In this document: piece after piece, positions 1-64,000 of the stretch
Position numbering within the stretch: the stretch's first letter is position 1
How the letters are laid out: every line of letters begins with the position of its first letter
From: a virus
Virus record (IMG/VR): IMGVR_UViG_3300017991_000091
Span: 1-64,000 of that record
DNA length: 64,000 bases
Direction: 5' to 3' (one strand)
Program-made: the position numbers and the translations under genes
The notes under the pieces: generated by a model
What the model saw: only the letters and a program-made list of their open reading frames with translations
Database searches by the model: none
What the model was told of the DNA's origin: nothing

Positions 1-57
1 ATATAACCGTGCGGCATTGCTGAGATCTTGTTTTAAATTATCTGCACTCATTGACAT
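1..57 (-). CDS. N-terminus of a virion protein, possibly tail tube (partial)
   Basis: An ATG at 57 preceded by GGAG eight bases upstream opens a frame that runs off the left edge; only about 19 residues are visible (begins MSMSADNLKQ). Its place after the sheath gene on the same strand is where T4-like phages keep the tail tube gene, and short tube proteins often start this way, but the fragment is too small for homology. The 84 bases to the next gene hold only a short inverted repeat around TCCAAATTTTGGA. Confidence 0.45.
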   Translation of the reverse strand, partial: MSMSADNLKQDLSNAARLY

Positions 58-141
58 AAGTTAATCTCCAATTTCTGATTTTTAATCCAAATTTTGGACT
101 TTATTATGTTGGATTATTTAACTTCTTTCCAAATTAATCCA

Positions 142-645
142 CTATCCTATTCTATCCAAATAAGGTCTATCAATTGTTTTCTTTAGCTCTTCAACTGAAA
201 GTTTGTTCCGGGAACAAATAAAGAAACCACCTACTGTCTGAGGGGCTCCTTCTAGAGAAGTTAGAGAGTTGTTGGAACAATAAAAGGATCCACCCACTGT
301 CTGAGGGGCTCCTTCTAGAGAAGTTAGGGAGTTGTGGGAACAAATAAAGAAACCACCTACTTTCTGAGGTGCTCCTTCTAGAGAAGTTAGAGAGTTGTTG
401 GAACAATCAAAGTGTCCGCCTACTTCCTTGAATTTGATGGGTAACTTAGTTAGGCCTCTACCATATAGATCTACATCTACATCTCCACTGGCACTCCAAG
501 TGCCATCTGGATTTTCAGTACAGACGGACTTGATGTAGTCCATTAGTCTGGATTCCAGTTCCTCCTGAGAGATAGGCTGGAATAGGTCCTCAAATTCAGA
601 TTTACTGATCTCAGTAAGAATGTTTTCGTATAGTTCGTTGAACAT
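142..645 (-). CDS. Short leucine-rich-repeat protein (paralogue A)
   Basis: A 167-residue protein with three kinds of sequence: an N-terminal head (about 1-82), three 21-residue repeats of the type LTSLEGAPQxVGGxFxCSxN (86-148), and a short tail ending in a YLDRIG motif. The repeat resembles bacterial and phage leucine-rich repeats that form a beta-solenoid. A longer paralogue with nearly identical head and tail and eight repeats lies at 14390-15202. The start overlaps the stop of the preceding gene by one base (TAATG). No signal peptide or membrane segment is seen. Function is unknown; a surface or host-interaction role is only a guess. Confidence 0.85.
   Translation of the reverse strand: MFNELYENILTEISKSEFEDLFQPISQEELESRLMDYIKSVCTENPDGTWSASGDVDVDLYGRGLTKLPIKFKEVGGHFDCSNNSLTSLEGAPQKVGGFFICSHNSLTSLEGAPQTVGGSFYCSNNSLTSLEGAPQTVGGFFICSRNKLSVEELKKTIDRPYLDRIG
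202..390 (-). repeat. Three tandem 63-bp coding repeats
   Basis: Three head-to-tail 63-bp units encode the 21-residue leucine-rich repeats. The bases are nearly identical to the units at 14450-14953, so copy number probably changes by slippage or unequal exchange. Confidence 0.9.
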
Positions 646-1955
646 TATTCGTTCCTAAAATACTCTTTCCACTCCTCCTCAGCTTCTCCTATTAAATCAT
701 CCATTATATCCTTCCCAGAAGAGTTCTTAGATAAAATATCTCTCTTTTCCATTTTATTTAATCCCAGGAACTTCTTATGAACCAAGGGTAGAAGAGATTC
801 TTTTCCCTTCCCCAAATAGGACGAAATGATCTTAAATAATTCTGATCCGATCATTATATCCTTTGTTTCACTTTCAGGAGTCTCCTTCTTCATCACTCTA
901 CGAAGTTCTGGATCCAAAGAAACCCATTCATATATTCCCTTTGTTAATTCATGAACTAGATATGGAAAAGTGATTGCTCTAACTTTTATAGTGTAAGTGT
1001 CCCCTTGGGGAACTACCTGGGCAGATCCTGCCTCACCCTCTCCTCGAGCTGATTGTTCTATCCCATCAGGGGTTATCCAGTAACCCAATTGAGCAAGAGC
1101 TCCAAGTATTCCATACATATTAGGAAGATTCGAATCAATTTCTTTCAATTCTGGATTAACCAGATTAAAAAGATACAATTTAAGAACACTTGATCCCTGA
1201 ATTAGAAGATTTGCCATTCTTCTTCGAAGTTCCTCTTCTGTTCTAACCTCCTCAAACTCTTTTGCTAATTCCAAATTTAAAGTTTCTTCTCCCGAAAGGT
1301 CCTCTTCCTTCTCAATATCCACATCCCAATTAAGCTCAGGTTGATCTAATTTTACATCAAAATCAACAAGGCCATTTTCATAGGCGTCCTTTACCATCTC
1401 AAATTCCGGTAAATCCAAAACAGAAGATAGAGCCAATTGTTCTAGGTAGTCCTTTCGGTCAGCTTCTATACCTAATACCTTCCTCAGGGTGCTTTGAAGC
1501 AAACCAACTAATCCTGGAAGAGATTCCTGGGTAATTTGAACCGAAGTATATTTCTCTAATCTACCCAACATCTCCTGATACGAATTACTCGCTATCATCT
1601 CAAGGTACGACTGCTCTGAATCCGAAAGGTTAGGAAGAATTTCCTTCAATTGATCATCCCCACTAGAAATCCAGTTCTCTTTATCCGGATGAACAAAAGA
1701 AGGATATTTTCCAGGATCAAAAGCTTCCTCAATTCCAAGATTTCTGGACTGTAGAAACTTATTTATCTCCGCAGAAATTCCCTTAGGTTCAGGAGAAATT
1801 CCTGGCTCTGGCTCCAATGGATGCTTTCGCTTTCTTCTTGGTACAGGAACCGTCCTCCCGGGTTCCTCCGTCGGAAGCTTCTTTGGCGTCTCCGTAGGAG
1901 ATTCTACTGGAGATTCCAACAAACAGAATAATTTTTCAAATAAATATCCAAACAT
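645..1955 (-). CDS. Conserved virion-region protein, function unknown
   Basis: A 436-residue protein with a short hydrophobic start (MFGYLFEKLF), a proline-, glutamate- and basic-rich linker (about 15-60) and a mostly helical acidic body. Near residue 330 lies the string PYLVHELTKGIYEWV, which I associate with uncharacterised large-phage structural proteins without being able to name the family. It sits between the tail sheath and the LRR/tube genes. The start matches the MF..LF(E/D) pattern seen on many genes of this strand. Likely virion-associated by position only. Confidence 0.7.
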   Translation of the reverse strand: MFGYLFEKLFCLLESPVESPTETPKKLPTEEPGRTVPVPRRKRKHPLEPEPGISPEPKGISAEINKFLQSRNLGIEEAFDPGKYPSFVHPDKENWISSGDDQLKEILPNLSDSEQSYLEMIASNSYQEMLGRLEKYTSVQITQESLPGLVGLLQSTLRKVLGIEADRKDYLEQLALSSVLDLPEFEMVKDAYENGLVDFDVKLDQPELNWDVDIEKEEDLSGEETLNLELAKEFEEVRTEEELRRRMANLLIQGSSVLKLYLFNLVNPELKEIDSNLPNMYGILGALAQLGYWITPDGIEQSARGEGEAGSAQVVPQGDTYTIKVRAITFPYLVHELTKGIYEWVSLDPELRRVMKKETPESETKDIMIGSELFKIISSYLGKGKESLLPLVHKKFLGLNKMEKRDILSKNSSGKDIMDDLIGEAEEEWKEYFRNE

Positions 1956-2001
1956 GATTTAAATTATCACCATAAACATCTGAGTACAAACACTTCAATC
2001 C

Positions 2002-3639
2002 TTATAGAAGCAATCCTTTAGATGAAAGTTCTTCAAAACTTGCGCCACTGGTGGTAATTATTGTCCTGAGCCGGATATACTCCGCAGCTCTGGACGGCTT
2101 CACAAATACATCCACCCGAAGCTCCCCTGAATCAATAACTTCTGAAGTATTATTCGTAGTATCACATACCACATGAAATCCTTGATCTCCAGCTTCGGTC
2201 TGAAAAGCCCCTTGAGCAGATAATCCGCTTAAATATCCATTCAGCAAGGCTTCTACTCTAAACCGGGTTAAATCGTTGTTGGGTTCCATCACAAAGGACC
2301 GTAAAGATATGGCCATCGATTTTTCAATAACAATTAAGAGCCTTCGGACATTAACAGAACTTAAAGCAGAAGTTTTCTTCTGTAGAGTTTTCTGGCCCCA
2401 AATTACATGGCCCTCTCCCCTAAACGTCTGCAAAGGATTTATCTGAGCCGGGTAAAGGACATCCCGATCCCCCTGAGACAGAGGCTTTCCATCCGTTTTC
2501 GTACATTCAAGAACACCATCCAGAACCCCTCGATTGAATCCAGCCGGAGCAAACCAGACATTCTGGACATAATCATTGTAGGCATACTGGGCTGCAACAT
2601 ATCCGGACGGGGGAACTCGGATCAAAAGATCATTAAACTCATCATGAATCCGCGGCCAGATAGTATACAAGGCCGCATAGCTTGTATTGAAGTTCTGGGT
2701 TGTGTTCCGGAAAGTCAGCATACTAGTTGAGGAATTCGTGCTGGCGTAGGGCATATCCAGAACGGCAATACAGTCTGCCTTCGCTTCCGCAACGTCCCTT
2801 ATCTCCGTCTGTACCGTGACGCTGGTCTCTCCTCCATTAATAAGGATGCGGACATCTATATCATCTGGATTTTCAAACTCACCCCAACCCGTAACCAAAT
2901 CCGAAGCAGAAATATCACTACCGTCATCTCCACCTTCTAGATCTAACCGGGTAGCTTGTGCCTTAGGAACGACAGTATCAGCAAGAGCGGTATTGTCCTT
3001 AACGATAATATAGTTGCTGTAGCCGTTGATCTTATCCTCAAGATTGAGCTGCTTTCCATACCCATCGACTTTCGTTTTTCTAGATACCTTCCAGAGCTCA
3101 ACTTGAGACCAATTTCCATCATCATCTTGCCAGTATACAACAATTTCAAAAGTATACTGATCGGTAGCAACCGTTTCTGATCCATCCTTAACATTCTGAA
3201 TCTTAATACCTATCCGGTTGTCCCAAGCTCCAGGATCTGCACCCAGAATCTGGAACAAGGTATCATTAAGATACCCGGAAGCCGCTGTAAAGGAGTCCGT
3301 GGCCTGTCCGGCACTTAGAGCAGCATTGCTATACGAAGATGTGCTCTTCATAATATTGACACCACCCCAAAGCGCTCCATTATGCACCCGAAGACAATAA
3401 AGGGCATTCCCTTTCTTCAAGTATGCTAAGGCCGAATAATGGAAGAAATGTCCAGATGATGGATCTGGTTCTCCGTATTGTTCAATAAACTGTTGATCGC
3501 TAGTTATCAACCGAATATTATTTACATCCCCCTTTACCGAATATCCCACTATTGCCGCAGGGGCTGTTGCTACCCGGGGGACGATATCACTAAGATCAAG
3601 TTCCTGACTGTACACACCCGGAGACATGTAAATTGACAT
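2002..3639 (-). CDS. Contractile tail sheath protein
   Basis: A 545-residue protein beginning MSIYMSPGVYSQELDLS, the hallmark start of phage tail sheath subunits, followed by the usual early segment (APAAIVGYSVKGD, then FIEQYGEPD). The C-terminal third has the conserved sheath core: a segment around residues 430-450 (RRLLIVIEKSMA) and a final beta-rich region near VFVKPSRAAEYIRLR. These fit the T4 gp18 family, whose subunits polymerise round the tube and contract to drive DNA delivery. The length is within the family range. Neighbours are uncharacterised tail genes. Confidence 0.96.
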   Translation of the reverse strand: MSIYMSPGVYSQELDLSDIVPRVATAPAAIVGYSVKGDVNNIRLITSDQQFIEQYGEPDPSSGHFFHYSALAYLKKGNALYCLRVHNGALWGGVNIMKSTSSYSNAALSAGQATDSFTAASGYLNDTLFQILGADPGAWDNRIGIKIQNVKDGSETVATDQYTFEIVVYWQDDDGNWSQVELWKVSRKTKVDGYGKQLNLEDKINGYSNYIIVKDNTALADTVVPKAQATRLDLEGGDDGSDISASDLVTGWGEFENPDDIDVRILINGGETSVTVQTEIRDVAEAKADCIAVLDMPYASTNSSTSMLTFRNTTQNFNTSYAALYTIWPRIHDEFNDLLIRVPPSGYVAAQYAYNDYVQNVWFAPAGFNRGVLDGVLECTKTDGKPLSQGDRDVLYPAQINPLQTFRGEGHVIWGQKTLQKKTSALSSVNVRRLLIVIEKSMAISLRSFVMEPNNDLTRFRVEALLNGYLSGLSAQGAFQTEAGDQGFHVVCDTTNNTSEVIDSGELRVDVFVKPSRAAEYIRLRTIITTSGASFEELSSKGLLL

Positions 3640-3659
3640 ATTAAATTCTCCTCATCTTC

Positions 3660-4079
3660 TTATCTGAAATCCTTCTTCAAGTGAATTTCCACTATGAATG
3701 TTTCTGTATATTTCTTCCCTTTAAAGTTCACATACTCCCTTCGAATTGTACATCCCCACATTTTCTTTGTTAGGGAATTCTTTTTTATCTGCCATCGTCC
3801 AAATAATTTATTGACTTCTTCATCCGTAAGGCGTCGAATAAATTCCCTTTTATTAACTTTTTTCTTCCCCCAAAAGTTTTCTGGATCCTTATGATAGAAA
3901 ACCAGATCTCCCCATTTTTCAATTCTTCTTATCCAATCAAAGATGGTCTTTTCCGAAGTTAGGGGGCGAGGATCAGGAGTAGCCAGACCTACCAGATCTA
4001 CTGCTTCTCCAAGATCGAAGACCTCATCTATTCTACCTTCGATGAGTTTTTCCAGAGTTGATTGAATGAGATCAAACAT
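3660..4079 (-). CDS. Hypothetical tail-region protein
   Basis: A 139-residue, basic-rich protein starting MFDLIQSTLEKLIEG and having no membrane segment. It contains a tryptophan- and lysine-rich centre and a likely beta-strand C-terminus (YVNFKGKKYTETF). It lies between the sheath and a putative tail completion protein and overlaps the latter by one base (TAATG). I do not recognise the family; a role in tail assembly is inferred from position. Confidence 0.7.
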   Translation of the reverse strand: MFDLIQSTLEKLIEGRIDEVFDLGEAVDLVGLATPDPRPLTSEKTIFDWIRRIEKWGDLVFYHKDPENFWGKKKVNKREFIRRLTDEEVNKLFGRWQIKKNSLTKKMWGCTIRREYVNFKGKKYTETFIVEIHLKKDFR

Positions 4080-4987
4080 TAATCTTTCCTATAAATCACA
4101 CCATCTGCCGTTGTACTTGTTAATGACTCTGACAAAGTCAATTTAGTATATTCGCCAGAAAGGACTACTGCTGAAACCGTGTATGGACCATTATTGTTGG
4201 TAGATCCCTGAATGTTCACAGTCTCATCAACCGTAAACTCACTAACCCAATCTCCCTCAATAAGTATATAATTACCCGTCAGATCAATAGAAGATATATT
4301 ATATAAATGCCGACGAAAGAATCTCAAGGCCTGCTCTAATTCTGTGTCCTGGGAGGAGTCCTCCACAATTATAGTGGAATAATCCCCACTCTCCAAATCA
4401 TCTTTATCGTATACGGTTAACCGAATCTTCTCCACAACCCCCACATCTGAATCGGATTTTAGTATCCAACCATCTACCTTTATTGGCATTCTAAACTTAA
4501 ATATGACGCCCTTCGTGTATTTCTCCCCATATGTGCCCTCATCGACGATATCGCCAAAATGAAGGTCTGGAGTTATTTCATATGTATCTGAATAAGTAAG
4601 GGATATTTTTGGATAGTCCTGCTGCCAAAAAATATAATGCTCTATTGCTTCATAAAGTTTATCCACATCCTTACTCCAGAACCAGACATCGTAATTGATA
4701 TCGATGGGCTGTGCCTTTATGTGAGTATTCTTATCTACCCAAAGTCCTCTTCGAGCCAGGGGGGTTCTCTGCCTTGACCAACTTGGACCGAAAGAGGATC
4801 GGTAGAAGGAAATAAAATCTAGGAAGTTCTCCTGCCTATGCTCCGCCATCTCACGTTGTGCGACTTCGAGAGGAGCCTGAACTATAGCATATTTCTGGGC
4901 TAAATCATCCACTTCCAAAATAGTCTTAAATCTATTATATAGAAGGGATTTCAGACCTGTATCATATTCTTTCCCGATTGAAGCCAT
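4079..4987 (-). CDS. Putative tail completion / sheath-stabiliser-like protein
   Basis: A 302-residue protein with an N-terminal helical part (IVQAPLEVAQREMAEHR, then SWSRQRTPLARRG) and a beta-rich middle (INYDVWFWSKDVDKLYEAIEH) reminiscent of tail completion proteins of large myoviruses, in which a 'Y-D-V-x-x-[FW]' strand is followed by a helix. The C-terminal 90 residues are threonine- and valine-rich, like an appended Ig or beta domain. It sits next to the sheath gene. The assignment is a structural analogy, not a clear family match. Confidence 0.55.
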   Translation of the reverse strand: MASIGKEYDTGLKSLLYNRFKTILEVDDLAQKYAIVQAPLEVAQREMAEHRQENFLDFISFYRSSFGPSWSRQRTPLARRGLWVDKNTHIKAQPIDINYDVWFWSKDVDKLYEAIEHYIFWQQDYPKISLTYSDTYEITPDLHFGDIVDEGTYGEKYTKGVIFKFRMPIKVDGWILKSDSDVGVVEKIRLTVYDKDDLESGDYSTIIVEDSSQDTELEQALRFFRRHLYNISSIDLTGNYILIEGDWVSEFTVDETVNIQGSTNNNGPYTVSAVVLSGEYTKLTLSESLTSTTADGVIYRKD

Positions 4988-5222
4988 CTTTTCCTACAAT
5001 TACCAAAGAAGTAAAGAATGCTTGAAGAACCAGATCTTTATCCGGTCCGGTACCCCCAAAATCCTTTATCCATCCTTCTGCAAATCCCTCTGGCCCTATT
5101 CCTTCATCTCTGGCCCGGGCCAAGTAATCATTCAAAAGTTTCTGGGCCACCAAGAGAATTCCAAGCATCTTAAAGTATTCTTGCTCAGTCGTACAATTTA
5201 ACCGGACCACTATTCGTTTCAC
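4962..5222 (-). CDS. Hypothetical small protein
   Basis: An 86-residue protein beginning MKRIVVRLNCTTEQEYFKML. Its 3' end overlaps the start of the next gene by 26 bases and its start overlaps the previous gene's end, so all three are tightly coupled. Mixed helix and strand, no membrane segment. Not recognised. Confidence 0.6.
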   Translation of the reverse strand: MKRIVVRLNCTTEQEYFKMLGILLVAQKLLNDYLARARDEGIGPEGFAEGWIKDFGGTGPDKDLVLQAFFTSLVIVGKDGFNRERI

Positions 5223-5391
5223 AAATTTCTCCCAAATCGGAAGTTATTTCAACTTTGGATCTGATCTGATCCAGATTCTCCACTCGAAGATTATTGAAGG
5301 AGGATCCAGGAGATAGAGTTAATTTAGATCCATCCCCAACATTCAATTGGACATCTTCGTTAGATTTATTTTTGATCTTTTTGACTCTCAT
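5185..5391 (-). CDS. Small beta-rich hypothetical protein
   Basis: About 68 residues if translation begins at the ATG at 5391 (MRVKKIKNKSNEDVQLNVGD), which has an AAAGGGA ribosome-binding site eight bases upstream; an in-frame ATG further upstream (5439) lies deeper inside the preceding gene and is less likely. The sequence suggests a small beta barrel (residues such as LNVGDGSKLTLSPGSSF). Similar tiny beta proteins occur among phage head-tail genes; function is not known. Confidence 0.6.
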   Translation of the reverse strand: MRVKKIKNKSNEDVQLNVGDGSKLTLSPGSSFNNLRVENLDQIRSKVEITSDLGEICETNSGPVKLYD

Positions 5392-5824
5392 TAGTTTTTG
5401 TCCCTTTAGATTCATTCCAACCACCCGGGATACCCCCACGGGGAATACGGGGAGAACTGACTAAACCATGATCTGAAAATTCTCTCCATAAATCAACTGG
5501 AGAAGCCCATTCTAATCCTTTTGCATTCGGGAAAATGAACCTGGCGATGGTTCGTATCGCCGCGTTGCGGTCGTAACCAGCTCCCTTCATCCACTGGAAA
5601 AGATTTTCAATCCCAGGCTCCAAGGATTCTAGTTGTTCAACTTTTTTCAAAAGACCAGGATCATCTTCACCTTCATACCCACTCTTAAGTTCGCCGATGG
5701 CAGAGTTCCACCAGGAATCTAAGGGAACTGGATTGGAAAACATGGTGTCTTCTTCATTCACTTTTCTCACATTTTCAAATATTTCATCAAACACGTTAAA
5801 TTCTCTCCATTCTTCTTGGGACAC
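5366..5824 (-). CDS. Hypothetical structural-region protein
   Basis: A 152-residue, tryptophan-rich acidic protein; the start overlaps the upstream gene by 29 bases. It contains a helical section with GIENLFQWMKGAGYDRN and a flexible C-terminal tail (PRGGIPGGWNESKG) that carries an NESK string like the motif in the head-core proteins. Not recognised. Confidence 0.6.
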   Translation of the reverse strand: MSQEEWREFNVFDEIFENVRKVNEEDTMFSNPVPLDSWWNSAIGELKSGYEGEDDPGLLKKVEQLESLEPGIENLFQWMKGAGYDRNAAIRTIARFIFPNAKGLEWASPVDLWREFSDHGLVSSPRIPRGGIPGGWNESKGTKTNESQKDQK

Positions 5825-6284
5825 CTTTGAATGCTTTCACCACTACTGCATCGTGGAAACCCCTCACACTTAGATCGACCAATTCATATTCTGTTACATC
5901 CGTCGTATTATTTGGAATAAACTCCGGATTCACCTTAATATAACTTCTCTGGACCACATCAATGGATACATCAGTACCCGCTTCCGAGCCCTCTAAAGCG
6001 GTAGCAGTATTTGGCATCCAAATGACCATGGGAAGGTCATTCTCCACGTAGATCCCAAACTTCCGAAGTCTATACTTACTCGGATTCCAGACAATGAAGC
6101 ACTTTCCAGAATAAGATAGGTAAGTGAGATTATCCGGATGTTCGAAGATATCATTACCTTCATCCGCATTCAAGGAGGCAGTAGTTGGGATATATATTGT
6201 ACAGTCGATCCCCACCGAAGATAAAATGATATCTGTGTTTCGCCTAAGAGCATCGATTGTCTCTCTAGGTATCATTAGAGACAT
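5796..6284 (-). CDS. Putative neck/tail adaptor protein
   Basis: A 162-residue protein with an N-terminal helix (MIPRETIDALRRNTDIIL) followed by strands (VGIDCTIYIPTTASL; KCFIVWNPSKYRLRKFGIYVE) and a C-terminal beta segment ending GVPRRMERI. Proteins of this size with a GIDC-[ST/I]-[IL]-Y start and a W-N-P-S-K-Y string appear to me to recur in neck regions of large phages, but I cannot tie it to a named family. It overlaps the gene upstream by one base. Confidence 0.5.
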   Translation of the reverse strand: MSLMIPRETIDALRRNTDIILSSVGIDCTIYIPTTASLNADEGNDIFEHPDNLTYLSYSGKCFIVWNPSKYRLRKFGIYVENDLPMVIWMPNTATALEGSEAGTDVSIDVVQRSYIKVNPEFIPNNTTDVTEYELVDLSVRGFHDAVVVKAFKGVPRRMERI

Positions 6285-6529
6285 TACAGAATACCCCCTT
6301 TAGGATAGTCTTCCACTTTCTTAAAGGTCTCTTCCAATCGAGAACGTAGAGATTCTTTAATCCTTTCCCTCATCTTTTCATCCAAGGCCATAAACTCCTT
6401 CTGATGTTGTTCCAGAACACCGTTTACTTTAATAGCCATATTAGACAGGGCATCTGCATGCTCTTCCAAGGAAACTTTTTGATTCCGAACTTTTGTGGTT
6501 ATCTCTAATAGATCTTCAAATTCACTCAT
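6284..6529 (-). CDS. Small coiled-coil hypothetical protein
   Basis: An 81-residue, highly charged, almost wholly helical protein (heptad-like spacing through residues 15-75). It is joined to both neighbours by one-base overlaps. No motif identifies its role; a chaperone-like or assembly role would be a guess. Confidence 0.6.
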   Translation of the reverse strand: MSEFEDLLEITTKVRNQKVSLEEHADALSNMAIKVNGVLEQHQKEFMALDEKMRERIKESLRSRLEETFKKVEDYPKGGIL

Positions 6530-7437
6530 TATATTATTCCTTTGATTAGATCAACTTCACTAGGAGTTATTTCATTATCATCTTCTACAAACTTTTCGAG
6601 GTCCCTAATAATTCTAAGGTATTGGTAGCGGTTGACAAACTTAAACATGGCATTGATGTCCTTCCATTTTTTTGCCAGTTCAACATCATTCTTTGCCTCT
6701 TCTGGACTATTCGGTCTGGAAGCACCATGCCTGGTATCTACCCACTCTTTCCTTTTCTGGTAGAGTTTCTTAATGTCCTGTTCTATCTCCCCCAACTTAT
6801 TTCTGGACTTTAGTAGGAGTCTCTTTTGGTGCTCCTTAGGAAGATGCTTAACCGCATTTATAATTGTGTCATAGTCGATAACATCCCTTTTTAGTTCCCC
6901 CATAAGAAGGTCTGCATCCTGAACCATCTGATTTACTTGAGGAAGAATCGAACTAAAATCAGTATATGGATCGTAGTTTAGTGGAGTCAATTTAGGCCCA
7001 ACCAACCAGGTATCCTCTAAAACATCATACACAGCAACAGACATCAAATCCTGAGATGGGTTCGTTTGAACATATACTTCAATAGGATGTTCCCCGACAA
7101 AATTATCCAGATCTTCATTCTCCTTAAACCAATCCATCACTTCTTTAACTCTATCCTCATTCCATTTGCTGAAGTCCTCCGGGATGACATGAATATCCAA
7201 ATCAGTATCATCCACGTAAAGGTTACTTCCGAGAGATCCCACGATCCGAATTTCCCCGGCTTCCTGAAGGAGATCCTCCTCCGGATATTGATCCAGAAGA
7301 TTCAGAATCTTGTCCTTTACTTCCTCTCGAAGAAAATAGAATCCGTCTTCTTTTTCCCAAATATCTTCCGAGAGGTCGGCTCGTGGGAAATCAATACTGC
7401 TTTCCTGAACTACTTTATCAAAAAGACGATTATACAT
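6529..7437 (-). CDS. Nucleotidyltransferase-fold protein
   Basis: A 302-residue protein whose residues about 60-85 read IRIVGSLGSNLYVDDTDLDI, the signature of the polymerase-beta-like nucleotidyltransferase superfamily: a GS turn followed by D-x-D metal ligands. A third strand with acidic residues follows (HPIEVYVQTNP). The remainder is helical. Known relatives transfer a nucleotide to RNA, protein or drugs; the substrate here is unknown. It is odd to find such an enzyme among structural genes; it may modify a host component or be packaged. It starts with the MYNRLFD form of the recurring N-terminal pattern. Confidence 0.7.
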   Translation of the reverse strand: MYNRLFDKVVQESSIDFPRADLSEDIWEKEDGFYFLREEVKDKILNLLDQYPEEDLLQEAGEIRIVGSLGSNLYVDDTDLDIHVIPEDFSKWNEDRVKEVMDWFKENEDLDNFVGEHPIEVYVQTNPSQDLMSVAVYDVLEDTWLVGPKLTPLNYDPYTDFSSILPQVNQMVQDADLLMGELKRDVIDYDTIINAVKHLPKEHQKRLLLKSRNKLGEIEQDIKKLYQKRKEWVDTRHGASRPNSPEEAKNDVELAKKWKDINAMFKFVNRYQYLRIIRDLEKFVEDDNEITPSEVDLIKGII

Positions 7438-9104
7438 TAATTATTCCCGGATCCTTCCTTTGCTTTAATTTGCTGATTTAGACGATCAACCTCATCTGCC
7501 ATCCGATTCTGATCTTCCTGATATCTTTTTTCGGCGTCCAACATCTTCTGCTCGATGTCCATTCTTCGTTTCCTTAGAGCCTCCACATCATCCTGCTCTT
7601 GAAGTTTGGACTCCTCAAGATTCAAATCATTAATCACATTCTCCAGAGCCGCCTTAGTCGAATTCTCATCCGCAGTTTGAGACCAGTATTTCCTTCCAAA
7701 ATAGTCCAGAACTTCCTTACTCTTCACCCCATATTTGGACATTAACTTTTCAAACTTCTTGTCCTTCTGAATCTGGTCAATCAATTCCTGCCACCAATTT
7801 CCTTCATTAACTTTACTCTCAGGAATCTCCTCTACATATACTTCATGCTCTATTTCATCTCCCAGAGTAAAAGAAGTTCCACATTTCTTACAAACAACTC
7901 TTCCAGTATTCAACTCCACAGAAAGCCAATTCGTCGTATTACAATTAGGACAGTCAGCATAATACGAAGAACCTTGTCCAGTAGACATTTTTACCTTAGG
8001 AGCAGTTAGTTCTTCCTTTCCTTCTTTAGTCCACTGAAGAGGTTCCCTTTCATCCTGTTTTTTATACTCTTTCTTAGCTTGAGGTAAAAGAACATATTTT
8101 AGATAGACTGCTTCAATATCCCCAAGATCCAATTGATCAAGATCCTCAACTGAATATTTATCAGTTACATCCGTTTCTATTACTTCGTCAATCATGTCCT
8201 GTAACTCAGGCCATTCATTTGGAATAACCTTATTTTCAATAGCCCAATTTAGAATTTCCTGAGCGTGTCGATTTATTCCAGGGGTTTCCCCCACCAGTTC
8301 TTGAACGGTTTCATTTACTTTACTTTCATTTGAAGACAAAGGATTTATCTGAGCGGACTTCTTTCCCGTTTCTTTTTCCGCTTTTTGTTTAGCATCCCAT
8401 TTACTATCTGCTTCTACCTCCAACTTCGTTCCATCATAAAAGTTTACCCGGAATCTTCCTGGCTGTTTCTCTACGTAATCTGACGGAGATTTATCCGTGA
8501 TATCCTGATATTCTTTTACTTTCCCGATTCTCTCCACAACCTTACTACCACATTTACAAACAGGAGAACTGGCTCGGAAAGTTTTAAAACATTCATTACA
8601 TAGGTAGAGTGGGTCAGATTTCCTTTCGTATGTCACTTCCTGACTCAATTCCTCATCCTTTACTGGATTCAGCTCAGTTGGACGTTCAACTTTGTCTACC
8701 CTTTTAGGAACACCACCCTTATCTGTATCTGACCAATCCTCCATGCTTAATCTTTCGGCATCATCCTTAGGAGTTTCCTCTGTGGGTTGTTCGGTTTGTT
8801 CAGCCTTTTTTCGTTCCTGCTCTTGAAGTTTAGATTCTTTAAGTTCCACATATTTTATCTCAATAAACCCTTCTGGGATACCATCTCTTTTTAATATCTC
8901 CTCCGCCTTTGCTTCCGCATGAAGTTCACTATTTGCATCAACGGTAACAAAATGAAAATCTCTTTGGGGTTCATCCAAATTTTGCCAGGTTACCACATAT
9001 GATTTGGTCTGTTCTTGTATTTCCTCCTCATCTATTCGAGGGACAGATTCATTAATTCTATCTAAAAATTCACCAAAGTTATCGAAAATTCCATCACGAA
9101 ACAT
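7437..9104 (-). CDS. Acidic multi-zinc-ribbon protein with ESKxNE motifs
   Basis: A 555-residue acidic protein. It starts MFRDGIFDNFGEF and contains two clear zinc-ribbon knuckle pairs: CNECFKTF...CKCG (about residues 170-190) and CPNCNTT...CKKCG (about 385-410). The C-terminal 60 residues form a coiled coil. Four copies of an ESK motif (ESKLQEQ twice, ESKVNE twice) are spread between the modules. The same motif marks the head-core proteins at 18491-26252, suggesting that this protein too may enter or help build the prohead. Function otherwise unknown. Confidence 0.65.
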   Translation of the reverse strand: MFRDGIFDNFGEFLDRINESVPRIDEEEIQEQTKSYVVTWQNLDEPQRDFHFVTVDANSELHAEAKAEEILKRDGIPEGFIEIKYVELKESKLQEQERKKAEQTEQPTEETPKDDAERLSMEDWSDTDKGGVPKRVDKVERPTELNPVKDEELSQEVTYERKSDPLYLCNECFKTFRASSPVCKCGSKVVERIGKVKEYQDITDKSPSDYVEKQPGRFRVNFYDGTKLEVEADSKWDAKQKAEKETGKKSAQINPLSSNESKVNETVQELVGETPGINRHAQEILNWAIENKVIPNEWPELQDMIDEVIETDVTDKYSVEDLDQLDLGDIEAVYLKYVLLPQAKKEYKKQDEREPLQWTKEGKEELTAPKVKMSTGQGSSYYADCPNCNTTNWLSVELNTGRVVCKKCGTSFTLGDEIEHEVYVEEIPESKVNEGNWWQELIDQIQKDKKFEKLMSKYGVKSKEVLDYFGRKYWSQTADENSTKAALENVINDLNLEESKLQEQDDVEALRKRRMDIEQKMLDAEKRYQEDQNRMADEVDRLNQQIKAKEGSGNN

Positions 9105-9106
9105 AT

Positions 9107-9259
9107 TTATTCCTTTTTATTTTTCTCAAGTATATTCTCTTCCAGATCCGAAACACCTTCCCGATCTTTATGGATAGTCCGGGATATTTTCTCGCTTTCC
9201 TCCAACCGGACTTCGACAAGACGAAGACCAAAAACATTTTCAAACAGATCCCCAAACAT
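9107..9259 (-). CDS. Small protein with MF..LFE start
   Basis: A 50-residue reading frame filling what would otherwise be a gap. It starts MFGDLFENVFGLRLVE with a one-base TAATG overlap with the stop of the upstream gene, and ends charged and helical. Its exact fit between two coupled genes and its N-terminal pattern support a real gene. Role unknown. Confidence 0.6.
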   Translation of the reverse strand: MFGDLFENVFGLRLVEVRLEESEKISRTIHKDREGVSDLEENILEKNKKE

Positions 9260-10281
9260 TAATCTTTCTCCACCGACATATCCACAAGAGAGGCTTTTTC
9301 TCCATCCACATCAGACCAATGGCCCTTCTTTCCTGTTCCAGTCCAATCTATTAGATCCTTGATTTTATCACTCACCAAGGCCGCCCGAGTCCAATGAGCG
9401 ACTTCCTTTCTCCTGCCGTTCTTAACTATGGGACGAAGTTCAATTGGAAGTCCAGAAAATCTAAGATTCAAAAGCTTATGAACCGCAGCAGGAACAGAAT
9501 TACTTTTCAGAATGTGATGAAGTATACTTACTGCCAATTGTTCCTTTGGAAGTATCTTCTTTCCATGTTCCAGGCACTGATCAAACATCCGACCTACCCC
9601 AGTTCCGGGGAACTTATCGCTGTATTCACCAAGAACTTTCAAAAGAAGTTTGTATACTTGCATATCTTTTGCTTCGAATATATTCATCTTCCTTCTTTCC
9701 AATTTGAGTTGTGATTTATAAGATTCAGGTTTTCTAGAATATCTGATCACATCATCCTTTAGATCTTCAATATCATCAGAAAAATCTGGGATTCTCTTTT
9801 CTAACTCAGACAAAAACTGAAGTTTCCCACTTAACCAACTCTTTTTCCAATTCTTCCAATAGGTTCGTATTGCTTCTTCAAATGGCTTAGGAAGTTCCCC
9901 GGCTTCCTGCCACATATATAAGAATCGATCGACATAGGAATCCATCGATTTTCCTTCCTTCATCTTTCTCTCCACCGGAAATCCTGTAATCCCCACTTTA
10001 TTAACTACTTCTCCAGCTCCCTTATTCAGTAAATCTGACTCTTCTGGATTCAATTGGACAAGAAGTTTTTGAAACTCCCCAACATGAACTATCTCCTCCT
10101 TTGCTATATCTCTAAGAATTTCTGCTGCTCTTGGGTCATCTGTTGCATCGGCCTGTGCTTCATAAAGGTGGGCCGCTTCTTCCTCCGCTGCTATATCCAG
10201 ACGGATTGCCCTAATCAACTCTTCTTTTGTTAGTCGTCTATCTGGAGTCATTCCAGAGAACGGGTTTACGAATTCTGCCAT
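9259..10281 (-). CDS. Ferritin-like (rubrerythrin/encapsulated-ferritin type) domain protein
   Basis: A 340-residue protein. Residues about 15-85 form a two-helix ferritin-like unit: AAEEEAAHLYEAQAD gives a first glutamate ligand and AKEEIVHVGEF gives the second-helix ExxH ligand set; the spacing resembles encapsulin-cargo ferritins and rubrerythrin-like proteins that bind di-iron centres and assemble as dimers. The remaining 250 residues (helical, then a region near RFSGLPIELRPIVKNG) are unassigned. It is embedded in virion genes. Encapsulin shells share the HK97 fold with phage capsids, which makes a packaged iron-binding protein thinkable, but this is inference. Confidence 0.7.
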   Translation of the reverse strand: MAEFVNPFSGMTPDRRLTKEELIRAIRLDIAAEEEAAHLYEAQADATDDPRAAEILRDIAKEEIVHVGEFQKLLVQLNPEESDLLNKGAGEVVNKVGITGFPVERKMKEGKSMDSYVDRFLYMWQEAGELPKPFEEAIRTYWKNWKKSWLSGKLQFLSELEKRIPDFSDDIEDLKDDVIRYSRKPESYKSQLKLERRKMNIFEAKDMQVYKLLLKVLGEYSDKFPGTGVGRMFDQCLEHGKKILPKEQLAVSILHHILKSNSVPAAVHKLLNLRFSGLPIELRPIVKNGRRKEVAHWTRAALVSDKIKDLIDWTGTGKKGHWSDVDGEKASLVDMSVEKD

Positions 10282-11165
10282 TACTCCAAATCCTCAATAG
10301 TATCTGCCAAAACCCGAAAGAATCTACTAGTAAATTTCCCCCCTTTAGGATATATGACAGATCGAACCCTTTTTATTTCATTACTCTCCTCTTCTATAGC
10401 ATTTAGAAGATCAGAATTATTACAAAAAATTGTTTCCGTAAGATGGTAATTTGTATCCACTAAGGCCTCAAAATAGAGATCTACCTTCTGATACCTGCTA
10501 TGAATCCTTGTCCCATACAGATAATCATAATTCTTGAAAACCCTATATGTATTTAATGGACTTTTATCCTTTATAGCCTCAATGATCATTTCCAGATTAC
10601 CTCTGTCATTTCCATATACTTCGAGTAGTCTGGAGTATAACTCTTGTATGTCCTTAGATCTCCTCTCCTGAGTTACGGCAACCTTCAAATTCTTCTTTGA
10701 ATGAAAAGAAACTACACCGAATCTCCATTTCCAAGTTCCGGAAGAAAGATTTAACTTTCGGAACTCTGCCTGATCATACATATTGGCCAGAGCTACCCGG
10801 AGTTCTTCTCGGAGATCATTCATTTCCTCTTCCATGGTTTCGTTCAAAAGAAACCCTAAATTAAGGTATGTATTATTGCTAATTGTATTGTCAAAAATGG
10901 AACAGAAGGATTCCCAATGTTCATTCGGGACCAGAACTCGAAGATCATTTTCAAATTGGACCTCCCTTTCATCATCCTGCTCCAGAATTTCAATCTTCCA
11001 ATCTTTTTTCTTCTTGGCCAGATCCGCAACTTTTGCTTTTACCATCCCCAGATGTGCCGGAAGGAAGGAAACATCATCAGATGTGGTTGTTTCAAAAATT
11101 GGGGAAGTTTCCACCTTTTTCCGGAAATGATTATCCATTCGATCTAGAGTTTCAAAGTACCCCAT
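10281..11165 (-). CDS. Hypothetical virion-region protein
   Basis: A 294-residue protein (MGYFETLDRMDNHFRKKV) with alternating helix and strand, no membrane segment and no recognisable catalytic motif. Its stop and start overlap neighbours by one base. It sits between the ferritin-like protein and a SWIM-type zinc protein. Not recognised. Confidence 0.65.
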   Translation of the reverse strand: MGYFETLDRMDNHFRKKVETSPIFETTTSDDVSFLPAHLGMVKAKVADLAKKKKDWKIEILEQDDEREVQFENDLRVLVPNEHWESFCSIFDNTISNNTYLNLGFLLNETMEEEMNDLREELRVALANMYDQAEFRKLNLSSGTWKWRFGVVSFHSKKNLKVAVTQERRSKDIQELYSRLLEVYGNDRGNLEMIIEAIKDKSPLNTYRVFKNYDYLYGTRIHSRYQKVDLYFEALVDTNYHLTETIFCNNSDLLNAIEEESNEIKRVRSVIYPKGGKFTSRFFRVLADTIEDLE

Positions 11166-11839
11166 TATTCTTCCTTCTCCTCATCCTCTTTCCGGGTTTT
11201 CTCTTTTTTCCTTCTCAAAACCTTTCCAGCCTTCTTGGCCCAACTAAATTCATCCTGAGTAGACTTCTCAATCCGGGAAATATCATCCCCATAGAAGTCT
11301 TCCAACCATTTCATCATCGTGTCGGTGTAGAATGGGAGGACCTTCATCAAATTAGCAATGTGCTTGCAATGTGCCCCGTACTGTTTCGGGTTCTTAATTC
11401 TAGGCGGCCGAATCTCCCGATTCCCAAATTGAGCATTATATTTTCCTAAACTTCTTATGTAATACCCACCATAATAAAGGTCCGCAGGACATGAACACTT
11501 CAACTGAACATTGACAATATTCAAAAATTTTCGTGCCAACTTCCTTCGATCAATTCTAGACTTATCCCTAATCCACAATCTTCGATCCTTAACTATCTTA
11601 ACTAGAGTAGGAATGATATCCAAGAACTTCAGATAAATATCATACCAGACGCCTTTTGTCGTTCCTGAACTAATCCGAAACTTCCAGAGTTCATCCTCCA
11701 CTCCTTGTAGGCGGACTCCCCCATTTGAAGCTACCGCCTGAACCCTGTCCGGAAAAGTGGGGAAGAGACGAGTAATAGACTTCTGTTTCCTTTGCAACTG
11801 TTTTGTAGTTGCTTCATGTATTTGATCGAATAGGTCCAT
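11165..11839 (-). CDS. SWIM-type zinc-finger protein
   Basis: A 224-residue protein with a CxC...CxH pattern: LKCSCPADLYYGGYYI (about residues 114-129) and later AHCKHIANLM (about 156-165), which matches the SWIM zinc finger used for DNA or protein binding. The start (MDLFDQIHEAT) fits the recurring N-terminal pattern, and the C-terminus is extremely charged (lysine/glutamate). Related SWIM-bearing proteins are found in large phages, usually uncharacterised. One-base overlaps link it to both neighbours. Confidence 0.65.
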   Translation of the reverse strand: MDLFDQIHEATTKQLQRKQKSITRLFPTFPDRVQAVASNGGVRLQGVEDELWKFRISSGTTKGVWYDIYLKFLDIIPTLVKIVKDRRLWIRDKSRIDRRKLARKFLNIVNVQLKCSCPADLYYGGYYIRSLGKYNAQFGNREIRPPRIKNPKQYGAHCKHIANLMKVLPFYTDTMMKWLEDFYGDDISRIEKSTQDEFSWAKKAGKVLRRKKEKTRKEDEEKEE

Positions 11840-12018
11840 TATTTGACAACTTTAAAAGTAACTAATGCCTTCGGTTTAAACTCACCTAAGCAAATTTCTC
11901 TCCAACAGCAATTCATTTCACAACAGAAAGGTTTGTCTGTCCTAAAACAATCCACATTTCCTTCTTTTCTTTGTATCCCTCTTATCTTCTCTATAGCCAC
12001 TGGATTATTAAGAACCAT
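11839..12018 (-). CDS. Cysteine-rich miniprotein
   Basis: A 59-residue frame with seven cysteines clustered in the middle (CFRTDKPFCCEMNCCWREIC), likely metal-binding. Stop and next start overlap as TAATG. It is followed upstream by the SPFH gene with a nine-base gap. Function unknown. Confidence 0.65.
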   Translation of the reverse strand: MVLNNPVAIEKIRGIQRKEGNVDCFRTDKPFCCEMNCCWREICLGEFKPKALVTFKVVK

Positions 12019-12027
12019 TATTGTTTC

Positions 12028-12561
12028 CTAAGATCCTAAATTTCCTAACAATCGGAAGTTTCTGGCCTTTCCAATATCCGTGATTCCAACACTGGAAACC
12101 CATAATCCCCATCCCTTGGACTCCTCCCTCACTGCCTTCAAAAGATTTTCCCGAAGAGTGCTTCTACTATTCTTGAGTTCTTCTAAGGTGTGGCCTTCTA
12201 TATATTCCTCAATTGCAACCAGTGCAGTTGTCTGTAGGCTCTCATCATAATCGAGAACTTCCAGAAGTGCCTTCACCGCATTCCTGACATAATATCTGAT
12301 CGATGCACTCACCATTATATCGATATTATCCTTAGTTAGAATAGATTGAGATCGGATATCAACTACCTGTGGTTTGATCTTACAAACTTCCTCTTCCATA
12401 ACTATAGGCAGAAGCCAGTACCAATTTCCTGGTTTTGTTTCCGTGATCCAACAACCTCCCCAGGGCTTCATGGTTTGTCTGAATCCACTTTCATCAGGTC
12501 GGATTATCATTATCCTAGGGATAAATGAGGTTATTTTTTCTAGGAGGGTTTCCAACCACAT
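12028..12561 (-). CDS. SPFH/Band-7 domain protein
   Basis: A 177-residue protein that is nearly all Band-7: a beta segment (VDIRSQSILTKDNIDIMV, about residues 66-83), then SIRYYVRNAVKALLEV, a long helix with EEYIEGHTLEEL, and VREESKGWGLWVSSVGITDI near the end, which is the classic stomatin/prohibitin order. Cellular members are anchored by an N-terminal hydrophobic helix and form ring cages on membranes; here only a short amphipathic start (WLETLLEKITSFIPR) precedes the domain and the C-terminal coiled coil is missing. It is the first gene of its operon, downstream of a TATAAATA box. Confidence 0.8.
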   Translation of the reverse strand: MWLETLLEKITSFIPRIMIIRPDESGFRQTMKPWGGCWITETKPGNWYWLLPIVMEEEVCKIKPQVVDIRSQSILTKDNIDIMVSASIRYYVRNAVKALLEVLDYDESLQTTALVAIEEYIEGHTLEELKNSRSTLRENLLKAVREESKGWGLWVSSVGITDIGKARNFRLLGNLGS

Positions 12562-12620
12562 TAAGTTTTTCCTTCAAAAACAAGGATATTATTGGCAACA
12601 AACAAGTATTATTTTATCCT

Positions 12621-12628
12621 TATTTATA
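12621..12628 (-). promoter_or_regulatory. T4-late-like promoter box TATAAATA
   Basis: On the minus strand the box reads TATAAATA, about 60 bases upstream of the SPFH gene start. In T4 this octamer alone is the late promoter recognised by the gp55 sigma. The same octamer lies before the operon starting at 31714. No gp55-like gene is visible in the window, so the parallel is tentative. Confidence 0.5.
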
Positions 12629-12663
12629 TTGATTTTTCACCGTATTTTATTTGCCTTTTATCC

Positions 12664-12689
12664 AAAATAGGTTATAATTTAAATGTAAG
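12664..12689 (+). promoter_or_regulatory. A/T-rich phage promoter element (copy 1)
   Basis: A 26-bp element containing GGTTATAATTTAAATGTAAG, identical base for base to 36695-36720 and closely related to 63318-63343. It holds a TATAAT-like core and sits about 30 bases before an isolated plus-strand gene. Confidence 0.7.
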
Positions 12690-12719
12690 ACAAGGAACTA
12701 TATTTTGAAAGGGTTGATA

Positions 12720-12911
12720 ATGGATATCGTAACATTGGAACAACACGCTGAAATCAGTGACAAATTCTTTAATAGTATCGAAGCCGAATTTATTATCGAT
12801 CCAACGAATCGAATCGAGATAACCGAAGCGGTTCGAACCTTTCTTACCCGAAACGAACTTCCCATCGAACATATATCCTGGTTGCCGAAGGATTACAAAA
12901 ACCGAGTTTAA
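12720..12911 (+). CDS. Isolated plus-strand small protein
   Basis: A 63-residue protein starting at the ATG at 12720 (MDIVTLEQHAEISDKFF), with AAAGGG seven bases upstream; a TTG fifteen bases earlier is a less likely start. It is the only plus-strand gene in the first 36 kb and has its own promoter element. The sequence is acidic with no zinc or membrane motif. It lies convergent to the gene ending at 13076; the 164 bases between contain only weak hairpins (around AGCC...GGCT at about 12963-12976). Likely an early-expressed host-takeover protein, by position only. Confidence 0.75.
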   Translation: MDIVTLEQHAEISDKFFNSIEAEFIIDPTNRIEITEAVRTFLTRNELPIEHISWLPKDYKNRV

Positions 12912-13075
12912 GTTTTAAATTTTCTAATTTTCCCCTTGCTTCTCCTAAAAGCAAATCCCCGTTAGCCACGGACGGCTTTTCTTTTCCTATTAACTTACCA
13001 AACAACGGCCCAAATCTCTCTAATTCCTTCCCAAACACTACCAGGAAGAGAGATCTTATCAAAATACGACACAGC

Positions 13076-13771
13076 TCAGAAACGCTTTGGGAAGACCGTC
13101 CACCATGACTCCCGCTTTAATGTTTCCTGTAAGTCCTTCTGCTCTTCCCTCCCCTCATCTACTAATACTTGGCCGTCTGTGGGGATATCCACCATTCCAG
13201 CAGCCCTTAGAGTATGTCCTTCTATCTGCTTCACTAAGGCCTTTGTATAGTAGTAAATCCAATTTAAAATCAGTTCTGTGGAGATATCCTCATCTTCAGT
13301 AATCCTTCGAGTCCCCTCAACATATAAACTCTGAACCCCACTAGGAACATTTTCTACATAAAGATACCCAGCAACAGATGGAACATCTGATTTCTCATAA
13401 TGCCACCGAAAATTTGTTCCCACATAAATTCGGTAGTTCCTGAATGCTTCGGACATCATAATCAGGTCAGTAGTCACATTGTCCAAGATTGTTATGCCCG
13501 TCAAGGTCCAAAGAGGGTGGTCATTCCAAATATAGGTCGTAGTACTTGTCGGCATAACATCAGACACGGTCTTAAAACTTGTACTTAACTGAAGTCTGGA
13601 AGAACCGGCCGTATAATCATATACCCCAGCAATTTTATAACCTGAATGGGTATTCCAGTACCTTATAGCATTTTCATACATCTGCTTCAGAGTAGCCTCT
13701 GGCGTAGCCAAAGTACGAGGAGCGAATTCCGCTGCAATCCAAGTCAAAAAAGATGTGTAACTACGAGCCAT
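13076..13771 (-). CDS. Putative neck / head-tail connector protein
   Basis: A 231-residue protein with an early tryptophan-rich helix (SFLTWIAAEFAPRTLATPEAT), a beta-rich middle (LWTLTGITILDNVTTDL, NYRIYVGTNFRWHY) and a C-terminal helical hairpin (LILNWIYYYTKALVKQIEGH). It lies just downstream of the capsid module, where neck proteins are encoded. The family is not one I can name. It is joined to the upstream gene by a one-base overlap. Confidence 0.6.
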   Translation of the reverse strand: MARSYTSFLTWIAAEFAPRTLATPEATLKQMYENAIRYWNTHSGYKIAGVYDYTAGSSRLQLSTSFKTVSDVMPTSTTTYIWNDHPLWTLTGITILDNVTTDLIMMSEAFRNYRIYVGTNFRWHYEKSDVPSVAGYLYVENVPSGVQSLYVEGTRRITEDEDISTELILNWIYYYTKALVKQIEGHTLRAAGMVDIPTDGQVLVDEGREEQKDLQETLKRESWWTVFPKRF

Positions 13772-13956
13772 TATGCAAGTACCTCAAGAATTCTTGCTAA
13801 AGATTTTATTGGACTTTCCTTAGATTCAAGTAGATAGTCTAGGATAACCTGTCTCTTCATTGAATCTTCCTCCCCTTCTAATAGGAAGAGTTTGGTGTTA
13901 ACCTCTCCCAAAAGATCCCGTACCTCTTCTTTGTCTACTTCGATCCTCGTCTTCAT
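13771..13956 (-). CDS. Small acidic helical protein
   Basis: About 61 residues from the ATG at 13956 (MKTRIEVDKEEVRDLLGEV), which has ACGGAAG directly upstream; a longer version starting at 14040 would lie wholly inside the previous gene. Contains an ESKESP string similar to the head-protein motif. It overlaps the upstream gene by 59 bases in another frame. Not recognised. Confidence 0.55.
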   Translation of the reverse strand: MKTRIEVDKEEVRDLLGEVNTKLFLLEGEEDSMKRQVILDYLLESKESPIKSLARILEVLA

Positions 13957-14356
13957 CTTCCGTATCCTTTTCTGGGATATCAACCTCTTCAGTTTCCTCG
14001 ACCACTTCTGTTTCGGGCCGCTCTCCAAGATCCTCCTCAAAGTTCATCTCTTCCTCGGGAACCTCTTCCGCTTCAGGCTCAACAGATGTAAGTTTATCTA
14101 AATTACCAGACAAATCCAATATTTCATGAAGTTCGTTCTTGGCCACTCCCCTTTCTGTTGGGTGGATGATAGGTATGGATCTTTCCTCAACCATGTCATC
14201 CAGTACCATATCAAAGTTACCTAAATCCAAATGGGAGTTCAAATCGGCCTCATTCTTAAACCGAAGGGTACAAATATCTCCCTCAACCAAATTGCAGGAA
14301 TTTAAGACATTTCTAAATTCCATATCTTTCAAAACTTTTACTTTTACCTGTATCAT
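13898..14356 (-). CDS. Hypothetical protein with very acidic C-terminus
   Basis: About 152 residues starting at the ATG at 14356 (MIQVKVKVLKDMEFRNV), preceded by GGAG. Residues 1-90 look globular, possibly a cystine-bearing small domain (VLNSCNLVEGDICTLRF), and the last 60 are glutamate/aspartate-rich and probably disordered. It lies between the LRR paralogue and the neck region. Function unknown. Confidence 0.6.
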   Translation of the reverse strand: MIQVKVKVLKDMEFRNVLNSCNLVEGDICTLRFKNEADLNSHLDLGNFDMVLDDMVEERSIPIIHPTERGVAKNELHEILDLSGNLDKLTSVEPEAEEVPEEEMNFEEDLGERPETEVVEETEEVDIPEKDTEDEDEDRSRQRRGTGSFGRG

Positions 14357-14389
14357 AATCTTCTCCAATTATTATTTACGCTTCCGATA

Positions 14390-15202
14390 TTATCCTATTC
14401 TATCCAAATAAGGTCTATCTATTGTTTTCTTTAATTCTTCAACTGAAAGTTTGTTGTTGGAACAATGAAAGGATCCACCTACTTCCTGGGGCGCTCCTTC
14501 TAGAGAAGTTAGAGAGTTGAAGGAACACTCAAAGAAACCACCTACTGTCTGAGGTGCTCCTTCTAGAGAAGTTAGTAAGTTGTAGGAGCAATCAAAGAAA
14601 CCACCTACTGTCTGAGGTGCTCCTTCTAGAGAAGTTAATTTGTTGTCAGAACACAAAAAGTTTCCACCTACTGTCTGAGGTGCTCCTTCTAGAGAAGTTA
14701 ATTTGTTGTCAGAACACAAAAAGCCTCCGCCTACTGTCTGAGGGGCTCCTTCTAGAGAAGTTAGAGAGTTGTTATAACAATCAAAGAAACTACCTACTGT
14801 CTGAGGGGCTCCTTCTAGAGAGGTTAGAGAGTTGAAGGAGCAATCAAAGTTTCCACCTACTTCCTGAGGTGCTCCTTCTAGAGAAGTTAGAGAGTTGTTG
14901 TAACAATAAAAGCCTCCACCTACTGTCTGAGGTGCTCCTTCTAGAGAAGTTAGATTATTATGAGAACAATAAAAGCCTCCACCTACTTCCTTGAATTTGA
15001 TGGGTAACTTAGTTAGACCCCTTTTGGATAAATCCACATCTCCACTGGCACTCCAAGTGCCATCTGGATTTTCAGTACAGACGGACTTGATGTAGTCCAT
15101 TAATCTGGATTCTACTTCTTCTTGAGAAATGGGCTGAAAAAGTTCTTCGAATTCAGATTTACTGATTTCAGTAGGAATGTTTTCGTATAGTTCGTTGAAC
15201 AT
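14390..15202 (-). CDS. Leucine-rich-repeat protein (paralogue B)
   Basis: A 270-residue protein with the same head and tail as the gene at 142-645, differing by a handful of residues, and eight instead of three 21-residue repeats (LTSLEGAPQxVGG..., residues about 84-251). The near identity of head, tail, repeats and the 20 bases upstream of the start shows a recent segmental duplication; the copies lie on the same strand 14 kb apart. The repeat positions after VGG and around CSxN vary most, as expected for a changing binding face. Possible surface or adhesin-like role, unproven. Confidence 0.85.
   Translation of the reverse strand: MFNELYENIPTEISKSEFEELFQPISQEEVESRLMDYIKSVCTENPDGTWSASGDVDLSKRGLTKLPIKFKEVGGGFYCSHNNLTSLEGAPQTVGGGFYCYNNSLTSLEGAPQEVGGNFDCSFNSLTSLEGAPQTVGSFFDCYNNSLTSLEGAPQTVGGGFLCSDNKLTSLEGAPQTVGGNFLCSDNKLTSLEGAPQTVGGFFDCSYNLLTSLEGAPQTVGGFFECSFNSLTSLEGAPQEVGGSFHCSNNKLSVEELKKTIDRPYLDRIG
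14450..14953 (-). repeat. Eight tandem 63-bp coding repeats
   Basis: Eight 63-bp units in phase with the reading frame, each including the bases encoding TSLEGAPQ, highly alike to each other and to those at 202-390. Confidence 0.9.
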
Positions 15203-15228
15203 TATTCATTCCTAAAATACTAAAGGCC

Positions 15229-15264
15229 CAGGGCAGAACCCCTTTCCTTAGAAGTCCTACCCTG
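15229..15264 (-). terminator. Hairpin after the capsid gene
   Basis: Eleven consecutive base pairs (with G-U wobbles) form between CAGGGTAGGAC and GTTCTGCCCTG on the minus strand, loop 14, located 57 bases after the capsid stop codon and just before the LRR gene. No long U-run follows, so it could be an attenuator or RNA-processing/stability element rather than a simple terminator. Confidence 0.5.
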
Positions 15265-15320
15265 AGTTTCCAACTATTCGAAAATACCTGAAAATTTAAC
15301 CTAGTTAACTAAACATACGA

Positions 15321-16424
15321 TTAAGAAATCGTACCACTGATGTACCCCTCACAGAACATACCAGCGTTGATCACCTTAAATCCAGCCGAGCTTAAGAAGC
15401 CCTTCTGAGAGATAAGATCACTGGTAATTAAGGTTGGAGTAGCGAATAAGGGGATGTACGGACAGTACATGACATTTATGTTATCATGAGGCTCTTTATC
15501 CTCATTTCTTACAATTTCTTGTAAGGTCGGACTATATCTTTCGTAGTTTTCATCTACGAGGAACTGTTCGTGGAATCTACTTGCCCTAGAAATAATATAT
15601 TTCCTTAGACTTTCGATTCTAGTCTCTACACCTTCCAAATAATTTCTTATTTGGCTTGGCTCGGTATTAGCATAGAAGAAGTTTTCCTTCTCCCCATCCT
15701 GAGAAAAAATGATATCTTGATCATTTAACTCAAATGAGTGAAAGTCATCTAATGTGGTAGCGAAGATAGTAATATTGTTTTCCTTAGAAGTAAGATAAAT
15801 CTTTAATCCCTTCTCATCTGTATATCTTCCAAAAACCTCAACCCAAATATCTAACTCAGGAAGGTAAAAATCTGGAAGGTATTTTCTCTCTTTTCCATAC
15901 AGATGATAATTAAAATATCCCGTCTCATATTCCCAATTGAAACCTAGAACATCCAAAATATAAGCGAACTTCACTTCATAGGTGCTTCTAAAATGAGTTC
16001 CATTATAGATGTAATGGTTCTGCTTAAATTGGTTATCAAACCGACTTTCCATCCATTTATCCTTGGATTCTGGATTACTCCACAAGGAATCTGAGCCTTT
16101 CCTGGCATTAACTATTCTTACTTCCTTATTCTCTTCGCTAAAGTAAAAAGAACTCTTTATACTTTCAGAAGTCCTTTTATACTTATCTTCAACCCATTCC
16201 TTATCCTCAAACTTCTTTCGTAAGGCCTTATGCATAGACTTGATCTGTTCTTCCTTATTAACACAAGATCTGGCATACTCAAGATGATCCGTGGAACGGG
16301 GACCGCTGGAATGCCAACTCAAATGGCTTCCTACACTGGCCTTGCTTTTAAATTCCCGATCACAAAGAAGGCAGATCCACTTGCCATCCTTTTCCACAAA
16401 ATTACGTTCTTCCTTAGCCTTCAC
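15321..16424 (-). CDS. Intron-encoded homing endonuclease frame, in phase with capsid exon 4
   Basis: A GTG start at 16424 (AAAGGAA about nine bases upstream) opens a 367-residue frame. Residues about 17-38 carry a C2H2 finger (CLLCDREFKSK...HLSWH); residues about 150-210 resemble a Vsr/PD-(D/E)xK-type endonuclease core (YEVKFAYILDVLGF, then KYLPDFYLPELDIWVEVFG), with phenylalanine where a catalytic lysine is common. From about residue 265 the frame runs through the intron's Q, R and S elements and without a stop into exon 4, so its last 51 codons are capsid sequence. Translation from unspliced RNA would make an endonuclease-capsid fusion; proteolysis or early stalling is possible. Its role would be to spread intron 3. 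Confidence 0.75.
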   Translation of the reverse strand: MKAKEERNFVEKDGKWICLLCDREFKSKASVGSHLSWHSSGPRSTDHLEYARSCVNKEEQIKSMHKALRKKFEDKEWVEDKYKRTSESIKSSFYFSEENKEVRIVNARKGSDSLWSNPESKDKWMESRFDNQFKQNHYIYNGTHFRSTYEVKFAYILDVLGFNWEYETGYFNYHLYGKERKYLPDFYLPELDIWVEVFGRYTDEKGLKIYLTSKENNITIFATTLDDFHSFELNDQDIIFSQDGEKENFFYANTEPSQIRNYLEGVETRIESLRKYIISRASRFHEQFLVDENYERYSPTLQEIVRNEDKEPHDNINVMYCPYIPLFATPTLITSDLISQKGFLSSAGFKVINAGMFCEGYISGTIS

Positions 16425-18453
16425 CGAATTTAATTCCTTTATACTGGGCCCATGTTTATGCAGCTTTGTTCATACTATTATACTGATCTGAACAAAGTTC
16501 TTTTACCATTTCCCTGATGTGTGTTGACCCAGCCATCAGGTAATTATCACCCTTATAACCCATCGTGTAGTAGTTGCTTGACTTGAAAGGATTCTGGATA
16601 ACCGTACGTCCATTCAACTCACCAATCTTAATCGGACCAGTAGGCGGAGTCTTATTCAGACCCGGTGCCGGAACAAAATCAGGCTGAAGTTGCTTAATGA
16701 CACGAGCAACATTGTTGCCACAAATGATAAAGTTCGCGATTGCCCTCTTGGTCTTTGCGAAGATGTTGTTACTCAATCTGTTACTTTTTGTGACCTACCT
16801 AAGTAGGCGGATGAGTCATTTCTGCTCATCTCTGCATGTTTCCATACAGCTCGGACTATTTCTTCATCCACTTGGGATGTCTGCCATGGCCAATGGAATC
16901 GCTTCCATCAACTTAGTCTCTACACTATTTATATCTGTTCTATCCATAATGGATTTTCGATATTCTAGTACGGAATTGTCCTCAGCATCATCTGTTAGGA
17001 GTTTCTCCGTTTAAGCAGATTTTCGATATTCATTGCTGAATAAAGAGGCAATATATTTACCTTCTTCGAACCTATCTTTCAACATATGCTTACGCCAAAT
17101 CCATGCCTCGCCATTTGAAAGAGTAGTATCGAACACTGTGGTTCCCGTAGCAGCTCCGCTGCCACTTGCAGCTTCGTCGATTAAATCCAGCCCGACTTGG
17201 TCGACTGTGAATTTACATTCTGTTGCTTGTTAACCTATTATCCAAATCATTTAATAGGCGGATGAGTCATTTCTGCTCATCTCTGCATGTTTCCATGCAG
17301 CTCAGACTATCCCTTCAACTCTATTGAGTTGGCAGCCGTATCTTCCCCAGTCACCTGAGGAAAAGTAGTCGTTACACCATTTTTATTAAAAAGAAAATCC
17401 TCTGTCCAAATTAGGAAAGTCATATTATACTTCTTTTTAATAATCTGGCTCGGTATTGCCTTCAGATTTCTCTGATCAGGTTTTCACCGAATTGAGCTGC
17501 TTACGAGACTAATTTAAGCTAATCTCGTGACCAAGATACTTTACGACCTCTTTTTCGAGATCTACACCGTGAGCTTTCATCATATCCAAAGCCGCCCCAA
17601 CCGAATACCGCGATCTCACTGGGAAGTCAATAGCTTCAAGTGAGCTCTGGGTAATCGAGAAATCGACCTCAGGAACACCATCCCGATTGTTATACGAATC
17701 AACCGGTTTATCGTACTGATAGTCGTACGTAATATAAATGGTCGTTCCACTCGTCAACCCTGAAAACGTCACATTATAAACTCCAGCCGCAGTGACCGTA
17801 CCAGAAGTGACATAGTCTCCAGTAACAGTACCGCTGGCATTAGAAGTACCCAGGGTAGTCCGCGTCGATCCACTAACGGACTCGAACTTAATGTTCTCAA
17901 GATTAATCAGACCAGGAGCGTACTCCAAGGTACCGGACTTAGTTCCGTCACTAGTACCAATAGTCTCATCAACCACTCGAGCGATCGCATACATCCGGCC
18001 GGACTTTGAAGTCGCATGGCCAGTCGTAGCCGACAACATCGTGTCACCCGCAGTAACCGCACCCTTGGTGCTTCCATACTTCACGTCGAAGTAGAAGACC
18101 GCGGCCGTTCTCCGGTCCATCGCCTGCACAATTCCAACCTCGGGTAGCACTAAGGAAGGAAGTAGTGCCGCTATCACAGGCAATTGGACCCCGAGGAAAC
18201 TTACAGCATCCTCAGTCGTGGTCTCTGACAAGGTCGGTTTACTGGAACGCATGGCTGCATCATCAATAGCGTTCCGGAGACACTGAGCAACCACACGCTG
18301 CTCATGCAGAGTCATCTCTCTGCCTTTCTTATCCTGAACGGATTCGCTCACTGCCGAAAGATACCGCTTAATAGTCGGATCACTCAGAAGGGCGTCCCGT
18401 TCCGTCTCGATTTGTTTCATCCGAGACTCAACAATTTGCTTACCAGCTAACAT
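15321..18453 (-). CDS. Major capsid protein, T4 gp23-like, interrupted by three group I introns
   Basis: The gene is four exons: 17522-18453, 17059-17215, 16527-16773 and 15321-15472 (complement, joined in that order), giving 495 residues. Exon 1 starts MLAGKQIVESRMKQ and ends in AHGVDLEKEVVKYLGHE, exon 2 supplies KFTVDQVGLDLIDEA, exon 3 the segment AKTKRAIANFIICG plus YYTMGYKGDNYLMAG, exon 4 MYCPYIPLFATPTL. These line up in order with T4 gp23 blocks (HGIDAEAELSNILSTEI, GEGNFIIAS, FTVGYKGPNE, APYVAL). Lengths 932+157+247+152 keep the frame at every junction. The start has AAGGAG seven bases upstream. It forms the HK97-fold capsid shell and is likely cleaved near its N-terminus by the protease encoded upstream. 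Confidence 0.93.
15473..16526 (-). ncRNA. Group I intron 3 of the capsid gene (with endonuclease frame)
   Basis: The 5' site follows GCTGGGT, which pairs with GCCCAGT about 85 bases into the intron, ending in the diagnostic U-G pair. Core elements in order: P (AATTCGGTGAA), then after the endonuclease frame Q (AATACCGAGCC), R (GTGTAGAGACTA) and S (AAGATATAGTCC, the textbook form). The intron ends in G at 15473. Joining gives GGG TTC ATG TAC, restoring AGFMYCPY. Confidence 0.9.
16774..17058 (-). ncRNA. Group I intron 2 of the capsid gene
   Basis: A 285-nt intron without a protein frame. The 5' exon end GAAGAAGGT pairs with GCCTCTTT inside the intron (one bulged A, terminal U-G). P (AAACGGAGAAACTCC), Q (GACAATTCCGTACTA), R (GTAGAGACTA) and S (AAATAGTCC) are present. 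A P9-side segment of about 50 nt is nearly identical to that of intron 1. It ends in G before AGT AAC, giving EEG-SNNIF. Confidence 0.88.
17216..17521 (-). ncRNA. Group I intron 1 of the capsid gene
   Basis: A 306-nt intron. Exon end ACGAGAT pairs over seven positions with GTCTCGT in the intron, closing with U-G at the splice site. Core elements: P (AATTCGGTGAAAACC), Q (AATACCGAGCC), R (GTAACGACTA), S (GGGATAGTCT), then P9-side hairpins around CTGCATGGAAACATGCAG. It ends in G; joining gives GAG ATT AAA TTC (EIKF). P and Q match intron 3, the P9 side matches intron 2. Confidence 0.9.
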
Positions 18454-18490
18454 AATAAATAATCTCCTTAAATTAATGCCTCTAGATATT

Positions 18491-21400
18491 TTACATCATA
18501 CCGTCGAGTGCATTATCCACATCATCTTTCACCCTTGCCTGTTCAGGATCAATCTGACGATGGTTCCTTATGCGAACTTCCTTGATTCCTTCAGAATGAA
18601 GTGCATTCCGGCGTTGGATATCCTTAGTTTTTTCCAGGATATCCTCCACGTCACCAATGGATTCGCATCCATCGAGAAGTGCTCGAGTATTTTCCCCAAT
18701 ACTCAGACCAATCTCAGCAAGTCTACGATCTATGTATTCACTGAGGACCTTTGATTTTCCTTCAGTGATACCTAGCGCTTTAGACTCTTCAACTATTTCC
18801 TCATATTCCTCCTTTACTATCTTAATACGATTTTGGTTACTTTCAACAATAGCATTTACTTTATTCTTATGTGTTTCTGAAATGGTTAAGATTTGCTCTT
18901 TCCCTTTCTTTTTCTCCTCATCTAACTTAGATTTAGATTCCTCCAAGGATTCTCTCAGACTGTGGGCCTCTTTGGCCTTTTCCTCCAACTTAGTCCGAAG
19001 AGCGGATACCTCATCATAAACCTGGAGGGATTCCTTCATCTTCTTCATAAGCATCTTGAGCCTCAATTTAGAATCCGAACTTTCGTTCTTTTGTGAATCC
19101 AACTCATTGGAAAGTTCCTCAATGGTTTCTAAGGCCTTTTCCTTTTCTGCTCTGGAGATGGCCTCTTGGATTTTAATGTCTTTGGATTCTATCGGTCTTT
19201 CCTCATAACCCCCATCGAACAGGAGCTCTTGTAGGAAATTAATAATCTTTATTGGATCATTTATGCCAACTTTGGTAACCCCAGCGCCAGACCAAGTTCC
19301 TTGAGCTAATACATTTTCCTCATCCTCAATAGTAAAACTCCCATCTTCCTTAAAGCTGGCCACGTAATCATATCCGGAAGAAGAACTAAATCTATAAACA
19401 GTGCCCTCATCCGATTGTTCTTTAATTAATTTACTTTCTTTAGATTCACTATATTGGTGAGATCCAGTTTCTGATAGAATATTAATAAACCCATCCCCAA
19501 CCTGGAATTCATCAATAATTTTAACTCCCCCACCTTTAGTTGTAAGAATTTCTTGTTCATCAGCATAAATGATATAACCGTCGTCATCTTTGGTCAACTC
19601 ATATTTTGCACCAGAAATTGGGTCACTCCAAAGGAATCCATCCTTTGCTTCATTAACAGATTCATTTTTAGGCTCATCCCCTTTCACCTTCTCCACAGCC
19701 GTGTGGAAGTCCTCCCAATACCTCTTATCAGAAGAAGATACTTTTTCACCAGCAAGAATCTTGTCAGTAATATTTGAAATTCTTTTCTTGATGGCCGCCT
19801 TGTCCTTATTCCTCAGATCAGTTTTGAATCCCTCATCAATAGATTCATCTACCTTAGATTCCCATTTCTTCCTATTCAAAGGAATAATCTGATATTCATC
19901 TTCAGAGTACCATTGCATTTCATCCTCATTATCCGATCCAGTAACTTCTACCGCCATTACTCCTTCCTGTTGTTCCTCTTTTTTAGCAACGGTAGCCTCA
20001 GGAACAACTGTAGTATTTCCTTCTTTATCCTTTATCTGAACGATGTCTCCTACATCAAATCCTTCTGTAATTTCAACCTTCTCACCAATCTTTACGAAGT
20101 CCTCATCATCTAAGGATTCCCATGAAATATGTTTCTCAGAAGCGGGTTCACCTGGTTGTGTTACAGTAACTCCAGAAGCGTCTGAATTTTTCACAATCCA
20201 AGTTTCCTCACCTTTCTTCAGAACGTTTCCTTGTGCAACCTTAGAGCTGACTCCTCCTTCAGTAGGAAGAGATTTTTCCTCAATATCAACATCCATATCT
20301 TTCAACTTGGACTCAATATCTACCAACTCCTTTCGCTCATCCTCAGTACATTTTCCAGCTTCTTTTTTGGCCAGGAGTTCTTCCTTACGAGCCACGAGTT
20401 GATCCATTCCTTCCTTCATCTTTTTCTTCTTGGGGTGGGACTTACTACATTTCTCTTCCAGATCCTCTAAAGTTAAACCATCCTCAAGATCCGCTCTATC
20501 CAATTCCATCATCTTACGGAATCTTTGAAGATCTTCAGAATCAGCAAACTTCAAATCATCCTTAGTTATGACAATTCTTCCTTTATGGCTGACCGTCTCC
20601 TTAGTCTCCTTTTTCTCCTCCATCTCAGGCTCAAAATCTCCAACCGGTTCTGCCTCAGGAACATCTATATCCATCTCCTCCTTCGGCCAGACATGAACTT
20701 TTCCAGAGTCTACTTCTATAGTAGCAACCTCTGCACCTTCGATAGCAATGTCTCCTTCTTTTCCTGGGAGTCCAACCAGAACTCTTCCTTCATCAATCTT
20801 AATTATCTTGACCTCCTGATCACCATAAAGGAGTTCTGTTCCTTCTTTGATCTTATCTTCTTTAAGAAGGGATTCGACGGTGGTTTTAGATTCCTTGGAT
20901 TCCTCTGTCTTAGAAATAGACTCAAACAACTGCTTAGCAAAGTCCCTCTCTGCCGATGTAGCACTCTTGTTCTCCATCTCGGCCTGAACCGTAGGTAGTA
21001 CATTCCTTTTAATAGAGGCAGGTAAAACTCCGAACGTGCTCGGGTCCGCAGTAAAATCAGTCGTGCGGTAAACATATGATTCCGGAATCACCCTACTGAA
21101 CTTTCCGGTGTCATCCTCAGACTCTTCCAGGTCTCCCTCTGCCCGAGTGCTAACACCAACACCACACTCAGCCCGGATTAAACTATCCACAATTCTACCC
21201 ATAGGAGTATCCAGAACGTCCATGGTCTGCCAAACATTATTCTCATCCATCCACATCTTATGGATAACATGAGAAGTAAGTTGAAGATCAGATTGAGTCT
21301 CCGTAGGATGTTCCGCCTGACCAAATAGTCTTCGATTCTGAATCATTTCCTGAAGAGTTTCATCGGCAAGGACTTTATCAAAGACCCCTCTCTCATAGAT

Positions 21401-21532
21401 GCGATTGTTTGCATTCCTTTCTCCCAGATTACATATATTGTAAGTAACCCGGCAAAGGACAGCATCCGGAAGGTTTCCCTGATCCTTCTCTTCAATTATT
21501 GGTTTATTCTTCAGATTTTCAATAATATTCAT
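18491..21532 (-). CDS. Prohead protease fused to a long scaffold/core region
   Basis: A 1013-residue protein. Residues 1-215 form a T4-gp21-type maturation protease: NANNRIYERGVFDKVL, then FGQAEHPTE (candidate catalytic histidine) and GVGVSTRAEGDL (candidate serine). The rest is acidic and low in aromatics, with KOW-like small beta segments (TELLYGDQEVKIIKIDEG; KGEETWIVKNSD) and a long coiled coil (about 815-960) like a scaffold/core protein. ESK-type motifs are scattered between segments. Phages of the T4 type usually encode protease and scaffold separately, so this is a fusion. It would self-assemble as the prohead core, then cleave itself and the shell. It lies directly upstream of the capsid gene in transcription order. 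Confidence 0.8.
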   Translation of the reverse strand: MNIIENLKNKPIIEEKDQGNLPDAVLCRVTYNICNLGERNANNRIYERGVFDKVLADETLQEMIQNRRLFGQAEHPTETQSDLQLTSHVIHKMWMDENNVWQTMDVLDTPMGRIVDSLIRAECGVGVSTRAEGDLEESEDDTGKFSRVIPESYVYRTTDFTADPSTFGVLPASIKRNVLPTVQAEMENKSATSAERDFAKQLFESISKTEESKESKTTVESLLKEDKIKEGTELLYGDQEVKIIKIDEGRVLVGLPGKEGDIAIEGAEVATIEVDSGKVHVWPKEEMDIDVPEAEPVGDFEPEMEEKKETKETVSHKGRIVITKDDLKFADSEDLQRFRKMMELDRADLEDGLTLEDLEEKCSKSHPKKKKMKEGMDQLVARKEELLAKKEAGKCTEDERKELVDIESKLKDMDVDIEEKSLPTEGGVSSKVAQGNVLKKGEETWIVKNSDASGVTVTQPGEPASEKHISWESLDDEDFVKIGEKVEITEGFDVGDIVQIKDKEGNTTVVPEATVAKKEEQQEGVMAVEVTGSDNEDEMQWYSEDEYQIIPLNRKKWESKVDESIDEGFKTDLRNKDKAAIKKRISNITDKILAGEKVSSSDKRYWEDFHTAVEKVKGDEPKNESVNEAKDGFLWSDPISGAKYELTKDDDGYIIYADEQEILTTKGGGVKIIDEFQVGDGFINILSETGSHQYSESKESKLIKEQSDEGTVYRFSSSSGYDYVASFKEDGSFTIEDEENVLAQGTWSGAGVTKVGINDPIKIINFLQELLFDGGYEERPIESKDIKIQEAISRAEKEKALETIEELSNELDSQKNESSDSKLRLKMLMKKMKESLQVYDEVSALRTKLEEKAKEAHSLRESLEESKSKLDEEKKKGKEQILTISETHKNKVNAIVESNQNRIKIVKEEYEEIVEESKALGITEGKSKVLSEYIDRRLAEIGLSIGENTRALLDGCESIGDVEDILEKTKDIQRRNALHSEGIKEVRIRNHRQIDPEQARVKDDVDNALDGMM

Positions 21533-21547
21533 ATCTATATCCTCAAC

Positions 21548-23413
21548 TTAGTCTAACATCTCCAACAGAGCTCTGGTTAGATTCATATCTCGGGACTCAT
21601 TCTTTGAAACCTTTGTAACCTTTACGACAGTAATTCCAGGTTTCTTTTCCATTTCTTTCTTGGCGTCAGAATCATCAAAGGCCATCACTCTAGTGGATTT
21701 ATTTTCTCCATCCTCTTCATAGTCTACTTGGAAGACTTTCTTCATAAAACTGACGTCTTCACCTCTTTCATCAGTTTTAGATTCCTTAGGACACTTTTCT
21801 CCTCGTTCCTTCCTTTTACCCACATTACCTTTTTTCTTCCTTTGCAAAGAACGTTTAGCAGGACCAGTTCCAGTTCGAACTCCGGGTTTATTGTATCCTT
21901 CATCCGTTTTGGATTCTTTATCATTATTCTCTTTTTTCTTTTTACCTCTTTTACCTAAAGACCCATACTTAGCTGCTTCTTCTTTGGTTAATTTTGATTC
22001 ATTCCTACCCAGTGCCTCTCTCCCCTTATCAGATAACTCTAAGCCCATTGCCTCACCCAGAAGGGCAGCCTCTCGAGGAGTTTCATACTTACTGGTCATA
22101 TACTTAGCAAAGTTCGGATCTATTGAGGCAAATAGTTCCTGAACCCCTTGGATTGAAAGAGCCTCATTTGTTTTAGACTCATACTCCGTGCCTTTCTTAA
22201 TCGGCTCAGGAGGAAGAGCTGCATTCTCCTCTTCTGGACTGGCTGCTACTAACTGATTATAATCATCTTCCTCCATATTGGAAAGGGCATCTAAGGCCAG
22301 TTCTTTCAAACCTTCCTCAGTTAACTCACCTTCCTCATTTCTCCACATGGAAGCAAATTCAGAATCGAAGCGGAACTCTTTTCCATTGACATCGATCACA
22401 GTATCTGTAGAGCCGTCATCCACTAAGAATACGTTGAAGGAATTGTTCTCGTGGTCCGTAAATTTCATTTCCTTTAGATTCTTTTTGGATTCCCCCACTT
22501 CCTTTTTATCTTCTGCCAAAGATAGCCAGTCATTAACAAGTTCTAATTTGGCTCCACATTCGGGACATTTTAGATTTTCAACTACATCAACTGATTCATT
22601 CTTCTTACTCTCTCTGGGCTCCTCCGGCTCTTCGCCTGGTTCCTCTGGCAACTCCTCCATCTCCTCAGGAGCCGCTTCCTCCTCTTCCCCCCGCTCATCC
22701 TCAATATAAGCAGGGTAGAGGTATTTATCAAAGATACCAAATTCAATATCCGCAATCTTCAATTCGTGGATTCCCACATAAAGGAATTCTGGAATATTCT
22801 CCAAAGGAATAGAACTGGCCCTTGCTGAGAATTTTTCAACGCCTTCCTGATCCACGATCTTAAGATCAGAAACTTCTCCAGCATCATTTTCTTCGGAGAT
22901 AAGATAGTAGTTTATATCCTCTGTATTCCCAATATACTCTTTGGTAATTTCTGGAGCTTCATTTTCCTCAGGTCGTTTTATCTCAGGAACTTCCTCCTCT
23001 TCTGGTTCTTCCTCAGGAGGTTCAACAATATCTTCATCTTCTACTTCATCCTGCTCAGTCAACTTCTCAATTTTCTTATCCTCTGGGTCCTTATAGTCGT
23101 CAGGGACTTTTCCTTCGACCAATCCCTTAAAGTTGATATCTAGAGCAGAAGCGAGCTTTCGGGCAGTTTCCACTGCTTCAGTTTCATCCGTTGAAGATCC
23201 TATATAATCCTTTTGGACATCTGGCTTCTTAGAAGAGAAAAGGGCAATCTCATATTTACCACCAATAAAAAATACTCCTACGGAATCCAGAGGAAAGGTC
23301 TCCACCTTCTCATCCAACTTCCTTCTTTCCTTCTTGACTCGAGAAGTCCTCTTTAGGATCTCATCCCCAGAACTTACCACTTTTAAAGTTGCTCGAAGTA
23401 AATCTTCGTACAT
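21548..23413 (-). CDS. Acidic head-core-like protein with zinc ribbon half and ESKxNE motifs
   Basis: A 621-residue, glutamate-rich protein starting MYEDLLRATLKVV. It has a globular N-terminal section (VGVFFIGGKYEIALFSSKK), a KRPE-type linker, a CPECGAKLEL knuckle (about residue 280) with no obvious second cysteine pair, a lysine-rich DNA-binding-like stretch (SLQRKKKGNVGKRKERGEK, about 515-535) and a C-terminal domain (VFQVDYEEDGENKST). Seven ESK/NES motifs separate the modules. Lying between protease and capsid-associated genes, it may be an internal head protein. No enzyme motif seen. Confidence 0.65.
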   Translation of the reverse strand: MYEDLLRATLKVVSSGDEILKRTSRVKKERRKLDEKVETFPLDSVGVFFIGGKYEIALFSSKKPDVQKDYIGSSTDETEAVETARKLASALDINFKGLVEGKVPDDYKDPEDKKIEKLTEQDEVEDEDIVEPPEEEPEEEEVPEIKRPEENEAPEITKEYIGNTEDINYYLISEENDAGEVSDLKIVDQEGVEKFSARASSIPLENIPEFLYVGIHELKIADIEFGIFDKYLYPAYIEDERGEEEEAAPEEMEELPEEPGEEPEEPRESKKNESVDVVENLKCPECGAKLELVNDWLSLAEDKKEVGESKKNLKEMKFTDHENNSFNVFLVDDGSTDTVIDVNGKEFRFDSEFASMWRNEEGELTEEGLKELALDALSNMEEDDYNQLVAASPEEENAALPPEPIKKGTEYESKTNEALSIQGVQELFASIDPNFAKYMTSKYETPREAALLGEAMGLELSDKGREALGRNESKLTKEEAAKYGSLGKRGKKKKENNDKESKTDEGYNKPGVRTGTGPAKRSLQRKKKGNVGKRKERGEKCPKESKTDERGEDVSFMKKVFQVDYEEDGENKSTRVMAFDDSDAKKEMEKKPGITVVKVTKVSKNESRDMNLTRALLEMLD

Positions 23414-23434
23414 TTCTTTATCCTTCCTTTTGTA

Positions 23435-23764
23435 TTAAAATCCCAAAGCGCCACCAATAGGAGGAGCGTCCCATTGTAATTCTATATCATCTGTATTCTG
23501 AGGAACGCTACCCGCTTGTTTATGTGCAATGAAGTCATATGTACCTGCTGGGACATCCTCTGGAACTATCACAGGATACTGTCCGGTCGTTCCCGTCTCC
23601 GTCATTGAAATAGCGGAATCCTCCCAATTTGGATTCGCAGAAAGTTGCTCGTTTACATTATCCCAAATAAGTCCGGTTCTCTTCTGAACTAATCGATAAT
23701 AATAAGTATTTCCAGTATGTCCTAAGGAATCATATAAGATTCTGTGAGTATAGCTAAGTCCCAT
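23435..23764 (-). CDS. Small beta-sandwich-like virion protein
   Basis: A 109-residue protein with a strand-rich pattern (YYYRLVQKRTGLIWDN; GQYPVIVPEDVPAGTYDFIAH) typical of decoration or fibre-base beta domains. No signal peptide. Immediate neighbours are head-core and small membrane proteins. Exact family unknown. Confidence 0.6.
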   Translation of the reverse strand: MGLSYTHRILYDSLGHTGNTYYYRLVQKRTGLIWDNVNEQLSANPNWEDSAISMTETGTTGQYPVIVPEDVPAGTYDFIAHKQAGSVPQNTDDIELQWDAPPIGGALGF

Positions 23765-23774
23765 TTTGTATCCC

Positions 23775-23978
23775 TTACTTCATGTATGCTAGTATTGAAC
23801 TTGCAACCGCAATAACTGCGGTGAATAAAGATCCTAAAGTCACCGACAACATCACCGAATCATGTCTTCGATGATGCTCTAAGTGGTTTTCATGTCCCTT
23901 CTTAACTTCTCTTAAGATGGTTATGGCTTCAATTAAGAGATCGTGATCACTTCTTTCCTTAGACTCCTGTTCCATCAT
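23775..23978 (-). CDS. Small protein with C-terminal transmembrane helix (XhlA/holin-like candidate)
   Basis: A 67-residue protein with a charged helical N-terminal half (histidine-rich around LEHHRRHD) and one hydrophobic C-terminal helix (VTLGSLFTAVIAVASSILAY). The layout is like XhlA-type lysis helpers and tail-anchored phage proteins. Translation may start at the second of two adjacent ATG codons. A lysis role is a suggestion only. Confidence 0.5.
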   Translation of the reverse strand: MMEQESKERSDHDLLIEAITILREVKKGHENHLEHHRRHDSVMLSVTLGSLFTAVIAVASSILAYMK

Positions 23979-23979
23979 A

Positions 23980-24243
23980 TCACTTTCCTTTCCCGGATTC
24001 CCGAATAATTGACATAAGCTTACTTATGTCCCTTGCGGATGCCTCCCGATTAAATCTTTCGTAGACCAGATACAATTTGATCATATCCATATGATCCATG
24101 AGAACATCTAGAATATCTTCATCCAAACTTTCAGAAATCTTATCAAATAAAATGCCCCCAGAGGGAGCATGTAAAATTTCTGAACAGTCGATAACCTTGG
24201 AGACTAAAAGAGCTAACTTTTTCTTTTCTTTTCTGTTCATCAC
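23980..24243 (-). CDS. Small helical hypothetical protein
   Basis: An 87-residue helical protein (MMNRKEKKKLALLVSKVIDC) with no recognised motif, coupled to the next gene by a one-base overlap. Confidence 0.55.
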   Translation of the reverse strand: MMNRKEKKKLALLVSKVIDCSEILHAPSGGILFDKISESLDEDILDVLMDHMDMIKLYLVYERFNREASARDISKLMSIIRESGKGK

Positions 24244-24545
24244 TAATTATTAATTACAGAAGGTCCCTTTCCCATCGGCGTTGGTAATACAAAATCATCC
24301 TCGAATACGTAATAACTCGTGGAAGTTTTCTTTGCCCCATCCTCGTATAAAATCGCATAATAGCTGCCCAACATAGAAAAGTTGAAATCCAAAAAGTACA
24401 CTCCCTTTCCAACTTCTATGAACTGAAATCCAGAAAACCAAACCAAGGAAGGATCTAAAATATCCATGGTTACTTCAACCTCTTCCTTAAAAGAAGAAGA
24501 TCGATAATATAATCTCTGGATACCCCTTTTATATTTCTCAGCCAT
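24243..24545 (-). CDS. Beta-rich virion-region protein
   Basis: A 100-residue protein with alternating aromatic strands (GIQRLYYRSSSFKEEVEVTM; YFLDFNFSMLGSYYAILYEDG). It resembles one-domain components of tail fibre or decoration complexes, similar in style to the proteins at 23435 and 24564. Not further identifiable. Confidence 0.55.
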   Translation of the reverse strand: MAEKYKRGIQRLYYRSSSFKEEVEVTMDILDPSLVWFSGFQFIEVGKGVYFLDFNFSMLGSYYAILYEDGAKKTSTSYYVFEDDFVLPTPMGKGPSVINN

Positions 24546-24563
24546 AAGATAAATCGAACCAGC

Positions 24564-25058
24564 TTATCCTATCATAGGCGGAGAGGATAAACCATCAATC
24601 TGATCTGATAAAGATTTTAAATCATCACCATCGGTCCCCCGAATATTCTGCTCTGAAATATCGAGTTCTGCTTTTGTTGGAGCATCGTAGTCGGCAAGTG
24701 CTGTATCAACCTCACTATTAACCTCAGAAACTGAAATATCATTTAAATTATCAACTTTGGTCTCAACAGATTGGACATTAGCGCCTATGGACTGAATATT
24801 ATAGTCCCCAACAGAGAAATGCTTAACTACTTCTCCACCTTTATTATCCGAACACAGGATGGACCAATCGCCATTTGCATCCGGAGTAAATGATGCTATC
24901 CAACGATTAGATGCCCCTAACTGGGTCATTGCCCCCGATTGGGCAACATCTTGGGTATCCGTCTCATCAAACACATCCATGTTCACAGATGTAGATCCAT
25001 TAGTCGCTTTAAAAAGCACCTTTATAGATTCATTGATTTTGTAATTTCTTCTACTCAT
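24564..25058 (-). CDS. Ig-like/fibre-associated protein with coiled-coil tail
   Basis: A 164-residue protein: an N-terminal beta domain of about 80 residues (VLFKATNGSTSVNMDVFDET; ASFTPDANGDWSIL) similar in style to Ig-like virion domains, then a helical stretch (VQSVETKVDNLNDISVSEVN) that could trimerise. Likely exposed on the particle; no family name can be given. Confidence 0.55.
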   Translation of the reverse strand: MSRRNYKINESIKVLFKATNGSTSVNMDVFDETDTQDVAQSGAMTQLGASNRWIASFTPDANGDWSILCSDNKGGEVVKHFSVGDYNIQSIGANVQSVETKVDNLNDISVSEVNSEVDTALADYDAPTKAELDISEQNIRGTDGDDLKSLSDQIDGLSSPPMIG

Positions 25059-25061
25059 CTT

Positions 25062-26252
25062 TTATCCTTTTCCAGGAGTTTTAGCTTCTTTAGATACCTC
25101 AATTCCTTTATATTTCTTTTTAACCGCATTGGCAACCTTAGTTACCAAGGTCTTTAAGGATCCATCGTACCACTTAGGAGAAGATTTATATTGATTGGCT
25201 CGGGCTAAAGCATTCCTTGCCTGCTTTTCCGAATTAATAGGGAAGTGGTCCTTATCATCCTTCACTTTGGGGGATTCGGCCGGAAACACCACATCACCCC
25301 GATTCCGGGTCTTTGCCTTTGGATCTTTCTTTGCTTCATCAATCTTAAATTCTACATCAGAATCCAGGGCGGTATCAATCATCTCTTGGAGGTTATCGTC
25401 CATAATAAATTCAGAGTGGTCCTCTTTAGATTCTTCCATCTCATCATCTACATATCCAATTTTAGCAAGTTCCTTAGCTCTCTTTTCATCCCTAGAGATT
25501 CCAATTCCACCCTCCTCATGTTCAAGAGTCACCTCTCCTTCGGATTTTAGAGTATTTATAATTTCATCTGCACCTAAATCGGGATTAAATGAAATAGCTC
25601 CTTGGACAAGCCGTAAAGCATCATTCTCCAAATCCCCGGACTCCTCCTGAAGAACCTCTTCAATCTCCGGTAAAGTGGCTGTTCCTTCCTTTTGTGATTC
25701 GATTCCACCATATCTTTGACCTAATGCAGAATAAACATAAAAGATATCCTCAGATTCATTTACTTTGGACTCTTCCATCCCATCATCTACATCAACTGCA
25801 GGCATACCCAAACCCGTATTTCCCGGCTCAGTTTCAACCTCCTCAGGTTCCGAGACGGCCGCCTTGACTTGACTCAGACGAGAAACCAAATCTTGTGCTT
25901 CAATATAGTCACCAGAGTCCAAAGCTTCCTTTGCTTTCGTGATAAGGGATTTGACCTCCTCCGCCACATCTTCGCCCTCTGTCAGCTTTTTAATCTTTTC
26001 GGCCTCATCCTGACCATAGTCGCCCTTCTTATCGCTGGTGGGATCAATACCTTCCTCGGTCTTTGTCTCCTTCGATTCCTCCCTCTCTCCCATCTTTTGG
26101 AGTTTTGTGTCCTTCTTTCCATCCCCTTTGAGTTCCTTCGGACTTTTAGTTTTCAAGGGATCCTTGGCTTTACTGTCCTTAGACTCAGCAGTTTCCACCT
26201 TCTGAGAAATACTTTCTAACATATCACCAAATAATGCGTCTCGACCTTCCAT
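25062..26252 (-). CDS. Acidic head protein with C-terminal HFPI/ARNALARANQY module
   Basis: A 396-residue acidic, lysine/glutamate-rich protein. Residues 1-160 are low-complexity with several ESK-type motifs (AESKDSK, REESKETK, MEESKVNES). The C-terminal 70 residues contain HFPINSEKQARNALARANQY followed by WYDGSLKTLVTKVANAVKKK, a module found at the ends of phage protease or capsid-region proteins (DUF6582-like, from memory). It starts with MEGRDALFGDMLES. Probably a prohead-core or capsid-associated protein. Confidence 0.65.
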   Translation of the reverse strand: MEGRDALFGDMLESISQKVETAESKDSKAKDPLKTKSPKELKGDGKKDTKLQKMGEREESKETKTEEGIDPTSDKKGDYGQDEAEKIKKLTEGEDVAEEVKSLITKAKEALDSGDYIEAQDLVSRLSQVKAAVSEPEEVETEPGNTGLGMPAVDVDDGMEESKVNESEDIFYVYSALGQRYGGIESQKEGTATLPEIEEVLQEESGDLENDALRLVQGAISFNPDLGADEIINTLKSEGEVTLEHEEGGIGISRDEKRAKELAKIGYVDDEMEESKEDHSEFIMDDNLQEMIDTALDSDVEFKIDEAKKDPKAKTRNRGDVVFPAESPKVKDDKDHFPINSEKQARNALARANQYKSSPKWYDGSLKTLVTKVANAVKKKYKGIEVSKEAKTPGKG

Positions 26253-26260
26253 AATATCTC

Positions 26261-26503
26261 CTACTGAATATTCTCTACCCCAAGAATATGAAATATCTTT
26301 TCCGTATTCTTTTCCTTTACTGCTTGTTTCAATTCATATTTACTTTCATCAGAAAGATCATCAATTGCTCTTCCTAACTCATCTTCATCAAAAGTGGCCA
26401 AACTCATTTTATCCAGCAATTTGTCAATCTTCCGGACCAGACTTTGAGTATCCACTTCCTCTTCCAACTTTTTATTTATATCATTTAAGGTTTCCTCAAA
26501 CAT
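26261..26503 (-). CDS. Small acidic helical protein
   Basis: An 80-residue, wholly helical acidic protein beginning MFEETLNDINKKLEEE, another instance of the MF-x-x start. It may form a coiled coil. It sits upstream of the acidic head protein. Function unknown. Confidence 0.6.
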   Translation of the reverse strand: MFEETLNDINKKLEEEVDTQSLVRKIDKLLDKMSLATFDEDELGRAIDDLSDESKYELKQAVKEKNTEKIFHILGVENIQ

Positions 26504-26504
26504 A

Positions 26505-26897
26505 CTAGAGTCCGTAAATCAATTCACTCTGCTTTTCCAATAGAATAGGGAGGAGGATTCCATATTCTTTTCGTCCTGACTCCATCTCGATAATGCAATG
26601 TGTCAATAGAGAGGAGATCCCCTTGATCTTGATAAGAGGACTTACCCCATCCTTCTCATGAATCTGGCGGAGAGTCTTATACACTGACTTCCCCTTTAAC
26701 TTAGCCACCAAAGACTCCAAGAGTTGATCTTTAGTGGGAAGCCTATCCAGCATATTTGAGCAGGACACCAGATTTCCCTGGGATAGAAAGGATTCCGCCA
26801 AAGAAAGGACCGTCTGATACTGATCGGTAGCAAAGTATCTTTTGGACTCCTCTATCCTATTTCTCAAATGAATTTTCTTTTTATTCCTTGGTCCCAT
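26505..26897 (-). CDS. Hypothetical basic protein
   Basis: A 130-residue, mostly helical, basic protein (MGPRNKKKIHLRNRIEESKR) overlapping the upstream gene by 17 bases. It might be a small chaperone or assembly cofactor; there is no identifying motif. Confidence 0.55.
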   Translation of the reverse strand: MGPRNKKKIHLRNRIEESKRYFATDQYQTVLSLAESFLSQGNLVSCSNMLDRLPTKDQLLESLVAKLKGKSVYKTLRQIHEKDGVSPLIKIKGISSLLTHCIIEMESGRKEYGILLPILLEKQSELIYGL

Positions 26898-27300
26898 CTT
26901 CTACCTCTGTAGTATCCTCTTTGGGTTCAAATGGATTTTCTTTTCCTTCTAAAACTCGAAGAACCTGACCAGTAATAAGATTATTATAAGCGACTTTGGA
27001 TACTCGATCTTTCAGTTTGGTTTGTTCCTCCGAACTTAAATCAACAACTGGATCTCCATGAATCCTCATAAGAAGGTCAAACATCTCTTCTCTTTCCTTT
27101 GGAGATTTTTTGGCGTCCTCCTGCATTGGGGTTTGTAGAGCAGCAGACACGATCGATCGAATTGTTAAATCTACTTTACGAGAAGTTGATTCCAATACAA
27201 CTTTATTACAATGAGGACAAATAAGTTCCTTAGATCCAGAACTTTCTTGAATTACTTCTTTTCCTACTGTGTACAATTTTCTACTGAAATCTACTAACAT
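26881..27300 (-). CDS. Hypothetical protein with one CxxC knuckle
   Basis: A 139-residue protein with CPHCNKVVLES near residue 24 and a helical remainder; the C-terminus is acidic. A second cysteine pair is absent, so any metal binding would need a dimer. The place in T4-like phages would suit a baseplate or packaging accessory, but no homology is visible. Confidence 0.55.
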   Translation of the reverse strand: MLVDFSRKLYTVGKEVIQESSGSKELICPHCNKVVLESTSRKVDLTIRSIVSAALQTPMQEDAKKSPKEREEMFDLLMRIHGDPVVDLSSEEQTKLKDRVSKVAYNNLITGQVLRVLEGKENPFEPKEDTTEVEDGTKE

Positions 27301-27355
27301 CTTCTTCTCTCCTAAACAGGATTATAAATGTTTATATTAATTTAGGAACTTAACT

Positions 27356-27871
27356 TTAAATTCCCATTTTAACTGATTGACTTGAAGAGTCAAACCACAA
27401 TTCGCTGGAAGATGCTCCAGCATCCTGTTGACTCGTTCCAGACTTAAGATTAAACATATACACACCACCATCCGATGCGACTCTTATTTGAACGGCATTG
27501 CCCGTACAAAGTTCAAAAGGTCTGTTGTCCGGATGTACGGTTAACACGCAAGCATGTGGAGATGTTCCTTGATTAATCCCACCACCAACACTATTTTCCA
27601 CACCAAAATATGTATTGGAACCTTGGCCTCCCTCATCCCTAAAGTTAATATAGCAATGTTTTCCAGATTTAGATTCTAATCGAACACAAAGATAATCCTC
27701 AGGATTTTGAACCTCAAATGTGCATATTGGAGCATTCGTATTAATTCCTACTCTTCGGTTATTAATATCAACCTGAACTGTTGGATTAGCTTGAAAATCC
27801 TGAATTTGAAGGAATGAAGTTTCCTCGTTTTCAGGACGAACAAAAATAACATTTTCTTCTATAATTTTCAT
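27356..27871 (-). CDS. Tail-fibre-like receptor-binding region protein
   Basis: About 171 residues from the ATG at 27871, which has GGAAAAG upstream; an in-frame ATG at 27904 is less well placed. It contains VDINNRRVGINTNAPICTFEVQ, the repeat seen in many phage tail-fibre and tailspike proteins (VGI-x-T-x-x-P), and ends with strands typical of fibre tips (LWFDSSSQSVKMGI). Probably part of the adsorption apparatus. Confidence 0.75.
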   Translation of the reverse strand: MKIIEENVIFVRPENEETSFLQIQDFQANPTVQVDINNRRVGINTNAPICTFEVQNPEDYLCVRLESKSGKHCYINFRDEGGQGSNTYFGVENSVGGGINQGTSPHACVLTVHPDNRPFELCTGNAVQIRVASDGGVYMFNLKSGTSQQDAGASSSELWFDSSSQSVKMGI

Positions 27872-27918
27872 ATCTTTTCCGTTCTTATATTCTAATATAA
27901 ACAATTTTATAATCCTAT

Positions 27919-29157
27919 TTAAGAAATAGCTGTGACAATACCACCAACAACGGTTATATTTGTAACCAATCCATTGAAATCAGCCCCATTATCAGCTTCT
28001 ATTGTTCCAGCAGTGAAGTTACCGGGGACATCGACGTCACCATTTGATAAATCTACATCGAGTCTTGTGGTAGCGACGGTTCGTGCGTCATTTATAGTTT
28101 GCACTTCCCAATGATCGCCGTCCACGATAAAACGTCCTTCTTTTGAATTAGCGGTAGCCCCGCTATCAAACAGACTTATTGAAGCTTGGGAGGTGCCAGA
28201 AAGCTGCAATTCTGGCGTAGCCGTTGACCCATTTGCTTTAACTCTAGAATTAGCCCATCCAGAAGAAGAAATATAAGGAATATAATCATCTGTTATATTG
28301 GTTAGATCACCACCTGCAAATGTAGGAGTTCCAGTTTGAGTTACATCCTGATCTATGTAAGAATGATCGGTCCCATTATTTGATACATGTGTAAAAGCAG
28401 AATCCCAATTTGAATTTTCTGCGACGGACACATGAACACTATCACCACCTGCAATTTGAGAATGATCATATGCTGTCTTTGCATTAGCTATAGTGAGTGA
28501 ATTACTACCATCCGTAAGACTGTTTTGTATGTTAATATTACCCCCAGCTTCTACTGTCATCCTTATAGCATTACTGGTGGCAAAGTGGATTGGTGTATTT
28601 TCGAAATTACACAAAGAGAAAGAATAATCAACACTACCTGCTGGTAGTGTACCAGGCGATCCATTAAAGCCCAGATAAAAATTAACATTAGTTGGTCCCG
28701 TATCTCTAAACCGGAAATATCCTGCAGAGTCTACTGCTGAATTTACCTGATTAAAGCATGTACCACTGGCATTCGTCAAGATTTGGCTTGTAAATGTTGG
28801 AGTATCCCCCTCACCTACTCCCAAGCTGTTTCTGGCAGTAGATCCGAATTCGACTACCCATCCTGCAGCACTGCCCACAATAAAATTACCATCAGAACTA
28901 TCTAATCCGGCTAAAGTTGTCAGATTAGAATCATAAGCTTGGATATCAGATCCAATTGCTAATTGTAACTTTGATCTCGCAGAGGCCCCCGAGTAAACAT
29001 TACATTCCCCTCCCTCGATATACATCATGCCCAGAAGGCCAGAAAGATCAATATCGGCACCACCCGCCTGCAAATCAACTTTCCCATTCCCGTCTTGATC
29101 AAAGTCCGAATAAGTCCTTTGATTTATTACGGAATCGTTATTATCACCAAATCCCAT
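27919..29157 (-). CDS. Tail fibre protein
   Basis: A 412-residue glycine-, serine- and asparagine-rich beta protein. Residues about 60-85 hold ARSKLQLAIGSDIQAYDSNL, a sequence typical of phage tail fibres; the same fibre-type pattern (ARNSLGVGEGDTPTF) follows. An N-terminal aspartate-rich loop (DFDQDGNGKVDL) resembles a calcium-binding turn. With the gene at 27356 it probably forms the fibre; no chaperone or peptidase domain is evident. Confidence 0.8.
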   Translation of the reverse strand: MGFGDNNDSVINQRTYSDFDQDGNGKVDLQAGGADIDLSGLLGMMYIEGGECNVYSGASARSKLQLAIGSDIQAYDSNLTTLAGLDSSDGNFIVGSAAGWVVEFGSTARNSLGVGEGDTPTFTSQILTNASGTCFNQVNSAVDSAGYFRFRDTGPTNVNFYLGFNGSPGTLPAGSVDYSFSLCNFENTPIHFATSNAIRMTVEAGGNINIQNSLTDGSNSLTIANAKTAYDHSQIAGGDSVHVSVAENSNWDSAFTHVSNNGTDHSYIDQDVTQTGTPTFAGGDLTNITDDYIPYISSSGWANSRVKANGSTATPELQLSGTSQASISLFDSGATANSKEGRFIVDGDHWEVQTINDARTVATTRLDVDLSNGDVDVPGNFTAGTIEADNGADFNGLVTNITVVGGIVTAIS

Positions 29158-29177
29158 TTTATCTTCCTGTGAAACCT

Positions 29178-30098
29178 TTAAATGTCCTCATACATCTTCT
29201 TGATTAGTATGGGTATTGTCCTTTTGATTACATTTACTGGAACAAAGAAACTTAATCCATCAGAATTCAGGACCCCCCAAGAACATATTCCATAACATCT
29301 TCCATCTAAACCAAAAACAGGACCGCCAGAATTTCCTCCATTAACTGGAGCATCTGTCTGGATATAGAATTGTTTTCTTCCCTCCCTAAAACCTTCATGA
29401 CAAAGACGACTAAGAATTCCTTTAGTTACAGAATGCTCATATCCGTGAGGGTTTCCAATAACAATCATTTCTTGACCAAAATTCAGATCTGTAAGGTTGC
29501 CCAGGGAAATTGGTGTATACTTACGACAACCCTTTGGAAAATCCACTTTTATTATTCCAAGATCGACTTCACCCGATTCCAAATTAAGGTAGGACGAATC
29601 CAAAATTTCCAGGATACTCCCATCAGCCATTCGGACACGGATATCCTTTACTCTACCCATATCCAAATTCAACATATGTCCCGCAGTAAGAATAAGTCCT
29701 TGATTGTTTAAAACAACCCCGGTTCCACCAATCATCCATTCATACTCTCCGGCGGACCCATATTGACCCCATTTCTCCACCAAACCCTCAATACTAACAA
29801 GGGAAAAGTATGTATCCTTATATACTCTATTCACCTGATCAGATTGAAGATCCAGCATTGTATTTGTGTATTCAATAGCTCCTTTGGATACTGACTCTAT
29901 GAGGGCTTTGCTTTCTAATTTACTTCTCTGATTCATTTCATGGACCGCAGAGAAACCTTTAGATACAAAATGTGCTATATCAAGATCCCTTTGGATCATT
30001 TCCTCTTGGAGATTTACTACATCCTTTTTTATGTTCCAGATATTAAAGGCAGCGAATAAAAGGACCAATGCTAAAACTATTTGGGTTATCTTCCTCAT
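29178..30098 (-). CDS. Membrane-anchored trypsin-like serine protease
   Basis: A 306-residue protein with an N-terminal hydrophobic segment (ITQIVLALVLLFAAFNIWNI, signal anchor) and a trypsin/DegP-like domain: LILTAGHML (His), SGEVDLGIIKV (Asp) and PVNGGNSGGPVFG (Ser). No PDZ domain follows. It is probably exposed in the periplasm; the substrate is unknown. Such a protease in a phage could process virion, lysis or host envelope proteins. The start overlaps the small upstream gene (ATGA). Confidence 0.85.
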   Translation of the reverse strand: MRKITQIVLALVLLFAAFNIWNIKKDVVNLQEEMIQRDLDIAHFVSKGFSAVHEMNQRSKLESKALIESVSKGAIEYTNTMLDLQSDQVNRVYKDTYFSLVSIEGLVEKWGQYGSAGEYEWMIGGTGVVLNNQGLILTAGHMLNLDMGRVKDIRVRMADGSILEILDSSYLNLESGEVDLGIIKVDFPKGCRKYTPISLGNLTDLNFGQEMIVIGNPHGYEHSVTKGILSRLCHEGFREGRKQFYIQTDAPVNGGNSGGPVFGLDGRCYGICSWGVLNSDGLSFFVPVNVIKRTIPILIKKMYEDI

Positions 30099-30238
30099 CG
30101 ATTGGTTCTCCTTCTCTCTTTCTGTTTTTCAAAAGCTGCTGGGCACCTATCTAAATCCTTTCTTTTCCGGTAGAGGTTCTTTTCCTTACAGATCCCATCA
30201 CAGAGTTTTCCATTACATGCACAAAGTAACTTAGACAT
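30095..30238 (-). CDS. Cysteine-rich miniprotein
   Basis: A 47-residue basic protein with five cysteines (LLCACNGKLCDGICKEK, and a later C), likely metal-binding or disulfide-bonded. Its stop overlaps the protease start (ATGA) and its start overlaps the upstream gene's end by eight bases. It is coupled to the protease; function unknown. Confidence 0.6.
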   Translation of the reverse strand: MSKLLCACNGKLCDGICKEKNLYRKRKDLDRCPAAFEKQKERRRTNR

Positions 30239-30623
30239 CTGGACCATCCTCCTGAATTTGTTCATTCTTTGGCCAATCTACTAAGGGTTTTGATTCTTCC
30301 TTCTTAGTGGACTTACTAATAATATAAAGTATATGATGTGCAAAATTTTTGGCGGTTGATCCAGACATACATACCATAGAAGTCCATAAAGATTTACCCC
30401 TCAAAATTCTCCAGGCATATTTAATCCTTTGCCTGTAAGCCAATCCCTTATCCTTTTCCAAAGGAGTACAATGTTCCCAGAAGGCTAAGTTAATAAATGG
30501 AGCATCGGCACAATCACAGAAATCTTCATCATCTTCTACCGACACAGCTACTCCTTCCGATCCGCAATCGCAAGGGAACACTTTGGTAGGTAACCATCTA
30601 CCTTCATCATCTTGCTGCATCAT
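30231..30623 (-). CDS. Conserved phage protein with CDCxxxG start
   Basis: A 130-residue protein with PCDCGSEGVAV near residue 18, CDCADAPFINLAFWE and YRQRIKYAWRILRGKSLW. This combination (N-terminal C-x-C-x-S/G, central 'lrya-W-R-i-L-r-G-k') recurs in small uncharacterised phage proteins as I remember them. Translation may begin at the second of two ATG codons. Possibly a zinc-binding regulator. Confidence 0.55.
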   Translation of the reverse strand: MMQQDDEGRWLPTKVFPCDCGSEGVAVSVEDDEDFCDCADAPFINLAFWEHCTPLEKDKGLAYRQRIKYAWRILRGKSLWTSMVCMSGSTAKNFAHHILYIISKSTKKEESKPLVDWPKNEQIQEDGPDV

Positions 30624-30762
30624 CTTCTTCTCTCATCCTTTCCCTACATCTTTTACAATATCGGATACAAAAGTGCCCAGATGTATTCTCCTTATAACCG
30701 CATCTGGGGCAAACCCAATCCTTTCGGACTTCCCAATACATGCCCCCTTTCCCAGAAGACAT
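30607..30762 (-). CDS. Zinc-ribbon miniprotein
   Basis: A 51-residue protein with CPRCGYKENTSGHFC and a following CKRCRERM, a compact zinc ribbon. The end overlaps the next start by 17 bases. Function unknown; possibly nucleic-acid- or protein-binding. Confidence 0.65.
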   Translation of the reverse strand: MSSGKGGMYWEVRKDWVCPRCGYKENTSGHFCIRYCKRCRERMREEDDAAR

Positions 30763-30773
30763 CACATAACTCC

Positions 30774-31541
30774 TTACAGAATATCCAATCGGAGTTCTTC
30801 AAGAACATCCAAATCATTTCCATCACAAAGGCGGATTCTGGAGTCAGTAAGTTCTATGAAAGTGGGATATGCTTCATCCGTCCATGCTCCCGTATTTGCA
30901 TATATCCTTTTCTTACCCTCTTCCTCAATAACAGAAAGTTCTGGTTCATGGGTATGACCAAAGATACTAATAGGAGCTAAATTGATGTCTCTTTGCTTTT
31001 GAATGGACAGAGCTAACTGATCTAAATCTCCTCGGCTATGTGCATTATTTTGAATGGTGGCGGACTCTACCAGAAAATCACCGAACTTCTCCTTCATCTT
31101 CAATAACCAAGTATCCATATCTGGGTGAACCCATCGTTCCAGTTCCCCCACTAAGACTGTGATATACTTTCCGATGGGCCACTTCAAGTTGAACAGCGGA
31201 TTTTTGAATCTATTGAATTGATCATACTGATGACCATGGAGAGCCACAATTTTTTCACCCTCATATATTTCTGGACATAGTCTAGAGAAAGGGATATAGT
31301 CATGATTTCCATAGATATGGGTGACATTTTTCATGCCTTGAAGTTTTTGAATGATTGCTGGATGGGACCAGAAAATCTTTTCCAGATCCGATTGCCAGAG
31401 TTCATATAGATCTCCAAGAATGATTAACTCTGAGGCTCTCCTATCTGCATAGTCCAGGAAGTTGAGGAAAAGATCATCCCGATGGAAATCATCTATTCCA
31501 GTTCCATCGCCTAAATGTATATCGGATATGAAGATACGCAT
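30774..31541 (-). CDS. Calcineurin-like metallophosphoesterase (LpxH-like)
   Basis: A 255-residue enzyme with the five metallophosphoesterase blocks: DIHLGDG, LGDLYELW, GNHDYIPF, ALHGHQYD and IFGHTHEP. This layout, with a D-x-H start and a late G-H-T-H, is that of the LpxH/UDP-2,3-diacylglucosamine hydrolase and related phosphatases. Substrate cannot be read from sequence; lipid A, nucleotides or RNA ends are options. It shares a TAATG junction with the upstream miniprotein. Confidence 0.85.
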   Translation of the reverse strand: MRIFISDIHLGDGTGIDDFHRDDLFLNFLDYADRRASELIILGDLYELWQSDLEKIFWSHPAIIQKLQGMKNVTHIYGNHDYIPFSRLCPEIYEGEKIVALHGHQYDQFNRFKNPLFNLKWPIGKYITVLVGELERWVHPDMDTWLLKMKEKFGDFLVESATIQNNAHSRGDLDQLALSIQKQRDINLAPISIFGHTHEPELSVIEEEGKKRIYANTGAWTDEAYPTFIELTDSRIRLCDGNDLDVLEELRLDIL

Positions 31542-31714
31542 TACGCTATATTCCCATCAAATGGAATTTGTAATTGGACTTCCTTATCCCTTCTTTTTCT
31601 GTGCTGATAACCTAGATTTGACATTCTGCAGGTCCAAAAAGGGCATTTTCGGTCCTCACACCCTTTAATTTCTTCCACATCCTTGGAGGTACAAAAAAGA
31701 CAGAAATCGTTCAT
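31541..31714 (-). CDS. Cysteine-rich zinc-type miniprotein
   Basis: A 57-residue protein, CLFCTSKDVEEIKGC then CPFWTCRM, consistent with a small zinc-binding fold. First gene of an operon preceded by a TATAAATA box at 31789. Its stop overlaps the phosphoesterase start (TAATG). Confidence 0.65.
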   Translation of the reverse strand: MNDFCLFCTSKDVEEIKGCEDRKCPFWTCRMSNLGYQHRKRRDKEVQLQIPFDGNIA

Positions 31715-31788
31715 TGGCTTGAGCTTACTCCCTTCCTTTCCCTAAGAAAGACTGAATCTCAACTAGGGAATATAGTACCGCGTGCCTC

Positions 31789-31796
31789 TATTTATA
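31789..31796 (-). promoter_or_regulatory. T4-late-like promoter box TATAAATA
   Basis: On the minus strand TATAAATA follows CATTATACAA and lies about 75 bases before the operon that starts at 31714. This is an intergenic match, as at 12621-12628. Confidence 0.5.
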
Positions 31797-31819
31797 TTGT
31801 ATAATGGCCTTTTGTTTTG

Positions 31820-31939
31820 TTACTTTTCCTGATTTTGTTGGCTTTTTTCTTCCCTTTGCTTTTCTGATTCATCCTTCATCTGCCTACAGACTACGGTACT
31901 AAATATATCCATCTCTTCTAAGTATACTTTTTCACCCAT
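31820..31939 (-). CDS. Very small charged protein
   Basis: A 39-residue frame (MGEKVYLEEMDIFSTVVCRQ) whose ATG overlaps the cupin gene's stop (ATGGGTGA), ending in a lysine/glutamine-rich tail. Overlap and codon pattern suggest a gene, but the length gives little certainty. Confidence 0.4.
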   Translation of the reverse strand: MGEKVYLEEMDIFSTVVCRQMKDESEKQREEKSQQNQEK

Positions 31940-32321
31940 CATTCTTCTCCAAATCTTCGTAGATTACTGGTCCTACCCTACCAGCAAGCTTACCTATAAA
32001 TCCAACTGATTCCCTTTGGATATCATTTTCATCATATCTTACAAACATCACTTCAATGCAAATAGTCTCCTCTGAGGCCTGAAACTGATGCTTTGTTCCG
32101 GCAAAGACTGTAAAACTGTGCCCAGGTGACAGGACCGAGTCGCCTTTATCTGTCTTTATCTTCAACTGTCCTGAAATCACATGGAACACATTATGCTTTG
32201 CTTTATGAGTATGTAGGGAACAAGTCCCACCCTTCTTTATTTTTAGTACATTAACGCTACAGAGATCATTGTTGTAGATCTCGTCATTCGTTCCCCAGAT
32301 TTTCGGCCAACAGTTGGACAT
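31932..32321 (-). CDS. Cupin-domain protein (sugar isomerase-like)
   Basis: A 129-residue single-domain cupin from the ATG at 32321: motif 1 is CSLHTHKAKHNVFHVISGQL (histidine metal ligands and glycine), motif 2 is PGHSFTVFAGTKHQFQA. It resembles the cupin half of mannose-6-phosphate isomerase/GDP-mannose pyrophosphorylase-type proteins. A role in sugar-nucleotide or small-molecule chemistry is likely, substrate unknown. The start overlaps the stop of the tiny membrane gene upstream (TGATG). Confidence 0.8.
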   Translation of the reverse strand: MSNCWPKIWGTNDEIYNNDLCSVNVLKIKKGGTCSLHTHKAKHNVFHVISGQLKIKTDKGDSVLSPGHSFTVFAGTKHQFQASEETICIEVMFVRYDENDIQRESVGFIGKLAGRVGPVIYEDLEKNDG

Positions 32322-32419
32322 CACTTCTCCCTAAATAAATCCCAAGTCCTTAATACCATATATACATAGTAGGGCACAACCAGAGCAACCAATAAATTTT
32401 CAATTGGGTTGATCTCCAT
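32321..32419 (-). CDS. Tiny single-span membrane protein
   Basis: A 32-residue frame with one hydrophobic helix (NLLVALVVPYYVYMVLRTW). The stop overlaps the cupin start (TGATG) and it begins 10 bases after the preceding gene, so it fits the coupled operon. Could be a lysis-related or membrane-targeting peptide. Confidence 0.5.
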   Translation of the reverse strand: MEINPIENLLVALVVPYYVYMVLRTWDLFREK

Positions 32420-32429
32420 TAAGAACCGA

Positions 32430-33065
32430 CTATCCCTTTCGTGCCACTTGATACTTTACAACTACCTGATTTCCACCATTAAAGTTCTTGGCCGCCAATC
32501 GGCACTTTCCATTCTCATAGATTACACCGGAGATCATTTCTCCTTGGATATTCCCACCCGGAGTGCCTGTGGAAATTACTTCACCTGACATAGTATGAAT
32601 TGTGATTTGGCCCCTGTTCACTATTTTCAAACCAGGATCAGTAAATAGGTCCCCGGTAAATCCACTATCAGAAAGGTTTAAAGTGGACTCCTTTGGCTGT
32701 GCTTCACCTACTGTTCCTATTGGCGGAGCGATGGTACTAGGTTGTTGGATTGGAATACCTTCCTGGGGAGGTGGTGGAGATATTGGAACTATCCTACCAC
32801 TCTTCTTCTGATTAAGATCAGGAGGACTGGGCATCTCATCTTTTAGGACTTCCAGGATATCTCCTACCCTGGTTTTAAAAGTATTAAAGTCCATACTATC
32901 ATGGAAAGTTCCATGAGGTGTAACCACATCCATTCCTTCGATTTCCCCTTTATCATTCCTATGGGCACAAATGGCCTTGACTTCTGAAGTTAGAACGAAG
33001 GAGGATTCCAGTTCTGTAAAGTTCTTCAGTAGCCGTGCCAATTTAGTTACGTTTGATTTATCCAT
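32430..33065 (-). CDS. Hypothetical protein with proline-rich linker
   Basis: A 211-residue protein: an N-terminal helical/beta part of about 80 residues, a proline-rich linker (IVPISPPPPQEGIPIQQPS) and a C-terminal beta domain (GKCRLAAKNFNGGNQVVVKY). This resembles bipartite phage structural accessory proteins. No signal peptide. Not recognised. Confidence 0.55.
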   Translation of the reverse strand: MDKSNVTKLARLLKNFTELESSFVLTSEVKAICAHRNDKGEIEGMDVVTPHGTFHDSMDFNTFKTRVGDILEVLKDEMPSPPDLNQKKSGRIVPISPPPPQEGIPIQQPSTIAPPIGTVGEAQPKESTLNLSDSGFTGDLFTDPGLKIVNRGQITIHTMSGEVISTGTPGGNIQGEMISGVIYENGKCRLAAKNFNGGNQVVVKYQVARKG

Positions 33066-33096
33066 GCTTCTTCTCCAATTACAGATTACATGAAAG

Positions 33097-33234
33097 TTAC
33101 ACTACCATCATTCCGGGAGGATTATGTTGTGGATGCAGACAAGGTTTTGGTGGTACCCAAGTTCCATTTGGATGCCAATTATCCTTTATCTTTCCAAACT
33201 GAGACCAATCTACATTGGCTATCGCATCATACAT
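33097..33234 (-). CDS. Small protein
   Basis: A 45-residue frame (MYDAIANVDWSQFGKIKDNW) preceded by AGGAG with proper spacing and filling a 190-base gap; the end is proline- and histidine-rich. Probably real; function unknown. Confidence 0.5.
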   Translation of the reverse strand: MYDAIANVDWSQFGKIKDNWHPNGTWVPPKPCLHPQHNPPGMMVV

Positions 33235-33259
33235 TTTGTTCTCCTAAAAGTAAAAGAGG

Positions 33260-33931
33260 TTACCCTATCAAACTTTCTTTCTTTGCTGTTGCCACCGCTA
33301 CCTGAGTCTCCGTATCCTGAGTTGTATTAAAGACGGCCTTTGCCTTCTCATACAATTCTGGGCTATTGGTCTTCCAATCTTTCATCAAAGTGCTAACCCC
33401 AGAGATAACTTGGACAAACTGTTTCTGTTTGGCAGACAACTCTTCTGCTGTCTTTCCGGTAGCTTCTGCTAAGGCCTTCTCCATATCTTGAGGAGTCATA
33501 TCACCAGGCCTCTTTCTCATCAGACCCAGAAGTCCAGTTAAAGTACCCATTCCAGCTAAACTTAGTCCTAAGGAAAGTAATCCCTTTTCACCAAATAAGG
33601 CCTCTTCTCTTTGTAGTCCAGAATTCACATTATGAGAACTAACCTTCTTACAATGAGAGTAATCCTTTATATCCTTAGCCCTGGCCTGATCCAGACGGAA
33701 CTGTTCCATATCATGGGCAATATCCAAATCTTCATCCAACTTCTGGGCATCTGCAAGATTAGGCCAAAGCCAACTGCGATAGTCCCCTTCCTCTCCGGCT
33801 CCTTTTTCAATTACATAATTCTTTGATCTCTGGTCTACTTCTGTGGGGGTCATAAGATGACTAAGAGTAGCACACCCAATTCCTACAACGAGCATTAAAG
33901 CACTTACCAAAATTACTAAGAACTTTTTCAT
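33260..33931 (-). CDS. Outer-membrane lipoprotein candidate
   Basis: A 223-residue protein with a lipoprotein signal peptide: basic start, hydrophobic core (FLVILVSALMLVVGIG) and a G-C lipobox cysteine at about residue 20. A second hydrophobic stretch (LLSLGLSLAGMGTLTGLLGL, about 120-140) follows a charged helical region. It sits with three small membrane genes, so a spanin- or lysis-associated role is plausible; lipid attachment itself suggests a Gram-negative envelope. Confidence 0.65.
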   Translation of the reverse strand: MKKFLVILVSALMLVVGIGCATLSHLMTPTEVDQRSKNYVIEKGAGEEGDYRSWLWPNLADAQKLDEDLDIAHDMEQFRLDQARAKDIKDYSHCKKVSSHNVNSGLQREEALFGEKGLLSLGLSLAGMGTLTGLLGLMRKRPGDMTPQDMEKALAEATGKTAEELSAKQKQFVQVISGVSTLMKDWKTNSPELYEKAKAVFNTTQDTETQVAVATAKKESLIG

Positions 33932-34125
33932 TTTGTTTCTCCTTTTTTATTCTTTGTCAACAAAAGGGCTATAATTATCGGTATCGAATAGTATTGTAGC
34001 CTATCCGGCATATTTTGGCAAATCATGGACAACCAATGCCAGGGAGCAATCCGAGCTAACCAATAGCTCTCCCCAAAAACTCCCCAAAGGGAGATTAAAA
34101 AGATACACCAAAGAAGTAATTTCAT
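33928..34125 (-). CDS. Two-span small membrane protein (holin candidate)
   Basis: A 65-residue protein with hydrophobic segments at about 1-20 (LLLWCIFLISLWGVFG) and 45-57 (YYSIPIIIALLL) and a lysine-rich C-terminus, typical of small phage holins. It overlaps the lipoprotein start by four bases (ATGA). No endolysin gene is visible in the window. Confidence 0.5.
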   Translation of the reverse strand: MKLLLWCIFLISLWGVFGESYWLARIAPWHWLSMICQNMPDRLQYYSIPIIIALLLTKNKKGETK

Positions 34126-34373
34126 TCTTCTTCTCCTAACTTTTCAATTTCTTTTATTCTCTGTTCCAATAATTTCCAGATCTCCGTCTTCCTCTTCTCT
34201 TCCTGTTCTACATGATATCGAAAGAAAAGAAATAGACTACCCAGTCCGACACAAATAAAGGCCAAAAGGATATCCTTCTCAACAAATATGAGATACATCC
34301 CAATTAGGCCACCAAATAGGGCGGGTAAGATATTCAAAAGAGAATTCCCTACTTTAGAGGACTGATAAAACAT
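34122..34373 (-). CDS. Two-span membrane protein with charged coil
   Basis: An 83-residue protein with two hydrophobic helices (NILPALFGGLIGMYLIFV and ILLAFICVGLGSLFLFF) followed by a charged coiled-coil tail (KTEIWKLLEQRIKEIEKL). The layout fits an i-spanin/holin-type membrane factor. Overlaps the next gene by four bases. Confidence 0.5.
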   Translation of the reverse strand: MFYQSSKVGNSLLNILPALFGGLIGMYLIFVEKDILLAFICVGLGSLFLFFRYHVEQEEKRKTEIWKLLEQRIKEIEKLGEEE

Positions 34374-34593
34374 GATTATCCACCTTAATTTTCTTTTTCC
34401 TTATAATGGTTGAGATGGCCCTAAGAGTTAATTGTTCTCCTGTTATGAGAGAGAATAGAGTTATTAATGAGGATCCCAGGAACCTATCCGCCGACTCTAC
34501 CTTAGACCCATCCTTTCGGAAACCAATTAATCGTGCAGGAACATATGGGTCCTCCTCGACTATATTGGTTTTTATTCTTGTGAGATCAATCAT
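34354..34593 (-). CDS. Small hypothetical protein
   Basis: A 79-residue basic protein (MIDLTRIKTNIVEEDPYVPA) overlapping the membrane-protein start by 20 bases. No motif. The 75 bases from here to the portal stop carry no gene. Confidence 0.5.
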   Translation of the reverse strand: MIDLTRIKTNIVEEDPYVPARLIGFRKDGSKVESADRFLGSSLITLFSLITGEQLTLRAISTIIRKKKIKVDNHVLSVL

Positions 34594-34668
34594 TTTTCTT
34601 CTCCTAAGATGAAAATATGGCGTCCCCGAACTTAATCAGGAACGCACTTTGTTTAGTTGAAAGAGGAC

Positions 34669-36462
34669 TTACCTGGGATCCCCCATCTCGGATACTTCCG
34701 TTCTCCTCTGTTCATCCTCAAGTGTCATTTGACGAGAGGGCTTCTCATCTCTTTTATGTTCCTTTATTACTGCACTTCCATATCGATCCTTCCAATCCTT
34801 CTCCCATCTGTTCTGGAAAAGTAGGGTTGATCTTTCTCTCAGATATGGACCAATATCTCTCCCTTCCTTAAGTAACTTCCTAGTAGTCAAAGGCAAGAAG
34901 GACATTAAATCCGTATTGTAAATAGGATACCTCTTATACTCATTCTCCTTACTTTCGCCCACAATTATGGTCTGAGCCCCCTTCTTGAACTGAGATAGAT
35001 CGAAGTCCTCTAACTTTAAGATCTTCTGATTTAGATAATTGAATATCTTTTCTTGGTCCAAATCAGAGTCCACTTTTTCCAACATATCCATAAATCGTTC
35101 AATGGTTTCCGTTCCTTCGGCCAGATTTTCTTGAAGTTGCTTTTCCTCTGCCGTACTTGGACTAGACATGTTCACTTCAAACAGTGCTGGATCTGGATCT
35201 AAGTTCTGGTAGGCCAGATGAATTTGACACAGTCTCTTAATCCCCATAATAAGGGCTCTTTGTAATCTACGAGAGTTTCTTGCGAAACCAATGTCCAATT
35301 GTTCAATGGCCTCAGATCCTAAGGACCCGGTGGCCTCATCCACATATCCGCCCAGTAAGGAAAGTGGTGTACTTAGAGCACAAGCCAATTGTTGCTTAAG
35401 TTCTTCCACATCCACAATCCAACGGATATCCGGATTCCCACCTATCTCATCTATGGCCAAATCATTAGTATCTGGAAGAGGTAGGAAAAGATCTTCTGTT
35501 ACTCCGAATGGATTTTCCTTTGACGAAAAATTAGGGTCACTATCGGATGTATTAATCGTCCTGGCCCTTTTTAGTGTATTTGCTATTTGATCAATAAGGG
35601 AATCAAGCATTTCCGCATTATTTGCATCAACCTTCAGTGTATAAATGTACCTAAGTATTCCTCTTGTCATCCTGGCCAGAAGTAAACTATCCTCTGCCAT
35701 CCTCAATCTTCTATACGTAGGAAGTGCATCTAATATGAGGGAAGTGCCATATCTGGTTGAGGCCTGTCTAGTATCATGCCCTAACATTAAGGACATCGTT
35801 TTGAACTCTGTGTAGGAGGGATCCCCAAACTGGGGTCTGGTTCGCTTGGCTCCCAAAAGGCGGAAATGTACATACTTCCAGGGCTCAATTAAGGCCTGTT
35901 CACTTGTATTTGAGCTCTGGCCTAAGGGAGTATCATAAAATCCTACTAAAATACCATCATGCTCTACCCTACTAATTTCAATGGGATTCCTATCATCCTG
36001 AATGGATACTACTCCTAGATTAGGAAGTCCTTTTACCTCTACAAACAAATCACCAAAGGCCGCAACTGTCCAAGCCCAGTCATAGATCTTTTCTTCTATA
36101 CCTATATCATCCAGGAAGTTCGATAGTATCTTTTGGTACTTTGAACTTTCACTCGTTACCCAGACGGACGCGTTATGAATCGGCGACATTGTGCAGGAAG
36201 ACGTCGCGTAAAGTCTCACTGCTGCTGCCATAAGTGCATGGTCAAGTGATCGGTTTAGTTGTGCAGTGTAACGTTGACGGTCCCACGTAACACTTACATC
36301 AGCCTGGATATCCCTTTGCAATTGGCTGAAAGTAATTCCCACCCTTCGGATGAGTTCCTTTTCCTTCTGGGTGAGCTTTCCTTGATCCAGGACGTCTGCT
36401 GAAATGGTTGGGGACTTTTTGGTTAAGTCCCTAAGGAGGGTAAATGGATTATATATCTCCAC
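34669..36462 (-). CDS. Portal vertex protein (T4 gp20-like)
   Basis: A 597-residue protein with the T4-gp20-type portal layout: an N-terminal helical region (SQLQRDIQADVSVTWDRQRY), AAVRLYATSSCTMSPIHN, wing strands, a long helix with GSEAIEQLDIGFARNSRRLQ and a stem/crown region rich in charged helices. It forms the dodecameric DNA channel at the capsid vertex. It contains one ESKENE string. As the first gene of the minus-strand block it is transcribed from the divergent region at 36463-36745. Confidence 0.93.
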   Translation of the reverse strand: MEIYNPFTLLRDLTKKSPTISADVLDQGKLTQKEKELIRRVGITFSQLQRDIQADVSVTWDRQRYTAQLNRSLDHALMAAAVRLYATSSCTMSPIHNASVWVTSESSKYQKILSNFLDDIGIEEKIYDWAWTVAAFGDLFVEVKGLPNLGVVSIQDDRNPIEISRVEHDGILVGFYDTPLGQSSNTSEQALIEPWKYVHFRLLGAKRTRPQFGDPSYTEFKTMSLMLGHDTRQASTRYGTSLILDALPTYRRLRMAEDSLLLARMTRGILRYIYTLKVDANNAEMLDSLIDQIANTLKRARTINTSDSDPNFSSKENPFGVTEDLFLPLPDTNDLAIDEIGGNPDIRWIVDVEELKQQLACALSTPLSLLGGYVDEATGSLGSEAIEQLDIGFARNSRRLQRALIMGIKRLCQIHLAYQNLDPDPALFEVNMSSPSTAEEKQLQENLAEGTETIERFMDMLEKVDSDLDQEKIFNYLNQKILKLEDFDLSQFKKGAQTIIVGESKENEYKRYPIYNTDLMSFLPLTTRKLLKEGRDIGPYLRERSTLLFQNRWEKDWKDRYGSAVIKEHKRDEKPSRQMTLEDEQRRTEVSEMGDPR

Positions 36463-36745
36463 TATAAAACCTTTATTTTTGAATTAAAAAAGGGGTTTAC
36501 TATAAAAGTGATCTTCCTTGCTACATATCATTAATTATATTGAGTAAATGGCATAAATAATATGGATTTTTTAGTATAATAATTTGGCCTTAGGAATGGT
36601 ATTAGGAAACCAATTGTTTTTAGTTCAATAATTAGGGTATTATTGGATACCTAAAAATTTTAAAAATTCTGGATTTTTTGTTTGTTTTTCCTTTAAAATA
36701 GGTTATAATTTAAATGTAAGGGGGAAACTTTTTGGGGGATTTAGG
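36463..36745. promoter_or_regulatory. Divergent promoter region between late and early blocks
   Basis: The 283 bases between the portal and the first plus-strand gene are very AT-rich and hold an AGTATAATA box (36573-36581) and the 26-bp plus-strand element (36695-36720). This is the switch between the minus-strand virion block and the plus-strand block. No open frame is convincing here. Confidence 0.65.
36695..36720 (+). promoter_or_regulatory. A/T-rich phage promoter element (copy 2)
   Basis: Identical over 26 bases to 12664-12689 (core GGTTATAATTTAAATGTAAG) and 25 bases before the gene at 36746. Confidence 0.75.
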
Positions 36746-36988
36746 ATGATAGGGGCACAAAAGCATATGGGGACTTTAAGGTATAATATTTCCATCCTTT
36801 TTATCAAGTTCTATTCCATGAACGCTGGCTCTATTGGAATCCACGGATGTTTAGGAGCAACCTCCTACATTGATAAAGTCCTTACTAAGGACGATGCCAA
36901 GAAGTACTGGAAGAAGAAAGTATCCGAAGGCTGGCACAAATGTGATAATAATGGGGCACCGATACGAGATTGGTGGTTTTGGAATTAA
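36746..36988 (+). CDS. Small hypothetical protein, first gene of the plus-strand block
   Basis: An 80-residue protein (start ATG after GGGGGATTTAGG; an in-frame ATG at 36818 is an alternative). The C-terminal part is tryptophan- and lysine-rich (KKYWKKKVSEGWHKCDNN), not recognised. Directly downstream of the repeated promoter element, so probably early. Confidence 0.6.
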   Translation: MIGAQKHMGTLRYNISILFIKFYSMNAGSIGIHGCLGATSYIDKVLTKDDAKKYWKKKVSEGWHKCDNNGAPIRDWWFWN

Positions 36989-37111
36989 AAGTTCATTTTT
37001 GAATTGTTGAGGTGGAAAATAGCAAAGATAACAATTTACGCTGGGTTTGTAAGGCGAACCAAAAACGTGGGCGAAGGGTTTGCCGAGATATGTAAGAGAT
37101 CTGCGAGGATT

Positions 37112-37597
37112 ATGGAGGGTGAGATATTTACGCGAAGAGCTGTGGAAGATGAGTTGGAGGTCGAGCCGGAATTAATGTGGTATATAGTCATTCCTGGCTC
37201 AACATTAGGCAGTGCTTATTCGGTCGAAGGCAAACGAATCGGGTGTAAATCCGAGGGTCACGCCAATCACATCATGAGCCGTAAAGGGTTTGTTCGTGAA
37301 CAACTCCTTGGAAAGAACTGGTTTCAAACCGCCGAGCAGGCCGCAAAGTACGCTTATGACCTCTTATTAGAAAAAGCGAGATTTGACGCAGAAAAGCCGT
37401 CAACTATCGAGGAGGCGGTCGAACGGTTGTGCGCGGCGGAGCTATTAGACCCACGGCGATCCTTGTCGCCCACGTGGTTCAAAAAACCGTTGAGCCGCAA
37501 GCGAGTTGCGCTGGCTCTTCGGGGCGACAAACAATCCATCGGCTTGATTCGCCGAGACTCTTTTTCAAATTTGAAGAGGGAAACTGAAAATGACTGA
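37112..37597 (+). CDS. GC-richer hypothetical protein, possible recent import
   Basis: About 161 residues if starting at the ATG at 37112; the frame is open from a TTG at 37004 without a clear ribosome site. Contains WYIVIPGSTLGSAYSV and a helical C-terminal half (FQTAEQAAKYAYDLLLEKA). The DNA from about 37040 to 37560 is visibly richer in G and C (for example ggcggtcgaacggttgtgcg) than the neighbours, suggesting transfer from elsewhere. Function unknown. Confidence 0.5.
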   Translation: MEGEIFTRRAVEDELEVEPELMWYIVIPGSTLGSAYSVEGKRIGCKSEGHANHIMSRKGFVREQLLGKNWFQTAEQAAKYAYDLLLEKARFDAEKPSTIEEAVERLCAAELLDPRRSLSPTWFKKPLSRKRVALALRGDKQSIGLIRRDSFSNLKRETEND

Positions 37598-37675
37598 ATA
37601 TACTACGACATTTTGTGGAGGACTATCGGAGGAGAGTGGAAAAGTGCGGGGACTTTATTAATTAGGAGAATAATT

Positions 37676-38287
37676 ATGTGTAATTGGTTTTCATGCGTGT
37701 CCAATGGAAAAGGAAAAGTTTACTTTTTCAATGGGGAACAAAGAAAAGAAATCAAAGAAGGAACTTTAGTAGATAAGTCCAGAAATACCTTCTATCCGGA
37801 TTCCCATAGTTCAATCTCTGCTTTTTTTGGACTTGACGATGATAAGGTCAACAAATATGAATATCGTCCTTTGGATAGAAGGTTTATTGTTGATCAAATT
37901 AATTGTGAGGATGACCAAAAACAGGTTCTTCGGAAGATTTGCCAATTGGACTTTTCCAAATTGGCTCCTCCGGAACTAATTTTAAAGCCCATTGTTCATC
38001 CGCTTAAAGACAGAAAGAGAACCAGAATTTCCAAAAAGGATCTTGAACTTCTAAAAACCTGGATTTCTGTATGGGATTCTGTAGTGGATTCTGTAGGGGC
38101 CTATATTTCCTCTTTCTTCAACCTAAAGAAATGGAAATACATTAAGCATCCAGAAGGAAAAAACCCCTACCAATCTGGAATTGATCTTTGGGAAAGAGGA
38201 GTTATCCCTGTATTCAATGGGGATGACTGGTATCTCTTTGGGTACGAAGGAAAATTATTAAAGAAAATCAAAAAGACTGATCTTTAG
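37676..38287 (+). CDS. Conserved phage hypothetical protein
   Basis: A 203-residue protein beginning MCNWFSCVSNGKGKVYFF at the ATG at 37676, with AGGAGA seven bases upstream (an earlier in-frame ATG at 37613 lacks one). The CNWFSCVSNGKGK start is familiar to me from hypothetical phage proteins; the function is not known. A tryptophan/aspartate-rich central helix and an ending GDDWYLFGYEGKL are visible. Confidence 0.6.
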   Translation: MCNWFSCVSNGKGKVYFFNGEQRKEIKEGTLVDKSRNTFYPDSHSSISAFFGLDDDKVNKYEYRPLDRRFIVDQINCEDDQKQVLRKICQLDFSKLAPPELILKPIVHPLKDRKRTRISKKDLELLKTWISVWDSVVDSVGAYISSFFNLKKWKYIKHPEGKNPYQSGIDLWERGVIPVFNGDDWYLFGYEGKLLKKIKKTDL

Positions 38288-38296
38288 GAAAACAAA

Positions 38297-39184
38297 ATGA
38301 TTACGAAACCAATGCTTGCAGGAAGATACACGAATAGGCCTATTAATTTTCCAGTCCTTGCGACCCCTAAACTGGATGGGGTACGTTGTCTGGTTATCAA
38401 TGGGCGGGCGGTTTCCAGAAAGTTCAAACCTATTCCTAATCCATATATCCGAGAGGAGGTTGTAAAGAACTTTCCGGATGGATGTGATGGAGAACTTATG
38501 ATCCCGGGAAAAGCCTTCGGGGAAGCTACCGGAACTATTATGAGAAGTAAGTCCGGGAAGCCAGAGGACGCCGAGAACTTTGAATATTGGGTATTTGATT
38601 ATGTGGTCCAGGGAAAGACGGAAGTCCCATATGGAGATAGAATGAACAATCTGGACCTTCTAAATAACAGTATCCCCCACCTGAAAAAAGTACTTCCTGT
38701 CTGGATCTATAACCAAGAGGTCTTGGATGCCTTTGAAGAGAAGTGCCTTGAGGAAGGATATGAGGGAGTAATAATCCGAGACCCCAAAGGACCCTATAAA
38801 AATGGACGATCCACGGAGAAAGAAGGATATTTGTTGAAAATCAAACGTTTTGAACATGGAGAGGCAGTAGTACTTGGGTTCGAAGAGAAGATGCATAACC
38901 AAAACGAGGCTAAGGAGGATGTCTTTGGACATACCGAAAGGAGTCACCACAAAGACGGAATGGTTCCGGCGGGGACTTTGGGGAATCTGAGGGTTCGAGA
39001 TCTCAAGACGGGGATTGAATTCTCCATCGGAACCGGCTTTGATGATGAGAAGAGAAAGGAAATTTGGGAGAATCCGGATAAGTACCTGGGACAAATAGCA
39101 CGTTATAGGTATCAACCTTATGGGGTGAAAGAGGCTCCCCGATTCCCAGTATTTGATGGATTTCGTCACCCAGATGATATGTAG
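38297..39184 (+). CDS. ATP-dependent DNA ligase
   Basis: A 295-residue minimal ligase: motif I TPKLDGVR (catalytic lysine), motif III DGELM, IIIa FEYWVFDYV, motif IV EGVIIRDP and motif V YLLKIKRFE, then a C-terminal OB-fold region with RVRDLKTGIEFSIGTGF. Size and layout resemble T7-type and other short phage ligases sealing nicked DNA by an adenylated intermediate. It heads the nucleic-acid gene group of the plus-strand block. Confidence 0.93.
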   Translation: MITKPMLAGRYTNRPINFPVLATPKLDGVRCLVINGRAVSRKFKPIPNPYIREEVVKNFPDGCDGELMIPGKAFGEATGTIMRSKSGKPEDAENFEYWVFDYVVQGKTEVPYGDRMNNLDLLNNSIPHLKKVLPVWIYNQEVLDAFEEKCLEEGYEGVIIRDPKGPYKNGRSTEKEGYLLKIKRFEHGEAVVLGFEEKMHNQNEAKEDVFGHTERSHHKDGMVPAGTLGNLRVRDLKTGIEFSIGTGFDDEKRKEIWENPDKYLGQIARYRYQPYGVKEAPRFPVFDGFRHPDDM

Positions 39185-39187
39185 GAG

Positions 39188-39322
39188 ATGAAAAAATGGT
39201 CAATTTATCCATCGCCAAGTGTATCATGGGTCGGACCCTGGAATGTTAGGACAAAACCAGATAACAGATTTAATAGGCTGTCTTCGGATATCACAAATGG
39301 GAGAGAAATGGAAGAAAATTAG
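39188..39322 (+). CDS. Possible small protein
   Basis: A 44-residue frame (MKKWSIYPSPSVSWVGPWNV) starting three bases after the ligase stop, with GGAG almost touching the ATG, which is unusually close. Composition looks protein-like, but evidence is thin. From here to the tRNA (about 90 bases) I see only a 27-codon frame of no clear merit. Confidence 0.35.
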   Translation: MKKWSIYPSPSVSWVGPWNVRTKPDNRFNRLSSDITNGREMEEN

Positions 39323-39410
39323 GGAAATATTGGAAATATGAGCAAAAGAGAAAATGCTGAAGGAGATTTGATCCTATTGGATTTTAGGAGTTCAATGCTT
39401 TTCTCTTCTT

Positions 39411-39485
39411 TCTCCCAGTAGCTTAACTTGGCAGAGTGCTCGGTTTGGGGCCGAGAAGTTGTCAATTCAAATCTGACCTGGGAGA
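39411..39485 (+). tRNA. tRNA-Pro (anticodon TGG)
   Basis: A 75-nt cloverleaf: acceptor strands TCTCCCAG/CTGGGAGA (eight pairs), D-loop with GG, anticodon stem CTCGG/CCGAG with loop TTTGGGG giving anticodon TGG, variable AAGTT, T-arm GTCA/TGAC with TTCAAAT. CCA is not encoded. The extra acceptor pair and short T-stem are slightly unusual. Confidence 0.8.
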
Positions 39486-39504
39486 TTTTATTTGGCCTTC
39501 CCGG

Positions 39505-39531
39505 AAAAGTGGGCTATATTTTAAATATAGG
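39505..39531 (+). promoter_or_regulatory. A/T-rich promoter-like element (diverged copy)
   Basis: AAAAGTGGGCTATATTTTAA and following ATATAGG resemble the 26-bp element at 36695 (TATATT for TATAAT), just before the frame beginning at 39550. Confidence 0.5.
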
Positions 39532-39549
39532 GTTTAATGCGAAAGGGAG

Positions 39550-39825
39550 ATTACGAAACTATTCAATCTGAGAAAAAGAGCAAGTGAAAAAGGACTTGTA
39601 GTTCTTGAAATCCAAGAAGAGGGATTCTTACTTTCCAATCTATCTTCCAAAAATTTAGTGGGGTTTAAGTGCTCCACCTTGGAAGAAGTTGAAAAGAAAC
39701 TACATTCTATGGGAGAGAATTGTTCCAACTGTCAAACGGAATTAGAGCCAGGAAAAACTGTCTGGTATGAGGACGAACCCCTTTGCTTCACCTGTTTTAG
39801 AGGAAACGTAAATGAGTCCAATTAA
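39550..39825 (+). CDS. Zinc-finger protein lacking a standard start codon
   Basis: A frame open from about 39550 encodes roughly 91 residues ending in CSNCQTELEPGKTVWYEDEP and CFTCFRG, a four-cysteine treble-clef-like finger. There is no ATG, GTG or TTG near its 5' end; AAAGGGAG lies right before an ATT codon at 39550, and an internal ATG at 39709 would give only 38 residues. Either an atypical start, or decay. The stop overlaps the HNH gene start. Function unknown. Confidence 0.45.
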   Translation: MTKLFNLRKRASEKGLVVLEIQEEGFLLSNLSSKNLVGFKCSTLEEVEKKLHSMGENCSNCQTELEPGKTVWYEDEPLCFTCFRGNVNESN

Positions 39826-40321
39826 TGAAACTGGTAACATACAAATGAAAAATGGACTGACCTCTATCCTAAGATTTGTTCCAAAACATTTTCTCTGGAA
39901 TATTCGGACAGCTAAGAACAATAGGAATAAGAGGAGGATCTTCATTGGATCGGAAAAAGGATTGGTTCCAATTAAAATCACCTCTCAGAGATATCGACTA
40001 TTTGAGAGAAGCCTTATTTGTGTCTCTTGTGGAAAAATCGGAAATGTACTAAGTGTCGATCAAAGAGAAACCGAAAATGGGAAACCTCTTTTCCATCTTA
40101 ATCTCTACCATATTGATGGGGAAGAAATCACCTTAATGACAAAAGATCATATTATTCCCAAATCAAAAAGGGGGCCAAATCATCAAGACAATTACCAAGT
40201 TATGTGCCAACCCTGTAATCAGAAAAAAGGAAATAAAACCAAAGAAGAGATAAACCATTACAAAAAGAGGAAGAAAAGAAAAAGACAATCATGCAATGAA
40301 CTGGTTCTAGTAGGAGCTTAA
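39812..40321 (+). CDS. HNH endonuclease
   Basis: A 169-residue protein with the HNH signature: CVSCGKIGNV (about 67-76), TKDHIIPKSKRGPNHQDNYQ (about 110-130; D-H and N ligands) and VMCQPCNQKKGNKT, the second zinc pair. The basic C-terminus (KKRKKRKRQ) could bind DNA. Probably a free-standing homing nuclease, common between phage genes; a packaging-type role is less likely at this position. GAGG precedes the start. Confidence 0.85.
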   Translation: MSPINETGNIQMKNGLTSILRFVPKHFLWNIRTAKNNRNKRRIFIGSEKGLVPIKITSQRYRLFERSLICVSCGKIGNVLSVDQRETENGKPLFHLNLYHIDGEEITLMTKDHIIPKSKRGPNHQDNYQVMCQPCNQKKGNKTKEEINHYKKRKKRKRQSCNELVLVGA

Positions 40322-40322
40322 A

Positions 40323-40664
40323 ATGAAATATATAGAAGTGCCAACTAAGTTAGATGATGTATGGAAGGAATGTCTAAGGATGTGGAGATGGATCTCAGAT
40401 CAAGTGAGAAAAGGGAATAGTAGGGATATTAATGAATTAAAGTCGATCTGGTTTAATAAGGAAGGATATGTCGAATCAGATATATGTTGTGGATGTTTCT
40501 TTTGTAAATATGATCAAGAGGAGAATGGATCGATGTGTTCTAATTGTCCAGGTGCTCTGGTTGATCCAGAGTTTGATTGTAGATATACAGAATATGATTC
40601 TTTTCAAGAACCCATCAAGTTTTACAATAAACTTAGATCTTTGAATCGAAAGAGATTGAAGTAG
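40323..40664 (+). CDS. Cysteine-rich hypothetical protein
   Basis: A 113-residue protein whose centre reads CCGCFFCKYDQ...MCSNCPG, a likely zinc site. The sequence before the start (GTAGGAGCTTAAA) is repeated before the next small gene, so the two share a translation signal. Function not recognised. Confidence 0.6.
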   Translation: MKYIEVPTKLDDVWKECLRMWRWISDQVRKGNSRDINELKSIWFNKEGYVESDICCGCFFCKYDQEENGSMCSNCPGALVDPEFDCRYTEYDSFQEPIKFYNKLRSLNRKRLK

Positions 40665-40673
40665 GAGCTTAAA

Positions 40674-40820
40674 ATGAAAGTTTATCTGTGTGATGGACCA
40701 AAAAGAAAGTATTCTTACTGTGTTGGTCCGGAAAACTGTAAGGATGAAACGTGTATATTAGTCAAACGTTACCGAGAGAATGGAGGAGGTTCGGAAAATC
40801 CCAAATCAAACCCTGGTTAA
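40674..40820 (+). CDS. Small cysteine-containing protein
   Basis: A 48-residue frame (MKVYLCDGPKRKYSYCVGPE) with GTAGGAGCTTAAA before the ATG, identical to the leader of the previous gene. Four cysteines. Function unknown. Confidence 0.55.
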   Translation: MKVYLCDGPKRKYSYCVGPENCKDETCILVKRYRENGGGSENPKSNPG

Positions 40821-40821
40821 A

Positions 40822-40830
40822 AGTATAATA
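40822..40830 (+). promoter_or_regulatory. AGTATAATA promoter box
   Basis: AGTATAATA lies 15 bases before the next gene's ATG. The same nonamer occurs at 42655, 57026, 59459 and 61026 and once at 36573. Confidence 0.45.
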
Positions 40831-40845
40831 TAGATAGGTGGATAT

Positions 40846-42384
40846 TTGATGATTAAAAAACTAACAACAGAACAAAAAGAAAAAGAAATTCCTATTATTC
40901 GGGACAAATGGATTAAAATAGGGTTGAATACTGCTCCCTTCACCCTAAGTGAAGCAACCCCTATTATTTATAGTTTATACGACAATATTCTAAAAAAGAA
41001 AAGAGTTCCAATATTTATCTTTAATTGTCCTATCACAACTTGGTATGGGATAATCTATTTGTATTCTCTAGGAGATCAAGTAAGGAATCAAGTATGGAGT
41101 CAAGTAGACAGTCAAGTAGAGAGTCAAGTAAGGGGTCAAGTAAGGAATCAAGTAGGGAGTCAAGTAAGGAATCAAGTAGAGAGTCAAGTATGGAATCAAG
41201 TAAGGAATCAAGTAGGGGGTCAAGTATGGAGTCAAGTATGGAGTCAAGTATGGAGTCAAGTAGAGAGTCAAGTAAGGGGTCAAGTAGGGAGTCAAGTATG
41301 GAATCAAGTAGGGAGTCAAGTAGGGAGTCAAGTAGGGAGTCAAGTAAGGAATCAAGTAAGGAATCAAGTAAGGAATCAAGTAGTGGATCAAGTAGGGGGT
41401 CAAGTAGAGAGTCAAGTAAGGAATCAAGTAAGGAATCAAGTAAGGAGTCAAGTATGGAGTCAAGTATGGAGTCAAGTAAGGAATCAAGTAGAGAGTCAAG
41501 TAGAGAGTCAAGTAAGGAATCAAGTATGGAGTCAAGTAGTGGATCAAGTAAGGAGTCAAGTATGGAATCAAGTATGGAGTCAAGTAAGGGATCAAGTAGA
41601 GAGTCAAGTAGGGGGTCAAGTATGGAGTCAAGTACCTAACTTTACTTGGCCTTATTTGGATGGTCAATTTTCCAGCCCAATTTTATCCTTCTATGACTAC
41701 TTTAATATAATTTTGGGTATTTCTTTTCCAAAGAAACTATGGGAAACCTGGAGGGACACAACTAAATTATCCTTAATCTACCCTTTTGAAAACTTCTGTG
41801 TTCTTTGCCAAAAACCAAAAGAAATACATTTGGGAGAAAATGGGCTGCATAAAGAAGGTCGTCCTGCAATCACATATCAGAACGGTTGGTCTATTTGGTC
41901 CTTAAACGGGGTAAGAGTTCCCCAATGGTTGGCAGAAACGAGAGACACCAAAATAGATCCAGGAAAAATAAATGAATTAAAAAATGCTGAACAACGTAGG
42001 GAATTTGTCCGAAAGATAGGATATGAAAGACTACACCATAAATTAGGTGGGAAAGTTCTGGATAAAAAGGAATTATTAATCTCCAATGGAAAAGAAATAT
42101 TCAAACATCTTTATGAAGTAGTTTATCTTAATATTGGAAAGGGGTGGACCTTACTTAAAATGGTTAATCCATCCCTTTCCACCAAAAATAATCTGATCTA
42201 TCATCTTGAAGGATTACCCCCCGAGTGTAGTACGGTTGAAAAAGCATTACACTTTAGAAAACCAAATTGGTTTAAAGAATATCCAATTGATACAAACGGG
42301 AAAGATTGGTTTCAACAAGGAGATGTTGTAATAGCGCCAAAAGAAAAATGTTCAATAAAACCGCTTCCAACTATTTTAACTTAA
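40846..42384 (+). CDS. QV-repeat protein with DUF6745-like C-terminal region
   Basis: A 512-residue protein: an N-terminal region of 75 residues, then 47 four-residue units of the type xxQV ([12 protein letters not shown]), then a conserved C-terminal region with [19 protein letters not shown], an [21 protein letters not shown] segment and a tryptophan-rich end. This pattern is, from memory, that of DUF6745 proteins, whose function is unknown; the repeat probably folds as a beta-solenoid. The gene follows an AGTATAATA box. Codons inside the repeat are extremely uniform. Confidence 0.75.
41077..41640 (+). repeat. Forty-seven tandem 12-bp coding repeats
   Basis: Units of the form CAAGTANGGANT repeat every 12 bases without interruption for about 560 bases. 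All three plus frames and one minus frame stay open because the period is a multiple of three, so antisense or alternative frames here are not genes. Confidence 0.95.
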
Positions 42385-42399
42385 TTGAAAGGGTAAAAA

Positions 42400-42651
42400 A
42401 TGAAGAAGAAAGAAAACAATCATTTGGCAGAAGGAGAAGTTACAGGACACTATCACGCAGCAGCAGGAAAAGAGGTTGTGGTTTTTGAAGAAGTATTCGG
42501 AGATAATAGTTTACAATTAAATGCTCCACAAGGAAGTGAAGTAACCCATCAAGAGCATAAAACAATTGTACTGCCTGCAGGGACGTATAGAACTGGACAG
42601 GTTCTTGAATATGATCCGGCAGAGGAAGAAGCAAGAGAAGTACGAGACTAA
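42400..42651 (+). CDS. Small conserved protein next to the QV-repeat gene
   Basis: An 83-residue protein with EVTGHYHAAAGKEVVVFEE, then VTHQEHKTIVLPAGTYRTG. This is reminiscent of small proteins that accompany DUF6745 genes in other genomes (from memory). The GHYH and HQEH histidines may bind metal. Function unknown. Confidence 0.6.
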   Translation: MKKKENNHLAEGEVTGHYHAAAGKEVVVFEEVFGDNSLQLNAPQGSEVTHQEHKTIVLPAGTYRTGQVLEYDPAEEEAREVRD

Positions 42652-42654
42652 AAC

Positions 42655-42663
42655 AGTATAATA
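42655..42663 (+). promoter_or_regulatory. AGTATAATA promoter box before the tRNA
   Basis: AGTATAATA immediately upstream of the tRNA-Gln-like gene. The start would fall inside or before the tRNA's 5' end, so it may need processing. Confidence 0.45.
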
Positions 42664-42666
42664 TTA

Positions 42667-42737
42667 TAACCCCTTAGTGTAATGGATAGCACAGGAGGTT
42701 TTGATCCCACAATTCAGGTTCGAGTCCTGGGGGGTTA
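42667..42737 (+). tRNA. tRNA-Gln-like (anticodon TTG), anticodon stem imperfect
   Basis: Acceptor TAACCCC/GGGGTTA pairs perfectly; the T-arm TCAGG-TTCGAGT-CCTGG and the D-arm are recognisable; the anticodon loop TTTTGAT reads TTG. But the anticodon stem strands GGAGG/CCCAC have two non-pairs. A decaying tRNA, or one that tolerates mispairs. The mature 3' CCA is not encoded. Confidence 0.55.
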
Positions 42738-42750
42738 GTGCGGTGTAGAG

Positions 42751-42818
42751 CAGCCGATGTCCAACACTTTCACGTAAACTATCGGTTGAGAGGGCGAAAG
42801 ATACCGAGTCGGCTTTTT
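42751..42818 (+). ncRNA. Structured segment ending in a U-run, after the tRNA
   Basis: CAGCCGAT pairs with ATCGGTTG (eight pairs, loop 22), while AGCCGA can also pair with the later TCGGCT, which directly precedes TTTTT. These alternative pairings look like a terminator with a competing hairpin. Sequence before the U-run includes ACCGAGTCGG. Could be a plain terminator or a small regulatory RNA. Confidence 0.4.
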
Positions 42819-42904
42819 AAAGAGAGAATTTACCCGAAAGATGTTAGATAAAATCAATATACTAGGAAAATAGATATGACGTATAATCCAGACCCAATTC
42901 GACA

Positions 42905-43360
42905 ATGCTCAATAACCAAGAATGGTTCTTCTGGGATGAAACATGGACGTGCAAATTTGGTCCATTCGACACAAGAGAAGAAGCAGAATTAAAATGTATT
43001 ATAAAACACATCTATCTAACCTCAAAACCCCAAGACAATACTCCCTTGTTCGATACTGTGGAGATATGGGATGCTTTCCTCCTGAACTCAATCACTGGAG
43101 AGTGGAAAGAGGCCCATTCATATTCCTGGGAGAAATTCCAAATATGGAAGGCCACTGTACAATCGCAACCAGAGACGGAAGAATTATCTGGGGACTACAC
43201 ACAAATAATTTTGAAGAAATTCCAGAAGAGGAGACTTAGAATGGATGCCGAAACAGAACACCTTAAAATAATCCTTCGAAACCTAAAAGCAGGGGCCGTA
43301 GGCCTCCAATGGGTTCAGGAGTATATTGAGAAAGTCCTTGAGGAAGGGGGAGATGAGTAA
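42905..43360 (+). CDS. Hypothetical protein (start uncertain)
   Basis: A 151-residue frame containing WFFWDETWTCKFGPFDTREE, a string resembling small phage proteins with a [W]-FWDE...GPFDT-x-EEA motif. The ATG at 42905 lacks a ribosome site, whereas AGGAAAATAGAT precedes an ATG at 42876 in another frame, hinting at a frameshift near the beginning. The last 39 residues from the ATG at 43242 (after GAGGAG) could be a separate small gene. Function unknown. Confidence 0.5.
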   Translation: MLNNQEWFFWDETWTCKFGPFDTREEAELKCIIKHIYLTSKPQDNTPLFDTVEIWDAFLLNSITGEWKEAHSYSWEKFQIWKATVQSQPETEELSGDYTQIILKKFQKRRLRMDAETEHLKIILRNLKAGAVGLQWVQEYIEKVLEEGGDE

Positions 43361-43638
43361 TGGATAGAATTAAATCCAGAGGGCAAATAGCTGAATCTTT
43401 CAGAGGGGTAAATGAATCATATTCATTTACACTATACGAGGATGGGCGAGTATCGGTAGGCAATTGCTATGGGTATTGGCCAACTCCAGAAGAAATTAAT
43501 TTACTTATAGAGTCTTTACAGGAACTAAAAAGCTTCGGATCGGATGAAATTCAAGAACACAACGATAAGATAACTCTAAAAATTCAAAAAGAAATTGATA
43601 TTCACAACCAAGAAACAAAACCCCAAAAATATCCATAA
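43360..43638 (+). CDS. Small hypothetical protein
   Basis: A 92-residue acidic protein with a central beta-like segment (SYSFTLYEDGRVSVGNCYGY). One-base overlap with the previous gene (TAATG). Not recognised. Confidence 0.55.
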   Translation: MDRIKSRGQIAESFRGVNESYSFTLYEDGRVSVGNCYGYWPTPEEINLLIESLQELKSFGSDEIQEHNDKITLKIQKEIDIHNQETKPQKYP

Positions 43639-43656
43639 CTAAAAGGAAAAAAGGAT

Positions 43657-43911
43657 ATGTCTACTTTGCTAAAAAGGAAAGTATGTAAAAATCGGGGAAA
43701 CTTCCCAAGATCCCGAAGTTAGAGTAAAAAAATTAAATGGTTGTAATTATCCAGAACCCACACCAATACTTCTTCCTTCGATAAAAGTCAATATTGTACT
43801 TTGTTAGAAAGCTCCTTTCATGAGGAATTTAAGGACAAAAGAGTACAAGGAGAGTGGTTTGACCTCTCTGAAGAGGATATTGAAGAGATTAAAAAGATAA
43901 AGACCGTGTAG
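43657..43911 (+). pseudogene. Decayed T5orf172/GIY-YIG-type endonuclease
   Basis: A start with ribosome site at 43657 runs only 21 codons, but other frames preserve YVKIGETSQDPEVRVKKLNG (the T5orf172 start, with K-I-G-x-T and an R-x-x-x-L) and then FHEEFKDKRVQGEWFDLSEE, its C-terminal block. At least two frameshifts and a stop separate the blocks, so this is a broken homing nuclease gene. Confidence 0.65.
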
Positions 43912-43977
43912 GTGTTGGACTGTTTTGATCTGCCATATTTTTGATGGTAGGAAAATAAGATGGCAAAGAAATAACAT

Positions 43978-44023
43978 ATAAATGCTTATAGACTAATAAT
44001 ATAAATGCTTATAGACTAATAAT
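43978..44023 (+). repeat. Tandem 23-bp direct repeat
   Basis: ATAAATGCTTATAGACTAAT plus AAT occurs twice back to back, in a non-coding stretch before the replication initiator. With GATATAATG following at about 44035, it may be a regulatory or origin-related iteron. The rest of 43912-44079 shows nothing convincing. Confidence 0.6.
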
Positions 44024-44079
44024 TTGAAATGCGATGATATAATGTTTTCGCTTTTTAACTTTTCCAGGAGTAGAAGATA

Positions 44080-45081
44080 ATGAGTAGTCCTACCCAGAAT
44101 CTAATTGCCACACATAAGAGTACTTTTGATAAAATTCTTTCTTTGCGGGACTATAAAGTAAAAAATATTTCGGACATATTATCCGTGTATATGTTTATTC
44201 TTTACACCTCCGATTGGCAAAAAACAAATCAAGCACATGCTACTGTTGGGTTTATTGCGGAAGGTCTATCCATAACCTTAAACAGAGTTAGGAAAGCAAA
44301 AATGATTCTTCGTCAACTAGAACTTATTGAGGATGTACCGGCAGCGGGTTCTCAATCAAAAGCGTATGTAAAGATTAATCACTACCTCAGAAGGGATACA
44401 TTAGTAAATTATCAAGAAGAAAATCCAGAATTATATGGGAATGTTCCAATTACAATCGAACAAGAAGAAAAGAAACAAAAACTAACAAAAGAAGAAAAGG
44501 AACGACTGGAAAAATTATTTAATTCCTTTTGGGATTTGTATCCTAAAAAGGTGGAAAAGAAAGTAGCCCTTACAAAGTTCTGTACACTTAACCCAAATGA
44601 TGAAGAATATGAAAAAATAATGTTGGGACTCAAACTCTATCTTCGTACCCCTTCTTGGAGACAAGAAGTAGAAACAAAGAAAATGAAATATATTCCTCAT
44701 CCCCATAGATGGATTGAAAAAAGACGGTGGGAGGATGACATCAAAATTGAGGTTGATTCCTACGAAAAGGATTCTCAAGAATATCTACTCGCAAAGAAAC
44801 TTTTTGATTCCTTATGTAACAATATTCCTCAATTTCAGGAGGCTCATAAACATGAGAGGAGTAATAGAATACTACTACAATCTTGGGCAAAGGATGCCCA
44901 CGAGCTTCTGGAAAGAGGCACTTCCTTTGAAACAATTGAAGAAGTTATTGATTTCTGTAGGGAAGATTCCTGGTTTTCTGGAAAGATTGTTTGTGTAAAA
45001 GATCTTCAAAAATACTGGGACCGACTGGTTGCGGAAAAACAAAGGCAGGAGAAAGATGTGGACTTACGAGATTTAATTTAG
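44080..45081 (+). CDS. Replication initiation / helicase-loader-like protein
   Basis: A 333-residue protein: an N-terminal winged-helix region (FIAEGLSITLNRVRKAKMIL, about 65-85, following a T-x-x-x-V-F type phage replication O/DnaD style), a charged linker, and a C-terminal section with the YIPHPHRWIEKRRWEDD string and WFSGKIVCVKDLQKYWD, both typical of phage replication proteins of the gpO/DnaD group. It probably recruits the helicase encoded at 45607. Confidence 0.7.
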   Translation: MSSPTQNLIATHKSTFDKILSLRDYKVKNISDILSVYMFILYTSDWQKTNQAHATVGFIAEGLSITLNRVRKAKMILRQLELIEDVPAAGSQSKAYVKINHYLRRDTLVNYQEENPELYGNVPITIEQEEKKQKLTKEEKERLEKLFNSFWDLYPKKVEKKVALTKFCTLNPNDEEYEKIMLGLKLYLRTPSWRQEVETKKMKYIPHPHRWIEKRRWEDDIKIEVDSYEKDSQEYLLAKKLFDSLCNNIPQFQEAHKHERSNRILLQSWAKDAHELLERGTSFETIEEVIDFCREDSWFSGKIVCVKDLQKYWDRLVAEKQRQEKDVDLRDLI

Positions 45082-45094
45082 GAAGAGAAGTAAA

Positions 45095-45595
45095 ATGAAA
45101 AAAGATCTTAGATATCAAGACTTGGCAAAAAGAATAAAAAAGGGATTCTTACAGCTTAGAGAAATAAATCTCAAAGAATATGCTTATACTAATCAAGCAG
45201 CAGGATTCTTCCTAAAAGGTGCAGAATACTTTATGAATTTCAATTGGGGATTGGACTTAAGTGAGCAGGCAAAGTTGAACTGCGTATTCGAATGCTTGCT
45301 CTTTCACCAGAATGAGGGGAAAGTTATAAAGGAAAATATTTTTGTTTCCTCAATTCTCTGGAATAAATGGCTCCCAGACTATTTGGAGAAGACTCCTGAC
45401 TCCTGGGTTCGTCGGGAAGGAACTAATGGAGAAAAAGTACTAAACAGAGAAGAACTTCAACAAATGGTTAAAGAACGGAAAAGGAGGGCTAAGGATCTAC
45501 AAAAGAAAATTGAACAACAATATCAAGAATATTCTGAAACAGAAGTTCCCTTGATAAAGTATAATAAATTGGACTTGAAACTTAGTGAAATATAG
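45095..45595 (+). CDS. Hypothetical protein between initiator and helicase
   Basis: A 166-residue protein (MKKDLRYQDLAKRIKKGFLQ) with a helical C-terminal tail (KERKRRAKDLQKKIEQQYQE). Location suggests a replication accessory role. No motif supports a definite function. Confidence 0.55.
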   Translation: MKKDLRYQDLAKRIKKGFLQLREINLKEYAYTNQAAGFFLKGAEYFMNFNWGLDLSEQAKLNCVFECLLFHQNEGKVIKENIFVSSILWNKWLPDYLEKTPDSWVRREGTNGEKVLNREELQQMVKERKRRAKDLQKKIEQQYQEYSETEVPLIKYNKLDLKLSEI

Positions 45596-45606
45596 ATCGG
45601 GACAAA

Positions 45607-46980
45607 ATGAAAGACTCCGTCGTATCACAACGCATTATCGATTCCTTTGTCTTCCTGTGCATCACGGACAGTAAGTTTCTAAAGACTGTCCGGGGAGTTG
45701 TTTCGGAGCGAGCCTTTAAGAAGTCTGAGATTGTCCGGAACTCCATCCGCCTGTGCTACAACTTCTTTGATGTAGTCGGACAAGCCCCTGAGGATCATCT
45801 TCACGACGAATTAACCAAATTTCTGGATGGTCGGGACAAGGAGGAAAAGGAATTCTATATCACCTATCTTACAAAGATACAGGAGATGGATCCCCCGAAC
45901 AAGGACTACATCCTTTCCAGGATTCACAAGTTTATCCAGGCAGTAGAGTTTGAAAATGCTGCTGTTCGTTTCATTGACACGGCCAAGAATGGGGATTTTG
46001 AAAAAGCCCGACAAATAATGCAGAAGGCCTTAAGAGTTGGGATTCAAGGGGAAGACGATGGTTTTGATCTCCTAAAGGACTATCCTGTTCATCTACTCCC
46101 GGAGAAGAAGAACGAATATCTCATGCCCATTGGCATACCCCTCATCGATGATAGATTAACTCGAGGACTTCGGAGAACCGATTTTGTTTGTATTGTCGGA
46201 GGATTTAAAGGAAAGAAATCCTGGGGATGTATTAATATGGGGGTCGTGGCCTTAGAGCATGGACTTAAAGTCCTGCATATTACCCATGAGTTATCGGAAG
46301 AGGATACTGCCGCAAGATACTATATGAACATTGGGGAGCTAACTGATCGGGATGGGATAGAAAGGATCGCCTTTGAAAATTATGATCAGGAAGGGTCCAG
46401 AATTGAAACCTGGGAAGAGGAAGTAGATACTATTTACAATCTAAAGAAAGTAGTTGAAAGTAGAAATGCTTTGGCTCGAATGGGTGGACAACTAAAGATT
46501 AAGAAGTATGATATGGGCCGTTGTTCCATGGGTGAGATCAACAGATACTTAGATTGGTTGGAAACCTACAAAGGGTTCCTTCCAGATGTGGTCATTAACG
46601 ACTATATTGAGAAGATGCACATCCCCCCAGGAGAAAAAAGAAATGATGCAATCAATGATATGTATATCGAGTCCAAAGCGATTGCCGACGAGAGAAAGCT
46701 TCTTATGGTTACCGCAAGCCAGGTCAACCGCCAGGCTCTATCCAAAGCGGTTATGGACCAGAGTGACACGGCGGAGGATATCCGGAAAGTGGGGAATGTT
46801 GATTTAATGCTGGCTATATCTCAAAGTAAGAAGCAGCATCAGAGTAATGTAATGCAGGCTTGGGTATTGGCGAATAGGCACCGAGGCGGCGAATTCTTTG
46901 GTTGTTCCTTTAACTATAACTTGAATGTAGGCCAATTGATCATGGATTGTTGGCCTTTGAGAAGAGAAAATTGGGGATAG
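45607..46980 (+). CDS. DnaB-family replicative helicase
   Basis: A 457-residue protein with a C-terminal RecA core: Walker A GGFKGKKSW (about residue 198-206), then a DnaB-like LHITHELSEEDTAARY segment, Walker B in PDVVINDYIEKM, and a later sensor region (LLMVTASQVNRQAL). The N-terminal 160 residues are helical, as in DnaB/gp41-type helicases. It unwinds DNA at the fork, likely with the primase at 58512. Confidence 0.88.
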   Translation: MKDSVVSQRIIDSFVFLCITDSKFLKTVRGVVSERAFKKSEIVRNSIRLCYNFFDVVGQAPEDHLHDELTKFLDGRDKEEKEFYITYLTKIQEMDPPNKDYILSRIHKFIQAVEFENAAVRFIDTAKNGDFEKARQIMQKALRVGIQGEDDGFDLLKDYPVHLLPEKKNEYLMPIGIPLIDDRLTRGLRRTDFVCIVGGFKGKKSWGCINMGVVALEHGLKVLHITHELSEEDTAARYYMNIGELTDRDGIERIAFENYDQEGSRIETWEEEVDTIYNLKKVVESRNALARMGGQLKIKKYDMGRCSMGEINRYLDWLETYKGFLPDVVINDYIEKMHIPPGEKRNDAINDMYIESKAIADERKLLMVTASQVNRQALSKAVMDQSDTAEDIRKVGNVDLMLAISQSKKQHQSNVMQAWVLANRHRGGEFFGCSFNYNLNVGQLIMDCWPLRRENWG

Positions 46981-46982
46981 AG

Positions 46983-47414
46983 ATGAGTTGCTGGAACAAA
47001 GAACAGCTTAAAAATATGCTCGAAGATGTTATAAATGAACTTGAGCTTTCTGATATTATGATTGAAAAACATGGTCCTTTAGGTACTCCACCAGCAGAAT
47101 TGGTTCGATTGGTACTTGACCGAAAAGATTTACAAATTAGGATGCTTAGGCAAGGATTTGTAGAAATAGGAGAAGTAAAAATGAAAATAAAATATCCCAT
47201 TTTTCTTACAATATTAGAACTTTTGATTGATATCTTAGCATTTGGGGCCTCTATTATATCATTGGGATTTCTTTGTCTAATTACGGTTTTTGTTTTAAGA
47301 TGTCCGGGTGAATATATTTCAACTCCTGAAAGGGTTTATCTTTGTTTTGTCTTTATTATTTCAATCTTTCCATACATTTGGGTCCTTTGGGATCTCCTTA
47401 GGAGGAAAGACTAA
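46983..47414 (+). CDS. Small domain fused to a two-span membrane segment
   Basis: About 143 residues from the ATG at 46983. Residues 1-60 contain IEKHGPLGTPPAELVRLVLD, a module I know from small soluble phage proteins; the C-terminal 75 residues have two hydrophobic segments (about LLIDILAFGASIISLGFLC and VYLCFVFIISIFPYIWVL). An internal ATG after GGAG could initiate the membrane part by itself. Function unknown. Confidence 0.6.
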   Translation: MSCWNKEQLKNMLEDVINELELSDIMIEKHGPLGTPPAELVRLVLDRKDLQIRMLRQGFVEIGEVKMKIKYPIFLTILELLIDILAFGASIISLGFLCLITVFVLRCPGEYISTPERVYLCFVFIISIFPYIWVLWDLLRRKD

Positions 47415-47848
47415 TGATTTTCAAAGACGAATTGAAATTTCTTAGTAACTTTTATCCTTCCAGAATATTGTATCGAGGAACTTTCTGGCCAACGGTAGAG
47501 CATGCTTTTCAAGCGACAAAGGCCAAAGATCTTTCCTTTGATGAATACATTCGGAATCTTCCTTTTCCAAAGGACGCGAAGGCAGTTGGGAGAAGATTAG
47601 ATCTTCGAAAAGACTGGGAAGAGATTAAAGTTGATGTAATGACCGACCTGGTTCTTCTCAAATTTACCCAGAACAGGGATTTAACAGAGAAACTACTAGA
47701 ATTACAGTATGAGTACCTTGAAGAAGGAAACTACTGGCATGACAATTTCTGGGGCAACTGTTACTGCCCAAAGTGCAAGAAGATTGAAGGACAGAATGTT
47801 TTAGGGATAATTTTGATGGAAGTTCGAGATTTTCTCAGGTGCGAATGA
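47414..47848 (+). CDS. NADAR (YbiA-like) domain protein
   Basis: A 144-residue single domain: FLSNFYPSRILYRGTFWPTV, then EHAFQATKAKDL, RRLDLRKDWEEIKVDVM and the ending EEGNYWHDNFWGNCYC plus CKKIEGQNVLG, the canonical NADAR/DUF1768 fold. Family members act on N-glycosidic bonds of NAD-like or ADP-ribosylated compounds; some remove ADP-ribose from guanine, so a counter-defence role is plausible. Its stop overlaps the exonuclease start. Confidence 0.88.
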   Translation: MIFKDELKFLSNFYPSRILYRGTFWPTVEHAFQATKAKDLSFDEYIRNLPFPKDAKAVGRRLDLRKDWEEIKVDVMTDLVLLKFTQNRDLTEKLLELQYEYLEEGNYWHDNFWGNCYCPKCKKIEGQNVLGIILMEVRDFLRCE

Positions 47849-48696
47849 TGGACTTATATATTCTTGACAGCTATTCTCTGATGTACACTTCCTTCTTTGC
47901 TGGGGGATATACCGGATTGACTTCCCCTTCTGGGGAACCAACATATGGCACTTTTATCTTTACAAAGACCATACTTAGAATTTTAGACACATATCTTCCA
48001 GACATGATCTGTTGTGCGGTTGATGGTCCGGATAAAACCTTCCGAAAGAAAATGTATCCAGAGTATAAGAATAACCGAAAGAAGGAGAAGCCCCAGGATC
48101 TCTTTGTTCAAGTAGATCGGATGAAACAAATTTTGGAAGCTATGGGATTCCCCATCTACTATGCTCCAGGATTTGAAGCCGATGATGTGATAGCAACAAT
48201 TGTGAAAAGAGCTGATCCCTCTTTTCTGATTACGATTTGTACCAAGGATAAAGACTTACTTCAATTAACTGACGAGGGAAACAGAATCAATATTTTGGAT
48301 CCATACAAGAATACCAGAATGTATGTAGAAGAAGTAAAAAAGAAGTATAATATTGAGGCGTCCCAGTTTGTGGATTACTTAGGGTTGATTGGTGACAGTT
48401 CTGATAATATACCAGGCATAAAAGGAGTGGGGCCAAAAACTGCGGTCAAATTTTTGAACAAACATAAAACTGGGGATAAGATATTTGAAAATTTATGTGA
48501 GCAAAAGAATCTCAGTAACGCCGAACTGAAAATCCTAAAAGGGTATGATGACTTTGTTCTCAGCCGTTCTTTGGCCACCCTAAAAGATGATATCGATATG
48601 AAGATCGATTTTGATGGTATGAAAAGGAAACCCTTAAAATGGGACAAATTAGATCCAATCTTCGAGGAATTAGGCTTCGACTCTTTATTGACCTAA
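47845..48696 (+). CDS. 5'-3' exonuclease (FEN/PolA N-terminal type)
   Basis: A roughly 283-residue enzyme: LYILDSYSLMYTSFF, FEADDVIATIVKRA, ICTKDKDLLQL and the helix-hairpin GLIGDSSDNIPGIKGVGPKT. These are the acidic metal-binding and DNA-gripping parts of the FEN-1/T5-D15/PolA 5'-nuclease family. It probably removes RNA primers or flaps. The start is one of two ATG codons at 47845 and 47848; both overlap the NADAR stop. Confidence 0.9.
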   Translation: MMDLYILDSYSLMYTSFFAGGYTGLTSPSGEPTYGTFIFTKTILRILDTYLPDMICCAVDGPDKTFRKKMYPEYKNNRKKEKPQDLFVQVDRMKQILEAMGFPIYYAPGFEADDVIATIVKRADPSFLITICTKDKDLLQLTDEGNRINILDPYKNTRMYVEEVKKKYNIEASQFVDYLGLIGDSSDNIPGIKGVGPKTAVKFLNKHKTGDKIFENLCEQKNLSNAELKILKGYDDFVLSRSLATLKDDIDMKIDFDGMKRKPLKWDKLDPIFEELGFDSLLT

Positions 48697-48707
48697 AGGA
48701 GATCTGA

Positions 48708-49151
48708 ATGTGGATTAGGATTTTTGATATATTATCCAGTATACTTATTACTTTAGGTATCTTTAACGCTACTAAACATCGGAACTGGTGGCTGGTGTAC
48801 CTATCCGGATCAATCTTTTTTATCATCACTCAACTACATAATCAGATGTACTTCTTATGTTGCATGGGAATCATCACTTCAATAAGTGCAATTAGAAATT
48901 ACCGAAGAAAAAATCCCGAGGAAGATAAATCAACCCCTCTAATAGATCCAGGAAATGTTAGATACAGACTGGCAAAAATTTTTGCTGTGGAGATAAAAAA
49001 GAACAAGATCCGGGCCGAGACAGTAAAATGGATAGCAGATCAATATGAAAAAGACTATAATCGTTGTTTGGATACCTGTAAGGATATTAGACAAGATGAA
49101 TTAGATATACGGGAGAAGAAGAGTGGATCTAACAAAGTCCGAAACAAATAA
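48708..49151 (+). CDS. Small membrane protein, possibly PnuC-like half
   Basis: A 147-residue protein with about three hydrophobic stretches in the first 65 residues, including NWWLVYLSGSIFFIITQLHN and MYFLCCMGIITSISAIRNY. This run of W, aromatic residues and R-N-Y resembles nicotinamide riboside transporter (PnuC) motifs, but it is too short for the whole transporter. The C-terminus is a charged soluble tail. The gene overlaps the RNA ligase start by 29 bases. Confidence 0.5.
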   Translation: MWIRIFDILSSILITLGIFNATKHRNWWLVYLSGSIFFIITQLHNQMYFLCCMGIITSISAIRNYRRKNPEEDKSTPLIDPGNVRYRLAKIFAVEIKKNKIRAETVKWIADQYEKDYNRCLDTCKDIRQDELDIREKKSGSNKVRNK

Positions 49152-50343
49152 TGCGATTGTTACCCGTCTTAAGAATGTTCGATCTCATCCTAATGCTGAT
49201 CGATTAAAATTAGCAACCGTTTTAGGAACCCAAGTCGTAGTCGGACTGGATTCGAAAGAGGATGATTTGGTGGTTTACTTCGACAGCAATCTTCGATTGT
49301 CCCATAAATATCTCCACCACAACAATCTCTACTCAAGGAAGGAAATGAATTCTGACAACACAATGAAAGGATACTTCGGGAAGAATGGTAGAGTCCGATC
49401 TCAAAAATTTAGAGGAGAGGTGAGCAATGGATTTGTTGCAGATCTTTGGATCCTAACAAATATTCCAGGAGTGGGAGAAAATCTATTTGAGGAAGGAACT
49501 GAGTTTACCCATATCAATGGAATTGAAATTTGTTCCAAGTATGTTGCACCAGTTGGTCGTGGAGGATATACCCCAAGAAATAAAATAACTCGGATCAAGT
49601 CTGCAATGTTTCATCGACACTGGGACACTAAGCAGCTAATGAGGGAATTGAAAAGTATTCCTGAGGGGGCTACTTGCTATATTGAGGAAAAAATTCATGG
49701 AACTTCTGGTAGAACCGGGAGAGTCCTTTGTTCCACCAATCGACCTTGGTGGAAGTTTTGGAAACCTAAACAGGAATGGAAAGTAATTAGTGGAACCAGA
49801 AGAGTTGACAATATCAATTTCCATATTCCGAAAGTGCGGGAAGAGATTGAAAAAAAGGTTGCTCCCCATCTAAGGAAAGGGGAGACCATCTATTATGAAA
49901 TTTATGGATACGACATAAATGGTTCAATGATTCAAAATGGATTCCCTTATGATTGCAGACCTGGTGAATTTAAATGTATGCTTTACCGAGTCTGTTTTGT
50001 AAATGAAGATGGTTTCTCCATTGATTTAAACCGAAAGCAGGTTTATAAACGGGCAGAGGAATTGGGATTAGAAAAACCTAAAGTTTTTGGAAACAGTTTT
50101 TGGGCCCCCTTAGATCCATTGGAAAGAAACCATCCGGATTATGGAATTGGAACAAGTGAGGTTCTGAAATATTATAAAGGTAAATCTTCTCTAGATGCCG
50201 GAACTTTAAGGGAAGGAGTAGTTGTCTGGTTTCAAGATAAGGACGGAAATTGGTCCTGTTTGAAGCATAAAAGCGAAGAGTTCCTAATGGATCAGGATAA
50301 GAAATATGAAAAAGAAGAAGGAGATGTGGAGGATAACTTATAG
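49123..50343 (+). CDS. RNA ligase (Rnl-type, with N-terminal OB region)
   Basis: A 406-residue protein. Residues 1-160 form an OB-like region. The nucleotidyltransferase core has motif I EEKIHGTSGR (catalytic lysine at about residue 188), IYYEIYGYD, and EGVVVWFQD...SCLKHKSEEF (motifs IV-V). This belongs to phage/Naegleria-type RNA ligases that reseal broken RNA such as cleaved tRNA. A P-loop kinase is encoded at 52853, fitting an RNA-repair pair. Confidence 0.85.
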   Translation: MDLTKSETNNAIVTRLKNVRSHPNADRLKLATVLGTQVVVGLDSKEDDLVVYFDSNLRLSHKYLHHNNLYSRKEMNSDNTMKGYFGKNGRVRSQKFRGEVSNGFVADLWILTNIPGVGENLFEEGTEFTHINGIEICSKYVAPVGRGGYTPRNKITRIKSAMFHRHWDTKQLMRELKSIPEGATCYIEEKIHGTSGRTGRVLCSTNRPWWKFWKPKQEWKVISGTRRVDNINFHIPKVREEIEKKVAPHLRKGETIYYEIYGYDINGSMIQNGFPYDCRPGEFKCMLYRVCFVNEDGFSIDLNRKQVYKRAEELGLEKPKVFGNSFWAPLDPLERNHPDYGIGTSEVLKYYKGKSSLDAGTLREGVVVWFQDKDGNWSCLKHKSEEFLMDQDKKYEKEEGDVEDNL

Positions 50344-51158
50344 CGTTTAAAATTGGAAATATACCAATTGGTTTAGATTCCCCATTCTTCATCATAGCTG
50401 GACCTTGTGTTATTGAAAGTAAGAAGATCTGTTTGGACATTGCAAGAAGATTAGTTGAAATATCCAAAAGAACTAAAGTCAAGATTATATTCAAGGCCAG
50501 CTTCGATAAAGCTAACAGATCAAGCATATATGGTTTCCGAGGGATAGGAAAGGCAGAGGGGATAAAAGTACTCCAAAAAGTGAAGGAGGAAACCAAACTA
50601 CCCATACTGACAGATGTTCATGAAGTAGACCAGGTAGGTCCGGTTTCCCAGATTGTTGATTGTTTACAGATTCCTGCCTTTCTTTGTAGGCAGACAGATT
50701 TAATTGTAGCATGTGCAAAAACCGGAAAACCTATTAATATAAAGAAAGGACAATTTCTTTCTCCTTGGGATATGAAGAATGTTGTTGAAAAGATTAAATA
50801 TGTTGGAAACAAAAAGATTCTCATAACCGAAAGGGGAACCTGTTTTGGATATAACCAACTGATTAATGACATGACATCAATTTCTCGTATTCAAAGACAT
50901 GGATGGTCGGTTGTTTTTGATGCTACTCATAGTGTGCAAAGACCTGGTGCTTTGGGGGCACAAAGTGGTGGAGAAAGAGCATACGCTCCGATCTTAGCTA
51001 AAGCAGCAGTTGCCGCAGGAGCTAATGGGATATTTACTGAGGTTCATACCCATATTGAAAAATCTAAATCAGATACTGCCACCATTATGCCTATTGAATG
51101 GTTGGAAGATCTGATTGTCCAATGTAAGGAAATTCATAAAATAGTGGGGGGGAAGTAA
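50340..51158 (+). CDS. kdsA: KDO-8-phosphate synthase, non-standard start codon
   Basis: An enzyme of about 272 residues condensing phosphoenolpyruvate with arabinose-5-phosphate. Clear KdsA blocks: FFIIAGPCVIESKKI, IFKASFDKANRSS, LTDVHEVDQV, IPAFLCRQTDLI, NIKKGQFLSPW, ITERGTCFGY, VFDATHSVQRPG. The conserved N-terminus is in frame from 50340, but no ATG, GTG or TTG precedes it; a TTG at 50433 would delete GPC-VIES. GGAGG stands seven bases before an ATA codon at 50340, which overlaps the RNA ligase stop. Presumably feeds KDO-type sugar for surface glycans. Confidence 0.88.
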   Translation: MAFKIGNIPIGLDSPFFIIAGPCVIESKKICLDIARRLVEISKRTKVKIIFKASFDKANRSSIYGFRGIGKAEGIKVLQKVKEETKLPILTDVHEVDQVGPVSQIVDCLQIPAFLCRQTDLIVACAKTGKPINIKKGQFLSPWDMKNVVEKIKYVGNKKILITERGTCFGYNQLINDMTSISRIQRHGWSVVFDATHSVQRPGALGAQSGGERAYAPILAKAAVAAGANGIFTEVHTHIEKSKSDTATIMPIEWLEDLIVQCKEIHKIVGGK

Positions 51159-51159
51159 A

Positions 51160-52032
51160 ATGGGATGTATCGAAAAGATTTATAGTGTTTCCGCACTTAT
51201 AGGAACTGGAAAATGTAATGGAAAATGCAAATTTTGTGCAGCAACTGATCTACGCAAAGAGGTTGGTGTAGTATCCAAGGATTTATATTTTAGAAATTTT
51301 GATACTGCGTTAAGATTGTCAGCAAGATATGGGGGATGGTCATTATCTTTGACAGGAAGTGGAGAACCATCGGTTGAACCGGAGTGTGTAACTGAAGCAT
51401 TGGAGCATTATTCTGCTTGTGCTAAGCAAGGAGCCTATTTTCCAAATGTAAACCTATTTACCAATGGAATATTGTTTGGTGATGGGGAATACTGTAATAC
51501 GTATCTTCCTTTATGGAGAAAACTTGGTTTAACTAATGTCGCTATATCAATTCATGATGTAGAGGAAACTGGACAAGCAGAAGCATACAATATAGACTCT
51601 TATCCTAATCTTGTGGATATAAAACGCAATATTGAAAAACATGGAGTTGGTGTCCGACTTACTCTACTTCTTCATAAAGGAATAGTAGATTCTTCATATA
51701 CCTATGCAGTAGCTGTAAGTAGATTACTTGAAAAGGGATTTAACAATATAACCTCCTGGCCTGTGGGGAATCCGGATAACTCAAGAAATGAATTTACTCC
51801 TTCTCGATGGGGACTATTTTCCATACGAAGGTGGTTGAGAAAAAATGCAAAAATGTGTCATGGTCACGCTTGGGGAGGTGGTGTATTTGACTACAATGGG
51901 GCGATCTTAAGATACACAGACTACGTAACAAAACATAATAGGAGAAAGGATTTTGTTAGACAATTAGTGGTATTTCAGGATGGGACGGTAGCCTACTCCT
52001 GGATAAGGGAGGGGGCCCTATGTATGAAGTAA
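51160..52032 (+). CDS. Radical SAM enzyme (tandem copy 1)
   Basis: A 290-residue protein with the iron-sulfur motif CNGKCKFC (cysteines about 19, 23, 26), then SLSLTGSGEPSVEP (SAM-binding GGE-like element as G-S-G-E-P), VAISIHD and a C-terminal cysteine-containing part. No second auxiliary cluster motif stands out. It shares layout and several motifs with the next gene (SGSGEP), so the pair looks like a tandem duplication with divergence. Reaction unknown. It directly follows kdsA. Confidence 0.75.
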   Translation: MGCIEKIYSVSALIGTGKCNGKCKFCAATDLRKEVGVVSKDLYFRNFDTALRLSARYGGWSLSLTGSGEPSVEPECVTEALEHYSACAKQGAYFPNVNLFTNGILFGDGEYCNTYLPLWRKLGLTNVAISIHDVEETGQAEAYNIDSYPNLVDIKRNIEKHGVGVRLTLLLHKGIVDSSYTYAVAVSRLLEKGFNNITSWPVGNPDNSRNEFTPSRWGLFSIRRWLRKNAKMCHGHAWGGGVFDYNGAILRYTDYVTKHNRRKDFVRQLVVFQDGTVAYSWIREGALCMK

Positions 52033-52841
52033 AAATATCCGATCGGGTAAAGAGTCTTTCCATCTTTGTGGGTATGGGAATCTGCAATGCTACTTGTTCC
52101 CATTGTGCGGGAATGCCCTTGAGAAAATATTCTCCAATAAAAGATGGAGAAATTGATCTTGATTTAATTAAGAAGTTGGTAATTTCTTGCCATAATAAAG
52201 GAGCAAGAAATTTGACAATTAGTGGTAGTGGGGAACCCACCCTATCTCCGGTTTCCTTAACCAAACTTATGAATCTACTATTTTATTTATCTGAAATCGG
52301 TTATAAATTTCAATCGATTAATCTTTATTCTAATGGTATTAGGATAGGGCAAGATCTTCCCTTTTGTGAGAAGTACTTGACTCTTTGGAAATCCCGAGGT
52401 CTGTCCACCGTATATGTTACTGTTCATCACACTAATGAAAAGGAAAACGCTAAAATTTTTAATGTGCCTTCTTACCCACCACTTAAAGAGGTTTTCAGTA
52501 GAATACACCAGACGGAATTGAATTCTCGGGCCAATTTAATTTTGGGTCGATTGAATATTTCAACATTTAGTAGATTCAAAGAAGTTGTAGAATTTCTTTT
52601 CCAGCTGGGAGTATCTAATATTTCAGCATGGCCTATCCGGGACCACCATTCAGATGTGGTTGATACATCTCTGATTCCTGATCATAATGAATTGAATAAA
52701 ATGGTGGATTATTCAAATGAACAAAACAAACAAGGAAAGAGGATAAGAATACTTTTAGAAGATTCTAAACTTAGATATAAGTTAGGAGAAAAACTGACCT
52801 TATTTCCCAATGGGAAAATATCCAATACTTGGTGTGTTTAA
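52020..52841 (+). CDS. Radical SAM enzyme (tandem copy 2)
   Basis: A 273-residue paralogue of the preceding gene: CNATCSHC (about 22, 26, 29), LTISGSGEPTLSP, VYVTVHHTNEKEN. It overlaps the previous gene by 13 bases. The C-terminal half differs from copy 1, so the substrates may be different. Function unknown; a role in glycan, tRNA or nucleotide modification is possible. Confidence 0.75.
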   Translation: MYEVKISDRVKSLSIFVGMGICNATCSHCAGMPLRKYSPIKDGEIDLDLIKKLVISCHNKGARNLTISGSGEPTLSPVSLTKLMNLLFYLSEIGYKFQSINLYSNGIRIGQDLPFCEKYLTLWKSRGLSTVYVTVHHTNEKENAKIFNVPSYPPLKEVFSRIHQTELNSRANLILGRLNISTFSRFKEVVEFLFQLGVSNISAWPIRDHHSDVVDTSLIPDHNELNKMVDYSNEQNKQGKRIRILLEDSKLRYKLGEKLTLFPNGKISNTWCV

Positions 52842-52852
52842 AGGAAGATAAA

Positions 52853-53374
52853 ATGAATAAACTGTATATTTTAGTTGGGAATATTGGGTCTGGTAAATCC
52901 ACCTTTGCTCAAAATTTCATTGAAGAAAAAAGAAAGAAGGGGAAGAAAATCATTTATGTCAGTAGAGACTCCCTCCGATATATGTTTGGAGCAGGTAAGT
53001 ATAATTTTGATCCAGAGTTGGAGCCACTTGTCATTCAAGGTACTTTGGACTTACTAAATGGTTTTATGAGAACTGGTATTGATATTGTTCTGGATGAAAC
53101 AAATATATCCGTTGATCTTAGAAAGGATTTTATTGATTTAGGAAAGAAGTATCAGTATTATAATATTGCTTTGATTATGCCACGTCTCTTAAAAAAGACC
53201 TCTGTGGATAGGAGAATGAAAATTCCACATGATATCCGAGACAGAAAGATTTGGGAGAGAGTCTGGGATAAATTTAACGAACAATATGATACTCCTACCA
53301 TTAAAGAAGGATTTAATGAGATTCGATTCTTAGAAAAGGATAATGAGCACTTACTGCGCTTTAAAAAATTATAG
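52853..53374 (+). CDS. P-loop kinase (polynucleotide-kinase-like)
   Basis: About 173 residues from the ATG at 52853 (AAGGAAG upstream). Walker A is VGNIGSGKSTFA; a later DETNIS segment resembles the D-x-T-N-x-x Walker-B region of T4 Pnk and related kinases; the body contains RRMKIPHDIRDRKIWERVWD. Together with the RNA ligase this suggests 5'-end phosphorylation for RNA repair, though other nucleic-acid or small-molecule kinases are possible. Confidence 0.7.
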   Translation: MNKLYILVGNIGSGKSTFAQNFIEEKRKKGKKIIYVSRDSLRYMFGAGKYNFDPELEPLVIQGTLDLLNGFMRTGIDIVLDETNISVDLRKDFIDLGKKYQYYNIALIMPRLLKKTSVDRRMKIPHDIRDRKIWERVWDKFNEQYDTPTIKEGFNEIRFLEKDNEHLLRFKKL

Positions 53375-53382
53375 GAAGAAGA

Positions 53383-54441
53383 ATGATCAGAAAATCTACA
53401 ATAAATCTAAATTATTGTAATATAGGAAAGAAGAACAAGGTTCTTGATTTCCTAGATAGATACACTGAAGCAGTTAATCAATATATAGATACTCTATGGG
53501 AAATAAAAAGATTTACCGGTTCGTTCGTGGAACGAGAGGTCCTGGATCAGGTGGATTCGCCCCTATCATTTACCGCAAGACAGGGAGCAGCATGCTCTGC
53601 TCTCCATATAGTAAAATCTCAAAGGCAGAGAAAGAAGAAAACGAAACCCACTTTTAGTGGAAAAAGTTTTGAACTTGATCAACGATTCGTTGTGATTCAA
53701 GAAGGAAAGAACTCTTTTGATCTATGGATTACTATTAAAGGAATGGGTAGGAGATCTGGGAAGCAGTGTTTTGTAAAAATTCCAACCAAAAAGCACAAGC
53801 ATTTCAATAAGTTTATTCAAGAAGATTGGAAATTAAAGAAGTCCATTAGAATTAGGAGAAAGGGGTCTGACCTATTTGGAGACCTCTTCTTTGAGAAGGC
53901 TGCTCCGGAACCAAAAGAGGAAGGAGAGATGATCGGCCTAGATTGTGGATACAAGAAGTTGGCCGTATTGTCCACAGGACAGATGGTTGGGGAGGAACTT
54001 GTACAAAAGATTGAAAAGATATCAAGGAAGAAGCAAGGAAGTAAGGCTTTCTATCGTGCTCTAAAAGAGCGAGATGAATATATCAATAGGGAAGTTAAAA
54101 AGATTAAGCTTTCAGATCTAAAGGGGATAGTGGTTGAAAATCTGAAGGGCATAAAGAAAAGGACTAAAGAAAAAGTGGCCAGGAAGGTGATGAACAAATT
54201 ACAGAGATGGACTTACCCGTACTTCCTAAGAAGACTGGAACAAGCTTGTGAGGTAGTTGGCGTCCAATGTCATAAAGTAAATCCAGCCTATACGAGTCAG
54301 AAATGTAATCGTTGCGGAAGTATCCATAAAGAGAATCGTAAAGGTGAGGTATTTAAGTGTATGGAGTGTGGATACACATCGGATGCAGATTACAACGCGT
54401 CTTTGAATATCTTGAATCGGTTCCTTACAGGAATAGAATAA
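53383..54441 (+). CDS. tnpB: TnpB-like RNA-guided nuclease (IS605 OrfB family)
   Basis: A 352-residue protein with all three RuvC acidic positions: MIGLDCGYKKLAVLS (D187), GIVVENLKGI (E252) and SDADYNASLNIL (D334/D336), and a zinc ribbon (KCNRCGSIHKENRKG then KCMECGYTS) just before the third. The N-terminal 170 residues are the wedge/recognition region (TARQGAACSALHI). TnpB proteins are guided by an omegaRNA that overlaps the 3' end of the gene; the downstream stem-loop and following helicase-identical bases fit this (see 54443-54475). No TnpA transposase or left end is present; the gene lies eight bases after the kinase stop. Confidence 0.88.
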   Translation: MIRKSTINLNYCNIGKKNKVLDFLDRYTEAVNQYIDTLWEIKRFTGSFVEREVLDQVDSPLSFTARQGAACSALHIVKSQRQRKKKTKPTFSGKSFELDQRFVVIQEGKNSFDLWITIKGMGRRSGKQCFVKIPTKKHKHFNKFIQEDWKLKKSIRIRRKGSDLFGDLFFEKAAPEPKEEGEMIGLDCGYKKLAVLSTGQMVGEELVQKIEKISRKKQGSKAFYRALKERDEYINREVKKIKLSDLKGIVVENLKGIKKRTKEKVARKVMNKLQRWTYPYFLRRLEQACEVVGVQCHKVNPAYTSQKCNRCGSIHKENRKGEVFKCMECGYTSDADYNASLNILNRFLTGIE

Positions 54442-54442
54442 C

Positions 54443-54475
54443 ATTCGGAGCCTGTTGAAAAGAAAAGATCCGAAT
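54443..54475 (+). ncRNA. Candidate omegaRNA 3' stem-loop
   Basis: ATTCGGA and TCCGAAT form a perfect 7-bp stem (loop 19) starting just after the TnpB stop. The next base onward, ATTGTAAATTGATGAAAGG, is where a guide would be read, and it is identical to a stretch inside the next gene. This position is typical of TnpB scaffolds. Confidence 0.6.
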
Positions 54476-54536
54476 ATTGTAAATTGATGAAAGGAAAAGG
54501 TTGGAAGACCAAATTCTCCTCCTTCGTCCACAAATT
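54475..54536 (+). repeat. Helicase-derived segment (copy next to TnpB)
   Basis: Fifty-eight of 62 bases match 54931-54992, including 34 consecutive. Read in phase it encodes YCKLMKGKGWKTKFSSFVHK, almost the helicase residues, followed by a stop; the differences are conservative (I/T, N/K, Y/F, I/V), which suggests descent from a homologous helicase allele. Confidence 0.9.
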
Positions 54537-54555
54537 CTATTTGTAGTAAAAGATA

Positions 54556-56040
54556 ATGAGAACCTTCGACTATAAAAAACTGATAAAGGAAGAGTTAGAT
54601 GATATCTTTGGGGATTTCCCATTTAAACTATCCCCGATGAGACATCAACTTATTTCCATGGCCTTCGCAGCGGCCTCCTCCCGTTGTGCATTTTTGCATG
54701 GTGTTGGTACAGGGAAAACCCTCACGGCTCTCTGGACAACTCAACTGTGGGAAAATAAGAAAATTCTGGTAGTTTGTCCCTCCTCTGCTTTTAGTGCCTG
54801 GGAAAGGGATATCTCCAAGTATACTGACTACTCTCATGAATTCCTTTTAGGATCAGGAAAACATCGTCGGTCTCTATTAAAAAAGAAAAGGGATATTTTT
54901 ATAATCAATTATGAAGGATTAAAAACAGTATATTGTAAATTGATGAAAGGAAAAGGTTGGAAGATCAATTACTCCTCCTTCATCCACAAATTTGATTGTA
55001 TAATACTGGATGAGATTCATAAATGCAAAAGTTACAAATCCCTTCAAAGTATTATCTGTCATCAGTTATCCAAGCTATCAAAGAATGTAATAGGACTTAC
55101 CGGAACACCAATTGACAATTCTCTTCTCGAAGCCTTTAATATCTATAGAGTGATTGATCTCGGAAGAACCCTGGGGACCAGTTTCTTTGCTTATAGGAAT
55201 AGGTATTTTTACCCCGTGGTATTTGACTGGAAACTTAAAAAGGGAGCCAAAGAAAAAATCCTGGAACAAATTTCAAAAACATCCATCAGCTTCGACAGAG
55301 AAGAATGCTTTGATCTTCCAGAGATTCAGGAAATAGTCCGGGAGGTAAATCCATCAAAAGGGTATCTGAAACTACAAGACGCGATAATAACTCAACCATC
55401 TATTACCCTAAACGGAACCATTGTAAAATTGGAACCTACAGAATTGAATGAGGATGAAGATAAGTTTAAAAAACTTAAGTCCCGACTTCTTAGGCAACTA
55501 CCTTTAGGCTTTCTATATTACAAGACAGAGGATGGACCGACTCAAACATATTACCTAAAACAAAACCCAAAGATAGAATCCTTAATAGACTTCCTGGAGG
55601 ATATTTCGGGGAAAGTTATAATATTCTATTACTTCAAGGAGGAAGTTAATATGATCCAAAGGGCCTTGGAAAAAGAAAAATATTTGTATTCAAGAATCTA
55701 TGGAGGGCAAGATTTAAAGGAACGAACCGAAAGCGTAAAAAGATTTACTCAAGAAGAGAAAGTAAAATGTATCTTAGTCCAACGGGGGGCCGGGGCGGAA
55801 GGATGGGATGGAACCGCATCAAGCACTATACTTAATTTTAGTCCGACTCCTTCTCCATTGTCCCGGAAGCAAACTACGGGACGAATCCATCGAAAAGGAC
55901 AAAAAAATACCTGTCTGGTTGTGGATTTGATTATGAAGAGCTCGGTGGAACCTAGAACTTTAAAGAACCGATCTGAGAGGTTTGACTTCGTGACAGAAGT
56001 TATGGCCTATATTCAAGAGTATGGGGGAGTAGAAAAATGA
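54556..56040 (+). CDS. SNF2-type helicase
   Basis: A 494-residue protein: motif I HGVGTGKTLTA, NYEGLKTV, motif II DEIHKCKS, motif III GLTGTPIDN, then after an internal variable region motif V GAEGWDGT and motif VI RKQTTGRIHRKGQ. This is the SF2/SNF2 remodeller arrangement. It may act in recombination, repair or transcription. Residues about 126-146 (bases 54931-54992) are the segment matched by the flank of the TnpB gene. Confidence 0.9.
   Translation: MRTFDYKKLIKEELDDIFGDFPFKLSPMRHQLISMAFAAASSRCAFLHGVGTGKTLTALWTTQLWENKKILVVCPSSAFSAWERDISKYTDYSHEFLLGSGKHRRSLLKKKRDIFIINYEGLKTVYCKLMKGKGWKINYSSFIHKFDCIILDEIHKCKSYKSLQSIICHQLSKLSKNVIGLTGTPIDNSLLEAFNIYRVIDLGRTLGTSFFAYRNRYFYPVVFDWKLKKGAKEKILEQISKTSISFDREECFDLPEIQEIVREVNPSKGYLKLQDAIITQPSITLNGTIVKLEPTELNEDEDKFKKLKSRLLRQLPLGFLYYKTEDGPTQTYYLKQNPKIESLIDFLEDISGKVIIFYYFKEEVNMIQRALEKEKYLYSRIYGGQDLKERTESVKRFTQEEKVKCILVQRGAGAEGWDGTASSTILNFSPTPSPLSRKQTTGRIHRKGQKNTCLVVDLIMKSSVEPRTLKNRSERFDFVTEVMAYIQEYGGVEK
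54931..54992 (+). repeat. Helicase segment matched by the TnpB flank
   Basis: The in-gene copy of the 62-bp near-repeat; the 34 matching bases start at TATTGTAAATTG. Bases immediately 5' are ACAGTA, giving AGTAT just before the would-be target. Confidence 0.9.
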
Positions 56041-57023
56041 AAATCAATGAACCCATTACATGTTTAGGAAGATTCCAAGATGAAGATGGAACCGAAAAAT
56101 TTGTTTTTGAAGTAGAGGACAAAGGGATTATTGAAGTTGCCTGGATAAAAAATAAACTTGGGATAGACGTTCTATGTCTCCCCACCCACTACTATTGTAC
56201 ACTAGGATGTAAATTTTGTCATCTAACCCAATCAAACGATAGAATAAATAATATGGGATCGATAAGTGTCTTGGATCTATATCCCATAATTCAATGGATC
56301 AATTCTCGATATCTTACAAACGAAAAATGTCTCCTTTCCTTCATGGGAGTTGGAGAACCTCTTTTCAATCCACATCTTATTTTAGGCATTTATAAAATGC
56401 TTAATGATGATGAAAAGAAGAAAATGTTTTCCATTGCCCTCTCCACTATAGTACCAGAACAAAGAATCCTGGGTGCGGCGATACATACAATTTTACAAGA
56501 AAAAGTTCCAACTAAAATACATTTTTCTTTGCATTCTCCTGATTTAAGTTCCCGAAGAAACCTTCTTCCAAAATCATGGATAAAAATAGATCCTGCACTG
56601 CTACGATTATATGATTACGCAACTTTGTGCTCTAATGAGGTTAAAAAGAATCTTTCAATTTTCCATGATGGGGATTGCTTTCGAGAACTTTGTTCAGAGA
56701 TTCACTACACTCTAATTGATGGGATAAATGATTCAGAAGATGAATATTTTCTACTGAAAGAGTTGGGGCAAAAGTTCCACATCCCATTAAAATTTTTAAA
56801 ATTTAACCCAATCGGTAATTTAAAAAGAAGTCCTAAAGAGGAATTGTGGATCAAAGAACTAAAGAAGGAGTATGAAGCCAAAGTATCTGCCTATTCTCCT
56901 CCGGGTTCAAACATTGGTAGTTCTTGTGGTCAGTTCACCAAGCATTACTATTTAGGTTGTAAAGATGATAAGGAAAGAGAGGAATTTGAAACCTGGAAAA
57001 AGATGTATCGAATAGATCTGTGA
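56037..57023 (+). CDS. RlmN/Cfr-like radical SAM enzyme
   Basis: A 328-residue protein: HYYCTLGCKFC (cysteines about 54, 58, 61), SFMGVGEPLFNP, IHFSLHSPD, a histidine/aspartate-bearing loop, YTLIDGINDSE, LKFNPIGN and NIGSSCGQFTK near the C-terminus. The last holds the conserved cysteine used by RlmN and Cfr for methyl transfer to adenosine in rRNA/tRNA. The N-terminal portion is shorter than in cellular RlmN. RNA methylation is the expected activity, target unknown. It overlaps the helicase stop by four bases. Confidence 0.8.
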   Translation: MKINEPITCLGRFQDEDGTEKFVFEVEDKGIIEVAWIKNKLGIDVLCLPTHYYCTLGCKFCHLTQSNDRINNMGSISVLDLYPIIQWINSRYLTNEKCLLSFMGVGEPLFNPHLILGIYKMLNDDEKKKMFSIALSTIVPEQRILGAAIHTILQEKVPTKIHFSLHSPDLSSRRNLLPKSWIKIDPALLRLYDYATLCSNEVKKNLSIFHDGDCFRELCSEIHYTLIDGINDSEDEYFLLKELGQKFHIPLKFLKFNPIGNLKRSPKEELWIKELKKEYEAKVSAYSPPGSNIGSSCGQFTKHYYLGCKDDKEREEFETWKKMYRIDL

Positions 57024-57025
57024 AC

Positions 57026-57034
57026 AGTATAATA
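57026..57034 (+). promoter_or_regulatory. AGTATAATA promoter box
   Basis: AGTATAATA just after the radical SAM stop and 15 bases before the next start. Confidence 0.45.
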
Positions 57035-57048
57035 ATCAAGGAACAATT

Positions 57049-57708
57049 ATGAAAGATATGATAAAAGTAAAGGCCCAAAGGACCAACTGTCTCACCAATG
57101 TAGTGATTGATGTGGAGTTGGTAGTTGTCAAAAAGTACAATGACTACCTAAATTCTCATTGGATCAGCATTGAAGAAGGGGGAGTTACTGGGTTCGAGAG
57201 TATGAGGTTTGATCTTATACCTGCTACTCTGGCAGACCGGAATGGTTGGTTAGCTTGTGCAGGAACCCCCAACCAGTGGGATAAGTTATTCATTCCCGGA
57301 GAGGAGATGAAAAAGATCTATGATTATTTCTCGGGAAATTTAAAGGAGGAAGAGGTTTCTGAGGAGCTGCCAGAGGAGAAGGAAGAAAAGATGATGGGAA
57401 CTGACAATACGATTGTGTCTTGTTCTGGGGGTAAATACACTTTTATCCTTGAAGAAGGAGATTGGAGAGTCCGAGTCGATCGTCATGGGGAGCCTTGGTT
57501 GAAGATAGAACAAGGGCATAAGGCCGTGTCCAATCTGGTTTTAGAGATGTTGGAAGTAAAAGAGGCTTTAGATAAATCTGTCAAATTACAATCCCATTAC
57601 GCAAAACTTCTTAATCAATATGATGGGAGAGAAAGAATATGTTTTTCTAATGAGGAAGAGTGGTTGAAAGAACTTAGAAAAGGAAAAAGAGGAGTAAATG
57701 ATGAATAA
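57049..57708 (+). CDS. Hypothetical two-part protein
   Basis: A 219-residue protein: an N-terminal beta-rich part (IDVELVVVKKYNDYLNSHWI), a glutamate-rich linker (about 100-120) and a C-terminal part with GKYTFILEEGDWRVRVDRHG, a segment I associate with small phage proteins of unknown role. Overlaps the next gene by 11 bases. Confidence 0.6.
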   Translation: MKDMIKVKAQRTNCLTNVVIDVELVVVKKYNDYLNSHWISIEEGGVTGFESMRFDLIPATLADRNGWLACAGTPNQWDKLFIPGEEMKKIYDYFSGNLKEEEVSEELPEEKEEKMMGTDNTIVSCSGGKYTFILEEGDWRVRVDRHGEPWLKIEQGHKAVSNLVLEMLEVKEALDKSVKLQSHYAKLLNQYDGRERICFSNEEEWLKELRKGKRGVNDE

Positions 57709-58258
57709 AGATCAAATGAAAAAGGGAATTGAGCTTTTTCTAGAAGGAATGGGATTAGATTTAAATGATCAACATCTCCTTCGAACCCCAGAAAGAGTTG
57801 TCAAAGCTTGGACCCAAGAATTTGGTAAAGGTTATTTTTTTACTGAAGAGGACATACAAAATATTTTATCGGTTGATTTTGCTGAAGACTGTGATGAGAT
57901 GGTTGTGGTAAAAGACATTCCTTTTACTTCTCATTGTTCGCATCATATAGTAAAATTCTCTGGAATTGGCAAGATTGGATATGTCCCGAATAAAAAGGTT
58001 GTTGGACTTTCAAAACTTGGACGAGTTCTAGATGTTTTTGCTTGCAGACTTCAAGTCCAAGAAAGACTCACAAATCAGGTTGCAGAAACTATTATGAAGT
58101 ATTTAGATCCTTTGGGGGTAGGAGTTGTTCTTGAAGCTTCCCATTCCTGCATGTGCGATAGAGGTGTTAAAAAGGTAGGAAGTAAAATGGTTACTAGCTG
58201 CCTTCTGGGTAAAATGAGAACGGATAAAATGATGAGACAGGAGTTTATGGACTTATAA
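57698..58258 (+). CDS. folE: GTP cyclohydrolase I
   Basis: A 186-residue enzyme with the full FolE signature: TPERVVKAWTQEF, FTSHCSHHIVKFSG (zinc cysteine and catalytic histidines), GYVPNKKVVGLSKLGRV, FACRLQVQERLTNQVAE, ASHSCMCDRGVK. It converts GTP to dihydroneopterin triphosphate, the first step of both folate and 7-deazaguanine (preQ0) synthesis. QueE is encoded at 62509; QueC and QueD are not in this window. Overlaps the next gene by one base. Confidence 0.93.
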   Translation: MMNKDQMKKGIELFLEGMGLDLNDQHLLRTPERVVKAWTQEFGKGYFFTEEDIQNILSVDFAEDCDEMVVVKDIPFTSHCSHHIVKFSGIGKIGYVPNKKVVGLSKLGRVLDVFACRLQVQERLTNQVAETIMKYLDPLGVGVVLEASHSCMCDRGVKKVGSKMVTSCLLGKMRTDKMMRQEFMDL

Positions 58259-58515
58259 TGAAAAAAGAAATTCGTATTAATGGACAATTTTATCGGAAAA
58301 AGGAAGTGAATTCCTATGATTTAGTTCATGGGTATACAGTAGAGTATGCTTGTGCTATTCCTATTAGAATTAGTGAAGAAGTAGTTCCGAATGATATGGT
58401 TCAAATTAAGCAATTTGTAATTCCGTACGACAGAAATTTAGATGTGTTCTCTTTGGCTTGTTCTGAGATCTATATCAAAGAATTCGATGGAAAGGTAGGA
58501 CTTTATTTAAAATGA
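58258..58515 (+). CDS. Small hypothetical protein
   Basis: An 85-residue beta-rich protein (IRINGQFYRKKEVNSYDLVH; IYIKEFDGKVGLYL) between FolE and primase. No recognised motif; it overlaps both neighbours. Confidence 0.6.
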   Translation: MKKEIRINGQFYRKKEVNSYDLVHGYTVEYACAIPIRISEEVVPNDMVQIKQFVIPYDRNLDVFSLACSEIYIKEFDGKVGLYLK

Positions 58516-59435
58516 ACTATGAGAGGTTGATAACTAACATCCTAGATCGATACAACATATCCTACTGGTCCGAAGGAAAAAATGTTTCTGAGGACTCTAT
58601 CAATATTCAATGCCCTTTCTACTCCTGTGGAGACCATAGTAACCACATGGGTATTTTTACGGACTCCCTCTTCTTTAATTGTTGGAAATGTGGTCGAAAG
58701 GGCCACTTCTCCTTCCTCCTAAAGATTTTAACAAAAATGACGGACTCAGAGTGTCAGGCAGAAATTGAAGAGGAAAAGATCCTTTTAGGATTATCTGAAG
58801 ATACAATAGAGGAAAAACCCCCTAAGGAATCGATTACTCCTCTTCCGGAATACTTTGAAAAAATTGATGAAAGGATTAAATTTGCTCTGCTGTTTAAATA
58901 TCTAAAGAGAAGAAAAATATCAATTGATCAGGTAATTAAGAAGGGTTGTGGAATATGTAGAGTCGGACATTATATGAATCGAATGATTATACCCATTTAC
59001 TTTGAGGGAGAACAAGTTTCCTTTGTTGCTGCAGACCTAACCGGAACCGCAAAACTAAAGTATGATATGCCTGGAGATATCATCAAGTACCTTTATGGAT
59101 ATGATGATGTGGAAGGAAATACGATTATAATTACTGAAGGAATACTGGACGCCTGGAGAATCCAAGATAATGTAATGGCTATGTTAGGTTCATATTTGAC
59201 GGACTTCCAAAAGAGTTTAATCCTCCGGAAACAACCAAAGAATCTGATTTTCTGTTTAGATGGAGATGCTTACTGGCACGCTCGAGATGAGTCTGGTTTC
59301 TTTGAGCCCTTTGTTGATCATGTATCCGTAATACGCATGGACTTTGAGGAGGATCCTGATAGTTTAGGGACGGATAAGATTTGGTCATTAATTGAAGAAC
59401 AAATATTCTCACAGGATGAAGACCCCGTTTTTTAA
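58512..59435 (+). CDS. DNA primase (zinc-binding and TOPRIM type)
   Basis: A 307-residue protein: an N-terminal CHC2-like zinc module (QCPFYSCGDHSNHMGI... then FNCWKCGRKGHFSF), a helical linker, and a TOPRIM fold with TIIITEGILDAWRI and LIFCLDGDAYWHA (E and D-x-D metal residues). It would make RNA primers for the helicase-led fork. Overlaps the preceding stop by four bases. Confidence 0.88.
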   Translation: MNYERLITNILDRYNISYWSEGKNVSEDSINIQCPFYSCGDHSNHMGIFTDSLFFNCWKCGRKGHFSFLLKILTKMTDSECQAEIEEEKILLGLSEDTIEEKPPKESITPLPEYFEKIDERIKFALLFKYLKRRKISIDQVIKKGCGICRVGHYMNRMIIPIYFEGEQVSFVAADLTGTAKLKYDMPGDIIKYLYGYDDVEGNTIIITEGILDAWRIQDNVMAMLGSYLTDFQKSLILRKQPKNLIFCLDGDAYWHARDESGFFEPFVDHVSVIRMDFEEDPDSLGTDKIWSLIEEQIFSQDEDPVF

Positions 59436-59438
59436 ATG

Positions 59439-59467
59439 TAGACAAGTTAATTACAAATAGTATAATA
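59439..59467 (+). promoter_or_regulatory. Sigma70-like promoter for the structured RNA
   Basis: TAGACA, 16 bases, then TATAAT (within an AGTATAATA box), just after the primase stop. Start predicted near 59473. Confidence 0.6.
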
Positions 59468-59473
59468 ACTAAG

Positions 59474-59640
59474 GAAAGCTCTCAGACAATTAAAAATAGC
59501 CTACTACCCTACGGCGTAAACACGCCGAATTAGTGAAGAACTAATTGTTAGTTAGGTGGGCGACTCGAACGTCCCAAAGGCTGAGAAGGGGCTCGTAAAA
59601 CGAGAGAACAAGAGCGTGGGGTTCCCACTCACAAACAGAA
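59474..59640 (+). ncRNA. Candidate structured non-coding RNA
   Basis: The 258 bases between primase and the next gene contain no frame but nested helices: an outer GCTCT/AGAGC (59478-59482 with 59611-59615), AGCCT/AGGCT (59498-59502 with 59578-59582), hairpins CGGCGT-AAAC-ACGCCG (59512-59527), AATTAGT-GAAGA-ACTAATT (59528-59546), CTCGT-AAA-ACGAG (59592-59604), GTGGG-GTT-CCCAC (59616-59628) and a bulged GGGCG/CGTCCC. I cannot match it to a known RNA family by eye. Confidence 0.65.
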
Positions 59641-59693
59641 AGGTAATTCGAGGGAACAACTTGAAAAAGTCAAATTAGGTTGGGGAGACTACG

Positions 59694-60116
59694 ATGAATA
59701 AGAAATACACTATTGGTGACTATGTTATTGTTTCAAAAATAAGAGTTCGGGATAGACAAGGAAATAAAGTAAACTGGAAAATTCTTCCATTAGTTGAAAA
59801 TAGATTGGGACAAGTTGTGGGTTTGTGTACTCGGTATGATGGCCATATTGGGAGTGTTTATTTCAATTATGAGGATCCTCCTTATTTTGTTCCCAAGAAA
59901 ACTCATATATTTTGGCTCGTTAGATTCGGTCTGATGAACAAAGCAGTTGAAGTGCATGAAGGAGATATGAAATTAGCTCCTTTAGAGGAGATTAAAGAAC
60001 TACCTACTCGATTCCCAAAATTAACAGAAAAGGATAAACAATATTTGTCGGAAGACTCTAAAAATTGGCCAAGAGACAAGAAGGGAAGATGGGTTTCCGG
60101 ACCTTGTATTCATTAG
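59694..60116 (+). CDS. Hypothetical protein downstream of structured RNA
   Basis: A 140-residue protein with a strand-rich N-terminal part (YTIGDYVIVSKIRVRDRQGN) and a KOW/SH3-like look; the C-terminal end has WPRDKKGRWVSGPCIH. GGGGAG precedes the start. If the RNA upstream is regulatory, this gene would be its target; otherwise unknown. Confidence 0.6.
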   Translation: MNKKYTIGDYVIVSKIRVRDRQGNKVNWKILPLVENRLGQVVGLCTRYDGHIGSVYFNYEDPPYFVPKKTHIFWLVRFGLMNKAVEVHEGDMKLAPLEEIKELPTRFPKLTEKDKQYLSEDSKNWPRDKKGRWVSGPCIH

Positions 60117-60125
60117 GAGAAGAAA

Positions 60126-60635
60126 ATGGAAATTAAAAAGAAAAACCAAGAGGGTGGTTTATTTGTAGACGATCGTGGGGTTATCAGATTCATTAATGAT
60201 TTCCCGCCCGACATACGGCGGATGTATCAGGTAGAAAATCTAAGAGCTGGAATGATTCGGGCTTTCCATGGGCATAAAAAAGAGGAAAAGTATGTTTGGG
60301 TTCCCCGAGGAATAGTTGAGGTAAAAATAATTTCATTTGATATGGTTCTGGATTCTCCAACATATTCCCACCAGGAAGGACTTGCGGAACACCATAATAA
60401 GCTATTGGCGTGGAAAAAGGATAATGAAAAATGCATGACATCTTTTGTCCTATCCTCTTTCAAACCTTCCCTACTTCATATATCCGCGGGGTATTACAAT
60501 GGATTTAAAACCCTAACAGATGATGCTGTAATCCAGTTTTATTCAACTTATACTCTTGAAGAAAGTAAAGAGGACGATTTTCGGTTGCCTTGGGACCACT
60601 TTGGAAAAGAAATTTGGGAAGAGAAGCCCAGATAG
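60126..60635 (+). CDS. RmlC-like sugar epimerase (cupin)
   Basis: A 169-residue protein: DDRGVIRFINDFP, GMIRAFHGHKKEEKYVWVPR, LLHISAGYYNGFKTLTDDA and FYSTYTLEESKEDDFRLPWD. These correspond to the conserved strands of dTDP-4-dehydrorhamnose 3,5-epimerase and related cupins. It might epimerise a nucleotide sugar for host-surface or DNA modification; KdsA and a second cupin in the window add to this impression. Confidence 0.75.
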   Translation: MEIKKKNQEGGLFVDDRGVIRFINDFPPDIRRMYQVENLRAGMIRAFHGHKKEEKYVWVPRGIVEVKIISFDMVLDSPTYSHQEGLAEHHNKLLAWKKDNEKCMTSFVLSSFKPSLLHISAGYYNGFKTLTDDAVIQFYSTYTLEESKEDDFRLPWDHFGKEIWEEKPR

Positions 60636-60648
60636 GGGGCCAGAAGGT

Positions 60649-61017
60649 ATGGGAGTAGAATACATACGGACGAAAACACTATTAGATTTATTCCAACAAA
60701 TTGGAGCTTCTTTGTGTTGCGAAGAAGAAACAGAAGGAAGCACCAAACTATATCATAAAAATGAAAAGGAAAAATGGATAGAGGTAACAAAATGGTACAG
60801 AAAATGCTTATTAACTCGTCCAGATTCATTAAGAGAAGAATTCTGGTCCGAGACCCAAGGGAGATTGTTGGGACTATTAAGAGCTAAAATATCTCAGGAA
60901 TTCCACACAGAAGTCAGAAGTATTCTATCCTGTGTTAATCGAGTTGAGGATTCAAGAACAGTTGATACTATTGTGTGCTACTGGATTTTAACCGGAAAGG
61001 AAAAGATCAGCAATTAG
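60649..61017 (+). CDS. Hypothetical protein
   Basis: A 122-residue protein from the ATG at 60649 (AGAAGG upstream), which is preferable to an upstream in-frame ATG at 60556 inside the epimerase gene. Helical, with cysteines at SLCCEEE and SILSCV. Not recognised. Confidence 0.55.
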   Translation: MGVEYIRTKTLLDLFQQIGASLCCEEETEGSTKLYHKNEKEKWIEVTKWYRKCLLTRPDSLREEFWSETQGRLLGLLRAKISQEFHTEVRSILSCVNRVEDSRTVDTIVCYWILTGKEKISN

Positions 61018-61025
61018 ATAAAAGG

Positions 61026-61034
61026 AGTATAATA
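61026..61034 (+). promoter_or_regulatory. AGTATAATA box overlapping a ribosome site
   Basis: AAAGGAGTATAATACTATGG combines an AGGAG ribosome site and the AGTATAATA nonamer directly before a start codon; in this place it may be fortuitous as a promoter. Confidence 0.3.
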
Positions 61035-61036
61035 CT

Positions 61037-61192
61037 ATGGCAGGAAAAGGTAGCAAAAGAAGACCTAGACTAATCAGCAGGGAAGAAGAAGAACTGCGTT
61101 GGCAGTTAGCGGAAGGGAAAATTTCAAGAGTCACCTTTAATAAGAGGATTCTCGAAATGATTAAAGAAGGAAAAATCAATCGGAGAAGATAA
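61037..61192 (+). CDS. Small basic protein
   Basis: A 51-residue frame starting MAGKGSKRRPRLISREEEEL, with AAAGGAG upstream, and ending one base before the next ATG. The MAGKGSKxRP start is common in tiny phage proteins of unknown role. Confidence 0.65.
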   Translation: MAGKGSKRRPRLISREEEELRWQLAEGKISRVTFNKRILEMIKEGKINRRR

Positions 61193-61735
61193 ATGATCAA
61201 TAAGGTAAAGAATATTTACTTTTCCCTTCGAGGATTCTACTATCGGAATCTCACACCAAGTACCTTGTACTACCGAACAAAATACGGTATAAGAAATCTG
61301 ATTGTCTGGTTTCCTATCATCTGGAGGGATAGAGACTTTGACCACGCTTACTTGTTCACCATGTTGGAGTACAAATTCTCCCGAATGGAAAAATTATTCC
61401 GAAAGTATGGACATCTGGTCAGTTCCGACAGAAATGCCCATACCACAATGATTTGTAAGAATTTATGTAAAAGGCTTGCAGATGATGACTATACGAATCC
61501 ATATGAAAAAAGGAATCGTCCACATACTGAATGGTTTAGAAAAAAATTGCAGGAAGCAATGCACAGAGAGCTGGATGAAAAAGGTTGTATAGTTATCGTC
61601 CGACACTATAAACTAGACGAGCCGGACAGTAGGTGGATACTTCCTGCACATGAACATGAAGTATACCTTGCAGATCAAGATTTGGAATTACTCTGTAAAC
61701 TAATTCAAAAACATTCGAGAGGATGGTGGGACTAA
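61193..61735 (+). CDS. Conserved phage protein of unknown function
   Basis: A 180-residue protein with YGIRNLIVWFPIIWRDRDFD, a run met in uncharacterised proteins of large phages, followed by a helical, charged body and a WWD end. No membrane signal despite the aromatic N-terminus. It overlaps the following start (TAATG). Likely nucleic-acid or nucleotide metabolism by context only. Confidence 0.65.
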   Translation: MINKVKNIYFSLRGFYYRNLTPSTLYYRTKYGIRNLIVWFPIIWRDRDFDHAYLFTMLEYKFSRMEKLFRKYGHLVSSDRNAHTTMICKNLCKRLADDDYTNPYEKRNRPHTEWFRKKLQEAMHRELDEKGCIVIVRHYKLDEPDSRWILPAHEHEVYLADQDLELLCKLIQKHSRGWWD

Positions 61736-62016
61736 TGAATGAAAAGAAGAAATTTATAATGTGTAATAAGTGTGGTTACATTATGACGGAGAAGGAATAT
61801 GAAGATTTTCCTCAATGCCCAGACTGTTACGGAAGTTATGTAACTGAAAAAACAGCAAAAGATTGGACAACGACACTACTGGTGGAAACGTTAGCGCCGG
61901 AAGAATCCCTTAAAGAATTAAAAGATACCCTCAAAACTTTGGGGATGGGGCCCGATAATTCTATATGGAAAAATTTGGTAAAAATCCAACAATTGACAAA
62001 AGGGTTGGTAAAATGA
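61735..62016 (+). CDS. Zinc-ribbon protein
   Basis: A 93-residue protein from the ATG at 61735 (TAATG overlap). MCNKCGYIMTEKEYEDFPQC and CPDCYGSY show a classic zinc ribbon at the N-terminus; the rest is helical. Function unknown. Confidence 0.65.
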   Translation: MNEKKKFIMCNKCGYIMTEKEYEDFPQCPDCYGSYVTEKTAKDWTTTLLVETLAPEESLKELKDTLKTLGMGPDNSIWKNLVKIQQLTKGLVK

Positions 62017-62195
62017 CACTTGAAGAACGTAGATTGTGGGAATGGATTTCGTATCTTGAGGATGCAGCAATAGCAGATTTTGATGACACAAAAGTTGGGA
62101 TGTTTAGAAAAATTCGGGAAGGAAAGACCCTAAAAGATTATTTTAAGGAGTTGGGGAAAGAAGATTTATATAAAGCTTACAGAGGAGGAAGATAA
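62013..62195 (+). CDS. Small acidic protein
   Basis: About 60 residues from the ATG at 62013, which overlaps the preceding stop (ATGA). Helical, acidic (LEERRLWEWISYLEDAAIAD). Not recognised. Confidence 0.55.
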   Translation: MTLEERRLWEWISYLEDAAIADFDDTKVGMFRKIREGKTLKDYFKELGKEDLYKAYRGGR

Positions 62196-62509
62196 TGCCA
62201 TATATAAAACCAGAAGAACGAGAATTCTATGATAATCTAATCGAGAATATTATAGATCAGATTTTTTTGTTTGGGATTTCTGAATTCGATAGAAATGATT
62301 GGAAAGGGCATCTTAACTACATCATTTCCAGATTGTGTCATGAAGTAATTAAGAAAAGAGGCCTTCGCTACCATACTTGCAACGATGTTATTGGGGTCCT
62401 AGAATGTATCAAACAAGAACTCTACCGAACTGTGATTGCCCCATATGAGGATAGGAAGAGATCCGAAAATGGTCCAGTTAGTGAATTGGATTTTGTGGAG
62501 GATGAGTAA
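62195..62509 (+). CDS. Conserved small phage protein
   Basis: A 104-residue protein with PYIKPEEREFYDNLIENIID, an internal N-Y-I-I-S-R-L and VIGVLECIKQELYRTVIAPY followed by EDRKRSENG. This layout recurs among short proteins of unknown function in large phages (from memory). One-base overlaps with both neighbours. Confidence 0.7.
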   Translation: MPYIKPEEREFYDNLIENIIDQIFLFGISEFDRNDWKGHLNYIISRLCHEVIKKRGLRYHTCNDVIGVLECIKQELYRTVIAPYEDRKRSENGPVSELDFVEDE

Positions 62510-63228
62510 TGACTAAACTAAACGTACAATCTATCTTCCATAGTATAGACGGGGAGATTAATGGTTTTCTTGGGGCGGGACAATTCTCAACTTTTATACG
62601 TCTGAAAGGATGTAATTTGCAATGTGCATATTGCGACACAGAATATTCCCAAGAATTCCAACCCTATAATTGGATGACAATCCAAGAAATAATTAATGAA
62701 GTTCGATTCCCTAAAATAACAATTACTGGGGGAGAACCCTTAGAACAACAAAAAGGACTGGAAGCACTTATCATCCAACTTCTATTTTCAAAAGGAATTG
62801 AATATACTATTTCTGTCGAAACGAATGGATCAATGGTTCCTTCTCTTTTTTGGACAAGAGTACGATATATAGTGGACTTCAAGTTGCATTCGTCCGGTAT
62901 GTCGGATAAGATGAATCCCGCTGCCTTTGATTCCTTGAGAGAAGAAGATGTGATCAAATTTGTGGTTTCCGATTGGGACGACTATGATCAAATGGTTGAA
63001 CTTGTACAATCTAATCCTCAATGGAAAGCAAAGACAGCAGTTAGCCCAGCTATACAGATTATACATCCAACTGTTGAATCCGAAGAAGAGTATGTTGGTA
63101 TTCTTCCAGCCGTTGATTTGGAATGGCCCAGAAAGTTATTGGACCGGACAATGCAAGATGGGTATGTCAATTCCTTCTCGTTACAAAATCATAAAATTAT
63201 GTGGCCAGGGACCACTGAAGAAAAATAG
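62509..63228 (+). CDS. queE: 7-carboxy-7-deazaguanine synthase
   Basis: A 239-residue radical SAM protein: QSIFHSIDGEINGFLGAGQF, then RLKGCNLQCAYCDTEY (cysteines about 35, 39, 42), ITITGGEPLEQQ and SVETNGSMVP, all standard QueE parts. It converts carboxytetrahydropterin to 7-carboxy-7-deazaguanine. With FolE it supplies part of a preQ0 route used by some phages to modify DNA; QueD and QueC would have to be elsewhere or host-supplied. Confidence 0.88.
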   Translation: MTKLNVQSIFHSIDGEINGFLGAGQFSTFIRLKGCNLQCAYCDTEYSQEFQPYNWMTIQEIINEVRFPKITITGGEPLEQQKGLEALIIQLLFSKGIEYTISVETNGSMVPSLFWTRVRYIVDFKLHSSGMSDKMNPAAFDSLREEDVIKFVVSDWDDYDQMVELVQSNPQWKAKTAVSPAIQIIHPTVESEEEYVGILPAVDLEWPRKLLDRTMQDGYVNSFSLQNHKIMWPGTTEEK

Positions 63229-63317
63229 TACCAATTCCGTTTATTTCACATCAAAATCAAGTATATTATAGGCCCTAAAATATCAAAATTTTCTAATTTT
63301 CTTCTTGCCTTTTCCCT

Positions 63318-63343
63318 AAAATATCCTATAATTTATATATAAG
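63318..63343 (+). promoter_or_regulatory. A/T-rich phage promoter element (copy 3)
   Basis: AAAATATCCTATAATTTATA plus TATAAG aligns with the elements at 12664 and 36695, about 37 bases before the next gene. The rest of 63229-63379 holds nothing else that I can identify. Confidence 0.65.
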
Positions 63344-63379
63344 GTAAGGTTCAAAAGTTAATATTTTACGGGGTTGAAA

Positions 63380-63529
63380 ATGTTAAAAACAGTAGATGTT
63401 GTAAAAATTGATAATACAGGGCATATAGATGAGGATTATGTCTGTGGCAACTGCGGCAGTGGTTTTCTGGGATGGGACGAAGTAGATTGCTGCCCAGTGT
63501 GCGGCGCAAAGAATATCGTCAAAGATTAA
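63380..63529 (+). CDS. Zinc-ribbon miniprotein
   Basis: A 49-residue protein: CGNCGSGFLGWDEVDCCPVC makes a rubredoxin-type zinc ribbon. It is controlled by the third A/T-rich element, and its leader GGGTTGAAAATG resembles that of the gene at 12720. Possibly an early regulator. Confidence 0.7.
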   Translation: MLKTVDVVKIDNTGHIDEDYVCGNCGSGFLGWDEVDCCPVCGAKNIVKD

Positions 63530-63560
63530 CTTTTAGACCATCGATCCGGTGGAGGATTAA

Positions 63561-63860
63561 ATGTCAAAGCCAATAGGAACAACCAGGATGTTAGTCCGCC
63601 CTCTTGAAGAGGGAACCTGGGGAATCTGGAGAGTAAATGAGGAAGGTATCCCAATTGGTCCACTACTCATTGATCCAGATTTGGAGGAGGTGACTCAAAA
63701 AGCAAAAGATCTGGGAAAGATTCTAGGACTTCCTTGTGAGGTTCGGGACAAGAAATGTATGACATGTGGCATATATACCACGAAATTATACCCCTTTTGG
63801 AATGGGAAAAAGGATATCCAAATTTGTATAAGGTGCCAGAAAACACTTAAAAAGAAATAG
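63561..63860 (+). CDS. Small protein with C-terminal zinc knuckles
   Basis: A 99-residue protein ending in KKCMTCGIYT...ICIRCQKT (two CxxC pairs). The N-terminal half (TTRMLVRPLEEGTWGIWRVN) is strand-rich. Ribosome site GGTGGAGG. Function unknown. Confidence 0.6.
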   Translation: MSKPIGTTRMLVRPLEEGTWGIWRVNEEGIPIGPLLIDPDLEEVTQKAKDLGKILGLPCEVRDKKCMTCGIYTTKLYPFWNGKKDIQICIRCQKTLKKK

Positions 63861-63873
63861 GAGGTGTAATCAG

Positions 63874-64000
63874 ATGAAAGCGGTTTCCGATGCATGTACA
63901 CCCGATTTGACGGATGAAAGAAGTGTCATCCAACATTTTCGGGACCTACATAATGTCTCCGATCTTTTGGGTGATGATGGATATCAGGAAGAGGTCCGAT
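63874..64000 (+). CDS. N-terminus of a plus-strand gene (partial)
   Basis: An ATG at 63874 with AGGAGG before it opens a frame (MKAVSDACTPDLTDERSVIQ) that remains open through the window's right edge, 42 codons. Not enough to identify. Confidence 0.5.
   Translation, partial: MKAVSDACTPDLTDERSVIQHFRDLHNVSDLLGDDGYQEEVR

Follow-up and report, generated by a model that had tools for sequence, protein, structure and literature searches.

On balance, window protein P0001 appears to be a late phage protein in which an EncFtn ferroxidase domain is fused in front of a second late protein, here called X, with the ferroxidase domain carried in or on the virion head. The window is the whole stretch of DNA that was analysed; it covers 64 kb of a virus record of 84,029 bases, possibly a fragment, and its features are collected in Table 1. 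The best reading of P0001 together with its relatives is that phages have repeatedly recruited the EncFtn ferroxidase into the virion, where the HK97-fold head would replace the encapsulin shell. EncFtn proteins are among the main encapsulin cargoes, and a head-tied EncFtn would put the pairing of shell and ferritin on the virus side, either as an existing or as a re-arisen arrangement.

Table 1. Features of P0001 and of the surrounding virion genes (window coordinates; a slash marks the putative cleavage point in leaders)
Feature	Position	Strand	Evidence or remark
P0001, whole ORF, 340 aa, ATG start	9259..10281	(-)	EncFtn domain, unmatched middle, late protein X
EncFtn-type ferroxidase domain, residues 1-100	9982..10281	(-)	NF058679, PDB sequence matches, AlphaFold, Foldseek
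E33 ... Y40, di-iron site (ExxAxxxY)	10162..10185	(-)	aligned with R. rubrum E32, Y39
E62, E63, H66, di-iron site (EExxH)	10084..10098	(-)	aligned with R. rubrum E62, H65
Middle region, residues 101-203	9673..9981	(-)	
Late protein X, residues 204-340	9262..9672	(-)	46% identity to stand-alone gene in L108, L109
Gene upstream of P0001, unnamed function	10281..11165	(-)	homologue precedes stand-alone X in L108, L109
Late gene downstream of P0001	7437..9104	(-)	leader ends RINE/S; zinc-ribbon-like motifs
Late gene with leader MYNRLFDKVVQE/SSIDFP	6529..7437	(-)	homology to relatives from E/S, leader differs
Tail sheath protein	2002..3639	(-)	tblastn to annotated sheaths
gp23-type major capsid protein gene, in pieces	16456..18453	(-)	PF07068 at 17452-18186, 16528-16788
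Prohead protease (S77, gp21 type) within 1013-aa ORF	18491..21532	(-)	PF03420 1.3e-10, phrog_207 1.7e-29
Portal protein (gp20 type)	34669..36462	(-)	PF07230 6.1e-23, phrog_1497 2.3e-25

The EncFtn domain and its di-iron residues

The first-pass annotation had assigned a ferritin-like iron-binding domain to the entire reading frame, based on an N-terminal helix pair with E...EExxH ligands resembling those of encapsulated ferritins. The reading frame is exact, but the iron-binding part is confined to roughly residues 1-100; two thirds of P0001 are non-ferritin, which had been overlooked, and the C-terminal part is the phage late protein X. Both the family and the ligand motif that had been proposed are confirmed. 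NF058679, the EncB_fam model for encapsulin ferritin-like cargo, covers residues 1-104 with 92.9 bits (E 1.3e-26), above its curated cut-off of 90 bits. TIGR04535 scores 63.8 bits (E 1.3e-17), under its cut-off of 125, Pfam Rubrerythrin and COQ7 are above their cut-offs, and Pfam Ferritin and Pfam EncFtn-like (13.5 versus a cut-off of 27) are below. In the PDB, the sequence matches P. furiosus EncFtn (5n5e, 5.8e-15), the EncFtn-encapsulin fusion of the same species (2e0z, 1.4e-14) and EncC of M. xanthus (7s8t, 3.3e-12).

An AlphaFold model computed with 18 relatives reaches a pLDDT of 95-98 across residues 21-80 and is poor beyond the first 100 residues. It predicts helices at residues 19-46, 50-77 and 80-96, which corresponds to the two antiparallel helices and short third helix of EncFtn. 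The top Foldseek ranks are likewise EncFtn structures, namely 5n5e (TMt 0.85), 7s8t, 7s5k (TMt 0.90) and 5da5, with TMt values to EncFtn structures of up to 0.85-0.92. The Foldseek probability is 1.00, and the E-values go no lower than 1.6e-3, since non-EncFtn sequence makes up two thirds of the query.

The ferroxidase residues of R. rubrum EncFtn are E32, Y39, E62 and H65 (PMC5012862), and P0001 keeps all four of them as E33, Y40, E63 and H66. The full motif, ExxAxxxY-x21-EExxH, is found in 1 of the 91 window ORFs, P0001 only, and is not a chance occurrence. A lack of ligand conservation among homologues had been named in advance as an argument against the ferritin-like reading. Instead, equivalents of E33, Y40, E62, E63 and H66 are present in 15/15 viral rows and in 80/80 cellular rows (the best 80 of 354 confirmed relatives), although this conservation is partly by construction, since the pattern of the first viral scan fixed E33 and Y40, and those of the later scans E62-E63. 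The exact motif spacing is found in 52 of 54 viral entries; some of the 54 come from near-identical contigs, which leaves 48 distinct proteins, and L003 and L171 are truncated at contig ends. At the entry site, E31 and E34 of R. rubrum correspond to A32 and E35 in P0001, so the first of the pair is replaced. Ala also occupies the E31 position in 76 of the best 80 of 354 cellular relatives, therefore this mismatch is not decisive.

Composition of P0001 and the late gene block

The ATG of P0001 overlaps the upstream stop codon by one base (TAATG) and is preceded by a GGAG site, which places the gene in a tightly packed late operon. Its proposed position inside the virion gene block is borne out by the tail sheath, gp23-type capsid, S77 protease and portal genes on the same strand. 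This set of genes is indicative of a contractile-tailed T4-like phage that is distant from isolated phages; among the matches listed, the portal is at most 25% and the sheath up to 37.6% identical to those of isolated phages.

Residues 206-334 of P0001 are 46% identical to X, which is a separate gene of 134-136 aa in the related phages L108 and L109, located directly after a homologue of the 10281-11165 gene. In the window phage, EncFtn and about 100 further residues precede X within one reading frame. No relative of residues 101-203 was found. This middle region contains an in-frame ATG (M113) behind a AAGGAAGGA-type ribosome site, which could be the internal start of a shorter product. The X homology begins directly after NIFE203/A204, a candidate prohead-protease site at which cleavage may take place; T4-like prohead proteases cut after glutamate (PMC9026906, PMC5694885). 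X has no match under 0.05 in PHROGs, and its predicted structure has a pLDDT of 43.9.

Related phages of the same clade shed light on the history of this locus. On the 7 kb contig L003, EncFtn is a separate gene at the same locus, 61% identical over the 66 residues present, and is followed by orthologues of window 6529-7437, 5796-6284, 5185-5439, 4962-5222, 4079-4987, 3660-4079 and the sheath. The orthologues are 39-64% identical to their window counterparts, with 64% for the sheath and 35-36% for the small 4962-5222 paralogues. In L108 and L109, EncFtn is absent at the homologous locus and X is present. These three are the only clade contigs, among those fetched, that reach the locus. Judged from this gene content, presence in the window and L003 and absence from L108 and L109, EncFtn is an acquired but retained element of the locus.

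Proteolytic leaders are common among the late proteins of the clade. The homologues of 6529-7437 have a common sequence from E/SSIDFP on, and their leaders differ: the window has MYNRLFDKVVQE, L100 has MKQLLEQLLKDAQKIRE, L097 has YSRLFDTVVFE, and in L003 ...RYRYESVDE is internal. This fits leader removal by the prohead protease of the 18491-21532 gene. The clade leader pattern occurs in 12/47 late ORFs (shuffled mean 2.0) and 1/38 early ORFs of the window, in 37/171 clade ORFs (shuffled mean 7.6) and in 12/458 ORFs of cellular loci (shuffled mean 14.2); the leader patterns used here (A and B) were drawn up after inspecting leaders, and the counts are descriptive rather than tests, with the cellular control, the shuffles and T4 as independent checks. 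The pattern search detected neither a clade-type nor a T4-type leader at the N-terminus of P0001.

Two further leader readings were rejected. An internal leader at P0001 residues 113-127 (MDSYVDRFLYMWQE/A) is attractive by eye, but a profile based on 46 distinct window and clade leader segments places it outside the top six positions; the best interior profile score of P0001 is equalled or beaten by 20/40 other late proteins. Generic [LIVMFYW]xE[SAGT] sites within the first ~25 residues are weakly enriched in the window (late 15/47, shuffled mean 6.8; early 8/38, shuffled mean 4.7), and their enrichment in the clade is unconvincing (31/167, shuffled mean 23.1).

Several other features of the window were observed. 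Group I introns (Rfam RF00028) interrupt the capsid gene twice, at 16832-17068 and at 17283-17544, and the ORF at 15321-16424 (-) combines a zinc finger and a homing-endonuclease-like start with an end that resembles capsid C-terminal sequence. Within the virion block, 12028-12561 (-) is SPFH/stomatin-like by eye, with a weak PHROG "lipoprotein" match (E 7.7e-4). The late proteins encoded at 142-645 and 14390-15202 (-) are leucine-rich-repeat-like paralogues whose leaders (MFNELYENIxTEISKSEFE) are almost the same, and their relatives occur in L104, L105 and L109. The very long acidic late proteins of 18491-26252 (-) have repeated E/SK-type sites (NESK, ESKTNE) and look like prohead-protease polyproteins. 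At 40846-42384 (+), an ORF contains a long array of near-identical [NS]QV[RWEG]-type repeats in which several frames are open.

EncFtn genes in other phages

Alignment scans of IMG/VR recovered 52 distinct EncFtn contigs (14, then 22 more, then 16 more), the largest of which has 411,618 bases. Among isolated phages, the domain was found in one, Eggerthella phage LE2-3. Single-protein scans or tblastn with P0001 as the query revealed no relatives in IMG/VR or the phage collection; such searches with two other phage EncFtn queries and one further search likewise gave none, and a portal-fused EncFtn query gave one relative, LE2-3.

A T4-type capsid-targeting leader opens 9 of the 54 viral EncFtn entries (L011-L015, L116-L118 and L174), with MSRLSNYLTE/S and MSKFKDYITE/S as examples. 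All nine hold the register of the T4 IPIII leader, whose first ten residues are enough for packaging, with residues 4 and 7 involved in targeting and residues 8 and 10 in processing (PMC9026906). Among cellular EncFtn proteins (best 80 of 354) the leader is present in 1/80, and this lone match, L017, is probably an artefact of a start placed upstream of the usual MPEF start. The T4-type pattern is found in 24/78 ORFs of L011-L015, where shuffling gives 0.40 on average (maximum 3), and in 3/458 ORFs of cellular loci. In the T4 control, ipII and ipIII are positive, ipI is missed (pattern A) and the other CDS give 0/28. In L013, the EncFtn gene lies between those of the head-tail adaptor Ad2 (phrog_211 2.7e-21) and the head closure protein Hc2 (phrog_679 2.5e-14). 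An Ad2 homologue is present in all seven leader loci examined and an Hc2 homologue in six of them, with both genes in 6/7.

Other phages connect EncFtn to particle proteins by fusion or by gene order. The C-terminal part of tailed-phage portals points towards the head interior. In L127 (4474-7131), a single 885-aa frame comprises a portal (PF06381 8.3e-77), EncFtn (509-567) and topoisomerase IB (2.1e-26), and in L133 a portal (phrog_146 1.3e-43; 32.3 bits with PF06381, slightly below the 33.8 cut-off) has EncFtn at its C-terminus; both fusion genes come after terminase. EncFtn lies immediately upstream of the portal gene in L005, where the portal identity was taken from the same region of L004, and precedes a DUF2213 domain beside the portal in L145. 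In L163 it follows a leader-bearing domain, which L154 encodes separately. The LE2-3 domain (Pfam 21.7, just under the cut-off, with a different motif spacing) is located inside the 948-aa protein QXJ36676.1, encoded in the interval between the portal and capsid genes. The particle-protein fusions and head-packaging tags of these relatives suggest that some virus heads carry iron-handling enzymes; for P0001 itself, packaging is an inference.

The same fusions to portal or other late proteins could also be expected if EncFtn were a structural oligomerisation module, with a ring or dimer gathering late proteins and iron being incidental, and EncFtn rings do assemble in a metal-dependent manner (PMC5012862). 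This alternative is improbable, however, because the ferroxidase residues are all kept in very diverged phage copies, even if the scan patterns partly fixed them, and a pure scaffold needs none.

Additional targeting elements may exist in two phages. On the 411,618-base contig L122 (IMGVR_UViG_3300033489_000001, 5585-6740), the leader MNPRKAFEQALAK is common to adjoining genes and has a second copy behind the domain in the EncFtn protein, possibly representing a further class of capsid-targeting leader. In L006 (10001-10420), the EncFtn tail STVKEMIERSFDED resembles, by eye, the N-terminal leaders MSIKDTVEKMFESGD of its neighbours, and is possibly a C-terminal targeting element.

A survey of neighbouring genes covered 41 of the 52 contigs, with two ORFs per side and none longer than 1300 aa, and included 149 of 153 proteins, four of L002 being omitted. 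The commonest named PHROGs among the 149 neighbours are Ad2 (7), endonuclease VII (4), HNH (4) and Hc2 (4), followed by head morphogenesis, terminase, head protein and portal (3 each) and many HNH families. Pfam detected LigD_N (3) and ribonucleotide reductase (2), and certain relatives are without virion genes nearby. Given these mixed neighbours, a number of the phage EncFtn genes probably act inside the cell.

Due to the metabolic neighbourhoods of some relatives, a role in the infected cell stays a serious, albeit rather unlikely, rival for P0001 as well. P0001 would then act only there, as a late-made ferroxidase that lowers Fe2+ and oxidant levels, and would be an auxiliary metabolic gene placed among late genes by chance. 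The missing leader of P0001 is consistent with this, as are the many HNH endonucleases and the metabolic genes adjoining some phage EncFtn genes (e.g., ribonucleotide reductase, 2/149 neighbours) and the 66/80 cellular loci (best 80 of 354) without an encapsulin-like ORF in the fetched stretch. In addition, phages have already been found to carry other genes of the superfamily, namely Dps and Mn-catalase (PMC8008677, PMC6669764). Nevertheless, P0001 is stop-start coupled within the virion block and fused to the late protein X, L003 has EncFtn at the same late locus, and other relatives possess head leaders or portal fusions, all of which argue for the virion.

The EncFtn tree (93 rows, 76 columns, duplicates L005 and L009 omitted) largely lacks resolution, and its long branches meet. 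The virus label needs three changes on it, two of which are forced by starred branches, and a single origin of the viral EncFtn sequences is not supported by this tree.

Encapsulin shells and the proposed role in the phage head

Encapsulin (Linocin_M18) was not found in the 84-kb record of the window phage, which is possibly a fragment, nor in any of the phage EncFtn records searched (0/41), with controls detected in both cases. Similarly, the encapsulin-targeting C-terminal peptide (GSLK type) is absent from P0001 and from the viral EncFtn proteins checked (0/14). In the cellular set (best 80 of 354), 14/80 relatives have an encapsulin-like ORF in the locus, and the targeting-peptide pattern is present in 8 of these 14 versus 1 of the 66 others. 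The 66/80 cellular loci (best 80 of 354) without an encapsulin-like ORF in the fetched stretch, a count limited by contig ends, suggest that the EncFtn family can probably work without an encapsulin shell. The linkage in 14/80 cellular relatives (best 80 of 354) would be compatible with phage EncFtn serving as cargo of a host encapsulin; yet the targeting tail is missing in P0001 and in 14/14 viral proteins, while 8/14 of the encapsulin-linked cellular ones match, which makes this explanation very improbable. The first-pass annotation had also conceived of a packaged protein, by way of the HK97-type shell that heads share with encapsulins. Its support comes from the relatives, through the leaders (9/54) and the L127 and L133 portal fusions, whereas P0001 has neither leader nor targeting peptide, and its 84-kb record has no encapsulin.

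If the domain is indeed packaged in the head, two EncFtn subunits would meet to form the di-iron site, as they do in encapsulins, and this site would oxidise Fe2+ to Fe3+ using O2 or peroxide. EncFtn cargo oxidises Fe2+ at a two-subunit site, and the iron is not kept soluble without a shell (PMC8346489, PMC5012862). The phage head, having the same HK97-type shell fold, could stand in for the encapsulin shell. In the favoured reading, the prohead would supply the shell that EncFtn needs; foreign proteins bearing the T4 leader do enter T4 heads (PMC3012670, PMC9026906). As a possible second step, the prohead protease may cut at the candidate NIFE203/A204 site and free EncFtn from X. The presumed benefit would be the removal of Fe2+ and oxidant or peroxide around the packaged or just-injected DNA. 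Alternatively, the ferroxidase might be delivered to the next host along with the DNA, as T4 delivers IPI to its host (PMC3012670).

A broader proposal, which we regard as tentative, is that tailed-phage heads are encapsulin-like iron compartments into which EncFtn is loaded by means of capsid-targeting leaders or of fusions to portal or late proteins, with several lineages having arrived at this independently, and that the virion brings an active iron-oxidising enzyme, and possibly iron, to the next host. Iron in virions is reportedly debated as the 'Ferrojan Horse' idea, and EncFtn in heads, if true, would provide a concrete mechanism for it. Since an isolated phage, Eggerthella phage LE2-3, has a relative of the domain, the packaging of EncFtn in heads is testable now. 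No description of EncFtn in phages was found in the open-licence papers searched. Encapsulins are thought to have descended from HK97-type phage shells, and an encapsulin survey discarded phage neighbourhoods as false positives (PMC8346489), thus phage-linked EncFtn cases could have been filtered out.

Comparison with known systems places P0001 closest to the encapsulated ferritins (R. rubrum Rru_A0973, P. furiosus PFC_05175, M. xanthus EncB and EncC), with which it has in common the NF058679 family, the two-helix fold and the E/Y/E/H residues. Unlike them, it lacks an encapsulin partner and a C-terminal targeting peptide, its fusion partner is a phage late protein, and its gene belongs to a virion operon. 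The Dps and Mn-catalase of Gratiaviridae and Lactobacillus phages are phage-encoded ferritin-like proteins as well, but represent different families within the superfamily. In Lactobacillus phages, the Dps gene is placed near replication genes, and the passages on these proteins mention neither virion-protein fusions nor head-packaging leaders (PMC8008677, PMC6669764). T4 IPII and IPIII begin with a 10-residue, E-terminated leader of the kind that opens the EncFtn of phage relatives (PMC9026906), while P0001 itself is without a leader and its mature domain is a predicted ferroxidase. Finally, the P. furiosus EncFtn-encapsulin fusion 2e0z likewise has EncFtn at the N-terminus of a protein linked to an HK97-type particle; its partner is the shell protein itself, and that of P0001 is X, for which the model is of low confidence.
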